A DNA stretch of 64,000 nucleotides from Tetraselmis striata (Eukaryota > Chlorophyta > Chlorodendrophyceae > Chlorodendrales > Chlorodendraceae), in assembly GCA_006384855.1 (NCBI GenBank), contig VCJN01000547.1, forward strand, positions 42,360 through 106,359, written 5' to 3'. Position numbers and translations under genes: made by a program. Below the pieces are notes generated by a model. The model had not been told where the DNA came from. It was given only the letters and a program-made list of their open reading frames with translations, and ran no database searches. This document shows, one piece after another, positions 1-64,000 of the stretch. How positions within the stretch are numbered: the first letter of the stretch is position 1; every line of letters begins with the position of its first letter.

Positions 1-3000
1 CCTCGCGTCAAGGCCCTCGTCGTTGAGCACACTGAACTCCAGCACGTACTTGCCCGGAACGGAGGTGTCGAGGCCGCATGTCGAGAGGCCGTACTGAGCA
101 AAAGGAAGCACCAGGCCAGCGGGTGCTCCAGAGGGGCAGGCGACAACATCCGCGGTCAAGTCGCCCTGTAGCGGATCATGCGCGGTCGCTCCGCGCTCGC
201 ACACCCTGACAAAAGGCGTCATTTACTGCCGTGAGCGGAGCCTGGCGGATATATCGAATGATGGGAAAGTTTTATATTGGAATAAAATTTAATATCAATC
301 CAAAAATGAAAAACAATCCGATAAAAGGCAATGCAGGAATTTTAAATGACAAATCAAATGTTGTGAGGTGTGGAGGGACGGCGTATGTTGGGATGCAGAT
401 TCTCCGGTGACATCGGCGCACCTGCCCCATGGCGTGTCGGGACTGCAGATGTCGTAGTTCGAGTAGCGTGGCAGATGTAAGACCGCTGGCCCCAGCAGCT
501 CGATGCTGGGCGGCTCGCGCGGGCCGGCCGGCGCACTCAGCGTATCGTCGAACCCGGCGTCAAACTGGGCACCGAGGCACACCCCCTCCGACGAACACAG
601 CGGCCGCCGAGACCTGTCCTCTGACTCGCACAGCCTCTCGCCGGGCGCGCACAGGAGGTGAAGGAGGCGCCGCGCAAGCACAACGTTGCCGTCGGCGTCC
701 GCAACGCTGTAGGCAAAAACCACTGGCTCGCTGTCAAAGGTCGGACGGGACAAGTCGGACGATGAGATTTGCACGGTGATGGCATCGCTCAGGTCACCGT
801 CCTGCGCGTCCCAGGCTGAGGCACCGGGGTCGGCCCAGCCATCAGCCGACACGGGAAGCGTGACGCGATGCACCACCACGTCATCGCTGAGGGCCTCGCC
901 GTCCTCGCCGAGCGCCAAATGGAGGCTCGGCATGTACTCGCCGGGCTTAGTGGGCAAGTCCGGAGAGGGTGTCGCGTCGGGTTGGTGGAAGGGCGAGCCG
1001 AACGTGATGTCGACGTACATGTTGACGGCCGCGAGGCGGGGGAAGCGCTCCGCAGAGCTGCCCGCCGGCAGCCAGCTGGCGTAGACCTCGACAAGCGACT
1101 CATCTGCGTGCGGCCAGTGTAGCTGCACGGAAACAGCAGCAATGGCGCCCGGCTGCGAGGTGACTGACAGCAGCTCAACGGCGGTCTCAGGCAGGCCGGC
1201 GCCGGTCGCGATGTCCTCTGCATACAGTGCAGCGGCCTGCTGTTGACTGGCCGGGAGCGCCTGCCACTCCTCCAGAGACAGGCCGGACGAGAGCATCATT
1301 CGGCGCCGGTGACGGCGACTTGGGCCGGCATAAACCATGGAGTGTATGGGGAGGACAAGGTGGGCCTCGGCGGGCTGGTCAAAGGGAGGGAGGGGCGGCG
1401 TGGGTGCTGGGGTGGATGGCAGCGGAGTGGGGCTTGATGGCTGGGGATTGGGCGGCGACGGGGGAGGGGCCGGTTGCGGGGGCGGCTGTGGGATGGAGGA
1501 GGTTGGCGGATGGGAGGGGGGCGGCGGCATGGGCGGTGGTGGTGGGTTTATCTGTGCCTGCGCGGGGACTGACGGCGGCGGCGGCTGCGGAGGCGGAGGA
1601 CCGGCGCTATCGGTGACGTCATTGGCCAGCCTTGTGAAGGTAGACCATGCATCGTCCGCTACGACCGCGCCGGTGTCGCTCAGCAGGGTGCAGGGCGTCA
1701 CATCATTGTCCGGAGCGGCAGGGCGCGAAAACCCTGCGCAATCACCCTCGGCCTCGCATGCCAGAGCGCATGATCGCAGCGTGCCCAGTACAGTGCGTAG
1801 AGTAGCCCCGCTCTCTGCTGCGACGTTTGTGGCCGAGCTGTGGGCAAAGCGGTCAGCGTACCATGGGGGAGGGGGAGGGGGTGCGGGTGGTGGAGATGGT
1901 GGCAGGTAGGGGGGCGGCGGGGGTGGTGGCCCAGGGGGGGGAGAATTTGTTGGGATGGGGGTTGTCGCTGGCGTTGAGGCTGGGCTGGGCGTGGTGAGTG
2001 GGAAAGTCGGCGCAGGTGTCGGTGATGGCGAAAGCGTCGTTGATGACGGCGTGGGAGGCGAGCGTGGTGGCGGAGTCGTTGATGGTGGAGGGCTGCGAGC
2101 ACATAAACATGGACGTTTGTCAGTGCTGGTGCACCGCGCCGGCAAATAACCATGCAGTTGCCTACGCGAGCCTCTATCGTTTTGGGGGGTCTACAGGCTT
2201 GCGTTTACAGAGGCCCTCGCTCAGCACCAGATCAAAAAAAAGAACTCACCTGAGCAGCACCTACAACTGCACACATCACGTGTCATACACACAACTCACT
2301 TAACATCAGTATGACTACTGAAGACACACACTATTGATACTACCCAGTCATTTGACATCATAGTCTCCTAAGTCATACAGACCTATATTGTCACGACACT
2401 ACTACAACTACGCCAATCTTACCCAAACAGCAGTGAGGTACCTTAGGATGAATTACCTTAGGAGGCCCAGCCCTTGCATAGCTACATAGTCGCAGTTTCA
2501 CGGACGCACACAAATACGCTTAAACGCCATTCGCCACTCGCCTACGACTACGTGTCCCAAATAATCACAACATCAACACATGTAGTTGTCATTTGCCATC
2601 GTCATTGTCGTCATGTTGATGGACCGTCACATAAATAAGACTATCCATTCCGTAGTGGCATTAGTAATGTGTCGAGCGCTTGGTGATGATATCGCAGCAC
2701 AGCTATACACGCAGAGGGATAGGATCGAAGACGAAAGGTGTGTGAACGAATCGAATTCTTGTGCAAAATGTGTTCTATTCTGACAGCAAAATTCTAATCC
2801 GATGAATTCAAAACGTTCGTAAGCGGGGGACGAGTATCCTTGCCCGAGGAACTGTCACGCGCATGGGTTTAATTTAGCAACGCCCCCCCCCCCCCCCCCC
2901 TATGCCGTGTAGTGGAACCACAAAAGAATCCGTTTCTGGGAGTACAGATACCCGACGGAAGTCGGAAGGACGGACGGACTGAAACGCGTCTTTGAAACGC

Positions 3001-6000
3001 ATTACAGTGGTTCGTTTTAAATCCTAAGTTTTGGCGAAGATATTAATTACACGCAACTTTTTCCCGTAATCCACACTGAATACCTGTCAAGCTCCGGGAC
3101 CGATTTCTAGCTCTCAAAGAGAAGGATAAGGGAATATCATAAGGATTACGTAGGAAGTTACGTAAGGGACTGTATGGGGGATTACAGAAGGAATATCCTG
3201 TATTGGCTTACGATCAAGAGTCCACGTACATGTACCTGTACCGGTACTCGTATAGTGTTCCGGTGCAGTGACACTCTACTTCCCCTGTACTGAAACCCCC
3301 TATAATGAACGTACCTCTCTAGTGAACGGGGGGGGGGGGGGGGGGGGGGGCATAAACAAGCGTGTTCAAAACCCTACAATAAACTAGCCCTGTAGCGAAC
3401 AGGGGGAGGGGCCGCCCGGACGTTCATTATAGTGTTTTTGTCACTGTATTGAAATTATACTACCGCCCGCGCGCGCCGCCATATACACATACACCACGTC
3501 GTAGGCCCCTGTTGCGCCAAATTTGAGTTCACGAATAGATGGGCAGTTGAATGCAGGGTTTGTGACCTAGAACCTAGACTATTGCACATTTATGATCAGC
3601 AGCTCTCATAATAGGGTTTGATCAAGTCCTTTGACCATAAGAACTGCGCCACACGTGTATGCGTCACATGGGGCGTTCCAAGTCCCCCCACAGCACTGGG
3701 GTCGGTGCCCCACATGTGCCACAGCACATGCATAGAACATGGCATGGTTGGATGACCATGGATGGTTGAGGAAACATGCTAGAAAGGGGGTAGGACGTTG
3801 CTGGGTGCGGTGGGGGCATGTCCGCGCAAGTCACTGCACGGTGTGTCACAGCGCACGGATCTGGGAAATCTCATTAAATTCTACATGAGGCATAGTCTAT
3901 ACATAAGTCAGCCTTGGCGGGCGTCCGAGCACATCAAGGCACTTTTCAGGCTATACACGTAAAAATAGGTCGTAACGTTCATTGCAACATGTGCCCACAT
4001 CATGGGCATGAAACTTAACGGCACGTGCGTCTCTCAATACCTTGAACCCGATGACCTGACAGTGTGCCGAGTCTAATCGGACACGGAGCATTCATACTTA
4101 GCACCTGTCAATCCCCTTGTGTGATGTGCCGCCACGGCCGGTCCCCCTTTTTCCAGCATTTTTCCCACCAACATTGATGCACTGCAGTGCACGCCATTCC
4201 AGCGTACCTCGGCTATCGGTGAAGTGGGATGGGCATGTAGCCACGCACTACTACAGAAAAGCTTGGCCTTCCCGCAAGGAGGCAGCAATAGCATTCACGT
4301 GCCCGCGTGTGCGACAATCACAGTAACATTTGTCGTGTGATTTTGCTCGTAAACTAACGAACCCGTACATAGGGCTCGTCCCATACCCTGAATAACCTAC
4401 TTTCAATGCCCTTCATGAATAGTGGATAGTTATCATGCCAAGGGTGATGTGGTTTGAGTACGGCGACAGTTGTGTCCCATGGCTATATATGCACATACAT
4501 GGCGCAATATTTGGTTTTGAAGCGCTAGCACCACTCGCTCAAATTTTGTGAATTTGTTGTTGGTGAATTTGTTGTTGGGAACGGGTACCACTACGAGGCG
4601 GCAATATCGGGTGTATGTGTATTTTTATATATACGTATGCATATGTATGTGTACATGAATACAAGTAGACCCATTGCAGGTTTGTGGAATCCAGAGAGCC
4701 GCAAGGATCAATCGTAGTAGGTAGTCGCTACATTCCATAGCGCCACGTCTGCCGAGCCCGCCGACCCGGGGCCAGGCATCCGTCGACGGACGGGCGGCGA
4801 GGCGGACGGGCGACGGTCGTCCGGCGTTCAACGACGGACAAACGACGGCGTCCGGGTCCGGTCCACGCGCCGGGCTTGGCGCTTCGCGCCATGCCCGCCC
4901 CGTAAACCCAACGAACGGCGACGACTGGCCCGACGGGCGGCGGCCGGGCGGCCGGCCGACCGGTAGTCAGCGCGACGGTTGTATTGGCCCCCTCGGAATT
5001 ATCACGGAATCTACAATGGATACATTTCCGATCTATCTAATAATCTATGCGAAATCGTTCCGAAAGTCGGTGACAGACAGACTCACGCATTCACGCACAG
5101 ACTCAATTCGTCTAGTTCATATGGTAGGATAGTCGCTAATATGTAGATATACTACATTCTGTAAAAATATGAAAATGTATTTATATTTATATATTTGTAT
5201 AATATAGTCGTATAAATAATATAAATAACATACATAACTATAGTTAATACATATTTAATCGCCCTTTCATGACACATTAAATAGGAAAATAGGTAGTAGT
5301 TTCCTCGTAGCGGCGCGGGGCTCTAAAGCAGCTGCGCAAACGGCCATAGACGACAACCTAATACCGAACATACAATACATAATACCTAAGAGCGATTCAC
5401 AACTCGTGGACATCACGGTGGACATGATGATATCTCCCGAGAGCGTACCGTATGGGTTGAATTCACCTTGTTCATGGCGTTATTTAGTCGCTATTTTCCG
5501 AGGTGTGCTTTCGCGTGTTTTGTTCCATGGACGACATTTTGTGATCGGTGAGACAGTGAGATCGGGTCGCGATAGTTACAGGGGACGAGACCGGAAAGAT
5601 CTGGGACGAGCCCGCGTGGACGGTGTGCGCGTGGACTTGTCGGGTATCCGTAAGGTGTGACCGGACTCTTTCCGGAAACCACCCGCGGTACATTTAGCGA
5701 CTACACAGAGGAAACATGCTCTGCAACCCCCACCCCATCAGAGTGGAAATAGGTTTACACTTGTACACGTGTACACGCTCGCGACTACGAGGAAAATGCA
5801 GAAAAGCGGTACGAGTCAAACAGGCTGTGCGGGTACCTATTTTCGAATTTCTGTCGTGGAAGGGCGCGGTAAAAATCGCACGAAATAGCAAAAATATAGA
5901 GCAGCAGTTTTATTTGTCGCCCCCTGATCAGCAGGGCATCGACCATTCAGTAGACGAGCTCGTGCTGACTAACCCGTACTCATACCACATTTAGGGCTAA

Positions 6001-9000
6001 TAACTAGGACAGGGTAGGGAAATTGCACTGCTCAAGATTACTAATAAATATTAGTTGGTTACACCCTGTCTTGCAAGAGCCGGGCGGTACGGGTACCCTG
6101 GCCATTGTGCAAATAAAGTAAAATGGTGCCTGTTTTGAAATTCCAGTATATTTTCTATGTAGCGACTACATAGAACACATCTGACGCTCCGGCCTGACGA
6201 TGAATTTATATTATTTTAGGAGCAGGGACTGTTGGAACGCGGGCGCATACCGATACTTGGGGTACCGATACTCGTACTTCGTAATCGTTACCACCGATAC
6301 TCGATACGTCGCGACTTGAATGTGGTCCTGAAAATTGGGCCGGCGCGCGGATGGGCCGGCTGGTCCCAGCTCGCTGGCTGGCTGGTCCCAGCTCGCCTCT
6401 AGGCCCTGTCCGGATTACGGGAAAGGATACCCATACTTGCCGTAATACCAGCAATCCTAGACATGCATCCTTGTCTGACATGCATCGCTCATCCATTTCG
6501 TAGAGCGGTCTCCCTACGGGTACTGTACTGGTACTCGGAAGTCAGGATGTCCCGGATCGATTCCCGGCTGTCATTTCAGGGCAATATCGACCGGGCCCGT
6601 CACGTGTCCTGGGTTTACCCGGTTTATGCATTAGTCCTTTGGGGTTCGAATCATGCAAGGGTCGGCCATATGCCAGACCTACGACTGCAAGAATTGGCGC
6701 ACGAGGTGAAGTGCTGGGGCGGCTTCGGCCGGTGACCCGGCGGGGCGGACCTTGCCTTCATTATCGTTCGTAGCCGTCCGTACGGCGGTAGGAATAAGGA
6801 TTACTGGTAGGTGCGTGGCCAGTGGCCACTGCCAATAAGCGGGCCGCTTTTGGGCGGCTTGCTGTGTTGATTTTCTAATTCTGGGGAACTGTCCTTTTTG
6901 TAATTCACGCCAATAAGCGCATGGGCCGCCCCGGCACGTGGCCAGGTGCTGCGCTGTCGCCGTAGTATATGCGAGTAATCATTAGTTAGTCTCCTTTTTT
7001 TTAATTGTCGCTACGTATTTGTAAATGATTACATGTGCTAGCTGCAACATTCAAGAAATCCACACAGAAATCCAGAATAAGCAGGAAATCCAGCTACAGG
7101 TAGCGACGGCCACCAGAACCCGGGAAGAAGATGCAGCGCATGCGGTACTAGTAGCCAGTAGTAGCAACAGAAGTATTCGAGGACCTTTCTGATTGTCCCT
7201 TTTTTGGTAATTATTTCCTGATATCGCCTTCTGCTGCTAGCTCATGCTAGTAACAGCAGTGTTATTTAAAGGAGTACGGAACAGTAGCTAAATTTTCGTA
7301 GTAGTAACTAGTAGTAGTAGGCGATTTCCTGATCGCCTCTTGTAGCTAGCTCATGTAAATACACATCGTAGCTAGTGGCAGCAGTAGTATGGCTAAGTAA
7401 CTATTAGTAGTAACATCAGTACATGTAGCAGGAGCATGGCGGTAATTGTGGTAGGATGATAGCTTGTGCTCCATATGTAATAGATAAGACCAGATATGAT
7501 ATAACATTTCCCTCACTGTTGTCAGTCCTGTCCGCCACTGAGCCACTCCGCCCGGTGGGGTGGCGGTCTGGATGGAAAAAGGAAACTGAAGCATTCGCAC
7601 ATGGACATATTGCCTCCACAATCAAACTACACTTTGTCAAGGATGTAGTCACTTAATTAATTCGCAAATCTTTCCCTGTGTGTGTTCTCATGCTGACTTC
7701 AAGGGAATGGGAAAAATATTATAGTAATTCAAACCTACAGTGAGTCTTTATGAAAGGCTTCAATAGGGTCCTGGATGCTTTATGTTCTCTAAATGACTCT
7801 GTGTCCAGGCAGTCATATAATCCGCAAGGTCACATGCTGTGGGCATGAAAATTCAAACCAGATCAACAAGTCTGTAAACGCTAGGATTATTTTGCTCCGT
7901 CGACATCCAGGCGGTTACAACATTTTTGGCTAAAATCAGAACATTCAAGTGCTTGCACCCTGGGAGCGAGGTTGGGTTGCTCACCTGGCAGGGAGAGTTG
8001 GCGATGGCGGAGGCGGAAGCAAAGGGCTGGTTGGCGGAGAGACAGGGGATGGTGAGCTGGGGAGTGAGGGGGGTGGTGGTGAATGCGGGGGTGAGGGGCT
8101 CGATAGGGGTGGGGGAGGTGGCAAGGACCGGGGGCTGGATGGTGGTGATGGGGGCAGGGAGGAGAGTGACGGAGGGCTAGGCGGTGGGAAGGGTGGAGGA
8201 GGGGAGGGGGAGGGACTGTGCGGTGGGCTGGGTGGTGGGGCTGGGGGAGCTTGGGAGGATGGGGGGCTGGGTGGTGGTGACACGGGCGGAGAGGGGGGCG
8301 GAGAGGAATGTGTAGGCGGGCTTGGCGGTGGAGAGAGCAGAGGTGAAGAGGGTTGGGGGCTGGGTGGTGGGGAGGGAGGGGAGCTGGGTGGTGGGGAGGG
8401 AGGGGGGCTGGGTGATGGGGAGGGAGGGGGGCTGGGTGATGGGGAGGGTGGAGGGCTTGGTGGTGGAGGGGAAGGGGGGCTTGGTGGTGGGGGGGGTGGA
8501 GGGCTGGGTGGTGGGGAAGCAGGGGGCCTGGGTGGTGGGAAGGGAGGGGGGCTTGGTGGTGGTGGGAGAGGGGCGTTTGGGGGTGGGGAGGGTGGAGGGC
8601 TTGGTGGTGGGGGGGGGCGGGGGGCTGGGTGGTGGGGAGAGAGGGGGGTTTGGTGGTGGGGAGGATGGAGGGCTTGGTGGTGGGGAGGGAGGGGGGCTGG
8701 GCGGTGGGGATGGTGGCGGGCTTGGCGGCGGCGCGACTTCCGTCCCGTAGACTTGGACCTCTCTGAGATAGATGGCTCTATTATTGCCGCACCCCCCATC
8801 GTGCTTCGACTGCGCCTCGACGAAGACATACCTGGCTGGCCCAGGGTCTGAGTAGAAAGTCGCTGCTGTGAATGTATATTCCCCATGCTCAGCGATACCA
8901 TTGTTGGGAAGTTGTTCCACGATGGTGTTTGCCGAGGTCGGGCCTGTAGCATCGTTCCCTGTGCACACGCAGGAACATCCGCACACAGCCCAGCGGGTTA

Positions 9001-10352
9001 CAAAGGCCATGAAAAAAAGCTCGATGACCTGGGAGCTGCTGGCAATGATTATATGTCACTATAATATGACAACTCCCGAGCAGCCCCGCTTGATAGTAGT
9101 TATTGTTCTTTCGCACATACATGCCACCGATGCAAAATTGTACATAGTACAGCATACGTTCTAATAATTGAACACAATCAGGGTAGTGGGTACCAGTATT
9201 TAATACTCGCGCGCGCCACCGTCGTCGTGCAGCTGTCAGGGACCGCAGACCGTCTGCACTTACCTCGGCGCGGCGCCACAAGCAGGTGAGAGGCATACAG
9301 CAGCACACGACATGCAAATGCCACTTCACTGCATGCTTAGTGAATGGGCGGTGGCGGCGGTCACAGAGACTGACCTACATAAATCCCCAGTTTTCCGGAG
9401 AAGTCCCGCGAGTCGCCACCGCCAACATAGACCTTGATGGTGGTGACGGCATAAATCTCACCGAGGTCGACACCCAAATATGGGGACGATTCGGCTGTCT
9501 CGCAGCCGGTACGGCTAATGCAGCTGTATGGATCCAGCTCCGTCGCACTGCCACCCTCTGTCAAGTCGCCGTCCACGCACTTGGAGGGTTGATGTGACGC
9601 ATGCCACTCGTCGCCGCCGGGCAGGGTCGCCGCGCCAAGACTCTGCGAAGATCCGCACGATGGCGAGATCGCACCAAATACGTGAGAGACGTATGGGGGC
9701 AGGCGCCAGGCTCCATTGGCTGAAGTTATACACGCACTGTTTGTTATCTATCATAGCGGCAAAGTAGGGATCAACAGATACAATTGAGGAACCGCCCAGT
9801 AGCGCTACAGTGGGTGCGCCTAGAAGTAGCTACTGAAACTTGTCATACTCGTGTCTGAAATATAAAAACACGAAATCCTCGGCGTCGACAAGTGCCTGCA
9901 CTCCGGTATATTTTCCGCCCGCCGTTGCAGGCTTATTTCCACCGGCGAAATGATTTGCCGGGGGGGGGGGGGGGGGGGGGGGGGGGAGGTCCATCCCTAT
10001 CTAGAACGGCAACGGCGAGGGCGCAATAATACTCTCAAGCGGTGGACCGAACGCGGGAAACAAGTAACAGGGACCTGTCAGTGCTCCGGTGCGGTGGTGG
10101 CGCAGAGGTCTGGGAGGTGTCTTTCACCAATAACGTTTCTCCCGCCTGAAGCAGCTGTCGATGCGCCGTCATGTTCCCTTGCGCGTAGGATGCGCCTGTG
10201 GTAGGTAGGACGCCGGTGAGCGTGTGAAACGTGGCCGCAACTGCCGCAGGTCGCGACAAGCAGCGAGCTTCTCCCACGCCCGCCCCACAGCGCCCGACAG
10301 CCCAGAAGCTGAGAAGCACGACCCCAAAGTTCAGCCTTTGCGCGAAGAACAT
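1..10352 (-). CDS. Secreted modular Pro-rich protein: F5/8C - Pro/Ser - PAN/Apple - Pro/Ser - Ig-like repeats (3' end outside window)
   Basis: Exons, in coding order: 10128-10352, 9375-9747, 7985-8958, 422-2092, 1-205 (continues off the left edge). Every junction is GT-AG and phase-consistent if one frameshift in exon 3 is allowed. Exon 1 starts with a signal peptide (MFFAQRLNFGVVLLSFW). Exons 2-3 encode a coagulation factor 5/8 C-type (discoidin) domain: HASHQPSKCVDGDLTEGG, YLGVDLGEIYAVTTIKVYV, ending YLREVQVYG. A Pro/Ser/Thr-rich stretch follows. Exon 4 adds more Pro-rich sequence, a PAN/Apple-like Cys module (about 80 aa after WYADRF), another Pro-rich linker and Ig-like DUF5011-type repeats (DGDLSDAITV, then CERGATAHDPLQGDLT across the exon 4-5 junction). 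This fits an extracellular-matrix or adhesion protein. The frame changes in exon 3 near 8605-8630. Joining exon 3 to exon 4 over a 5.9-kb intron rests on phase and composition; two separate genes remain possible. Confidence 0.72.
6485..6750 (+). repeat. SINE-like interspersed repeat, copy 1
   Basis: The 5' part looks tRNA-derived: an A-box-like TAGAGCGGTCTCC, then a B-box-like GGATCGATTCCCGG about 60 nt on. The 3' part (GTCCTGGGTTTACCCGGTTT ... GTGCTGGGGCGGCTTCGGCC) is shared with the copy at 11135-11365. Two copies in one window plus Pol III-like boxes suggest a tRNA-derived SINE. No intact tRNA fold is present. Confidence 0.45.
6829..7250 (+). repeat. Interspersed repeat family C, copy 1
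   Basis: Carries the family's two conserved blocks: GGGCGGCTTGCTGTGTTGAT ... TTTTTGTAATTCA, and later GATATCGCCTTCTGCTGCTA. The same blocks recur, in either orientation, at 10560-10810, 16030-16135 and 59225-59300. No coding capacity, so a non-autonomous element is likely. Confidence 0.45.
9960..9986. repeat. G27 homopolymer
   Basis: An uninterrupted run of 27 G inside intron 1 of the F5/8C-PAN gene (C on the sense strand). Confidence 0.9.
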
Positions 10353-10559
10353 CTCGTGGGATGTGGAAATTACAGGGGAGCAATAGGTATGGGTCGGGGA
10401 ACAGACGGCCACTGGGGGCAGGCGGCTGCGAGGTGGTCACTCCGAGGTTCTGTGCCTCGACGAGCTGCTTCGTCGCTGCTCCGGTCAGGATCTGCTGTGC
10501 TGGGATATAGTACCGCCATGTACCAGTACTGGTAGTATTACTTCTGAAAGTTTTCTTGA

Positions 10560-10810
10560 ATGCTGCGTCGTCTGAAGCACATGTAATAATTAATATTTAC
10601 ATGAGCTAGCAGCAGAAGGCGATATCGGAAATCACATGTAATCATCAGTACAGGTACTGGTGTGAATTACAAAAAGGGCAGTAACAAATCCACCTACTCC
10701 AAAAAGTAGTCCTAGAAAATCAACACAGCCCCGTGATGTAATTAGAAGATGTGAAAGCCCTGATGTAATTAAAAGAAAATCAACACAGCAAGCCGCCAAC
10801 CTAGTACAGG
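10560..10810 (-). repeat. Interspersed repeat family C, copy 2
   Basis: Read on the minus strand it carries GGCGGCTTGCTGTGTTGAT, then GTGGATTTGTTACTGCCC, then GATTTCCGATATCGCCTTC, in the same order as the 6.8-kb copy, with an internal duplication of the TGTGTTGATTTTCT block. Confidence 0.45.
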
Positions 10811-11134
10811 TACTGGTAGTATTTATGGAATGATTCTGTTGCGATTCATGTAATGTACTGGGACCTGCGTACTCGTACCAGGGGTAAGAGTAAGATTTAT
10901 CCCTGCTCGTACTGCGAATAGAAATAATATCTGACTGTTGTAATTATGTGATTGGTAAGGCAGGTCCGATTTAATGTTGTGTTAATTTAGTACTCTGCTT
11001 TCTGGAGAAACAGAGGGGGGGGGGGTTTAAACATAAAATTAAATCGGACCTGCCTTATGCAGCACCGGCACTTTACATTATTTGTAATTACTGACATCAC
11101 TACGGGTACTGACGATATGGTACAGAAATAACAC

Positions 11135-11365
11135 TGTGACATCCCTTGTCATCCGCTCGGTTGAGCTGTCGTCTCGTACGCGAGAGGTCCGAGATGCATT
11201 TTCGGCAACATCGTCCCGGCGTGTCCTGGGTTTACCCGGTTAATGCATTGGCCCTTCGGGGTTCGAATGAGGCAACTGTGTACTGGCTATGCCAGACCTA
11301 CGACTGCAGTTGGCGCAAGAGGTCAAGTGCTGGGGCGGCTTCGGCCGATGTCCCGGGGCGAATTT
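11135..11365 (+). repeat. SINE-like interspersed repeat, copy 2
   Basis: A diverged copy of the 6485-6750 repeat. The 5' part has CTCGGTTGAGCTGTCGTCTC (A-box-like) and GAGGTCCGAGATG (B-box-like). The shared 3' part includes GTGTCCTGGGTTTACCCGGT and CAAGTGCTGGGGCGGCTTC. Confidence 0.45.
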
Positions 11366-11497
11366 TACGTCACACTCTGACACGGTAACACCCCGGTAAC
11401 ACGTACACTGCTTCCGGAATTTTTTTGGCAAGTTTTTTGGTGCACCAGGCATTTCGATTTAATTAAGTGACGGATACTTCTTACTTCACAGCGTTTG

Positions 11498-11660
11498 TTT
11501 TTCGGCCCCCGGGACAGGACTGGCACCAGTTAAACCCTTGCAGCGTCTCTACGACGGCCGCTTGGGCATCGATCCAGTTACGGAAAGCCCTGGGTAGGCG
11601 ACGCTCCGTTCTAGTCAACAAGCGAATTGCCGAAGCAATCTGCAAGACTAATTAAAGGGC
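11498..11660 (+). repeat. Interspersed repeat family B, copy 1
   Basis: Conserved landmarks: GGACAGGACTGGCACCAGTT, CAGCGTCTCTACGACGGCCG, CCAGTTACGGAAAGCCCTGG, TAGGCGACGCTCCGTT and GCCGAAGCAATCTGCAAGAC. Five further copies lie at 23220, 31270, 33385, 60740 and 62565. About 170-200 bp, non-coding. Confidence 0.6.
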
Positions 11661-12077
11661 AGAGACGGATTTCCAACACTGCAACGCTTATGGCGGATGA
11701 TGAGTAACTAAATTTCAACAACTCAATGTTTCCGTATGATAGACGTTGATCGGACGTGGATACAACGCTATCAACTTTTTGGACTTTGGGGGACATTGAA
11801 ATTGAAATCGAATTTGATTACTGCTAGTCTGCATGTTGCATCCACTCGCTCAGACTGAGTTGTTCTGAGGACTAGGGGGGAGCGCTGCGCGCCGCGTACT
11901 AAATACTGAGGGTTTTCCGAGCAACGCCCGCCCGTATAGGGCGGCAGCAATAACGACAAACACTTTTAATCCTTACGTGTAGTAGTCGCTATGATACATG
12001 TCCTACTACCACTCGACCCCTCGACCCCCGAGCTCCTGCCTGTGGCGCGGCCAGTGGGGGTTCCGCACCGTGGGGAA

Positions 12078-12099
12078 CCCCCCCCCCCCCCCCCCCCCC
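12078..12099. repeat. C22 homopolymer
   Basis: A run of 22 C in the spacer. Confidence 0.85.
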
Positions 12100-12792
12100 A
12101 CCCCCCAAGGCATGGCACTTTCGCGGGGGCGATTGCCGTGTGGGTCGCAGTTCCGGCAGGGGTTGTCGTGTTGTTCAGCGCGAGGCGCTGCGATGACGCA
12201 AGTGTTGCCGCCAGCGCCCGGTGGGGGCCGCCTTGATTGGCAATTCCGGTGTTGCGATGGCGGGTGCGGGCGCACCTACCAGCGGCCCGCCTCCCGTGTG
12301 CAAGCACGTGAATAAGGGGATGGATTCCAACGCCCCCGGCGGTGGCGGCGATGCACCTCGCCTACGCTGCGACTTTCGAACCCTCGGTATGTGTGCGGTG
12401 CGCCCCCGAGCTGGCTGCCCGCGCTAGGGCCACCACGTGTTCCGTGGCGCGCAAGCGGAGGCCCGTGCCGCCAGTTGCATGTTCTGCAGAGCAACCTCCC
12501 CCCCCCCCTCCCCCCCCCTCCCCCAACTTCCCACGGCTCCGCCGGCCGGTGTGGCTCTTCCGCAGTCGGTGGCTGTCGTGCAGGCCCTACGGCGCCAACA
12601 CGTGCGGGCTGCTAACGCGGCGGACCACGATGCCACCCTCGCGGTCACCGGTCATCGGTGGTGTGTTGACCGCGACGTCTAACGCATGTTGCCGCGTACT
12701 CCGCTGCGGGGCACGGCTGTCGGGGTTTTTCGCCCCACCGCTTGGTCCGTCCTCTTCCCCTTGCTGGACCGTACGATGGCCTATGTTGGCCG

Positions 12793-14887
12793 TGTTGTGC
12801 GCAGCGTCCCTGCCAACCCGTTTTGTGCGGGTCCCGGCGCGAGCCGGGGGCTGCGGGGGGGAGCATGAAGCGCGGAGAGTGGAAGGTTACAGAGAAGTTA
12901 CCAAGCCCGCCTGAGCGCCGCACGCATCTAGGCAGGCGATGTATGTGGTGTTTGGTGCGCGCGCGCAGTGCAAGTGCGGACTATGCATGATGAAATGTGC
13001 TAAAGTACTAAGTCATATCCCAGTCCCTAGCTACATTGTACATATGCAGTAGTGTACCAACACCGATGTCAACACCCCCCTCAATGTCGCGAGGGGATGC
13101 TCCAAGCGGGTGGGGGGGCGGGGGGGGTCCGGTTGCTGACGCTAGTCGCTAGCCTAGAGAGGCAGCCCGCCATGCCCTGACCTCGGCGTGGGTCGAGGCT
13201 TGCTCTCTACTAGGGAGTTTGACTGCGCTGCCCGTAGCTGGACGGTGTCGAGCGAAGCAGGCTTGCGTCGAGTGACGCTTCTCCGGAAATGATGCAAGCT
13301 CCCGCCTGCCTCCGGCCGGGGTGCCTGAAGACATGTGCTAAAGTACTAAGTCATACCCTAGCTACATCGTACATACGCAGTAGTGTACCAACACTGATGG
13401 CAACACCCCCCCCCATCAATAACGCTAGGGCAGCCGCCTGTACTTAGCCCGGGTGCTCCGCGTTGGCGCGCGACACACGAGCCCGTGTGCGCATATCAAT
13501 TTGATGAAAGTATCGGAACGAGAAATTCATATAGTACTTTACACGTCGCGCGAGATAGTCGTCGCTACTCGGTATGAAATCCACGTCCCTCGTACGTCCC
13601 GTATCGTCCCCGTATGTCGTCGTTCGTCACCAGTAGGGGACATTTACGTCACATCTGAATCTCACAGTGGGGGCTCCAAGCAGGGGGGTCAAGTTGCTAA
13701 CGCTAGTCGCTAGCCTAGACAGGCAGCCCGCCGTGCCATGACCTCGGCGTGGATCGGGGCTGGCCCTCAAGGAAGTCTAACTGCGTGGGTTATTGTAGCC
13801 GGACGGTATCGAGCGAAGCATGCTTGCTGCATCGAGTGACGCGCTTCTCCGGAAATGATGCAAGCTCCCGCCCAGCTCTTGGTCGGTGTGCCGAGCTTAA
13901 TCAGTAGAAGAGTTGCCGGGGCTAGTCGCTAGCCTAGAGATGCAGCCCGCCATGCCCCTCGGCGTGGGTCGAGGCTTGCCCTCTAGGGAGTATGATTGCG
14001 ATGGTTGTTGAGCGGACTAAATAAGTCGCAGCTGGCCCTTGCTCATCGGCTCTGGTGTGCCGAGCTTCGCATTCTAATTTCCCGTTAATCGAGCCGAGCG
14101 GGCACAACACTGAGAGCAGCGTATATGGCTTCGCGCAGCGGCGCGGTAGCTGGCGTGGCATGCATAGTAGCCGACGCCCATGCTGCTGCCCATGTTGGCG
14201 TCCGTACGAGGGGCTGGAGCTTCCAGGCTCCGAGAGTAGATATGCGAATTTATGGCTGCTCGACGAGCGTTGCCCGAAGTTCGATCGGCCGAGCCGAGAA
14301 ACCGCGAGTTTTGGCGGGAACTGCAATGCAGCACGGCGCTCGCTAGCGTCTTGGTAGCTGGCGAACCCGTATACATGCGGTCGCCGGCGTCATGGTAGCC
14401 AGCTTCCGGGTGTGCGCTGTTGTTGAAGGTGCGCGAGCCTTGAGACGACATTGCGCCGCGAGTGCGACGTGCAATCGTTGCTTGAGTGTCGAGACCCCTA
14501 GCTCCAGGCTGCGGTGATCTCAGTTTTACGTCTAGGCTTCCAGCCATGCTGACGGACTTCCTGCGTCTTCGTCAGACTATCCTCCCTAGCAGAGGGCCCA
14601 TGACATGTTGTGCGCATCGTCCCTGCCAATCCGCCTTGTGCGGGTCCCAGCGCGAGCCGGGGACTGTGGGAGGGAGCATGAAGCGCGGAGAGTGGTTGCT
14701 GGTTACAGAGAAGTGACCATGCTCGCCTGGGCGCCGCACGCATCTAGGCATGCAATGCGGTGCCTAGTGTGCGCGCGCAGTGCAAAGTGCGGACTATGCA
14801 TAATGACACGTGCTAAAGCACTAAGGCATATCCCAGTCCCTAGCTACATTGTACATATGCAGTAGTGTACCAACACTGAAGTCAACA
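12793..14887 (-). mobile_element. Composite TRIM/LTR element 2 with 282-bp terminal direct repeats
   Basis: Direct repeats at 12793-13074 and 14606-14887 are both 282 bp. On the minus strand they start TGTTGAC and end CACAACA. Next to the lower copy the minus strand reads CATTGAGGGGGG (polypurine tract). Next to the upper copy it reads CATGGGCCCTCT, the same primer-binding candidate as in the 18.6-kb element, which fixes the minus orientation. The 1.5-kb interior is non-coding and rearranged: an extra LTR end lies near 13330-13408, and a block starting CTAGTCGCTAGCCTAGAGA recurs at 13141, 13698 and 13921. The flanking 5-mers do not match, so the ends may have recombined. Confidence 0.65.
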
Positions 14888-16029
14888 TACCGCTTCTCCC
14901 TACGGGCGACCGGTCGTACGGGCCTGATGGTGCTATCTTCGTGGGGCTACTACTTCGACCCTATACCCATCCAGCGACCCCGTGGTTGTGCGGAAGATGG
15001 CGGAGCGGCGAGAGCAACTGTGGGCGGAGGCGGAAGATGCTGTGCGTGCCGGCTTCTCGGTGTGCGGGATGCAGCAATTGTGCCGCGAGTCGCGGGGATG
15101 GCAGCGAGATACACAATGAATACCACATGGAGGCGGGGGGAGCTACCAACAAGTACATCTCGAAGTGGCCGCCGGCAGAAGCGCTGGCTGGCGGTCTGCG
15201 AAGGCGCGGGCGGCCTGTGCTGAGGCTCCGGAGGCGGGGGGCGCCGGTGCTGCGGCGGATGCGGTGCCGCCGGCGGTGGTGGATGCTCACCGCCGGACGG
15301 CGAAACTTACCGATGTGCAAGAGTTGCGCCGCGCTCGGCATGCGTATGCGCTAGAAACCGCTGACCTCGGCATGGTGTCTGACGCCGCCGCGGCGCCCCC
15401 GCCTCGGAAGCCCTCCATCCCCCTCATTAACCCACCGACCCGAAGTACTCTTCCCCCGAGGAGCAGCCGCCGGACATAATGCGGGCGCCGCCGTCGTGGG
15501 GTGGCAATGCGGATGAGGTATAGCCCGAGGGGGGGGGGGGGGGGGGCGGCAGCGGCGGGTGCTGCTCCACGCCTTCCGGCTAATCATGTCAATTGGTGGC
15601 GTTGGGAGCATATCCGAGACCTAAACGTACCTTCGTGGCGCATGTTGGTTAATCTTTGCATGGATGGGCGGTGCCACTCCCGCACGGCGGCTTTTTGGGG
15701 CGAGTGGCACCGTCCTTGCGGTCCACAATGTGCGAGGAGCGGGCGCGGCGCGGCGAGCCCTACGAGTACGCCCGCTCGGCGTCGGCTCCGTGTTGGTCCG
15801 CCTTGCCTCCGCCCACGCTCTAGTGCAGGTGGGCGCGGATGCGCGGGAGGTCATGGGCCCGGTGCAGCGCAGCTTTGAGTCGGGAGCTGGATGTGAGACT
15901 ATGTATGTGAGCATGCGGGTAGCGCTAAAACTATTTGGCAGGCGTGGTAATGGCGGGAAAGGGTGACTTTCTTTCGCCCCCGGGAGAGAGCTACTACCAC
16001 CAGCAGGCGGGGTATACGAGCACTGTACC
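14888..16029. other. Spacer with no recognised gene
   Basis: GC-rich and with short open frames on both strands, but none has a domain, a supported start or splice structure that I recognise. A G18 tract lies at 15529-15546. It may be decayed transposon sequence. Confidence 0.5.
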
Positions 16030-16135
16030 CCTGCTAATGGTTTGAATTACAAGAAGGGCAGTAACAAATCCACTGTGCTAAATAAAAGTAGTACTAAAAA
16101 ATCAACACAGGAAGCCGCCTAAAAGCGGCCCGCAT
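16030..16135 (-). repeat. Interspersed repeat family C, copy 3 (partial)
   Basis: The minus strand reads GCGGGCCGCTTTTAGGCGGC, TGTGTTGATTTTTTAGT, GTGGATTTGTTACTGCCC, matching the other copies. It lies at the 3' end of the degenerate non-LTR retrotransposon. Confidence 0.4.
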
Positions 16136-18605
16136 CCCGCATGGGGCGGGATGGATGGGTGATGCGCGCACGGTTCAGAGTCCGGGCCACGCGTGCACGT
16201 GTGTGTGAGGGTGATCCTCGGACGTGCTGTGCAGCTTCGGCAACGGGATGGCAGACAAATCTGCGCCGTCGGATGAGGCAGCGAGCACGCTCTCGAGCCG
16301 CCACCAAGCTCAGAACCCTATGGAGATCTCTTGCGAGTAAGGCCTCTTGGTGAGCCAGGGTGGTGCACCGAGTGCCTCGCAATGAGAGGGCACCCCGATC
16401 CGCAGCCAAGCTTGCAACACCGCGCACTGTGCGGCGCACCCCCTTGCTCACCTCGCCCACTGTGCCGAAGACCATGCCCGTGTACTCCGACATATCCAGG
16501 ATGCTTCGAAGAGGGCCCTTCTGTCCGGGCTACGTGTTGTGCCACGCCGCATCTCGCGCTGCCAACCCCCGTTGTATGTCGCCCAACACGGAGCGCTCAA
16601 ACTGATCCACAACCGTGGCCCGGGGCACTGCGGTGTACTTGACCCCGTACCGCATGGTCTTGAACTCCAGCACCGTGGGTTACAAGCTCCGGGGATCGTA
16701 GCTCCCGGTCGCGACGTTGAACGCCGGGAGGGAAATCTCTGCGTCCGCCACTAGGTCCTTGAGTTCATCCCCGGGTACGGTGTTGCCGAGAGGCACTGCT
16801 TGCTGGAACAAGTCAATGACCTCTCGGCGTACAACGATACCCATGTCGTGAACACAGTGATCGTGGAAGGCGTCTACGATAGCGTCGTGTTGTACACGCC
16901 AGTGGGCGTCTCCATGTGCCGGGATGTTCAAGAGCGCGTCGCCGTACATGTCAACAGTGACGGGGTTGTGCTCTGTCGAGGGCAGAATGATCTGGCTCCC
17001 GACCACCGGGGCCACGCACAGGCTAGGCAGAAAGAAGTACCCGGCCGCAACCTCCCGCAACTCATGCGGAGTCGTGACCGTCCGCGCGGTGGGGATGGCC
17101 ACTATCCACATGCCCGACGCCGCATCGAGCTGGTCGAAGAAGATCCGTTCCCTACATGTGGCAAGGAGAGCGCACACCTTATTTCGAAGCCGAGAGTTGT
17201 TGGCCATGTCTAGAAATGCCGTCAGCTCCTCTTGCGAGCCCGACGCAGCTTCCGCTTCCCGCTCCATCACGCGCGCATCTGCGTCGCTGAGGTGGCCAGC
17301 AGTAGCCGCTTGGAGGCGGCCCCACGCCTCGCGCATCTCCGCGGCGTAGCTGTCCGACCCATGAGCATCGTTGAGGAAGTGGTCATACTGGCGGGCGGAA
17401 GAAGTTGCGTTGAAGCTGCCTCGGCCAAGTACGGACCCGAGCTGTGGGTCGAAGAAACCATGGGTGGGGGTGTTGGTGCCGGAGTTCCTAGTCATGAACC
17501 TTTGGAGGATGGCATTCATGCAGCCGATGAAGGCGGCATCACGAACGGTAGCCATGGGGCGGATGCCGGCTCCCTTCAACCGAGTGGGGAGGTGAAGCAT
17601 GCTGCGCGCCCTGGCCACTGCATCCTCGCTGAGGGTAGCCACCTCCGCTGCCATGGGGTCGGGGTCGTGCAAAAGCTCCGCCAAAAAATCGTGACCACCG
17701 GATTGGTGTCGGTGCCGTACGTGGAGGGATGAAAAGAGAACCAAGCACCCGCTCGACCGCCGCGAGGACGGTGGCATCCACCGACACTGCAAAGCATGCT
17801 TTCACCTCGGACGGGAGGCAGTTGCGGAGCAAATGCCCCGCCTTGTGTTGCATGCAATGCTTGAGCAGGGCCCATGCGTGGGGATGCATGGCGTGGGTGT
17901 ACCGACGGCTGGGTTTGGCAGATAGGAGCTTGCTCAGGCTAGCGTCCACCTCCTCTCGGAGCTCCTCCGTCTTGCCACGCATGTACGCCTGCACATACTC
18001 TGGCGATCAGAGCGGCACGTTGAGGACCGGGATGACGTGATGGCCATCTAGCTCGGGCCACCGGGTGGAGCCTCACGCCGCGCGGCCTCCATGTCTGCGT
18101 TGTACGCGTGCATCTTGTCGAAGCGCACCTCAAGCCCCACAGACGCCTTGATGGACGTGCGGAAGGCATGAAGAGCTGGCCACACGTGCTCCGGGAGGCC
18201 CACCAAAATTCTATCGTCGGCGTTGAAGCGCGCCGCCCTGTCAGTGACCTCCAACGTGCTGTCACAGTGCTGCACCTCGGGGTGAATTGCGACGCAGAAG
18301 GAAGTCCTGGCCAACGTTGCGCCCTGTTGCACGCCGTCCTCCGACCGCAGAGGGGCGGACCGATCGTCCACGACCAGATACGAATCCGTGGAGGGGGAGG
18401 CTAGGAGCGCAGGGATGACAAAGTGTAGTGGAGAGCAATCGATGTGGCGTTGGATGATGGTGCGGCGCCATGCTTCGTTGTAAGCGTTGCGAAGGTCAAG
18501 CTTCTCTGCGATGAGCCGGACGCCGTGGATGCGTATGGAGTCGCCCGCGGAAATGCTAACGCCGAGCTGAGATGGAGCAAGCACTGTCACATATGCCTCC
18601 TTCAT

Positions 18606-18874
18606 TGTCATGCGCAACCTCCCCGCAACCGACGTGCAGGTCCATGTCGCACGTCGGGGTTGGGAGGCGGAAGCCCATAGTCGGGAGAGTGTCTGGTTAC
18701 AGAGAAGTGAGCATGCCCGGTGCGCCGAACGCCTTTATGGCGGGCGCGATGCGGTGCCCGCGGCGCGTGCGTAGCGCGGTGCTCGTACCACTCAGATACG
18801 TGCTAAAGTACTAATACGCATACCCTAGCTACATTGTCTGGTGTACATCAGTGGCAGCACCACTGGTGTCAACA
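18606..18874 (-). repeat. 3' LTR of TRIM 1
   Basis: 269 bp, reading TGTTGACACC ... GCGCATGACA on the minus strand. Preceded by the polypurine tract at 18875-18887. Confidence 0.9.
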
Positions 18875-19420
18875 TCCCCTCCCAATGTCGCAAGGGGATG
18901 CGCCAAGCAGGGGTTTCGGCTGCTAACGCTAGTCGCTAGCCTAGAGACGCAGCCCGCCCTGCCCTGACCTCGGCATGGATCGGGGCAGGTCCTCTAGGGA
19001 GTCTTACGGCGCCTACTGTCGAGCGGATAAAAGTCGCGGGTGGCCACTTCTCCTTGGGGCCGGTGTGCCGAGCTTCGCATGCGACTTCATACTAGTCAAG
19101 GAGCGTTGCCCGAGTTTTCCAATCGGCCGAGCCGAGAATCTCTTCGGGCGGGAGCTGCGGTATGCGGTAGTCGCTCGCTGGCGTCGTGGTAGCTGGCGAG
19201 GGAGCCCGTACATGGCGGTCGCTGGCGTCATGGTAGCCAGCGTCCGGGTGTGCGCTTTAGATGTAGGTCCGCAAACAACCTGTCGAGTGTCGAGGCCCCT
19301 TTCTGGCTGCGGTGGTATCGGTTTTACGTCCGGGCTTCCCGCCCAAACGGACTTCTTGCGAGGTCTAGCGTCAGACCATTCTCACTAGTGTCCGACATAG
19401 GCTGTAGAGGGCCCATAACC

Positions 19421-19689
19421 TGTCATGCGCAACCTCCCCGCAACCGACGTGCCGGTTCGTGTCGCACGTCGGGGTTGGGAAGCGGAAGCCCATAGCCGGG
19501 AGAGTGTCTGGTTACAGAGAAGTGAGCAGGCCCGGTGCGCCGAACGCCTATATGACGGGCTCGATGCGGTGCCCGCAACGCGTGCGTAGCGCAGTGCTCG
19601 TACCACTCAGATACGTGCTAAAGTACTAATACGCATACCCTAGCTACATTGTCTGGTGTACAGCAGTGGCAGCAGCACTGGTGTCAACA
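19421..19689 (-). repeat. 5' LTR of TRIM 1
   Basis: 269 bp, same termini as its partner. It differs at about 14 positions by eye, which indicates that the insertion is not recent. Confidence 0.9.
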
Positions 19690-21654
19690 TTCATATTGTC
19701 CACCATTGCCCGCTCCGCGGCGCGCCGCTCCGCCTCCCCGACTGTCACATGCCACACGTCCGGGGCCCTGCCCTCACGTAGCTTCTTGATTGGTGCCACG
19801 AGCCTAGCAGAGGCGAAGAGCCGGTTGAACCACCCGGGCCGGCGACCTTGGAGGTACATTGAGGCGACCTCCGACAAGGCGCGGACCGCCGCATGCCCCG
19901 ACGCCGGGGCGTATTCGCCCATAAAGCAGCGGAGATACTCGTTGCGCATGCCTGAGAGCCCCGCCGCCACGTGCTGCTTGAGTTGCTGGTACGGCACGCG
20001 CATGTCCACCATTACGGCGGCCTCGTCGACTGGAATGTCATACGCGGCATCTGGGATCGGGTGGCTACGGGACGGGTGCTTGTCGCGCAACTGGGCGAGG
20101 ATAGCGGGATCGACTAGGTCGCCCGTATCCTTAGAAGATAGTCGGCCCGTCACTCGGGAGAGCTCTCCGTCCTCCACCAACGCCACAACGGTGTCCGCGG
20201 TGCCCACAAGTAGCGCCGCATAGAGGTCAGCTTCCGTTCGACGCTGGCGGGCATGTCCGGCGTAAAACGTCTCGGTGCGCGTGTCGTCCCATGAGCGCAT
20301 GAGTTCGGTCATGCGCCTCTCCGCAAAAGCGCGGAAGCGCCACGTCAGGGCGTGTTGCCGCCGCCGCCTGCCTCGGCTCGGGGCCCTAAGCAACAATTGT
20401 GGCAACACGTACTTCCACTTCAACGCCCTATCCAACACCACGGGGTCATCGGCCTCCACCGCTGCCACCACCCGCTCATTCACGCAGCATTGTGTCTCCG
20501 CCCACGCTTTTTGAAAGTCAATAGGCACCGCCATCTCCATGTGCACCATGTCCACGTGGGAGAGGTGGTCCACCGCACCCCACCCCACCCCACCCCGTCG
20601 CCGGCTGGAGATGGGCGAGTAGGGGGGGCGGGTACCGAGCCCCTGAGTCCTGGCTACATGGGCGGCCGGCCGGTGCACCCACCTCTGGCGGCGCCGGAGC
20701 AACAACCGGGGGCGGTGCGACGCCCCGGAACGCAGCGACGGACGGCGATGCGGGCGACGACAGCACTGACGATTGTCCCGCTCCACCGGCGCGGCGCGCC
20801 CCCCGACGGCGGTGCTGCTCGGCCAGCACGGCGCGCGCCTTGGCTAGCCACGCGGCGGCGATCTCGGCGAAGGCCACCACGTCTTCTGGGTGGTGCCTGA
20901 CGCGAGCGGGTTGGAGCAACCTGGCTGCGGCGCCGATCCTCGGCGCCCACGCAGCGCCCGCGGCGACGCAGCGACTGTCCAAGCCGCCGCCGGCGCTACG
21001 TCCCGCCGCGCCGCCCGCTGCCGTGTAGCCTGGAATGCAGGCCGGTGAGCGCCATGCCGCGGTTGCCACCGCGCGGCCGCGGCTGGGGCCGCTCGGAGAC
21101 TTCGTCCTGGCCGGTCGGAACGCCGTCGTGATCGCGCTGCGACGCGCCGGGCCCCGAAATACTGCTGAAAGTACTGCGGCGAGGCGACGACGCAGGCGAG
21201 GCACCGCTCGCGCCGGTCGTACCTGCCACGCCCGTCGCGGACTCGGGACTTGACGACCGGCTCGCCGCCTGGGCGTACCTGGGAGCCGGCAGGGCAGCAA
21301 CCGCGGGCGGGCTCGGCCTTGGTGGCGCCGGGCGCACTGCCGCTGGACGGCGATGCCGCGGGCGACGCTCCCGCCGCCCATGATGAGCTGGGGCTGCCTG
21401 ATGTACTGGACGATGTACTGGGGGCGGCGGCGACCCGCGGTCAACGACGCGTTCTGCCGCACCATCGGCGAAAGGCGCAGACATTGCGCGGCGCCCCGCG
21501 TGATACAAGCGACCCGCCACAGCCCGGGCATAGAGGTGGCGTCGCGTGGGAGGGGGGTGAGGGCAGCTACGCGGTCTGGGCGGTGGGTGAGGCATGGCGA
21601 CACACGGCCCCGGGGCGCCTCCGGGGCCGCTAGGCGGGTGGTGGTGGTGGTAGT

Positions 21655-21692
21655 AAAAACAACCCTAAACAACCCTAAAACCCCTAAACCCT
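21655..21692. repeat. Interstitial telomere-like CCCTAAA tract
   Basis: Imperfect repeats of AACCCTAAA with one CCCCTAAACCC variant, lying between the retrotransposon and the tandem array. Plant/green-algal TTTAGGG type. Confidence 0.6.
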
Positions 21693-21754
21693 TCTACTGG
21701 TACTGCTGGATATTCGGAATGCTCTAGTAGTAGAGGTTTTACTAGTGCATTCTA

Positions 21755-22490
21755 GGAGTGACCCACCCACCCACCTACCCACCACCTGGGCGGGCCCGAC
21801 GACCGTCCTCGGCCCTCGGAATTGCGGGCCCTTCCTCCGCCTCCGCCCGGCAAGGGATGGGGGCGGGGATCGTGCACGGGTGGCAATTTGCTTTTGGTAG
21901 CCTTGGCCCCGCCCGTGCTGCCACTGCCGCGGAGGAGCAGTGTGAGCTAAACACCGGCGTCTTACGTCGTTGCTAGTCCGGTCAAGTCCCCGTTCGCCGT
22001 TCTTTGAGCACCCTCTCCCTTCCTGTTTTGTCGGCGCCTCCACATCACATTTGGCCTAGTGCCGCTATTGGAGTGGCCCGGGATGTTGTATGTATTGGGA
22101 AGGGAGTTCTACGTTCGGGGGAAGGGGACGCGACCGAGCTAGCGGCGGATCTGGCGCTAGGCGGAACAACGCGCTGGACACCGGCGTCTTACGTCGTTGC
22201 TGGCCCGCGGTCGGCTCTCCATTCCCTACTCGTCGAGCACTTTCTCCCTTCCTGTCCTGTTGGCGCCTCCACATCACATTCGGCTCAGCGCCGCTATTGG
22301 AATGGCCCAGGATGTTGTGTTGGGGAAGGCGTGTTACGTTTGGCGGAAAAGGACGCGACCGAGCTGGCGGCGGATTTGGCGTTGGGTGGCCTGCGTCTGT
22401 TGCATACCCCTGGCGCCCCGTTCTGGGTTGGACCCCCCACTTCTGCTCCTTGCTCCTTGCTGCTCCTTGCTCCTTGCGGCACTGGTAGCG
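21755..22490 (+). repeat. Tandem array of ~230-bp units, 22-kb locus
   Basis: A unique-looking leader (CGGGCCCGACGACCGTCCTC ... GGATCGTGCACGGGTGG) precedes about two tandem units. Each has GGCGCCTCCACATCACATT, then GGGATGTTGT, then GACGCGACCGAGCT, with unit starts near 22024 and 22253. The same leader and units appear inverted at 61560-62460 with about three units. No sustained coding frame. Confidence 0.7.
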
Positions 22491-23219
22491 GCGCGGCGTG
22501 GCATGCTGCGGACGAGAACGTACCCGTCTACCAGTTGGACAATTCTCACAATATAGTCTTTCACATCATGACGTAGTATATGTGTCCACCAAAAGTGCCA
22601 AGGTACTCTGTACAACCCGGTGCTGCCCAGTAGTATCATACATAGCTCATACAATATGTTGTTTATGAGCTTACGACGTTTATTTGGAATACATAGGCCT
22701 TTATGTGTCCAAAACATCTGTCATGTTTGGACAGATGTCCCGACTTCATCCCCCCCCCTCCTCATTCGAAATAGAAGCCGCCTGCGTCATACCCCGTTTT
22801 CATTTCGTTGAGTAATCATTCAGCTTTAGAGCACTCACGCTCATAGAAGCAATGGCAGCACATAGTGGGGTGTGTACATCTCAAGTGTCTCAAGCGGGTC
22901 CGGCACATTCCCGGTCCGACAAAAAAAGGCCGTTGAAACTTGGCGGTTTAAAATCCCGTCTATGTGACAACGGATCTGCCTCATTCCACTTGCCTTGTCT
23001 GTACGCAAGGGATATGCATTTAACCCACAATCTGCAAGTCGCGAACATAGCGAGGTTGGCGCCTGTTAATCCGTTCTACAAGTTGCTTGAGATAATGCCA
23101 TAGGATGTCATGGTGTGCAACTACAGGGAATTGTCGGTCATCCACGGATCCTCCGCGCTTTTGGTAAAGCGCGGCTATTAGAAGCTACATCGTGACAGGC
23201 GGTGCAAGTAGCGACTTTT
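22491..23219. other. Spacer, nothing recognised
   Basis: No gene, RNA or known repeat identified. Only short open frames without conserved features. Confidence 0.5.
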
Positions 23220-23420
23220 TTTTTCGCCCCCAGGACAAGACTGGCACCAGCGTCTCTTGCAGCGTCTCTGCGACGGCCGTTTAGGCAGCGATCTAGTTAC
23301 GGAAAGCCATGGGTAGGCGACGCTCCGTTATAGTCACCAAGCAAATTGCCGAAGCATTCTGCAAGACCAACTGGAGGCCACTGAGGGAATTTCCAATACT
23401 GTTGGATCACCGTCTAAAAC
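23220..23420 (+). repeat. Interspersed repeat family B, copy 2
   Basis: Contains ACTGGCACCAG, CAGCGTCTCTGCGACGGCCG, TAGGCGACGCTCCGTTATAG and GCATTCTGCAAGACC, matching the 11.5-kb copy. It abuts a LINE fragment. Confidence 0.6.
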
Positions 23421-23442
23421 ATTGCCATCAAAATACCCGGCA

Positions 23443-23898
23443 CTAACCACGAAAGGTCCGCCCTACCCGTTTGGGCGTCGGCCCATTCGAGCAAGCCCCA
23501 ACCCGCGGAGCAAAACATTTCGGGAGTGCGATACATGTGCAACAAAGAAGGCAATGTGAGGGAGGGCCCGACGCCATAGCTGGAAAAATTCCCCATTCCC
23601 AGTAAAATCCAGGGCGCCGTGAAGGGAGGGGGGGAACCCCGCCCAAAATAAAGGCAGTTAAGTCCTCAGGTGTTGACGCACTAACCTGACTACTAATAAA
23701 ATCCCCGAACTCCGGAACTAACAACCCAAAATTATGACGGTGATACCCCCACCGCGGGCACTCCACCAACATATGTTCGATAGTCTCAGATTCACCTCCG
23801 CCACATGCAGGGCAGTGTTCAAGGAACCGCTCAGGCATGGCATGAATCCGGGCCAATCGGCGCGCAGTGGGAAATACTCGGGTGCGTAATTGTATCAT
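23443..23898 (-). mobile_element. 5'-truncated non-LTR retrotransposon fragment (C-terminal zinc-binding region)
   Basis: The minus-strand frame encodes CPACGGGESETIEHMLVECP, the CxxC-x(8)-H-x(4)-C arrangement found after the reverse transcriptase in many LINE proteins (zf-RVT type). It is preceded by RLARIHAMPERFLEHCPAC. The following C-terminal sequence is degenerate. No reverse transcriptase core is upstream, so this is a truncated relic. Confidence 0.6.
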
Positions 23899-24424
23899 TA
23901 TTGCAACCCGGCCACAACCCCCGCGGGGACACCCACACCGTACTGTGGCAACGGGTAGCGACTATACAGCAATATGCGGTGTTCCGGCGATAGGCATTGT
24001 GCGGTCTGTATATGCGCCGGGAAGGGCTTGTGGTCGGGCTGTACCTCCCAAGGGGTACAAGTATGCTATATGCTGTCAGCAAGCCCTGCTGCGCTCAAAT
24101 ATTAAGGCGCAAGCAGGGCGGCCACCGGTGTCACTCCACTGCTTCCAATTTCATTGCCCCTCCCTCAGCAGCTACCAAACAGGCGCCCCAAGCAGGCAGG
24201 CCCAAGCTCCTTGGCGGCGGAGTCGCATCTGAGCTGATACTAACCAAGTTCACCAAGGCCGATAGCCAGAAGCTGCCAACCCTGGACGTACTCACGAAGC
24301 ACATCCACAGACATCAGCGTGCAAGATATCGTCCAGCCTCGGCACATGCAACCGTATCATACTCGTACACGTATATCGGTGTACGCTAACAAGTAGCATC
24401 ACTAACGACTACCTGCTCACAATC

Positions 24425-26065
24425 ATGATCGACACCGGCGGCATTGAGCGCGCAACTCTAGCGGCGCAACATGAGCCCCCTGCTCCCCCGAAACCTGTCA
24501 AGCACCAATCGTCTATCATCCGATTCTCGTCATCGGTCATGTTCATTTTATCGGTCGCCATGGCTGTCCTGACGTATGTACTCAAGCATGGCTGGATGTC
24601 CGCCAGCCGGCTGGGGCTGCTGTCGCTGCTGCCTGTGTTCGCACTTCGCCGCCGGCCTCACCCTTCTCGTACTCACCCAGTGGATGAGTGGAGCAAGCGG
24701 CCCTAGGCGGAGACCAGGGCTGCTGGCCATCTGCCATCTGACGCCCCTGGCTACCCTGCCGTCCACATTCACAGCCGTTGACGGTTAGGTAATACCGGGC
24801 GTCCTTCTCGTCGGCGGCACGTTCCCGGTGACAGCAGCCGCAACGGCGCGGCACCCGCGCACCGCACTGCTATATTTTACGCTGTTCTTCGCTGCGGCGG
24901 TGCGCGCTGTGGCCTTCTACGTGCACGCTGGCTACAGGTAGTAAGCTGAACCGGATGCCTGCCAGTATGATCGCCTACTACGATCGGGTTAGACTGCGTT
25001 TACCGTGTACTGCACGCTACTGCTGTCCTACCTCCGGAAAAAAGTGACCGCACAAAGCGAGGCGTTCACTCAAGTGATATGCTCGGTGATGCCAGCGGCG
25101 GTCGCGGAGGAATCCGTAGAGGAGCACCTCAAAACTTCGTGCAACACTTCAACGTCGAGAACCCCGTGCCGAAACGCGCACTTTATCTCTGTGTTCTGCG
25201 CTTTCGTGTGGTTGCCCTGAAACCCTCGGTGTCACCGGAAAGCCAACTCTCACTCGAGGGCGCGAGCGACGTCGAGGCAGCAAGCGGCGGGACAGCTGAG
25301 ATAATATATCGCCCGGCCCTGCTGACCTAGCACGCAGTGACCGCAAGCTCGTCCGCGCCTCCATGCCACGGCTGCGGTCATCTCGGCGGACATGGCTGGC
25401 TTCAGCTCCATGTGCGAGGAGGTTGCAGCCCTCGCGCTTCTAGACTTCATGCAGGAGGTTTTTGCAGATATGGACGCGGCCTCGGACCTCTACGGTGTGA
25501 CGAAGATCAGAACGATCGGGGACTGCGTTTTCGGGATTATTGGACTCGGTTACGGCTCCGCGGCTGACCGAGAGGATTCCTGCCTGCGGGCGGCGCAGTT
25601 CACGATCGATCTCCAAACAAGCTGGGTCATCAACGACCACGCCTAACGCGAAGCCGCTCCAACTCCGCGCTGGGATCGCATCCGAGGCGCTCATCTCTGG
25701 AGTGGTTGGCTAGACGAGCGGCCTCAGTTGGAGGTATACGGCCCGGCTCGATCTGTCCTGCTCGATCGTTTGGCTGCACGCATGTCACCTAGGCCGTCTA
25801 CCACGACATGGTGGACTCGCTGCAGGACCACGACCTACAAAGCATCCCTATCCGCGATGGAGACAGGCCGCAGGTGGACATGAAGGGGGCCGGCCCTCGG
25901 GAAACGATGGGCATAATCGTGGCGGACAATTCCGAGCTGATTGTGCAGTTGGACAGGCTGCAGGAGGAAGAGGTGCTGCCGGCGACCACGCGCATGAAGC
26001 AATCCGACATTCCGGCGCAGGTCGGGTTCTCGACGGGGGGCGACCCGTGGGCGACTTGCAATTGA
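24425..26065 (+). pseudogene. Membrane class III adenylyl/guanylyl cyclase, frameshifted
   Basis: The N-terminal part encodes hydrophobic segments (MFILSVAMAVLTYVLKHG; AAGLTLLVLTQWM; LLYFTLFFAAVRAVAFYVHA). The catalytic domain starts near 25375: VISADMAGFSSMCEE carries the first metal-binding Asp, and YGVTKIRTIGDCVFGIIG the second. It continues with LRAGIASEALISGVVG and LEVYGPARSVLLDRLAARM and ends with a VDMKGAG block typical of the cyclase C-terminus. The frame shifts at about 25600, again at the TAG after GVVG (about 25708), near 25790, and once in the membrane part. Some breaks could be short introns (TACAG|GTAGTAAG at about 24938) or sequence errors. As given it cannot make a full cyclase. 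Confidence 0.65.
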
Positions 26066-26353
26066 AGAATAATTAGCTTTCCATTGCTCTACGCACCCGT
26101 CCTACTCGCAGGATCGACCTTTCCTCGTAGCTGTACGGCGGCTGATAATGAGAAAAAAACGGAAGCAAACTCGCTCTACGCTCTGCGGAATCATTGGGAC
26201 ATGACGCCGTCCTCATTGTATTAGAGCACGACAGTCCACATACATAAATTCATAATATAATTGTATGAAGAATTCGGATAACAGACTCGGACGAAAGCCG
26301 GCGCGACAGCAGGTCGTGATGCGCATGACAGCTCGAGTTCCCAGGCGCCGTCA

Positions 26354-26733
26354 TCACAGGTCCCGCATCGATACCAGGGAGCACTTGTACATGCTCAGCT
26401 GGAGCTCCGGCCGCATGCGCCGCAGGAGCTCCACCCCCGCGTCCGTGATGCCGACCAGCCGGTACAGCTCCAGGCTGGCAAGGTGCTTGCAGAAGTTGGC
26501 GACCAGTCCAAGCCCGACGTCGGTCACCTTGGAGCACCTTTGCCAGAGGGATGGGCCGGGCGGGAAGGAGAGGGGGGGGGGGGGTGCTCAGCCTATGCAT
26601 GCCATGCCGCCTCATCGGAGTCGTATGATCTCCAGGATACTTGGTGTGGCGCCTCTTACAAGTGACACAGGCGCTTTGCAGGCGTACTTACAGAGGGTTA
26701 TTCATTTACAGGTTCGCGCATGCTGCCTGCCTG

Positions 26734-26800
<67 letters not shown>

Positions 26801-27873
26801 TGCCAGGGGAGCGGGGGGGGGGGGGGGGGGGGGGGAGCGCACCAGCCGAGCTGCAAGGCTGACAGGCTTGGCGCCCCGCACAGGTACCGAATGCCTTCAT
26901 CTGTGATTGGCCCAATTGATCTGCCGGGCAATGCAGATGCAGGAGGGACACGGTTATTTCAGATTTCCTACGTACAGTAGGATGTACATACAGTAGGATA
27001 TATATACATACATATATATTTATAAATTCAAATTACAGTATTTAGAGCATTCTTCTGCTCTATGTCCATATCTACCCACACCGGAAATACAGCTCTATTA
27101 TATCACACAAAACATATACAGACTAGCAACGGGGCGAGGTTTAAGGGATAAGGTTCGAGCCCTAAAAGTAAAATCCTAAAACCCGTATGGGTTCTCGGTC
27201 ATACAGGAATTCTTCGATGACTGTACGAGGTACATACGTACATCTTATGGCGCCGTAATAACTGTGCGTATATCGATGCCAGTGTGGTGAAATGTCTGTA
27301 TCAGCAAGAAAGAGTGTGAGAACAACATTGTATACGTGGAATGTGAGCACCCCATGTTCCTGTGAAAACGGCGTGAAATCAAACCTAAACAGTAGGAGGG
27401 TCGATGGTATTCATCCGAGCCGTGGCGCCACATGAAGGTGCTGGTTCCTGGGCAGCCGTCAGTTCCCTCTCGCAATCCCCAGCATGTGGGTAGTCGGTCA
27501 CTAATGGTGTCCGTATGCCTACCTGCACTAGCCCGACAGAGCCGCCAGAGGTGCTACAGGTTCCCCAGGGCGCTGGCGGCGCGGCGCGAGGCGCTCGTAT
27601 AATCTGCTTAAAGCCAACCCCATTTGAACCAGTCGAAGCCTTCAGCGGGCGGCATGTCTGATTGTCCGCGGCAGAATCGGACTGTCATGTCACATGCCTG
27701 CAGGGGGGGGGGGGGGGTGTTACCTGATGTCAAGGGTCTTGAGATGCGCCGACCGGGCGATGGCCGCAAGACCTGCATCGCTGATGCCTGCACATGCGTC
27801 AAACAACATCGCCACCATGGGTCCGTTTCTCATCACAACCACAACTCAGGCATCATTATGCAGGCGCGCGCGC

Positions 27874-27913
<40 letters not shown>

Positions 27914-30900
27914 ATGTGCATTATTTCTCGCTCGGTTTCGAACTCACCCTGCCTCGTATAAACTTGGGAGCGCACTCCCGCACGGAGGGGCGAGAAAGGC
28001 AGCACTGGCATGTGGTTTATCCGCCGGCAAACTGAAGGGCGCCAAGATATGCCCAATATATAGTACATTCGGTAATCAACAAAGCCCTCCATACATGCAC
28101 ATACACCGGAAACACACTCCGGTTTCGCGCAGAATAATAACACTTATTGGGAACCCCCCCCCCCCCCCCCCCCTCCTTGGGGTGCAACGGAGGGCCAGAC
28201 ATTTGGTGAAGAATGAAAAACATCCAATGAGTCGATTCGTGGAAGAATACGCAGTGGGCTCTTCACAGTACTGTCAATGCGGTGCAGCGAATGCTTGCCT
28301 CATGTTGGGGTGGTATGGCATGTTGGTCAGACTATGATACGTAGGTACAGTACTCTGTCATGCGGCATCTAACTTTGCGACAACCATAGCTCACTGCCCT
28401 TTGTGCACAAGCGACACAGCTACTGCGGAGGCACCGACGCCGGTGGGGCAGGTGGACCAAGGCGACTCGTGCCCTCAACTTCACACGGGGGTCGTGCTGA
28501 AACCCGCAGCGCCGGCACCTACGTCGGCAGTGCGCCACGTGCAGCGTCTCCAGCCCCGGGTTGTTGCGCACCACAGCCGCCACCGTCTTGTCGCCGATGT
28601 TTGGGCACTGCCGCAGGCTCAGGTACGTCAGCGACCGCAGAGCTGAGCACAGCGCCTCGCCCCCGGAGTCCGACACCCGCGGCAGCGACTCCAGCTTGAG
28701 GCTCCGCAGGGACGACAGCCCTGCCGTGACAGTGCGCACGCGCGCATTGTCACCCCACGTTCTGCGGTGTCGTGCGTGCGGCTCCGCGGGGCAGGTGGGG
28801 CGGGCGGCTGCCTGACAGAGAGGTCACGCCGGTGTCGGTCACGCCGGCGCAGCCGGACAGTGCGAGCGACCGCAGCGTGGTGCGGAGGGACACGTGCCGG
28901 CACAGGGCGCCATCCGAGATCTGCAGCGTGGGACAACGGAGGCGCACGCGGCTCTCAGTGTCCGCCCACGTCGGCGGCTCAGTTGGCGTCAAACCAGTCA
29001 CGCATTCACTATTCACCGTGATGGTGAGCGGCCAATGCGCCAACAGCAGCATTGCTCCGGAATTAGACAAAACCGTTCCGCTGCTTGGGGCGGTTCAGCA
29101 AATGCACAAAATCAAAGAGTATTATATTGTAGGCCGCCCTCCGGCGTCCAGTCTCCCTAGGAAAGTGATAATAATGACAATAACACTTTCATGTTTTATC
29201 TTGTGCTAGTAGGGTATGCACCGTTTCCCCTTCAGGCATTGCTCGAGTACAATGCCAGGTGCCCGGTCAGACAGCTGGAGATCAGTAATCATTACATCGC
29301 AGCGTTGCTGATGCAGCGTTGGTATTAACGGTTATAATGTGCATAATGATGCAGAGACTGTTGCCGGTTGAAGATTTGGGAGTTCTGCACGACGAGCACA
29401 CGGGCGTGGCTGCACATCAATGCGAGCAGTACGGATCCCTGCCTACTACGGACGCGCCTCTGCATTCATTCAGATGCGCGGGGGTGAGGGGGCTTGCCTT
29501 GATTACCGCAACCAGGTTGAGGTGCTGGATGGCCGTCCAGCCGTCCAGCGCCGCCAGGCCCGCGGGGGTGAGGTCCACGGAGTGCGACATGTCGGCCTGG
29601 CGGAGCTTGGCCAGGGCGTGCAGCGGCAGCAGGCCCTCGTCCACGATCCACCGGCAGAGGTTGGTGTCCAGTTTGGTGAGGCTGGTGGCTTGAGCCAGCT
29701 GCGCAAGCAACAAGGTGGGTTGCAGAAACCCCGAGACCGTGGCATCGCCCCTGATCCAGACAAGTGCGTGAACACCTGTGATAGTCACACTCCGGGTTCG
29801 CGCATTCCTGCTGTTTTCGCCCCCCCCCCCCCCCCCCCCCTTCCCCCGCACAAAGAGGGAGTACTAAGGACTAGCAGAAGCGTACTATAATATTTCAGAA
29901 ATGCGCCACTTCACGAGTACTTCCGGAATTTCCAACACGTTGCGCCGCGAAGCAACGGACTATTTTCGGACCCGCGAACCCAAAGTTAAATGGCACAGTG
30001 TACGTCTACCAAGACAGGCCTGCTGTGGTGACATGTGGTCGTGCGGTACACGCGTCGCCTCAGGGACACTGCTGATGCGCCACTTCACAAGTACTTGCGG
30101 AATTCCCAACGCGATGCGCCGCAAAGCAACGGACTGTTTTCGGACCCGCGAACCCAAAGTTAAATGGCACAGTGTACGTCTACCAAGACAGGCCTGCTGT
30201 GGTGACATGTGGTCGTGCGGTACACGCGTCGCCTCAGGGACACTGATGCGAGGAGCAAATGTGCGTGCAAGGGGCGGGGAGGTGGGCGCCTGCCTTGCCG
30301 AACGTTGCTGGGCTCCAGCCAAACCTGCCCGCCATGCACAGGGAGGTCAGCGCCGGGAGCTGCCCGATCGCGTGCAATGCGGCGTCGGGGAGGTGCAACC
30401 CGCCGCTGATGTCCAGCTCGGTCAGCGAGGCAGAAAGCGCGCCCGGCGGCGCCAGCATCGTCTGCAGTGCCTGCACACATGACACGCGCAGCGCAGCGCC
30501 GGCAGTCAGCGGGCGCGGCCAAACTGCATCCGTGCGGATCTCGGAACGCAGCTTAGCTATGCATTCCGACCGCGGAGAGGTGGGATGGGACAGGCTGAGT
30601 CGCGCTGGGAGTAAGTAGGGTGTAGGGGGATGGGTTGGGGTGAGAAGGTATGTCCAGATGGACGTAGACGGGACAGGATGGGATGATGTCCAAGAGGTCA
30701 ATTGAACGGGGATGGCATGGCATGGGATGGAAGTATGATGCAGTGATGGGGAATTAAGATATGGGCATGACTGGGCAAGACGAAAGATTTATTAAGATGG
30801 AGTATTGATGTAGGTGCAATATGATGGGAGGGACTGTGATGCATGCATGCATGGCAGGGGAGGGATGAGATGGGATGGGATGGGATGGGATGGGATGGAA

Positions 30901-33343
30901 TGTGATGCATGCATGACTCGAGGCGGGATGGGATGGGAGGGGGCGAGGTGGAACGAGATTGGGATGGGATGAGACGGGATAGGAGTAAGATGGCATGTAC
31001 TGAGATGGGGTGGGATTCTCTGGGATGGGTGAGATCAACCGGATTGTGAACGCACCGGTGCGGCGGTGGCGCGGCTGTCAGCAGCCCGCAGGGTGAGCAG
31101 CCCCAGTGACGACAGGTGCTCCAAGCCCTCCCCCTGGAGGCCGTCCGAGCCTGCGTGGGCCCGTGCGGGGCAGTGCGGTCAGGCAAAAGCGCTGCCGGGA
31201 CGGACACACTGGAACGCTACGTCAGTCCATGCGCATGAAACTTTCATGGTCAGTGTCGGGTATTTTCATGGCAGTGTTTTAGACGGTGATCCAACAGTGT
31301 TGGAAATTCCGTCACTAGCCTCCAATTAGTCTTGCAGAATGCTCAGGCAGTTTGCTTGATGACTATAACGGAGCGTCGCCTACCCAGGGCTTTCCGTAAC
31401 TGGATTGCTGCCTAAACGGCCGTCGTCGTAGAGACGCTGCAAGGGTTTCACTGGTGCCAATCCTGTCCCAGGGGCGGAAAAAAAAATGACACTCCCAATA
31501 TACACCGGGCTGCGGCTGCACTCGGATACCAAACAATGGCTATGACAGCAGGCAGCACGAATTATCAATAATTAAACGCAACGGACGGAAGCATCAGCAC
31601 AGCGTCCAATGGTAGCGAGCGTAGAGCCGCCACGTGGGTGCACAGAGGCCATTCACCTCATCCCTTTTAGTTCCATCTTATCCCATCCCCTCATGATCAA
31701 TCCCCCCCTCTGGCGACATCCCACGTAGTCCCATATGATATCTCAAGTCGACAACATACGATCCCATGTCATCTCATCTCACCCTACCCCACGCAACCGA
31801 TCCTATCACACCCTTCCGTTGGATGCCAAAAGGGCGGAAAGGAAGGGTGGGGGGCGGTTGGGCAGGGGGGGGGAGGGCTCCTGGAGGTGCGGCGCGCTTG
31901 CCTGAGATGTCCAGCTCGCGCAGGCGCAGCAGCGGGCGGAGGTGCAACAGCGCCGCGTCCTCCATGCCCCCCACGCGCGAGATGTCGAGCGCGGTCAAGC
32001 CGGGCAGGCCCAGGCCCAGCAGCGCCACGCCCCACGCGGGCAGCTCCTGGACGCCCCGGAGGCACAGCCGGCGCAGGGTGCCTCCGTGGCAGGCGATGGC
32101 CCGCAGCCACGGGAACCTCACCGCCTGCCCGGCCGGCAGCAGCAGCGCCTGCAGCTGAGGCTGCGCATGCAGCAGGGAGGACAGCTCTCCGTGCACCCTG
32201 CTGTGCTGCCCCCCTTGCAGGTCTGAGCAGCATCATGTGCAAGGTCAGCTATTGGTACCCGGGTACATGGCTTAAGATAGAGGTTTGGGGGGGGGGGGGG
32301 GGGGGGGGGGGGGGTACGAGTGCCCAGGACAATGGCTAGACAGGGAGCCATTGGGTCAGGACTTGGTGGGGCTAGTTAGGGCTCTCAGGGCGCTGAGGGA
32401 GGGGACATGCCGGGGGTCGATGACCGAGGGCCTCACCCCTGAGGTCCAGGAGCTGCAGCGCAGGGTACGCGCTGCCCAGGCGGCGCAAGTCCGGCCAGTC
32501 CTGGGAGTCGCCGCTGGCTGGGCGCAGCGTGCCCACGTGTGAGGCGTGCCCCCGGTGCCAGGCGGAGCATGCCAGGCGCACAGCGGCCACCGGCTCGTCC
32601 ACCACAGCGAGCTGCGCCAGCACCTGGGAGGAACGCGCGCCCGCCTGGGATCAGCGACGCGCCCAGCTGGCTCATGCGGTCATTACTCGAGAGGTGACTG
32701 GCTATTGCCTGGGACTATTCATGTGAAGGGCTGGGGAGCATGCCCGGCTGGCAGTGTGGCTAGGCGACAGCGTCCAGAAGTGGATGGTGGGCACCGGAGG
32801 ACACAAGCAGATGGACGGGTGAGACAGTGGGCGGATGGCAGTGAGACACAAAATAACAGCATGCGGCTGATGGCAGATGGCAGATGACAACAGCGTGGAG
32901 GAGCAGATGACATCGAGGACGCAGATGTCAGATGTGGATGACATGGAAAGGCACGAGAGACAAGAAATCATTAAATCAGTAGAGAATAAACATAAAGGTA
33001 CAGATGACCGATGATGTGGACAGGCGGGTCATGCATAAACAATAGTTAGGCACATGGCCGAGGACAGATGCTCACAACGGCGCCCAAAGGGCGTGGGTGG
33101 GAGGGGGGGGGGGGGGGGAGGGGGAAGGCAAGTGGCGGATATTGATGAGCGGATGGTAGACGTCGGAACTAGATGGCTGATTGCAACACCGCGGAGGATC
33201 AGCGGGGAGGGTGGCGGTCGGCGGCGTTGGGTAGCCGCGGCATGCGGCAGGGCTGCGGGGGAGAGGGAGGGCCCCACCCTTTGCAGAATGCACCACGGCA
33301 TATCCGCCCAAGCGGAATCTGCGACGTTGGTTTGGACTTCCAT
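26354..33343 (-). CDS. F-box / leucine-rich repeat protein (FBXL, AMN1-like), 560 aa, 11 exons
   Basis: Exons in coding order: 33278-33343, 32437-32623, 31902-32213, 31056-31150, 30325-30470, 29507-29750, 28812-28920, 28523-28720, 27724-27787, 26843-26920, 26354-26537. The total is 1,683 nt, exactly 561 codons including the stop, and every junction is in phase. The F-box spans about residues 9-46: WADMPWCILQR, then VLAQLAVVDEPVAAVRLACS across intron 1. About 15 LRRs of the Cys-containing/AMN1 type follow (SLALSGCAGVTDTGV, LTYLSLRQCPNIGDKTV, HVAHCRRISDAGL, LQLGWCSKVTDVGL). Members of this family are substrate adaptors of SCF ubiquitin ligases; the substrate here is unknown. Two introns (31151-31901, 28721-28811) are GC-AG. 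The ATG at 33343 gives a minimal F-box; an upstream in-frame start is possible. Confidence 0.88.
26737..26835. repeat. (GT)n microsatellite followed by G23 in the last FBXL intron
   Basis: About 31 GT units (26737-26798) followed by G at 26813-26835, immediately downstream (sense strand) of the exon-10 donor. Confidence 0.9.
27863..27912. repeat. (GC)n(GT)n microsatellite
   Basis: A GC-dinucleotide run passes into about 18 GT units within FBXL intron 8. Confidence 0.85.
29901..30245. repeat. Tandem duplication, ~172-bp unit, in FBXL intron 5
   Basis: ATGCGCCACTTCACGAGTAC at 29901 recurs as ATGCGCCACTTCACAAGTAC at 30075. Both units end with CGCGTCGCCTCAGGGACACT. Only a few mismatches, so it is a recent duplication. 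Confidence 0.85.
30700..31035. repeat. GATGG-type minisatellite in FBXL intron 4
   Basis: Degenerate repeats of GATGGGATGG, most regular at 30863-30900, with short ATGCATGC insertions. Confidence 0.7.
31270..31480 (-). repeat. Interspersed repeat family B, copy 3 (in FBXL intron 3)
   Basis: An inverted copy: AGTCTTGCAGAATGCT, GAGCGTCGCCTACCCAGGGC, GTAGAGACGCTGCAAGGGTT. It lies inside a GC-AG intron without disturbing the flanking exons. Confidence 0.6.
32287..32314. repeat. G28 homopolymer
   Basis: A run of 28 G in FBXL intron 2 (C on the sense strand). Confidence 0.9.
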
Positions 33344-34370
33344 CGCCCAGGACTCCGCGCCGGCTGTCGGGCCGAAGGCCGGTTTTTCCACCAACCCCCG
33401 GACAGGACTGGCACCAAGGCCCCAGTGAAACCCTTGCAGCGCCTCTACGACGGCCTTTCAACGACGGATCATTTAGGCAGCAATCCAGTCACGGACAGCC
33501 CTGAGTAGGCGACGCCCCGGGGGCCGTGCTGTAGGCGGAGGGCCTCCGAGCGAGGCGAATGACTTCGCCGCAGGAGTAAAAGTGTCCGCGTCAGGTGTCC
33601 GGTACCAGTGTCCGCGTCCGTTGGACGAGTTCCCAGGATGCGCTGTCCAGGCGGTCGGAAACTGGAATGCACTACCAAGTGCCAGGTCGCGGCCAGCGCC
33701 ACCCTTCCGTAAACCCCGGGTTGCGTCGCCACCAGCCTGTGGATAGCATTTCGGCCTGATGGCCCTGAACTGCCAACTACGAGTCTACGACTGTGTTGTG
33801 ACAACGAGTATAGCGACAAGGTGGATAGATGCAGCGGGCAATAGCCGGGAGATGAGGGCTGATGTGCTCGTCATCGGGCGCGCCGTTGTCCGCCGCCCGG
33901 CGAGCGTGCTGCAGCGTTCGTCTGCTCCTCCAGGAGACAGTGATAGTCGGTCTATATTCGTAATGTGAACAAGAATTTTATGTGATTAATCTATGGACTC
34001 CATAGATGCTGCACTTGTACTACTAAAACTTGTATCAAAGCAATGCTGGGCGGATACAATATGTACTAACTAATTCTTACATGTAACGCTTTCTGTTGAC
34101 GATTTTACACCGGCGGTCGCGACAAGCAGCAGTACTGGTAGCATCAGCGCACGCGCGCCTGATAGTGGTGGCGATAGGCCGATAGCGAGTAAGCGACTGA
34201 TACCTGTAGTGACTACGGGTAGTCATATCAGGCACCGGCATGATATGCTCGCGGTCGTTATTGTTGGCGTGGCCGGTCGGACGGAACGACAGATCGACCG
34301 CGCTTGCCCACATCCGGCTTGGTGGCGAACGGCGCCTCCACTGCCGGTGAAAGCTGTAGCGCATGCCACG
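33344..34370. promoter_or_regulatory. Divergent intergenic region between FBXL and subtilase starts
   Basis: 1,027 bp separate the two start codons, so both promoters and 5' leaders should lie here. A family-B repeat occupies 33385-33520, next to the FBXL start. I cannot identify a core promoter motif with confidence. Confidence 0.35.
33385..33520 (+). repeat. Interspersed repeat family B, copy 4
   Basis: Contains GGACAGGACTGGCACCA, CAGCGCCTCTACGACGGCC and GTAGGCGACGCCCC. Truncated at the 3' end relative to the 23-kb copy. Confidence 0.55.
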
Positions 34371-37300
34371 ATGGTGCATCGTGACTCTATCTGCATTTTA
34401 CTGGTCCTAGCCGCCTGCGCAGCTACCTGCAGCGCGGTGGCCGGCGCTGCTGGCGAGCCCCTTGGCGACCCCTCGTACGGCGAAGCTGCGACACTTGACC
34501 AGGGCCGGGGCGTCTTGACTGTGAATCTTAGAAGTGGACGCCTGACGTTGCACCCGGTACCCAAGTCTGGCGCCGCCAGGTGGGGCCATTCATTGCCACT
34601 GGTAAAATCTCGGGACGAGGGTGTTCCTCGCACTGTGTTTGCTCGGGGGTGCGTCCGTTGCCTTCCGCGTGTGCGACCAACCCCCCCGGGGGGGGGGGGG
34701 GGTAGCTACGAGTACCTTGGCACCTTCAATACCGGCGCGTGACTACAGGACAGGTATATACGCCGGACAGGTGTCCAGCTTGCGAGAGCGCTCATACCGC
34801 GCCAAGGAAGCAAGGGCGGTGGGGGGAAAGGGGACAGGCTACAGGCAAGTGCAGCGCAGCTCCGGTTTACCGGCCGTGTGGCCGCCGATGCGGGGCGGGT
34901 GGTTGACCGACGGGGCGAGGCGAGCCGACGGGGTACCGCCTGGCCGGGACGTCGCTTGCGGCCCACGTACACTACCCGTAAGCGGTGTTCCGGCGTTACG
35001 TCTTGGGGACCTGACGCGATACCGTTCCGAGTGTCCCGCTCACGGGTGCGCCGCGTGTGAGTGATCAGGCGGCGGGAGCTGGAGGTGGAGGCGAGCCCTG
35101 GCGGAGCGAATGGCACGATACAACAGGTGCGCCTGCCCAGTGGCGTTGGGCGCAGGTTTACTTATTTACACATGCAAACATATACATATGCATATAGCGA
35201 CCTATTCGTAGTGCGTTAGCTGCTCCGCTTGATGGCCAAGATGGCCGCTTGATAGCATCCTCTGCTGGACCTCTGCCTGCGCGTAAACACACATGCATAC
35301 ATACCCTGACATGCACATGTGTATGTATTTATCTCTATATTGTGTGCACCCATCCACATACATGTATGGGCGGCACACGATGTCCAAAGCAGCTTGCTGT
35401 AGGCAGTACTGTTATTGGCCAGGAAGCGGGGCAGTTGGCGCGCTGGCACATGGATTGGCAGGGATAGAAAGCGGTGCATCCGCATGGGTAGACGCGAACC
35501 AGCTGCTGGGGAGGCTGATGCTGAGGAGAAGATTGTGCAATGGGGAGTGGTGCGCAACTGGCTCAAGCGCTGAGGCGGAGGTGGCTGGCTGGCGCGCAGT
35601 GGGCGGTGCGGCTGGAGGCGCCGCTGCACCACCGCGCCATCGCCGACATGGAGGATGCGATGGTTCGGAGCGGGGGTATCGTGAGCGCCTACCTCGGCGA
35701 ATGCACGCTCAAAGTGACTGGCCCGGCGCACCTCGGCGTGGCTCTGTCCCGCACGCCGGGCGTCATTGCCATGGTACGCCCCGCCGCCGGCCCAACCCAC
35801 TGCGAACCCGCTGTGTGCCGGTCGAGCCAATTCCGCGCCCCGGAATGGCGGGTATACGCAAAGGCTTTGTATGCTCATGCAAAGTACCGTAACTTCAACT
35901 ACATTCACAGGTCCAATATAAAAGGAGTTGGTTCCGCGACGTGTCAGTGTTTGTGTCTTATTTTGATATAATACCAAATATTTGGAGTGATTTATCTATC
36001 TTCGAGGGGAGGGGAGGAGACAATAACAGCGTGGCAAACCAAGAGGGAGGTCATCGTAGGCGCACCATGGACTGGATGGCTGGTCTCATCCGCGCAACTT
36101 GGCGTCGCTCGCCACAAGCGCGGCGCTAGAGGCGCGCACAAGCCTGAGCCTACCGGGGCTTCTCACTCCCTTGGGCTTTCCGCATGCAGGCGGAGTATGG
36201 GACGGAGCTCAAGGTGGCGGCGCCCTTGCGGGAGGCCATGCAAGGCCGGACCCCCGCGAATGGCGGCAATGCGGGGGTGTCGCCTAGAGCGCATGCGGCA
36301 GTCCGCCTGTCGGTGCACCTCGCCGCGCCGCTGCACATGCCCCGCTTGCCGGGCGCGCAGGTGGGGATCGCAGCGGCGCATCGGTCGATGTCGGCGGCGG
36401 CGGGCGGCGGCGGGTCGTGCTTGGAGGAGTTGCGGCTGGGGGCGGCGGAGTGCGCGAAGCGGGCGTGGCGGCTGCCGCTGCTGATGGCGTCTGTCATGGC
36501 AGTGGAGGTTGCTAACGAGCGGGAGCTTGTGGTCAGTGTCGCTCCGGGCAAAGCCCTCCAGGTCAGGGGAAACTGCCGGCGCGGCACCGCATACATCTGC
36601 ATACAACAGTCAGGCCAATGGCGCACACAGTGTGGCAGAGCTCGGCTCCCTGCCTTTGCTTGCATCCGCGCTGAGAGTCGAGCCTAATCCGCTGTGTTGG
36701 CCAGAGCGTGGTGGAGTGGATCGCGGCGCAGCCTGCCGTGGAGTGGGTTGAGGCGCGGCAGGGGCTCCACCTCCACAACTGGCAGGCGTCCGCCATTGTG
36801 CAGTCCGGGGCGGCGGCGCCCGGCGATGCCGAGTCGCTGTCCCGCGCAGCCATCCAGGAGCTGCTGCCAATGGCGAGAGCCGGGCTGCGAGGGGAGGGCC
36901 AAGTGCTCGGCATGGGCGACAGCGGCATTGGTGCGATTCCATCACTCACCGTGCCGAAGTAAAACGCAGGGCATAATACACCCATCCACAAATCAAACTC
37001 ATGACATCCATCCACAATCGATCCACTCTATGCCGACTATACGCACACAGATAGCAATTCAGTATACAGAAATGAACTTACTCCATACCACAAAAAAACC
37101 TCCAGGAAGGGAGGCCTGCGAGTATGTTCCAGTCCTGGCGCATTGCTGACAAGCGGGTACGTCCACTGCTGACTCCCCGCGTCCCCTTTCACATGCGGCA
37201 GACATGAACAGCTGCTACTTTTTCGACGAGTTGGTTCCCTTTCGTCCCCCAAAGAGCAGCGCGCCCGGAAGCGACGACGGCGAGGCACCCTACTGGGAGG

Positions 37301-40300
37301 ATAACCGCCACCGGAAGGTATGCGCACCCGCCACCCGCCGGCTGCCACCACATTCCTGGGTTGCATGCTGCCTATAGGAAACTCTGCTTCACGCGGGTGC
37401 CGACGCAGCAATAAGAACACTGCAAATAAGAACCTGTCCTATCTGTCGGAGATCATCTGTCGATGCAACTATCGAAGAACCATAACAGTTAGTCTGATAG
37501 GTTACTCGCAAGCTCAATTCGAGCCTTATCATAAGGCTTCCTATAAGGGCGCCGGCAATGGTAGGTCTGCTACATGGTTTATCTACCACATAGCAATCGT
37601 ACCTCTGGCGGACAGGGTGGTTTCTCATCAGCAGAGCTCCTAGTATTGCCGCGCCGGCATCCCTATCAATAGATGGACGAGTTCCGGCGCTGTCTCTAGC
37701 AGCGCTTCGCAACGCGACATGCCAAGCTCACAAGGCTGGAGGGTGTCACATCAACCCCTTCCTCCAATACAGAAAAACAATGAAAGCGTTTCCCTGACAT
37801 GGAAGGGGTAACCATGCTACCCTACGCAACCCTCACTCCCTCCAAAGTCTAAACCACAGGCACAGGAAGTCCAACTGACGAGGCACGGCAACTGAGCTGA
37901 GTATGACTGTGTCGCCGGGCAGGTGATAGCGTACCGGGCGCTAGCAGACTGGCGGGACAGCCAGGGCCACGGCACGCACGTCACAGGGTCTGCCCTGGGA
38001 CGCGCCAACGAGCGCGGCGGCCTGGCCTCACTGCACGACGGGCTGGCGCCGAGTGCCAAGCTGGTGTTCACGGACCTGGTGGGCGCCGATGGCGAGATTT
38101 CCGGTCAGCTGGCAACCGGCGCCCACGCGGAGACGTACTATCAGTTTGCGTACAGCCGCGGCGCCAGGGTGCACTCCGACTCGTGGGGTGGAACCGAGAA
38201 CGTGTACGATGTGAGTTTGCCCCCACATCCCTGCACTGTGGATGGAGCCCGTGACTGTGAAACATGCCTGCGATTGGCCCAATCTTCACATCTTGACTGC
38301 GTGCCGTTATTTGCGTGTCAATGCGCGTGCGTGCCTTTTTCTGCCGTGCATTGTCTGTGGTTGATCTCTCGATAGGGTGGGCGTAACACCGACTGACAGA
38401 CGGCATTGTCTCGTAGGCCCACGCAGCCAGCGTCGACCTCTTTTCATGGAATCGGCAGGACTGGCTCAGCATCGTCTCCGCGGGGAATCTGGGGGCCGAG
38501 TCCGGCGAGGCCGGCGCCGGCTCCGTCATCGTCAGCCCGGCCACCGCGAAGAACGCCATCACGGTCGGCGCATCGCTTGCGGACGCGGGGGAGCTCAGCC
38601 AGGACGGCCCGCTCTTTTCCATGCGTGTGGAAGGTATGAATACGGCTCGTTGCGCTCCCATTGCGTGCCTTTCCTAGACCCTTGATGGCCTGCGTATCGT
38701 TCTCTTGCAGCAGTGCTCTTTTCTGCATAGAACGCCCCCACCCCCCTTTCAGCGTTATCTCAATGAGATAAAAATGATCGAACACTGACGAGTATGCACA
38801 TTGTGCTCGTGCATCGACGCCGTCAGCTGCTGCAGGTCGTCAAGCTGAGCCGTCAACAGACGCCATGAGCGTGAAGGTAAGCTTGGTGTACCCGCACAAT
38901 CTGTTCCTAAAGGGCAAACCCCCACCGACGCGTTGCCCCTGCAAGGCATGTCCCTTCATTACAAACTCAGCGGAGGCCACCCCGCAGGTGCTGCCTGCAA
39001 GCTTTGGACCCAGCCTGGCGACGCTTGTCGGCCAGCCTTATCGACTGACGCTCGCGAGCGGTTTCGGGGGCTGTGACAACCCTGCCAACTCCGCTGAGCT
39101 GGAGGGCACGGTGGTGCTCACGGAGCGCAGTGAAACTTGCACGCCCACCAAGCAGGCGCGTGTATTCGCTCGCTTGACGCCCTTGCGCTTGTCAGCTCAC
39201 TGCATCTCTTCATAGTAGATGGATACTCAGCTGTGAAACCATAACTACACTGTGCTGGGTTTGCTTATCGCCATGTATTCGTATTGATGTTCACCACTGC
39301 GGAGAAGGAAAAAAGGAAAACCGCAAGTATATTGGCAATCTGTCGTAATGTCTGTACACCACAAAGATAGTGGCAGTACACTACTACAATAATATACATT
39401 CAATAACAAGGCACATTATGAATATATAACAGAATCTCCGATTATATTCTTTACTTCATGCAACCCGCCAACCGAACCAGTCTACATGTTGCAGTATGTA
39501 CTGTACGAGTAGTGCAGCTGATGTGCCCCGCCGCCTGCCTACAGATCCGGCTGCTACAGAGGGCCGGCGCCGCTGCGGTCATAATTGCCAACGACCAGAC
39601 CACCGGATACTTCAGCATAGTCGAAGATGCATCAGGTACGCAACGCTCTGCGGGGGCGCTCTCCGACGAAACCCATCGCGGGTGCTGAGGCACGACCTCG
39701 TTGCTCCCCAGATGACGGCGGCGATGGAGACCTCGACATGCTTGCTGCTGCGCTGCCCCTGCGGCTGAGCGCTGCCCTGCGGGACCGGCTCTCCAAGGGT
39801 CTTGTGCTACAGGTGAAACCCCCGCCATCATGCACGGAGCCGTGTCCCCTTAACCGCTCCATAACTTCAATGCATGAGCCTGACGGACGGTGCTCCGCAG
39901 GTTGAGTTTTTTCGCGCGACTTTCTCAGCCTCGGCAGTCGACAGTGTTGCGGAGTTTTCGTCCACGGGCCCCACGGAGGACGGCCGCTTCAAGCCCGACC
40001 TGGTCGCACCCGGCATCACCGTCTCGGCCAGTAACGTGGACAGCCCGGGGTGGGTCACCCCACTGGGCCACTCGTACCATATACAAACAATGGCAAGAAA
40101 ATGTCAAATTGGAAAGCTCAACCAGAACTGATGTCTCGTCAAAATGCTTGAGCCGCCCGACCCGCTGTCGACCTGAGTCAGTGTAAGAATTGAATGAGCT
40201 GACTGATTGACTGCCACACTTATGCCCCGGAATGAACAGCGCTTGCTCAGCGAAAAGACGCCAAGGGACTTCCATGGCGACGCCGCTGGTGGCCGCCTCG

Positions 40301-42329
40301 GCGCTCCTGGTGCGGCAGTACTTTCAGGAGGGGTTCTACCCCACCGGCCGTCGGCAGTCCGGGGTGGGCTTCGCGCCCTCGGGCGCCCTCGTCAAAGCAG
40401 TGCTTCTCAACGGCGCAGTGGGGATGGAGGGCTTCATGCTCGGAAGCGAGGGGACTTCCGGAACGGAGGGCCTGCCGCTGGCGCCGGTCCCATCCTACCA
40501 GCAGGGATACGGCCGCCTGTCGCTCAACGGATCACTGCCGCTGCAGGTATGGATCGGAAGCCCGACACGCCCGCCGTTTTTTTCAATCTCGGCTATTATG
40601 AATTACCACACGTCGAGACGGCGTCAGCCATTTCGTATGAGTTGACGACTCGGCGGTCGGATTGTTATTCAATTTGGGTTGCTGTCCTTTCTGTACGAGC
40701 AGGTGGACGACAGCGACGCTGGCTGGGCAATACAGGTGGTCGACCGCGCTGCGCTCGCCACCGACGAGCTGCATGCCTTCTGCCTCCATGCTCTGGGCGG
40801 CCCGTTCAAGGCTACGCTTGTGTGGCACGACTACCCTGCCTCGCCCGCCGCGGCAACCGCCCTCGTGAACGATCTAAGCCTGACCGTCCGGGCAGCTGGG
40901 CAGCTGGGGCGAGTCCTGCTGGTGCGCACACGCTCGCCCGACTTTCTCATTTTTTGCTTTGTTTCTGTTTCCCTGACCCCCGGCTCGCTCTCAGTCGCTA
41001 CACTCCCGGGCTGGCCGAGTATTGCCAGCTATAGTCAGTGCAACCAACCGCGCGAATCAGAAAGGTAGTATCCATTTTCGCTTGAGGGTATCTTGCTCGT
41101 GAAGGACGAATTCTCCGCGTCAAACGTTGATTATATTCGCCAGGGTGGGTATTTGCGGCTAATACACAGCTGTGGCGCTTACTAAGAGACCACCAGGTTC
41201 AGACAGCGTCCATGTATGTCACAAACTTAGGAAAGTGCCGCTTTATCTACAACCAAGGCAATCGGAATCGCAAATCAAAACGGAACCGCCACGGCGCGGC
41301 TGGTCCGCAGCGCGTTGCTGACGATTCGTCACGGAAAATCTGAAATAGTTATGGGACAGTATATAATGATTATGCGGCGGGCGGCCTTATATATTTTAAC
41401 ATACGCACACCGCATGAAACACTGCTGTGCGCAGGGGAACGGCCGCCCAGACTCGGTGAACAATGTGGAGCAGGTATCGGTGGCTCACTTGCCGCCCGGT
41501 CCGGTCTCCATTGAGATTCGCGGCGCCAATGTCCCGCTGGGCCCACAACCCTACGCCCTGGTGAGTATTGCCCGCTATTTCAACGCACGCACATGGCGGA
41601 ATGCCCTTCTCCTTGGCCGTCGCTCTCCTGCAGCCCCACCCCTGCCCGCAGCGCCCCTGTTGGGATTCCTAGCAAGTCACATGTGGCCGAATGCGCGACG
41701 ATGTAGATACCGAGCGCTGCTGTGGTGGGCGTTACATCGACAGGTGGTGAGCGGCGCCATCCAAGGCGTGCTGCAAGGCCCGCACAACCCACAGAACAGC
41801 ATTGCCTCCGTGGCGGATGCCGCCGCGCAATCGAGCTGCGCCGTGGTGATCGTGTCGGTTCACATTGGACCGGAGGGCCTGACCAATGACTCCTATCCGT
41901 CGTTCACTTTCTCCGCGGAGGGCGGCAATAATGCAGCAAGCGGGTAGGCGCATCCATTGCTCCATTGCCCCCCCCAACCCCCCTTCGCCCCCCCGCCCCC
42001 CCCCCCCCCCCCCCCCTTTCGTTTACCATTCATTTTTGTGCCTGACACTATACGTGGTGTTGTCATCCTGCAGTTACGAGTGCAAGCTGGTCGCGCTTGA
42101 TGCTAGGACCCGCTCAACTGCGGAACGCTGGCAGCCGTGCACTTCCCCGTGGCGGCTCCGCGACCTTGAAGATGGCCCGTACGAGTTCCATGTCAGGTGA
42201 GTTGCCACCTTCCATTCGCCCCCACTGCTATCTCTGATGCTACACCCTGACACCGCTTCCTACACTGGCCTCCATCACTACTACAAGAATTTCTGCTTAT
42301 TATTATAATTGCGTTCACATAAGCAGCGA

Positions 42330-42360
<31 letters not shown>

Positions 42361-45196
42361 GTGCGCGCGCGCGCAAGTGCGTGCCCTCTGTTGAAGTGCA
42401 TCCAGCAGAACGGCAGACTTTATTGATGTGATTTTCAGGGGTGTTTGCTCTGTTCTGCATCTTTGTTCCTGACGAATATGCTTTTCTTTGCCTGCCATTT
42501 CCCCGTGTCGGTAGAGGCGCCGGGGAGCCCCTCTCGGACATGCGCGCCTTCGCCATCGACACCGCGCCGCCCAGCCACGCGCCTGACCGCCGTGCCGGCG
42601 CTGGTGTCCGATGCCACGGACGATGTGCTGTTTGCCTTCTCCGCTGAGGACGCGGGCTCCGCCGTGCAGGGGTTTGACTGCCGCTACGGCAACGCCATGC
42701 GCCCCGCTCAGCGCACCCGCACCTCAGGCAAGCCCAGCCAACGAATGCACTGTGTGAAAAGCCAATAATTGCTGCGATTATGCGGCATCCGGACATTGCT
42801 CAAGCCAAACTAAAATGCGTTGTAGATCTCCGGTGCTGCTCATTATCCCTCATTCGGAACGACGGATATTATGAAAGTAGTCGGCAGGCGGATTAGTATA
42901 TATGTGGCACCATGATGATATATAAATCACCCATATACACATAACTAGCAATATATACATATAAGGATAACATATGCCTATGTATTTGTGTTTACTAGGC
43001 TGATCAGCAGAAACCATAGTCTTCTAAACAGAGAACGACAGGGAGCGTTAACTGCTTGTAACCGTAATTGCTATCTGATTTCAGACAATTGCTTCATGTG
43101 CCATGGTGATCAGCCCGCCTGAGGATATGATAGTGAATGTGTCAGATACATGTGCGGGTTAGGAGCTTGTTTGGCAGTAAGCACCGTTAAATCGTTGCTA
43201 TGGAACAAAGCGGCCCGCGTCAAGATTATACAATATAAATTGACACTTTAATAAACATACGCTGCCATAAACACACGCTGCCCCCTACAGTCTTGTTTGT
43301 TTACACTGTGAACACCTTGTCGCTGTTTATACTCATATACCAGTCAGCGCTATATCGCCATGCACACCTGATTGCTGTGTGTTACTACTGGCCGGGCGCG
43401 TTGGTGATGCTGCGAGCAGGGGGTCGTGGGCTCGAGGTGGCGGACGCATCTGTGCAGTGGGGGCCGTGGCGTCAGTGCAGCTCCCCGCTATCGCTGGGCG
43501 GCCTCGCTCCGGCTGACTACAAGCTGCAGGTGCGGGCCACTGATGGCTCGGGGAACACGGAGGAAGACCCGGCTGAGTTTGCATGGCGGGTCGAGCCCGA
43601 TGCGAGCAAGGTGCGCAGCTGCTGTCGCCATCTTGCAGCTCACGGTCGTTGCAGCGTGCCTCAGCCAATTTACCGCATCTCCTGATATATAGTATCCCCT
43701 AACACGTCTCGGAGATGCGATTGTTATGTTACCACCAAAAGTGGAAGCTTACTACCTGGTTTAAGACTGTCATTGCAGCATGTGCTAGCTCATTGTCGTA
43801 CTCCCCCTCTTCTCTACCCTCTCCGCCCTCGGTGCCCCCAGCATCCCGATGAGCGCCTGAAGACCCTCTATGTGTGGGCGTGTCCTTGCCTACCTGCAGA
43901 CCTTCACCCTCATCACCGCTGGGCCGCCGAGTGCGGTGTCGCGCACGACTGTGCGGTTTTCGTTCGCCACGGTGGCGCCCTCCGCCTCCGCCCCCCACTC
44001 CAGCGACAGTTCCTCTAAAGACAAGCTCGGCGGCTCGACGACCGTGACCATCGCGACTGTGTGCACCTTGGAGCGCCTGACAGCCCGCTGGGACCTCCTT
44101 GAACGAATCTCGGACTGCCGCAGCCCCGTGTCCTTCTCCGGCCTGGAGGAGGGGCAGTATCGCTTCGCAGTCGCCCCCACGTGGGAAGACGCTGCGGCGG
44201 GGCAGGAGGCGGATGATGGAATCGGGCTGGGGGTGGAAGACTCGCGGGCGGAGCCGGGCGCCGTGATCGACTTCCGTGTGGACCTCACGCCCCCGACAGT
44301 GCGCATCACCGAGGCCCCGCGCTCCTTGGAAAGCGCTTCAATCGTCCTGCTGGCATTCGCATCGGCTGACGAGGTGCGCGTTGATGGCTCGTACTGCGAG
44401 GGGCCATACGACGTCATGACCAGATGTAAAGGGTATGGTTTCGGTTTTACCGATTCGGATTATTACCCAGCTGCCAGCGCATTCGTTGCATTGAAAGTTG
44501 AGATGCCGACTATATTCGGCACCGGTGTGAAATGCCGGTACAGCTATCAACTTGGGAGTAACTAAAACCTGCATATACGTACAGTAAGTTGCAGTATGTG
44601 ACAGTTTCAGACCAAATACTTATATATCAGCCTGTGGCTTGTCCCGGCTCGGTATGATGTCGGTGTTTACTCATGAACGCTGTGTGGACGACTCACGCGC
44701 CGCAGGCCCCAGAAGCAAGCGTCTCGTATGAGTGCCGACTACAGCAGCTCGATGAGGATGGGACGGGCTCGGAACATACGGCCGCCCCTTACGAACCGTG
44801 CACCTCTCCAGCCGCCTTTGTCGACCTATACGACGGGCTTTATGAGGCACGTGTGCGGGCGGTCGACAGCGCCGGCAACAGGGGAAAAGCCGTGACCGCG
44901 CCTTTCCAGGTACCATTCCACCTCTCATAACTCTCATCGAGCCTCTTCCTAAGCCGCTATTCGGAATTTGTGCCTGTTTTTGCGCCTGTACCTCGTGACG
45001 ACCTTGTGGCGATGTCGGGCAGGTGGATCGCACCCCGCCAGCAGTGACGGACTTGCAGATGGAGGCAGGCGGAATGCGGCTTGCAGAGGTGCGCAGGCAG
45101 CCAGACGGGCCACGACTAGTGGCGTCGCCGATATCCCGCGTGACGGTGCGCTACAAAGTGTCGGACGGCGACCGAGGATCTGGCCTGAAAAGGTAA

Positions 45197-45228
<32 letters not shown>

Positions 45229-48200
45229 GCTCCGTCCTTCCACTAGCCCTAACGGCATTTTAGCTTATGGTGTATAAGTCTTATGACATACTGTATTATT
45301 ATTATTACATGGTTAGAACCGGCGCCTGACTTGTTTAAATTAGAATTAATCATACTTACCCTGCATTGATTGGCGACGTTCCATTGATGTAGAAAACGAG
45401 TCATCTTTAGCGGCGCCTCGTCCTGAGTGTTTTCCCGGGAGACTCGCAGTATCTTCTGCTTGATGGCGCCGGCTGGACGAAGCTGCCGACGAGGCTGGAA
45501 ACGCGGAGCCGCCGAGCGTCGACGTAGGAGCCAACAGCGACGGGCTCCCGCCTCTGAAGCAGCTGGCAACTCTGCGACAGTCCGCGAATCTACTTGCTGC
45601 CGGATGGCCAGTACACGTTCGCGGTCCAGGCAATTGACGGAGCCGGCAACGCGCAGCAGTCGGAGGTGCGTCAGCGATAACTGCAAGGGATCGCACACGG
45701 AAGTTCAGAGAACAGTTCCGGTGGTCAGGGGGTCGCTATGCACGTTTGGCTTTAAGAAGGCGCCCTCTCTGGACTATTGATGACATGTCATCGTTTGCTA
45801 TGGAATGCAGGAGGTGCGGGTGGTCATCGACAGGCTGGCACCAGTTGCCAGCACCACCTGGGGACCCGCCAGCAACAGCGAGGCCCCCGTACCTGCCCGA
45901 GTTATGTTCAAGCTGGCCGCGGCGGACTCGGGCGTCGGTCCGAGCGGGGTGGCTGCTCTGGAGTGCCGCCTGCGTCTGCTCGCGGTGCGAGGCGGCCAAG
46001 CTAGCGAAAGCCTGCGGTCAAGATCCGGGCAAGTGGACAGCTTCCGGCTCGTTTCTCAGGAGATGCACGGCGACGAGGTGACCGTCGGCCCTGCTGCTAC
46101 GAATCGTACATTAGCAGGGCTGCTCCGCCCTGTCACAAAATTGATTGAATGATTGTCCTCTATACGTGCAATCACTCGTGTATTGGTACCGGTAGCCCCA
46201 ATTAAACTACTTCGTAAATGCATGCCGCGGCACACATAGTCCCGCATTGGGCATTCGGTTACACATGAAAAAATGTGTACTCGTATGCCTTGATTTTGCG
46301 GGCTTGATTTGGGAGGTTGAGAACACCGCTGACCTGTGCAAAACCCCCGCACGTTACCGTCCGTGCATGCGCGACAGAGAGCATCGTCGCAGGTTCAAGC
46401 CGGCAAGTGGGCGTCCTGCGGCACCCCTGTGCTCTACGAGGGGCTGCGCTCTGGGAGCTACGCCTTTTCCGTGCGCGCCACAGACGAGGCGGGCAACACC
46501 GGCGCGCCCTCCGCGGAGCACCTCTTCACCGTCGACGCCTCTCTGCCTATTCCATATGGAGATGACGACTTTGATTCCTGGGGCTACGAGGTGAGAGTGT
46601 GCCTCCGGGGTTGCGGCGCGTTAACGGCAGTCGTTGTCGATGACTCAACAATGCCCGCAATCTCCCTAGTTGTGGGGTCATAGCGATGTCGTTGTTCGCT
46701 CGAAACTCGAGAATAACACTGAAATTGTGTCACCGACAGGGCGAGATCGCCACGCCCCCAAAACAGGGAGATCCCGGAGAAGAGGAAGACGAATCCGCCC
46801 CTGTCGACGGACTCCCTTCGGCCACGCCATCCGCGCTCCAGGCCATGAGGCCCTGGATGTGGGGGCTACTGGCAGCAGGGCTCGCGGCGGCGCTCGCCTG
46901 CGTCGCCCTAGCCTCCGTCTTTATGTGCTGTCGGCGCGCTCGGCCCGTCGTCGGCAGGGGCGCTTCGGCCGACATCGGGCCTCTCACGCCTGCTCCCAAC
47001 GGACCGGACCTTGCGGTGCTCGACGCTGCTCTGGATGACCTTCTCGGTACCGTTCAAGTCACGCCTTCCCGCAAGCGACCCTACATGTGAGTATACTGCT
47101 CTTATTATTTGCATTATGCACAGTGCTACAATCGCAAGTGCTTGACCCTAACTCCTTCTACAATACAAACGATTTATATATCCCATTTATATGATGTTAA
47201 TCGCACAGCTTTTGTCATTGAATCCGAATGTCGCTTTGTTCTTCCGGCGCAGTCCTCGTCGCCCCGCTTTCGAGCCGATTAGCCCGAGCTGGCGGAAGCA
47301 AGTCTCAGGTAGCCCAAAGGCATACGCGGTGGCGCCTCGCTCCATGTTCCACACCAGCCAGACTGGAGTTAGGCAGAACTTCCAGTCGCAATACGACCCC
47401 CACCGCTCCGCCTTCAGCGCAACGCCTCGGCCCAGCAGCCTAGCGCCGAAATCGCCGCAGCACCAACTCGCCGCGGAAGCAGCGGAGGAGCACTCCCACA
47501 ACCAGCACATCTACGTGACCTGCACGAGTCAGTCCGCACATGACCGCAGCCAGGACAGCGACCTCGACATCGAGGTGCTTGCTGGGACAGAACAGCGGGC
47601 AGGAGAGCAGCATCGGCAACCTATTGGCAGTCCTCGCGTTGGCAGCCAGTCGCCCACTCGCGCCTACCAGGTGCGCCGCTCCCTCCCATATGTGATACTG
47701 TGAGGAGACTGTGTAACCACGGCCACTGTCGTTGACTCCTGTGCTCGGTCGCTGTATTTGATATTATCTACCACTAGACGCGATTCGAAAATTCAGCTGT
47801 TTCTTGCCGAGTATGGAGTGGTCAAGTTGATAGTTTCAGCACATTCCTTCTGAAACCAGTGATTTTTGCTATTCATCAGAAGTATGCTGTCACGACGCGG
47901 CACCAAACGTCGCAATTTCGGCAGCATGACGTCGCCGATGAGCAAGCGATGGACGACCAGCCGCGGGCACGGCGGGTGTCGGATATGGACCCCAGCGCGA
48001 TGTCGAAGGCGATCCTGCAGATGAATGCACCGCGGGTGCGACACGGCCGCAGCGCCTCCAGCGGCGGCGGCCTCCGCCAGCATCACCACCACAGGCCAAC
48101 CATACGGCGCGCGGGGCACTCGAGAGGAAACTCGTCCTCGGCGGGCCTCGACGACTGGACCAAAGGCGTCTTTCTGCGGGTAGACGCAGCCGCGGCCTCG

Positions 48201-48476
48201 GGACATCATGTGGGGCCGACAGGAGGCCTCGGGGTCGTAGAAATGATGCCGACGAGCGGCGCCGATACCGCTGCACAAGATTACCTGCAGCATTCCGGCG
48301 GTACCGCACTCGGCGCGTACGCGACCTCGCTGCAACATTCCGGGTATTCCAACAGCGACACCTCAAACTCGTCGCCAGGCGCGGTGGACTGCTGGCGTGC
48401 TGGCCCCACCGAAGCCGCCGACATTCCCGGCATATCGCCCTCCAAGCCACAGCGAGGAGCCGACACGGGCGAGTGA
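34371..48476 (+). CDS. Type I membrane subtilisin-like serine protease (S8) with PA domain and Ig-like repeats, ~2,087 aa
   Basis: Exons: 34371-34556, 35600-35773, 36190-36561, 36705-36930, 37202-37317, 37923-38210, 38417-38633, 38971-39155, 39545-39635, 39712-39812, 39901-40049, 40240-40546, 40703-40921, 41435-41560, 41744-41943, 42074-42196, 42515-42727, 43420-43610, 43900-44373, 44706-44909, 45023-45192, 45560-45665, 45811-46077, 46393-46590, 46740-47086, 47253-47670, 47880-48476. All junctions are in phase. A signal peptide and prodomain precede the S8 domain: Asp in GMGDSGID (~316), His in GHGTHVTGS (~374), Asn in SAGNLG (~478), Ser in GTSMATP (~713). A PA domain (~527-640; RAGAAAVIIAND) sits between Asn and Ser. 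About six Ig-like repeats (YEC...W..C.SP...L.DG.Y) span ~920-1634. A TM helix at ~1675-1697 is followed by a ~390-aa polar tail. Exon 17 has one extra base (42565-42585). A TGTAA lies 91 nt after the stop. Exons 1 and 22 are least certain. Confidence 0.87.
42331..42374. repeat. (GT)n(GC)n microsatellite in subtilase intron 16
   Basis: GT repeats with one TT interruption, passing into GC repeats. Confidence 0.85.
45198..45226. repeat. C29 homopolymer directly after a 5' splice site
   Basis: It starts five bases after the exon-21/intron boundary of the subtilase (AAAAG|GTAAGCCC...). Confidence 0.9.
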
Positions 48477-50299
48477 CGCCACCCGTAAATAATAGTCATA
48501 GAACTGCGCCCGAGGTGTGCTCATTGTTGCTCGTGTTCTGTCATTTGTTTGTGTCGCCAGTCAGAGTGTAAACGTGTGGCGAGTTAAGATAAAATGAAGA
48601 TATTATTCACACATGCATGAGGGCGTGCGCGCGGTTGATGCGGGCAGACGTTGCAGCCGCGGGAATCGAGGCACCATCGGAATACTTGCGCTCCGGCTGT
48701 TCGTTTCCTATCCAGGTATCGATGTGCAGTATGAGGGACTTCTGTGCACCGCGCGGGCACTTATTATCGTGATATTTCGTCTGCTGATTATCGGATATCA
48801 GTAGTCCATCCGCGCACCTGCTGGGGTTGATTATATTGGACGACATACATCATGTTATTTGTCACGTCATCTGAAGTACCACCCCTGCCCACATGCAATA
48901 AAGCCGATGATACACAGTAGTAGACCGCCATGCTGGCGAAGCACGCTGTCGGCCATTTGGGAAGGATATAGTGACGACTGCTTCGGGCAGCGTCTACGAT
49001 CGTAAAATAGATTGTAAAATAGAACCGTTTTTGGAAATGTGTATTTCCCGGCGCGCCAGCAAGCGCGCGGCGCACGACCACGACGCGATGATGAGCAGCA
49101 CCAGGCGGTTGGCAGGCAGCGCTGAGGCATCACGCAGCTAATCATCCCACCTAGCGGACGGATGCTACTGTCGTTTATCCAGACATACAGCAACGCAGCC
49201 CTGCCCCACTGCTAAAAGGTAGCTGCTGCGCCTGTAAGGCGGCACCACCAGGAGCGGTGGGAGGGGGGGGGGGGGGGGGGGGGCGGATAAGGACTGAGCC
49301 GACGCAGCTCCGTCCATGTTATTGATGCGTGCCACCCGGTAATCCATGAACGAGACTAGAGGACGCAGCAATGCTTATATACGCCGCCATATAGAGTACT
49401 CCAGAACATCATGGAACCATACATAGGTGCCGACGCGATGGTAAGAACTCAACCTGCGAGACCAGGCCATGCCCGATCGAGCTCAAATCTGGGCGAAACG
49501 GTCACAGATTCATCACGCAGTTATTATCATTTCGCCGTCACTCCCTCTGTGGGAGCCAAAATGTGGCCTCTTTCCCACGCGTTGGCACCCGTAGATTGCA
49601 AAGGCATCAGTCGTAATTGCCATCATGGGAGGGTTTGGCGGCTTACCTGAGGGCTCGCGGGACACCTCGTGCAAGTCATCGAAATACAAGAACAAATGTA
49701 CGTCAATGCCGAGCGCAAACCAGGCGTCTGCCCCATCTGCCCTGCGGCAGTACCGATCTGGGAGCACTTGTACACTTAAAAACGGTCACGAAGACTGTGC
49801 ATATCTACAGATAGCCGGGCTGTATGGTCCAGGCAGAGGGAGGGGGGGGGGGGGGGGGGGGGCAGGAAGTCATGCTTATGTATTGTGTGTCCCGATGGCT
49901 TTCCGAGGGATGTACACTACGCGCTTGAATTAGTGGACCCTATGCGGGTTCGCCGGGCCGCGAGACAGCTGGCCTGGTTTGCCCGGGAACAACGTTGTAT
50001 AGGGTATTCCAAGCCCCAAATTTGTGTTCCCTTGCTGCAGGGGGAGCACAAGTAGGTGACTTTGGTATGCCTGCTTGAGACGTTGAATCGCGGCCAAAAA
50101 AGGGACTTGGATCTTGGTCAATGCCGCAGGCCAGCTGTCTCATGGCCGGACTCCATGGACCCCAAATGGGGTCGGCCAGGCCCCGGTTACGTATCCTTCA
50201 AAGGCCATCCTTGAATCTTGTCGCGGGTGGAATGGTAGGCGGGCGGACCGGAGAAGGAAGGCCATCCAGGTTTGGGCTGAACGCCAGAGGGTCGCGGGA
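48477..50299. other. Spacer between convergent subtilase and receptor-like genes
   Basis: This should hold both 3' UTRs. TGTAA at 48567-48571 resembles the chlorophyte poly(A) signal for the plus gene. G tracts lie at about 49263-49283 and 49841-49861. No further gene seen. Confidence 0.5.
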
Positions 50300-50780
50300 T
50301 CAGAGCCTCGTGGGTGGGGCGCCGTCGAGTGGGGCGGTCAGCGTGGGGGCGGGGACGGTGTCCCGTGCCGGTGGGCCCGGCATCATGAGCGCCAGGTTGT
50401 CCATCACCAGGCTGTTGCGCTCCTCCTCCTCCTCCTCCTCCTCGCGGCGCCTGGGCTCCTGGAAGCTCGGGAGCGTCTCGGAGAGCGAGCCCGAGGCAGT
50501 CACGCGGCGGGCGCGAGGAAGGAATTGGGGCGGCTCCGGCATGCGGCTCCGGGAGGTGAAGATCTCGGGGGCGGCGTGGAACAGCAGCGACTGCGTCTCG
50601 TCGATGCCCGCCAGCGTGCAGAGGTCGCGGTGCGAGTGCGCAAACTCCTCCCGCATGTGCCTGCCCCGCGCCCCGGCACCACGAGACGTCAGTCCCGGCA
50701 CATGCTGCGTCGGCGGCTGCAGGAGCCGCTGCGCGCTTGTAGGCCAGAGAGGGCGAACATTGACGGGGCGAGTCTAATCA

Positions 50781-50825
<45 letters not shown>

Positions 50826-51903
50826 TGTAGATATATATGTATTTGTTTTTACACATATATACACATGAATGTATATACGTTACAATATACATTGTATGTA
50901 TAAATATAAAATCAAAAGAATAAGAATAAGATTATTATCATTAGCTTCTAGGTCTTCTAGTTCTACCTCAGGCTCATCTGCTTTCACCTCCGCATTCATG
51001 CTACAGGTTCCGCCACATACCGCTCGCACGCATCGTGTTCCGCCAAGCCAAGAACTTGCATTCCTAGTGCGCCACCGCGGCGTGTGAACGAGTATTCTCT
51101 TTTTCGACTTTCACCAGGACGAGTCTCATTGTGCGTATCGTATGATAAAGCCTCACATGCTGTGATGCAGTGGGGGGCAGCGCATCCAGACGTAACCAAC
51201 TAGTCCGTCTGCCCTTAGACGAGCTGTATTGTATACATGCGCCCCAAGTGGGTCAGTCGCGTATACACATAACAGGCCGCCGACTTCGCGACCTGTGATT
51301 GTTTTTCCCTTCCGTCGCACACAAAGTACGGGTATTCGCGGCGGGTCGTCACTAAAGGCTGGAAATGTGGTTCGACCGGTGAGGCCACGCGCCGCACCAG
51401 CAGAAAAAGGTGTAGATGGCGAAGATGGCGTCCTCGCGCTTCCACGAGCCGTACACCACGCCCACCTCCTCCGTCAGGTACTTGCGCAGCCAGCCCACGT
51501 CCAGGGCCTCGGCGACCGAGATGTTGCGCCACACCTGCGAGAGGGCACGCGGGGCGCGAGCGCCGCGTCAACGCACCAAAGACGCAGAGCGCCAAGCCAG
51601 GCCGGGCAGCGAGCGAGCGCGAGTCCTCGTACGCGATGCATGCCATTACTGAACTGCGCACACATCTTCACACCGATCGCACTGTGGGGCAGGTTCATCA
51701 TGACATCTGAGGGTCAAGCGCACGGGAGCGCTCTCTCGGACCTTCCTCTGGAAATCGCCCCAACCCTGCCTTAGAATTAAATACGATCCCCGGGGCCCAA
51801 CAGTAGTGATTTGTTTTGCACATTCGCGTTTTAATATTCGGACTGTATTCGTACTATATTCCGATGGATTTCTCCGTTTTTAAGTTCTTTTCACATGGGA
51901 GGG

Positions 51904-51939
<36 letters not shown>

Positions 51940-54900
51940 CTGAAAACGTCATTTATCCGCAGACCGTCAATTGTGTTTGTACGGTATACGTATCTGCGCT
52001 GCGCACCTCAAGCCAACAGATACAGTAAAATAAAACACCAAGCTGCCTTTTCAGTCATATAAGCGACTAATCCTTATTCTGGATATGTCGCACACTCAGA
52101 AAGAGAAAACTTCCTCGTATGGCCGCAAGGGCAATGTTTGCGTTTGCCTTTGTTTCGTTTTGGAAGGGACACAGCGGACCCAGGGGTGCAAGCGGGAGGC
52201 GGGGGGCGGGGGGGGGGGGGCGGGGGGGGGGGAACCTCGTAGCCGTCCTCAAAGACGGCGGCCAGCACAGAGTAGACGGAGGGCGAGGCCATCGCGGAGC
52301 CGCGCGTGCGGATGAGGCGCAGCTCCGCCAGCGCGGCGCCCACGCGCGCGTTGTACTCCGGCTTGTTGTGCTCCTCGAAGAGGCGGCGCCAGTAGTGCTG
52401 CGCGCCCGAGGCCGCGGCGCTGCCCTCGTCGCGCGGGTCGGAGGCGCCCCACAGGTAGTCGAACGTCATGCCCAGCCACGCCTCCAGCGACAGCCAGTGC
52501 TTGAGCTTCTCGTCGCGGCGGTCGCGGCACATGCGCTCCGCGAGCGTCCACACGCGCGAAAAGTAACCAAACTCGCAGTACACGCCCGCCTCCAGGATGG
52601 CGGCCAGCTGCGAGGCGATGAGGCGGCGCGCCTTGTTGTTGGGGCGACCGCCGAGCTCGCGCAGGACGCCGCGGAGTGCGACGCGCATGCCGCCCTCCGC
52701 CAGGGGCGCCACCACGGGGAGCACCATCATCATGCGCGCGCGGCTGTAAAACAGCTTGCTGCGCGCGATCTCCACCATGCAATCGTTCGCGCTGCCATAC
52801 TGCGGCACGCAGCACCTGCGCATAGAAGAAAGGGGGGGGGGGGGGGGGGGGGGGGGGGGGAGGCAGAGAAATCAGCGCCATCGCCACAGTCCCCTGTTTG
52901 TTCACGATTTGTCCTAAACCAATACCAACACATTTCCTGGAATAGGTAAAATGATCTGCAGCATACATTAGTTAAAAATGCTACCTGCGCGTTAGTAGTG
53001 CCTAGAGAGCGAGAGCGAGAGCGAGAGAGAGAGAGAGAGGGACTCCACCACAAGGGGTGCAGGTGGCTGAGGGGCATCATAAGAGCGGTGCAGCAGGAAG
53101 CCGGATACCTGGCTGACACTGTTGATGTGTGTGTGCGGGTGGGGGGAGGGGGGGGGGGGGGGTCCCTGAATAATAGGGAACAAAATAAAAAAATTGCCTC
53201 CCATACTCAACAATGGGGTGCGAGATGCGTCTATATCCTAGTTCGCGCCACTCTTGTGTAAATTAGATATCAGGCAGAATCATAGCTAGGTATCAAACAG
53301 CACTGACTTCATGCTCTATCATGGAGACACCTTTGAAAAATCAGGAGCATAGCGAATGGATTTAGTACATAATTCTAGCATCTATCGATAAGGCATGTGA
53401 ATATTAAGACATATATATCAGGTATATAGCTTGTATTACTATTCTTTGCCAAACGCAGTTGTGTGAAAATTGTGACCTGCAGGCCATCCATGCGCGGTGT
53501 TCCCGAGCATACATACGTGCGGTACGTGCTCGGCAGGGATGCGGGGCGCACCAGTCGACCCAGACGTAGAAGATGCTGCGGTGCGCGTCGAGGTAGCGAC
53601 GCATCATGCCCAGCTGCGCGTCCGTCATGGGTGTGAACTCGGGGCTCTGCGCCACCGGCTTGGGCTTGCCCCAGCGCCAGCTGACGACCGCGGTGGCGTC
53701 CCACATCTTCTGCGTCGTGTCCTGGTACGGCACCTCCACGTAGACCGAGTTCCCGGCCGGCACCTCCTCGTAGCACGGCAGCGCGACCGCCTGCCGCACC
53801 CAGCTCGCCAGCAGCAGCCGCATCGGCCGCGACTTACACTCCTCGCCGATGCCCTCGTGCAGGTCGATGACGCTGGGCGCGAGCGCCTGGAAAGGGAGGT
53901 TGGCCTTGTCCTGAATGCCGACCGCCGCCTCCGCCTTGCGCGCCTGCTTGCTCATCGTGACGGAGGCGAAGGAGGCCGTCGACATACCACGGCTGGTCGC
54001 GAGGTGGGACCAGCCGCTGACGCTACCCAGGCTGCGCTCAGAAGGGTCGGCGCCGGCGCCATACATGCCCCCCATACCGGGCAGCTCCTCGTCGCTGCTA
54101 CCGGCGCTGAGGCTGCCGCGCGTCGACCGCCCGCGCCGCGCCTGCCCACCACACCAGTCCGCCCACCAGCACGAGCACCGCCAAGACGCCTACGGCGGCG
54201 CCCGCGATGATCGGAATCGAAGAGGAGGTTGCCGCGGCGGGCGCGGCGGGGAGTCTTGGAGGGTCCGACAGCATGCCGGCCGGTCGCACCGTGCGACGCG
54301 TGCCCACCGCCACATCGTACACCTTGGTGCAAGGGCCGCCGCCACACGCGGTGTACGGGTCGCCGCCCTCCAGCGTGTCGTCGACCGTGGAGAAGCGCAC
54401 GTGGGCGATGATGGTGTACGTGCCAGGCTCGAGCGCGATCTCGTCGGCAAAGTCCGCGGCGCCGGCTCGGTCGAGGTCGGCCGCCCCGGCCGCCGTGTGG
54501 GTGGACAGGCCGGGCGTGTCGGCGACAAACGGGGTGCACGCGCCCACGTTGGCAAAGCACGAGTGAATGTTGGCATGGTGCACGTCAAAGACGCCGCCGC
54601 CGAGTGTGGTGGACTCGGAGGGCAGCAGCGGCACTCGGGCACGGTCCAGCGCCAGGGAGTAGCGGACCAGGTAGCTCGTGGTCGCCTCCATATACTCCGG
54701 AAGCGGCGCGGAGAACGCGAGCGCCACCGCGGGCGGACAGGCCGCCATCTCGCGCTTGCCTTCGCTGCTGGAGGTCCAGCAGAGGGCGCACATCGCGGAG
54801 GGATCCTCCAGGTAGCACTGGCTGGACATGCTTATCCTGGTATTGCCGCCGTCGCCGCGCCCCACGCGCCGCAGCATGCCCACCGCCACATCGTACACCT

Positions 54901-55438
54901 GCGCCGACACCAACACGCCAGCGTGGCGGCCAGGATGATATCAGTGCCCATCACCAGATAGGGGTGAGACACCGAACGCGCGCCTTGCTGAGGCCAGGAT
55001 GCTGCAATTGTATTCTCAGCTATGTCAAGAGGGCACATGGCAGTGCGGCTATCGTGAAAGCTGATAGATTCAAAACAAACGCCAACGTATATCGATATTA
55101 AAATGATATCACGCATGATACATATGTACATGTTTATATGTAAATACGTATATCTGTAGATATAAATAAATTTATACTCCATTGTTTTTCATATATATAC
55201 ATAGAATGTACATACACACACATATATACACATATATGGATGTACATACAGACACAAACATATATATATATATATATAATATATATGTGTGTGTGTATAT
55301 ACATATTGATACATGTCTATGCATCGATGTAAATCCATATCTATATACACATATATATACATATAGGGGAGGGGACCCGTGAGATGTGTATATAACTGTA
55401 GGCTTATATGTGTATATATCATCTATGCATGTATACCT

Positions 55439-55469
<31 letters not shown>

Positions 55470-57810
55470 AAGGGAGGGGGGCTATAGTATAACAATCAAA
55501 CAACAAAGGCATATATTTGGAAACATAATCAGTGCTGAAGGAGGGGGAAAGGTGAGGGGAGCGCAGAGGTGGGTTCAAAGCGGACTCAGCTGCCTCAGCG
55601 GGGGAGGCAGGAGGCCGCACCTTGAGGCAGTCCAGGCCGCCGCAAGCGCCCAGCGGCTGCGCTACGCCGTCGTCCAGTGTGGCGAACCGCAGGTGCGCGA
55701 TGATCGTGTACACGCCGGCCTCGAGCTCAACAGGCGAGGAGAAGGCGACGCGGCCGTCGGCGCCCAGGTTGCCGCACAGCGCAGGTGTGTGCGTGGACAG
55801 CCCGGGCGTGTCGGCCACAAAGGGTGTGCAGGGACCCGAGGAGGAGAAGCACGAGTGAATGTTGGCATGCACCACCTCCGTCGGCGCGCCGGTGGTGCCC
55901 GGAGCTGCCAGCGCTACCGGCGCCACCACATCGGTGTCTACCCACAGCGAGTAGCCAACCTACAAGGCAAGCAGGAGGAGAAAGGGGTGTCAGGGGGCGG
56001 GCTGTAGTCCCATCCCTCCACCCGCAATCAGGCAGAGTGCCAATGAGCCCACCCATTGTGACGCCCCGAGGCTACGGACAGCCGCGTCGCAAACTCTTGG
56101 CCAAGCGTCAGAGCTAACGCCACGTGAGAACTGGCGTCGATAGAATAACGAACGTAGTTTACGTTTCAACCGCCTGGGCTGAACAAATTCAACCTGAAGT
56201 TGATAAATGACATGCCCCGGATATATTTGAACGCTGAGTCGGTGCAGAGTAAAGCGGAGCAGAGGGGTGGGGGGGTGGGGGGGGGGGGGGGGAGGTTGAT
56301 CAGCAGGAGGCGCATCTGCTCACAGGGGTGCGCGCGCACCTGCGTGGGCTGTAGGACCAGCAGCGAGGGTGGCAGCGCGGGTGGGTCCCAGGTGAGGCGG
56401 ACGGCAGGCGGGCAGGGCCCGAGCGCCTTGTCCCCCGCGCTGCTGGTGGTCCAGCACAGGGAGCACTCCGCGTCTGGGTCGCTGAGGTAGCACTGCCCGC
56501 GGTTGGCGGCGGACGAGCCGCCACTGCCGCCGCCGTCGCCCGGCGCCACGCTGCGCGGGAGCCCCGCCGCGACGTCCCACACGGTGAGGCCGCCGCCAGG
56601 GGCCGCGGTGTGGAAACGCACGTGCACGATGAGCGTGTACTCCCCGCCGGCAGCGCGACGCCCGACGTGAAGCGCACCGCGCCGTCCGCGCCCAGGTCGG
56701 CTTCGAGGCTGGGCGTGTGCGTGGCCAGCCCGGGGGTGTCGGCCACAAAGGGGGTGCAGGGCCCGCTAGCCGCTGCGCACGAGTGCACGTTTGCATGGGA
56801 GACATCCGCCGCCTCGCCGCCCGTGGTGCCGGCCACCGGCACGACCGGCAGCCCCAGGCGCACCGCGTACGTCGTCGGGTAGAGGCGGCCCGCAGTCATC
56901 TCGCGCGGCGGGGGCGTCTCCCATGTGAGCGCCACCTCCGGCGGGCATCGCGCCAGGCGGACAGTGCCGGCGGGATCGGTTGTCCAGCAGAGCGCGCATG
57001 CGGGGGCGTCGCGCGCAGGGTCGTCCAGGTAGCAGAGGCCGCCCTGCTGGGTGGATCCGCCGCCGCTCGGCTCCTGCGCCGGCGGCCGGACGGTGCGGCG
57101 CACGCCGGCGGCGACGTCGTAGGTCTTGAGGCAGGCGCGGCCGCCGCAGCTGGTGGCGGGGTCGGGCACGCTGTCGTCCAGCATGGTGAAGCGCAGGTGC
57201 GCGATGAGGGTGTGCTCGCCCGGCGGCAGCGACAGGGCGCCCACAAAGCGTGCCTCGCCCAGGCCGTCCAGAGCTGCCTGCAGCGCGGGCGACTCGGTGA
57301 CCAGCCGGGGCGTGACGCCCACAAAGGGCGTGCAACCCAGAGGGCCAAGGTTGGCCACTGCGCAGGAGTGCAGGTTGGAGTGCGACACGTCATGCAGGGT
57401 GCCGTCGTGCGCGGGGCTGGGGACCAACGCGGCGGCCTGCGCGGAGCCCAGGCGCAGCGTGTAGCGCAGCGAAAACTGCACTCCCGCCTCCAGGTCTGGT
57501 GAGCCATAGGCATTAAGAGGGCCCAGAGGGGAAGGGGGGGGGGGAGTCCCTCAGTCCTCGAGCAATGTGCCATGGAGGGCAGCCTGTGCCAAGGGTCAGG
57601 TGTGAGTGCTTGTTACTAGCATTAACTGCAGCAATCGTTAACGGGGGGGTGTGGGTCGCAAACATAAGCAAATCTCTGCTTTGCATCATCGAGTCGGAGG
57701 CTCGTACTCCGTGCTATATTTGTGGTGTATTTTGAGATAAATGTAGAGTTTTGCAGAGGGTTGATGCGTAGCAAACCCAAGATTATTAATACGGGCATAC
57801 TGTGTGTAAT

Positions 57811-57863
<53 letters not shown>

Positions 57864-58948
57864 CGGTATGCCTTGCGCACGTTTCAGCATCCATAAATGT
57901 ATTTCAATGTATATTTTATAAAATTCGTAGCCCTGCGTATCTCATATTCATTTATCTATTTGTAAATATACACATCTCACAGGTCCCCCCCCCCCCCCCC
58001 CCCCCCCAACACACACACACATCCTCCATCTTGGACATTCTGGAAGACCACGGAAGTATGCAAAGAAAGGGGGAAGAAAGGGGCGGAGGGGCACAGCCGT
58101 GGGGGCGGGCCCTCGGCGGCACCTTCCGGCGGCGGCTCCAGCTCGAGCGCGATACCGGGCGGGCAGGCCGCCAGCTGGGAGGCGCCCGCGGAGTCGGTGG
58201 TCCAGCAAAGCGCGCAGGCGGGGTCCTCGGCGCCGGAGGCGTCCAGATAGCAGCGCCTTGCCGCCGCCGCCGCCGCCACCTCGCGGCGCCCGCCGGCGGC
58301 AACGTCATAGCGCATCACGTGACCGCCGGCTCGTCGAGCGAAAAAGCGCGCGTGGGCCAACACCGTCGACCGTCCGGGCGGCAGCGACACAACGCCGCTG
58401 AAGGCCGCCACGCGTGTGATGCTAAGATGGCTCGCGAGGGCCTCCGTGTCGACCGCCGTCCACTCGTTCCCGCCCAGGGCGGCCTCCACCGCGAAGGGGC
58501 TGCAGGCGTCCGCGGCTGGGCCGGAGCGGACGTGGAGGTTGGCATGAGGGATGTCCCAAGTTTGCGCGCTGCGCGCGCTCGCTGTGTTTGGCAGCACCTG
58601 GAAGTCGGGAGCCACCTGCAGCCGGTACCGGGCCTCGTAGCCCAGGGCCGCCTCGAGGCCATCGGCAGGTAGTGCCCGCGTGAAGGTGAGGCTCATCCCC
58701 GGCGGGCACTGTTGGAGCAGGGAGGGCGGGCCGCCGACTCCGAGGTCGGTCACCCAGCAGGCCATGCACCCGTCGCCAGTGGCGGGGGCATTGTCCCGAA
58801 GATAGCACGGAATTGTTCCGTTGTTATTTCTGCTACGGTCTACCTGCTGGGCTCTCGCCGGCTGCGGGCCGCACACCTGGATCAGCACAACCAGCAGCAG
58901 CAGCAGCGGTGTCGCTGCCTGGAGACAGCGCCAATCGCGCCAATCCAT
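50300..58948 (-). CDS. Receptor-like single-pass membrane protein: five Cys-rich ectodomain repeats, TM, HET/TIR-like cytosolic domain, ~1,581 aa
   Basis: Exons in coding order: 58123-58948, 56340-57495, 55621-55959, 53552-54898, 52236-52815, 51398-51534, 50300-50660. All junctions are GT-AG and in phase if one base is added near 56645 and one removed near 54130-54147. A signal peptide (PLLLLLVVLIQVCG) is followed by five ~190-aa repeats sharing CYL-x(n)-C-x2-CWT, a CPP motif, HANxHSC, CTPFVADTPGLxTHT, a YTIIAHxRF strand and YDVAxG. TM at about 1002-1025 (IIAGAAVGVLAVLVLVGGLV). The cytosolic part has DATAVVSWRWG (~1174), then FYVWVDWCCVPQYG across an intron, then YSRARMMMVLPV, the spacing seen in HET/TIR-like domains, and a Glu-rich C-terminus. 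The ectodomain family is unrecognised and the signalling role is inferred. Confidence 0.83.
50782..50822. repeat. (AT)n microsatellite in the last receptor intron
   Basis: About 20 AT units. Confidence 0.9.
51905..51939. repeat. G35 homopolymer (longest in window)
   Basis: 35 consecutive G in the intron between receptor exons 5 and 6; C on the sense strand. Confidence 0.9.
52832..52860. repeat. G29 homopolymer acting as polypyrimidine tract on the sense strand
   Basis: On the minus strand it is C29, ending 14 bases before the acceptor AG (52817-52816) of receptor exon 5. Confidence 0.85.
53004..53040. repeat. (GA)n / GAGAGC repeat
   Basis: Purine repeat in receptor intron 4. Confidence 0.85.
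55441..55467. repeat. (AC)n microsatellite in receptor intron 3
   Basis: About 13 AC units. The same intron is AT-rich and carries several TATATA and TGTGTA runs (55180-55400). Confidence 0.85.
57812..57861. repeat. (CA)n microsatellite in receptor intron 1
   Basis: About 25 CA units. A C20 tract follows at 57987-58006. Confidence 0.9.
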
Positions 58949-59224
58949 CTTCGCTGCGCTCCCTACGCCGGCAGTAGGTGACAATGAGACAACGGTAACA
59001 GCGCCGTCCGGAGGGTCGTCTTAGCCAGACCCTCCTCTGCTCGGACGGCCCGACGTACGCGAAGAGGACCTGATATATGGACAGGGTCGCTGCTCGTACG
59101 GTCCTGTTCCTGGAGCGCCCATTCACAATATCGTAACAGGCGGTGTCTCGGATAGGCGGTGTTTAGATTTTTATTACATAAGGGCTTTCACAAAAGCGCA
59201 CTACAAACAGAACTAACAGCAACT

Positions 59225-59300
59225 ATGAAAGGTTGCCAGGTTGGTGATTTCCGATATCGCCTTCTGCTGCTAGCTCGTGTATTAATTAAAGGTTGCCAGC
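59225..59300 (+). repeat. Interspersed repeat family C, copy 4 (3' block only)
   Basis: GATTTCCGATATCGCCTTCT followed by GCTGCTAGCTCGTG, as in the 6.8- and 10.6-kb copies. Confidence 0.4.
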
Positions 59301-59587
59301 AAAAGAGGGACACAAGCCTGGCGGTGTTTAGATGGTCGCTTAAGACGGGGTACTAAGGATTATAGGACTGGTATTACTGCCTGCGATTGCTCTGGCGGGA
59401 ATGAGGTCTGACGTCTGACGGTGTCGGCGCGACAAGTGTCCCGCAGAAGTACAGGTAGTCGCCGAAAGTCGCCGTGTTGTATTGACACGAGTGCGGTACA
59501 AGTATACACCGTTTTCCGTACGACTGTAGCGACGATACGAGGTACCCGTAACCCGTACCGTACAGGTAGACTCGTTACTACGAATAT

Positions 59588-59604
59588 AAACCCTAAACCC
59601 TAAA
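59588..59604. repeat. Interstitial telomere-like CCCTAAA repeats
   Basis: AAACCCTAAACCCTAAA, two and a half perfect units of the TTTAGGG telomere type. Confidence 0.6.
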
Positions 59605-59734
59605 CGAATATATACACAGGCACCGGCTAAGCGCCTACTGCTTGACAGCTTGTAAGGATTATGTATCAGGGCCTGTACAGGCACTGGACATAAATAAAGG
59701 TGAAGCTGCCGGAGTGCAGACCAGATGTGCCTAG

Positions 59735-59850
59735 GGAATTCCCGGGAAAATGGGAAAACGGGAAATTCCCTAGGAATTCCCGCCGATCGCCAAAAAATAA
59801 TAGGGAATTCCCGGAATTCCCGGGAATCCCTAGGGAATTCCTGGGTACCG
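59735..59850. repeat. Cluster of GGGAATTCCC palindromes (1)
   Basis: At least six near-perfect palindromic units (GGGAATTCCCGGGAA, GGGAAATTCCCTAGGAATTC), separated by short spacers, in 115 bp. Confidence 0.75.
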
Positions 59851-60439
59851 GCACTCTGTACCGGCTCAGGGGCCAAGGCCGTCAATGTGATGCAGGTTTT
59901 TTTGCATTTCCCAGGCACGTAGGAATGTCCTTTTAAAACATATTTATCCCGTGAGCACTAATGTGGCTAGCGCAGTAATGGAGAGCGCATGCAGGTGGAG
60001 CAGTCGAGCAGAGCAGGCTGTAATGCCGGCCGGGGCCGGGCCAGGGCGGGGTGGCGCGGGGCGGATGCGCAAGCGGCCGGCTGGCCCGGCTGCTGGTCGG
60101 AAGGGATGACGGTGGGGTAACGGTATCTGTCCCGGACTCGGGCAGTCGTCAAGCCTCCGGCCCTCAGTGCCCCTTGGCCGGGCTGAACAGCCCTGCTGAC
60201 AGCTTGTAGAATGACAGCCGTCCGCCCGCAGGCTGCAAGCATGCATGTGCGGTAGGGGGTCGAGAGACGGCTGACATGGTGACAGTTTGATAAGGCAGTC
60301 GCTGCATCCCTCACTTGACGGCCGCTGGCGGGCACGCGCCCGACAGCCTGCTGGACTCGTGTTCGCTGGGTTTGTGATAGTCGCGCCCGGATAGAGTGCC
60401 ACGTAGCGCAACCGGTACATTAATTATAAATTACAGCCG

Positions 60440-60530
60440 CGAATTCCCGATTCCAGGGAATTCCTAGGAAAACGGGAATAATTCCCGGGAATTCCCGGGA
60501 ATTCCCGACACCTCAAATAGGTATTCCCGG
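60440..60530. repeat. Cluster of GGGAATTCCC palindromes (2)
   Basis: The same palindromic unit repeated (AATTCCCGGGAATTCCCGGG), about 600 bp from cluster 1. Confidence 0.75.
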
Positions 60531-60739
60531 GAAAGGAGCACCTCTGGTGCAGACGGCCAAGTCTAATGCGTTTGCCCGTGCTCATTCCGCACCCTCTTCT
60601 GGTGTTGCTTCCACCTCGCAACTGATGTAGCGGATGTTTCCTATTGCCTATTCGGGCGGCTTCTTGATCGCCTTTTGCAGCTCATGTAGCCAATAAAGGG
60701 GAAGCTACCGGTAGTCGCTGTACTGGATGTAGGGAAATG

Positions 60740-61440
60740 TATAGTGCTGGAAATTCCATTACTGGCCTTCAGTTAGTCTTGCAGAATGCTTCGGCAATTT
60801 GCTTGATGACTATAACAGAGCTTTCGCTTTGTTCCTTTCGCCGTTTCCGAGTTCGGCTCGCTGGCCCCGCACGCTGAGGCCTTCTTGGTGGAGCTCGCGA
60901 AAGCTAGCCACACACACACTGGCCAAAAAATCGGCCAGCTCTTGTCTGCGTGGCGCCTCCGTTTCTCCTTGCTCATCATCAACATGGCACATGCAGACAA
61001 CGTTCTTGGCGGGGTCGCGGCCGCCCGCGCGGCACGTGATGGTGCTCCTGCGCCTGCGTCGCGTCGCTCATCGGCATGTGTTGCTATGACCCGGGTCGCT
61101 GGCTGAAAGCGTCCTCGCCGCGGCTGATGGCCTACACCGGGGCGGTGGACTCTTTGATTCCTGGCATCTTGGCGACTTCGTGGTTCCCTTGGCTCTCCCT
61201 TGGTTCTTGGCTCCTTGGCCTCCTGCTCGACCTTGGTTTCAGGCTTATGTCTTTCTTTTGTTGGCAACCTTTCATAGTTGCGATTAGTTATGTTTGTAGT
61301 GCGCATATGTTAAAGCCCTGATTTAAAAACGAAGATAATAACGGAGCGTGGCCTACCCAAGGCTTTCCGTAACTGGATTGCTGCCTAATCAGCCGTCGTA
61401 GAGACGCTGGAAGGATTTCAGTCCTGGTCCGGGGACGAAA
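60740..61440 (-). repeat. Interspersed repeat family B, copy 5, split by an insertion
   Basis: The two halves of a minus-oriented copy (60740-60821 and 61338-61440) join into the standard family-B order once the 516-bp insert between them is removed. Confidence 0.7.
60822..61337 (+). mobile_element. 5'-truncated LINE 3' end inserted into a family-B repeat
   Basis: It is flanked by ATAACAGAGC (60812-60821) and ATAACGGAGC (61338-61347), a 10-bp target duplication with one mismatch. The plus frame from 60822 reads FVPFAVSEFGSLAPHAEAF, then LSAWRLRFSLLI, resembling the C-terminal tail of algal LINE proteins. It ends at a stop (~61106) and is followed by a ~230-bp 3' UTR and a short A-rich end (TTTAAAAACGAAG). 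Truncation plus target duplication is the usual outcome of target-primed reverse transcription. Confidence 0.65.
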
Positions 61441-61559
61441 ACAGTAAAGAAACTGGCTGTAGGGATAATACTGATGGTAGTCGCTACTCGTAGTATGATT
61501 ACATGAGCCAGCTGCAAAATTCAAGAAATCCATGCAGAAATCTAGAAGAAAATCCAGCT

Positions 61560-62460
61560 ACGGGCCACCAGAGGCGGGAACCGCCATGGCAGCCACCGAC
61601 CATGCATCGACACCAGCCAGCCGCCGCTCCACGCAATAGGGACGCTCTCCCCAGCACACAATCCCGGGCCACTCCAATAGCGGCACTAGGCCGAATGTGA
61701 TGTGAAGGCGCCGACAGGAAATAAAGGAGCTTCGAAGTAGAGGTCTCCGAGCAAGGAGCGGAAGTGGGGGGGTCCAACCCAGAACGGGGCGCCACGGGCG
61801 TGCAACAGACGCAGGCCACCCAACGCCAAATCCGCCGCCAGCTCGGTCGCGTCCTTTTCCACCAAACGTAGAACGCCTTCCCCAGCACAACATCCCGGGC
61901 CACTCATCCAATAGCGGCGCTGCGCCGAATGTGATGTGGAGGCGCCAACAGGACAGGAAGGGAGAAAGTGCTAAACGAGTAGGGAATGGAGAGCCGACCG
62001 CGGGCCAGCAACGACGTAAGACGCCGGTGTCCAGCGCGTTGTTCCGCCCAGCGCCAGATCCGCCGCCAGCTCGGTCGCGTCCCCTTCCGCTGAACGTAGA
62101 ACTCCCTTCCCAGCACAACATTCTGGGCAACTCCAATAGCGGCACTAGGCCGAATGTGATGTGGAGGCGCCGACAGGACAGGAAGGGAGAGGGTGCTCAA
62201 AGAACAGCGAACGGGGACTTGACCGGACCAGGAACGACGTAGGACGCCGGTGTCCAGCTCACAATGCTCCTCCGCGGCAGTGGCAGCACGGGCGGGGCCA
62301 AGGCTACCAAGGCGCCACCCGTGCACGATCCCCGCCCCCATCCCCAGCCGGGGGTGGAGGCGGAGGAAAGGCTCGCGATTCCGAGGGCCGAGGACGGTCG
62401 TCGGGCCCGCCCATGCGGCGGTGGGTGGGTGGGATCGTTGGTGGATCGTGTAGTCGCTAC
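61560..62460 (-). repeat. Tandem array of ~230-bp units, 62-kb locus (inverted relative to 22 kb)
   Basis: GATGTGGAGGCGCC-type unit landmarks (the complement of those at 22 kb) occur near 61698, 61933 and 62158, giving a period of about 230 bp. The leader at 62230-62440 matches the 21755-22000 leader in inverted orientation. Confidence 0.7.
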
Positions 62461-62564
62461 TCGTAGTCGTACGGATAGATAGTGATTGCGCTTTTCCAAT
62501 TCACACGAGTACGGGTGTGAGTGCCAGTAGTTTGTTGTGTTGATTTTCATCATTGGCATTGTCC

Positions 62565-62745
62565 GGGACAGCAGGACCGGCGACAGTAAAACCCTTGCAG
62601 CGTCTCTTCTGTGACGCCCGTTTCGGCAGGGATCTACCCACGGAAAGCCCTGAATATAGGTTACGCTCTGTTCAGTCAGGAAGCGGATTGCCGAAGCAAT
62701 CTGCAAGACCGACTAATTAAAGGCCAGTGAAAGAGTTTCCAGGAC
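62565..62745 (+). repeat. Interspersed repeat family B, copy 6
   Basis: CCTTGCAGCGTCTC, CGGAAAGCCCTGAATATAGG, TTGCCGAAGCAATCTGCAAG, ACTAATTAAAGGC. Confidence 0.55.
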
Positions 62746-63154
62746 TGCTACCAGGTATCCGGGGGTACAGGTACAAGAGATTTCATGGCATATCGTCAGG
62801 CAGCGGACCTTGCAGGCTCGCAGCTGTACCCCGATTCTACCCCGTGTAGCCAAAACCCATCAACCTCGCATCAGAGTCGCAGCTGCTGCCAGCGCAGCAG
62901 CTGCGCGGGCCGCGACGAGATACGGGCGGTAGAACATCGGCATCCACTTTTATTGCGACTAGCGACTAAAGCGACGCTAATGTGGTGCCATCATCGACCG
63001 GCAGCGCGCGCCGCCGCCGCCACCTCCGCGAGAACACTTCCGCCTTGAAACAGACCAGCCCCCACCGCGCCGCACTCGCTTCTCCGTATACACGTGAAGC
63101 CCGTCGCTCCCGAATCCTTGAGGTCGGCTCCCTCAGTTCGCGAGCAGATCTCCA

Positions 63155-64000
63155 ATGGCGGCGGCGGCGTCAGCAGCGGCCGCGGGCGCGGTGCGAGTAC
63201 GAGCGTGCGGCAGTACTACGAGTAATTCTCGGCGCTCGTCGGGTAATGCCGCCGTCAGGAGGACGCTGGGCCCCGCCGCCGCCCCGCGCGGCCTGACGCG
63301 CTCCCGCCTGGCCGGCGCGCTCGCCCGGCCCGCTGTCCCCGCGTCCAGCCGGCAGGCGACGGTGGTCGTGGCCGCAGGCAACGGCAACGGCAACGGCAAC
63401 GGCGCCGACGCGCCCGCCCGCCCGGCGTACGTTCCCAACTCCATCGACGACCCCAACTACGTCCGCATCTTCGACACCACCCTCCGCGACGGCGAGCAGT
63501 CGCCGGGTGAGCCTGGCCCCCTCACCACCCCTGACCAGTCCTCCCTCTCCCCTAGGATACACCCTTTATCAGCCCCCCCCCCCCCCCCTTCCTCCCCCCC
63601 CCCCCCCCCCCCCAACCCCGCGATCATCAGTTCGCGAGCCTCTCCTATATCCACAAATTTCGGGGGGGGGGGGGGGGGGGGGGGGGGCGCATGCAGCATC
63701 CAAGAATATAAATGAAAACATTAAACAAGAATAGGTAGGCGAAGCATTCTCAACCCCCGCGCAGCAGCGTCCCATCTCAAGATCATCGCTGCAGGTTTTG
63801 AGGTACCCGGGGCAGGTATACCATCCGCTCGCCATACACTAGAGCAGGGGGTATCCGTCTTGTGGTGGCGCACCTCTGTGACTGCCTCCCATTCGGGCAT
63901 GCTCTGTTGCACCGAGAGTGGTCCAAGGGCGGTAGGGGGAAGGGGGCGGGGCAAAGCGTTGCAGGGCAATCTGGGGGGGGGGGGGGGGGGGGGGGGGGGG
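63155..64000 (+). CDS. IPMS: 2-isopropylmalate synthase, plastid-targeted (exon 1; 3' part outside window)
   Basis: Exon 1 runs from ATG 63155 to 63506 (117 codons plus one base; donor CCGG|GTGAGC). The first ~85 residues are Ala/Arg/Ser-rich with few acids, as in a chloroplast transit peptide ([20 protein letters not shown]), and include an (NG)n stretch. Then [20 protein letters not shown] and DGEQSPG follow: the start of the HMGL-like (DRE-TIM) barrel with the catalytic Arg and metal-binding Asp, in the context typical of plant and algal IPMS. The enzyme makes 2-isopropylmalate from 2-oxoisovalerate and acetyl-CoA, the first committed step of leucine synthesis. Homocitrate or citramalate synthase is less likely but not excluded. 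Sequence after 63506 is intron, with C tracts (about 63570-63612) and a G27 tract (63661-63687). Confidence 0.86.
63973..64000. repeat. G homopolymer at the right edge
   Basis: At least 28 G, running off the window, within the first IPMS intron. Confidence 0.9.

Follow-up and report, generated by a model that had tools for sequence, protein, structure and literature searches.

The window, that is, the whole 64,000-nucleotide stretch of Tetraselmis striata DNA analyzed here, carries at 50300-58948 one minus-strand gene that unites the elements listed in the initial annotation, every one of which was found where it had been placed. The gene is modeled with seven exons and about 1,584 residues and has two frame breaks in the present assembly (Table 1). 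Splice sites were picked from the reading frame and consensus; all six introns have a GT donor and an AG acceptor, and the stop codon TGA lies at 50302-50300. A single reading frame requires crossing the breaks near 56645 (exon 2) and near 54150 (just past the transmembrane segment). Both are in G/C-rich stretches, the former at a run of G, and because of these surroundings assembly error is the likely cause of both. Hydropathy gave one N-terminal signal-type stretch and one transmembrane (TM) stretch near residues 996-1031, after which the HET domain would be cytosolic, in line with the signal peptide and single TM segment first proposed. Scanning the window for Rfam families and tRNAs gave no match, nor did Pfam on eight other long frames within it.

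Table 1. Features of the window gene (positions are those of the window)
Feature	Position	Strand	Evidence
Exon 1: start codon, signal peptide, Cys-rich repeat 1, start of repeat 2	58123-58948	-	GT donor; hydrophobic stretch residues 5-33
Cys-rich repeat 1	58277-58807	-	Repeat comparison
Exon 2: remainder of repeat 2, repeat 3, start of repeat 4; frame break near 56645	56340-57495	-	AG acceptor, GT donor
Exon 3: bulk of repeat 4	55621-55959	-	AG acceptor, GT donor
Exon 4: repeat 4 end, repeat 5, TM segment, juxtamembrane part, first HET half; frame break near 54150	53552-54898	-	Sequence, Pfam
Cys-rich repeat 5, entire within one exon	54287-54817	-	Repeat comparison
Single transmembrane segment (approximate)	54145-54230	-	Hydropathy, sequence
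Exon 5: second HET half (CCVPQ ... RVWTLAER) and region after	52236-52815	-	Pfam, HET alignment
Exon 6: C-terminal part of cytosolic domain, LTEEVGVVYGSWKREDAIFAIYTFFC	51398-51534	-	By-eye likeness to same part in C1446, C663 paralogues
Exon 7: low-complexity C-terminal tail and stop codon	50300-50660	-	Sequence

Repeats of the ectodomain

The ectodomain contains five repeats of about 170 residues each (residues 48-219, 233-406, 430-588, 612-782 and 803-974), as had been claimed. Any two of them are 32-54% identical across 149-170 columns, and all 10 repeat pairs score 127-417, as compared with 67 at most for shuffles (200 per pair). The repeat motifs quoted in the initial annotation hold best in repeats 3-5 and describe repeats 1 and 2, which are more diverged, less well. 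Eight or more conserved cysteines are found in repeats 2, 4 and 5 and fewer in repeats 1 and 3; Cys-rich repeats of this kind would be expected at a location outside the cell.

The ectodomain had been described as one without a name, and no Pfam family exceeded its cut-off there. DUF4458 was rejected, with 21.6 bits against a cut-off of 22.4 over 37 residues only, 15.6 bits against repeat 5 alone and E ≤ 1 for 2 of 12 repeat rows. A hormone-receptor domain, under its cut-off, was also rejected. Within the genome this ectodomain is rare, being present in the window gene, C670/C2403 and C2201, and no confirmed relative turned up among viral contigs scanned with the portion of repeat 4 that exon 3 encodes.

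The cytosolic domain

The HET assignment of the tail was borne out by Pfam (PF06985, 23.7 bits against a cut-off of 22.5, E 6.8e-5, profile positions 3-146 of 146), and 24 of the 30 rows of the family alignment match this profile at E ≤ 1. The motifs VVSWRWG and YVWVDWCCVPQ are at residues 1181 and 1221 of the window protein, the latter straddling the exon 4/exon 5 junction. Fungal HET proteins have three conserved blocks, with the consensus A[VL]SYRW, YVWIDxxxVPQ and RxWTLQE; all three block types are present in the window gene and align across both subfamilies, HET-A and HET-B. The alignment consists of 30 rows chosen from the HET places, in which S, R, W, Q, W, D and R are kept at 90% or more. 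HET-B has about 45 residues ahead of the RVWTLAER block that are absent from this genome's HET-A. HET-B is a diverged type: C1446 reaches 29.9 bits, over the 22.5 cut-off, and is the only HET-B place in the genome-wide PF06985 list, the 702-residue frame of C1018 scores 18.9 bits, under 22.5, and the 529-residue frame of C670 gave no family match in Pfam.

A TIR domain proper was rejected for the tail, HET being the only family listed (E up to 10, with filters that drop most weak matches); neither PF01582 nor PF13676 is among the matches listed. PF01582 (TIR) has 0 places in the genome, and TIR_2 (PF13676) has 12 over its cut-off, separate from the HET tail; the alga is therefore not without TIR. 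No kinase family is among the Pfam matches listed for the tail, and neither NACHT nor NB-ARC is listed for the pieces of the window protein searched, outside which most of repeat 3 lies. Searches of solved structures gave 0 matches, both with the tail sequence (one residue wrong at the query start) and with the HET family profile, and the HET-B alignment, scanned against viral contigs and bacterial and archaeal genomes, gave no confirmed relative.

Related loci in the genome

Paralogues, which the initial annotation had proposed to look for, are present: 31 places in the same genome are related to the window HET, haplotype copies and broken ones counted, and 12 of 58 genome matches to the window HET have in-frame stops. 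The genome carries a form IB rbcL, which is of the green-algal type. At nine of the related HET places an LRRNT_2 cap lies 2.5-11.5 kb upstream on the same strand; that is 9 of the 43 LRRNT_2 places, against 0.036 expected, and both controls gave 0 (strand-flipped, HET-A). A kinase lies downstream of at least two of the 43, picked by eye, as compared with a HET-B domain in nine. All eight such loci read (of the nine) have 6-17 LRR units in sense and 0 in antisense, counted with a pattern widened after these loci were read, for which reason the controls weigh more than the raw counts. With this widened pattern no unit was found in the 29 HET-A loci (93.6 kb), the 64 kb window, the C670 locus or the C1446 locus. 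On the sense strand the first, stricter pattern found 16 units in C1018, 3 in C1419 and 1 in C663b, with 0 in the remaining five LRR loci; on the antisense strand it found 3 in C663a.

In C1018, the HET of which is 59% identical to the window HET, Pfam also recognized LRRNT_2 and LRR units, and LRR units, TM segment and HET lie within one 702-codon frame. C670 bears on the reservation that the ectodomain and tail might belong to different genes: the end of its last repeat, its TM segment and its HET domain lie inside one open exon, in a frame of 529 codons, and we therefore assign ectodomain and HET to the same gene. The proposed combination of signal peptide, repeats, one TM segment and HET in one gene thus stands. 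Across the family the TM-HET part is kept and the ectodomains differ: the window gene and C670/C2403 have Cys-rich repeats, and other members have plant-type LRRs.

Between close LRR-receptor pairs, amino-acid changes in HET are fewer than silent ones (C663b-C1237: 15 synonymous to 3 non-synonymous). For the window gene and three relatives, dN/dS is 0.61-1.14 at a divergence too large to inform, and constraint is not indicated; values over distant pairs (0.37-1.14) were set aside as uninformative. For a tree, the joined window HET was added to 23 of the 30 alignment rows, and the other seven (both window halves, the second fragment of C663 and four HET-A rows that are short) were dropped; no strongly supported branch in this tree places the window row in a set of half the rows or fewer.

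Discussion

The secretion signal, Cys-rich repeats, single TM segment, cytosolic HET domain and receptor-family membership of the window gene are either directly apparent from its sequence or strongly indicated by it. The gene is a sister form of the LRR-TM-HET paralogues with an undescribed ectodomain. It is probably a single-pass green-algal cell-surface receptor whose HET tail signals in defence or cell death in the fashion of a Toll-like receptor, and the role in cell-surface recognition suggested in the initial annotation is strengthened by the eight paralogues with LRR ectodomains. We infer that HET-tailed receptors signal and that the window gene may have an immune or self/non-self role. 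The ectodomain would bind a ligand, either of microbial origin or derived from other algal cells or from the cell wall, and the HET tails would be drawn together upon binding. Once clustered, these HET domains would signal by recruiting other HET proteins or, alternatively, via enzyme activity, as some TIR domains do, and the signal would lead to a defence or cell-death response. Such a receptor would work as a Toll-like receptor with HET replacing TIR.

For HET we draw on PMC4986451, by Dyrka et al. In the part of it used here, fungal non-self recognition employs HET as a cell-death effector, and HET bears a distant likeness to TIR (PMC4986451). The window gene has the same PF06985 domain and sequence blocks as the fungal HET-domain proteins (HET-E/HET-D/HET-R, TOL, HET-6); however, HET-E/D/R are of the NLR type with HET at the N-terminus, as given there, whereas in the window gene HET is the tail of a single-pass receptor. 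The same part reports HET homologues in green algae, bryophytes, stramenopiles, haptophytes and choanoflagellates, and it neither describes their architecture nor mentions a receptor layout (PMC4986451). Animal Toll-like receptors (LRR-TM-TIR) match the LRR paralogues in layout, with an LRR ectodomain, one TM segment and a cytosolic domain, but the paralogues have plant-type LRRs with LRRNT_2 caps and, instead of TIR, HET, described as a remotely TIR-similar family (PMC4986451); the window gene itself has 0 LRR units and Cys-rich repeats instead. Plant-type LRR units and LRRNT_2 caps are shared with plant LRR receptor kinases and receptor-like proteins, the kinase being replaced by HET in the algal receptors. 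A 2010 survey, in the sections drawn on here, reported that nearly all chlorophytes have LRR receptors, that among them only one Chlorella has LRR kinases, two in number, and that Toll-like receptors occur across most lineages of animals (PMC2939053). The corresponding sections of a 2024 survey of 350 genomes assign LRR kinases as well as LRR 'receptor-like proteins' to green algae, the latter defined merely as TM-bearing and without a kinase (PMC10834447). In these sections neither survey gives the signalling means of kinase-less LRR receptors. Our literature search found no report of an LRR-TM-HET layout.

A receptor of the same architecture might instead serve in mating, cell-cell recognition or cell-wall/matrix sensing, with HET signalling without cell death. 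We consider this unlikely but worth keeping in view: the Cys-rich ectodomain exceeds no Pfam cut-off and is restricted to few loci, whereas an expanded family with varied ectodomains on related HET tails is more usual for the recognition of varied ligands, and fungal HET, as far as the cited part goes, is tied to non-self recognition (PMC4986451). Less likely still, the window copy is a decaying pseudogene and the paralogues are the functional members. Because of its two frame breaks it may be one if these are real; no second, intact copy is among the genome matches listed for its repeats and HET, and other family members have in-frame stops. However, both breaks fall in G/C-rich stretches and homopolymer tracts abound in the sequence; the frame stays open over long distances to either side of them, no splice site is damaged, and the gene retains all five of its repeats together with the HET blocks. 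That the initial annotation fused two adjacent genes, one encoding a secreted protein of Cys-rich repeats and the other an intracellular HET protein, is very improbable and was rejected on the C670 frame, with C1018 also against it, even though one break falls between TM segment and HET.

Returning to the HET-tailed defence receptor, the sequences suggest that such proteins are an algal counterpart of Toll-like receptors made from different parts. Green algae might even have a cell-surface immune receptor class of their own, LRR (or other ectodomain)-TM-HET, as a third beside animal LRR-TM-TIR and plant LRR-TM-kinase, a proposal that we hold tentatively, at a little short of even chances. If it is true, some algal LRR receptors classed as tail-less 'receptor-like proteins' may be HET-tailed, and the window gene would be a case of a HET tail joined to at least one undescribed ectodomain. 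Two sequence profiles, for HET-B and the Cys-rich repeat, are now usable for searching other algal genomes. The HET tail is a testable candidate for how kinase-less algal LRR receptors signal, and HET, known as a fungal death effector, would gain a place in transmembrane signalling.

Domain organisation of the receptor-like gene

The receptor-like gene comprises seven exons with GT-AG introns and encodes 1,584 residues, in a model that crosses two frame breaks, both within G/C-rich stretches, which may be assembly errors or mutations. The product consists, in order, of a signal peptide, five repeats of ~170 residues, and one transmembrane (TM) stretch, then a juxtamembrane segment that leads into the cytosolic region. 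The initial annotation had proposed five Cys-rich ectodomain repeats. They are 32–54% identical between pairs, with alignment scores of 127–417 versus 67 or less in shuffled sequences (200 shuffles for each of 10 pairs); their likeness is therefore not due to chance, and the repeats are real. At least eight cysteines are present in repeats 2, 4, and 5, and fewer in repeats 1 and 3. No Pfam family reached its cut-off for the repeat, in agreement with the earlier statement that the ectodomain has no recognised name. The nearest family, DUF4458 (21.6 bits vs. a cut-off of 22.4, 37 residues), was rejected; the one open-licence PMC paper listed for it concerns, judged by title, another subject.

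The cytosolic tail matched PF06985 (HET) with 23.7 bits against a cut-off of 22.5 over profile positions 3–146 of 146, and no other Pfam family was listed for it at E values up to 10. HET blocks could be aligned over 30 chosen rows of this genome, several of them part domains, with seven residues conserved at ≥90%; 24 of the 30 rows matched PF06985 at E ≤ 1. A sequence search of solved structures gave no relative of the tail or of the HET family profile. Judged by its sequence, the region is a HET domain, and the HET-like assignment made previously is thus upheld.

Paralogs joining the ectodomain and the HET domain

The genome searched comprises 224 Mb in 2,903 contigs, and the window corresponds to bases 42,360–106,359 of one of these (C430). 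The rbcL gene lies on contig C1177, in a stretch of 33% G+C, and was judged to be of form IB from its matches, the best of which (1gk8; 1044 bits, 475 residues aligned) we take to be the Chlamydomonas form IB protein. Form IB rbcL, together with RbcS on a different contig, indicates a green alga.

The repeat was sought by a joined repeat query against the whole genome and by the suggested five-copy profile against the loci in hand. Besides the window gene, it was present in C670/C2403 (two copies) and at the end of C2201. Contigs C670 and C2403 are probably two haplotypes, because they are 98.0% identical across 3.5 kb. In C670, a single 529-codon open frame contains the closing part of repeat 2 (YDVAVG), a TM stretch, and HET; the ectodomain and HET therefore belong together and are not exons of different genes.

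Two subfamilies of HET were distinguished. The genome-wide PF06985 search gave at least 31 matches, every one above the cut-off: one was C1446, and the remaining ones examined were HET-A (AVSYRW ... YVWIDxLSVPQ), which occupies up to 30 places in this partly examined set. The suggested search for paralogs in the same genome, made with the window HET as the query, gave 58 matches (12 with in-frame stops), merged by hand into 31 places, including haplotype copies. This type, HET-B (VVSWRW ... YVWVDWCCVPQY), is diverged, the C1018 and C670 frames falling under the PF06985 cut-off. A tree of 24 rows separated HET-A and HET-B with 100/100 support and placed the window row nearest C1018 and C670, without resolution of the branching order among them.

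HET-A proteins have several TM segments (2–6 by hydropathy in the six frames tabulated below) followed by HET, and longer frames add a long C-terminal part. As claimed for the window gene, a single TM stretch precedes its cytosolic region; hydropathy likewise gave one TM ahead of HET in C670, C1446, and two members with leucine-rich repeats (LRRs), C1018 and C663b, and a TM-like stretch was visible by eye in the translated frames of the remaining LRR members. C1446 has no LRR and a seemingly short ectodomain.

LRR-TM-HET genes

The HET of C1018 is 59% identical to that of the window gene, and its ectodomain consists of LRRs: LRRNT_2 (34.6 bits, cut-off 20.7) and LRR_1 (36.3 bits, cut-off 20.6) are followed by more LRR units, one TM, and HET within a 702-codon frame. 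LRRNT_2 occurs at 43 places in the genome, nine of which lie 2.5–11.5 kb upstream of HET-B on the same strand versus 0.036 expected (Poisson P = 2.5e-19, a value overstated by taking haplotype copies and tandem duplicates as independent; the effect itself stands). Controls gave no pairs with the strand flipped, none with HET-A, and one in reverse order, at C663, because two such genes stand there in succession. With a pattern made wider following the first attempt, 6–17 LRR units were found on the sense strand in each of eight of the nine loci (all except C1997) and none on the opposite strand; the counts were zero for the window, for the loci of C670 and C1446, and for 29 HET-A loci (93.6 kb). 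By eye, among the matches listed, a protein kinase in place of HET lies downstream of LRRNT_2 on the same strand in at least 2 of the 43 places.

HETs of the C663 tandem pair are 97.6% identical across 205 residues, and their LRR arrays differ (6 vs. 13 units found); their close relative C1237 has 17 units. Silent to amino-acid changes in HET numbered 15:3 (C663b–C1237), 18:2 (C663a–C1237), 9:5 (C663b–C663a), and 3:3 (C1449–C2620). Silent changes thus equalled or exceeded amino-acid changes in these close pairs, with dN/dS of 0.03–0.30, ratios compatible with working genes.

Features of the window and of related loci (C, contigs; L, HET loci)
Feature	Locus	Position	Strand
Receptor-like gene	window	50300-58948	minus
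TM stretch of its product	window	residues about 996-1031	
Frame breaks	window	near 56645; near 54150	
Interstitial CCCTAAA copies, presumably telomere-like, with several palindromic repeats of the GGGAATTCCC type, immediately upstream of the gene	window	59590-60510	
Long frames, by eye like a decayed retrotransposon, with what we take to be a reverse transcriptase motif; no Pfam match in three frames	window	16683-20843	minus
Proline-rich PPPSPPP frame, cell-wall-protein-like (presumably pherophorin-type); no Pfam match	window	298-2190	
Proline-rich PPPSPPP frame, likened to the same type	window	7984-8997	
LRRNT_2 with HET-B	C1018; C1618; C663 (twice); C1997; C1449; C1237; C2620; C1419		
Tandem pair of LRR-TM-HET genes	C663	92200-114000	one strand
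Possible LRR receptor kinase	C2256	101938-105675	
Possible LRR receptor kinase	C1987	1160-6881	
HET-A	L016	1-2949	
HET-A	L020	79-2757	
HET-A	L030	418-3240	
HET-A	L031	1-2811	
HET-A	L018		
HET-A	L010		
HET-B preceded by at least two TM-like stretches, not one as in the receptors	L045 (C1126)	23074-26502	

Proposed function and relation to known systems

From its layout and family, the window gene is best read as encoding a type I receptor. The ectodomain would serve recognition, the TM transmission, and the HET tail action: by analogy with fungal HET, a ligand would cluster the tails, whereupon other HET proteins would be recruited or an enzyme reaction begun. According to PMC4986451 and a review (PMC10197012), fungal HET is a cell-death effector in non-self recognition, remotely similar to TIR, and HET homologs are already on record in green algae. 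Neither algal HET nor a link between HET and TIR is new. In this alga, TIR_2 exceeded its Pfam cut-off at 12 places (C613, C2592, C40, C1400, C765, C828, C645, C2490, C1704, C200 (two), and C2273), so HET and TIR coexist. Within the accessible portions of open-licence PMC literature, we found no report of a transmembrane LRR-HET receptor; the ectodomain has no searchable name. Known domains and a known layout occur here in a combination for which no record was found, alongside one undescribed ectodomain.

PMC2939053 we take to be the work of Soanes and Talbot. It reports that nearly all chlorophytes have LRR receptors, and that LRR kinases are absent there save two in a Chlorella; PMC10834447 states that green algae have LRR kinases too, and counts as receptor-like proteins LRR proteins with a TM and without a kinase. 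A HET tail would supply the signalling part to such LRR-TM proteins that have no kinase.
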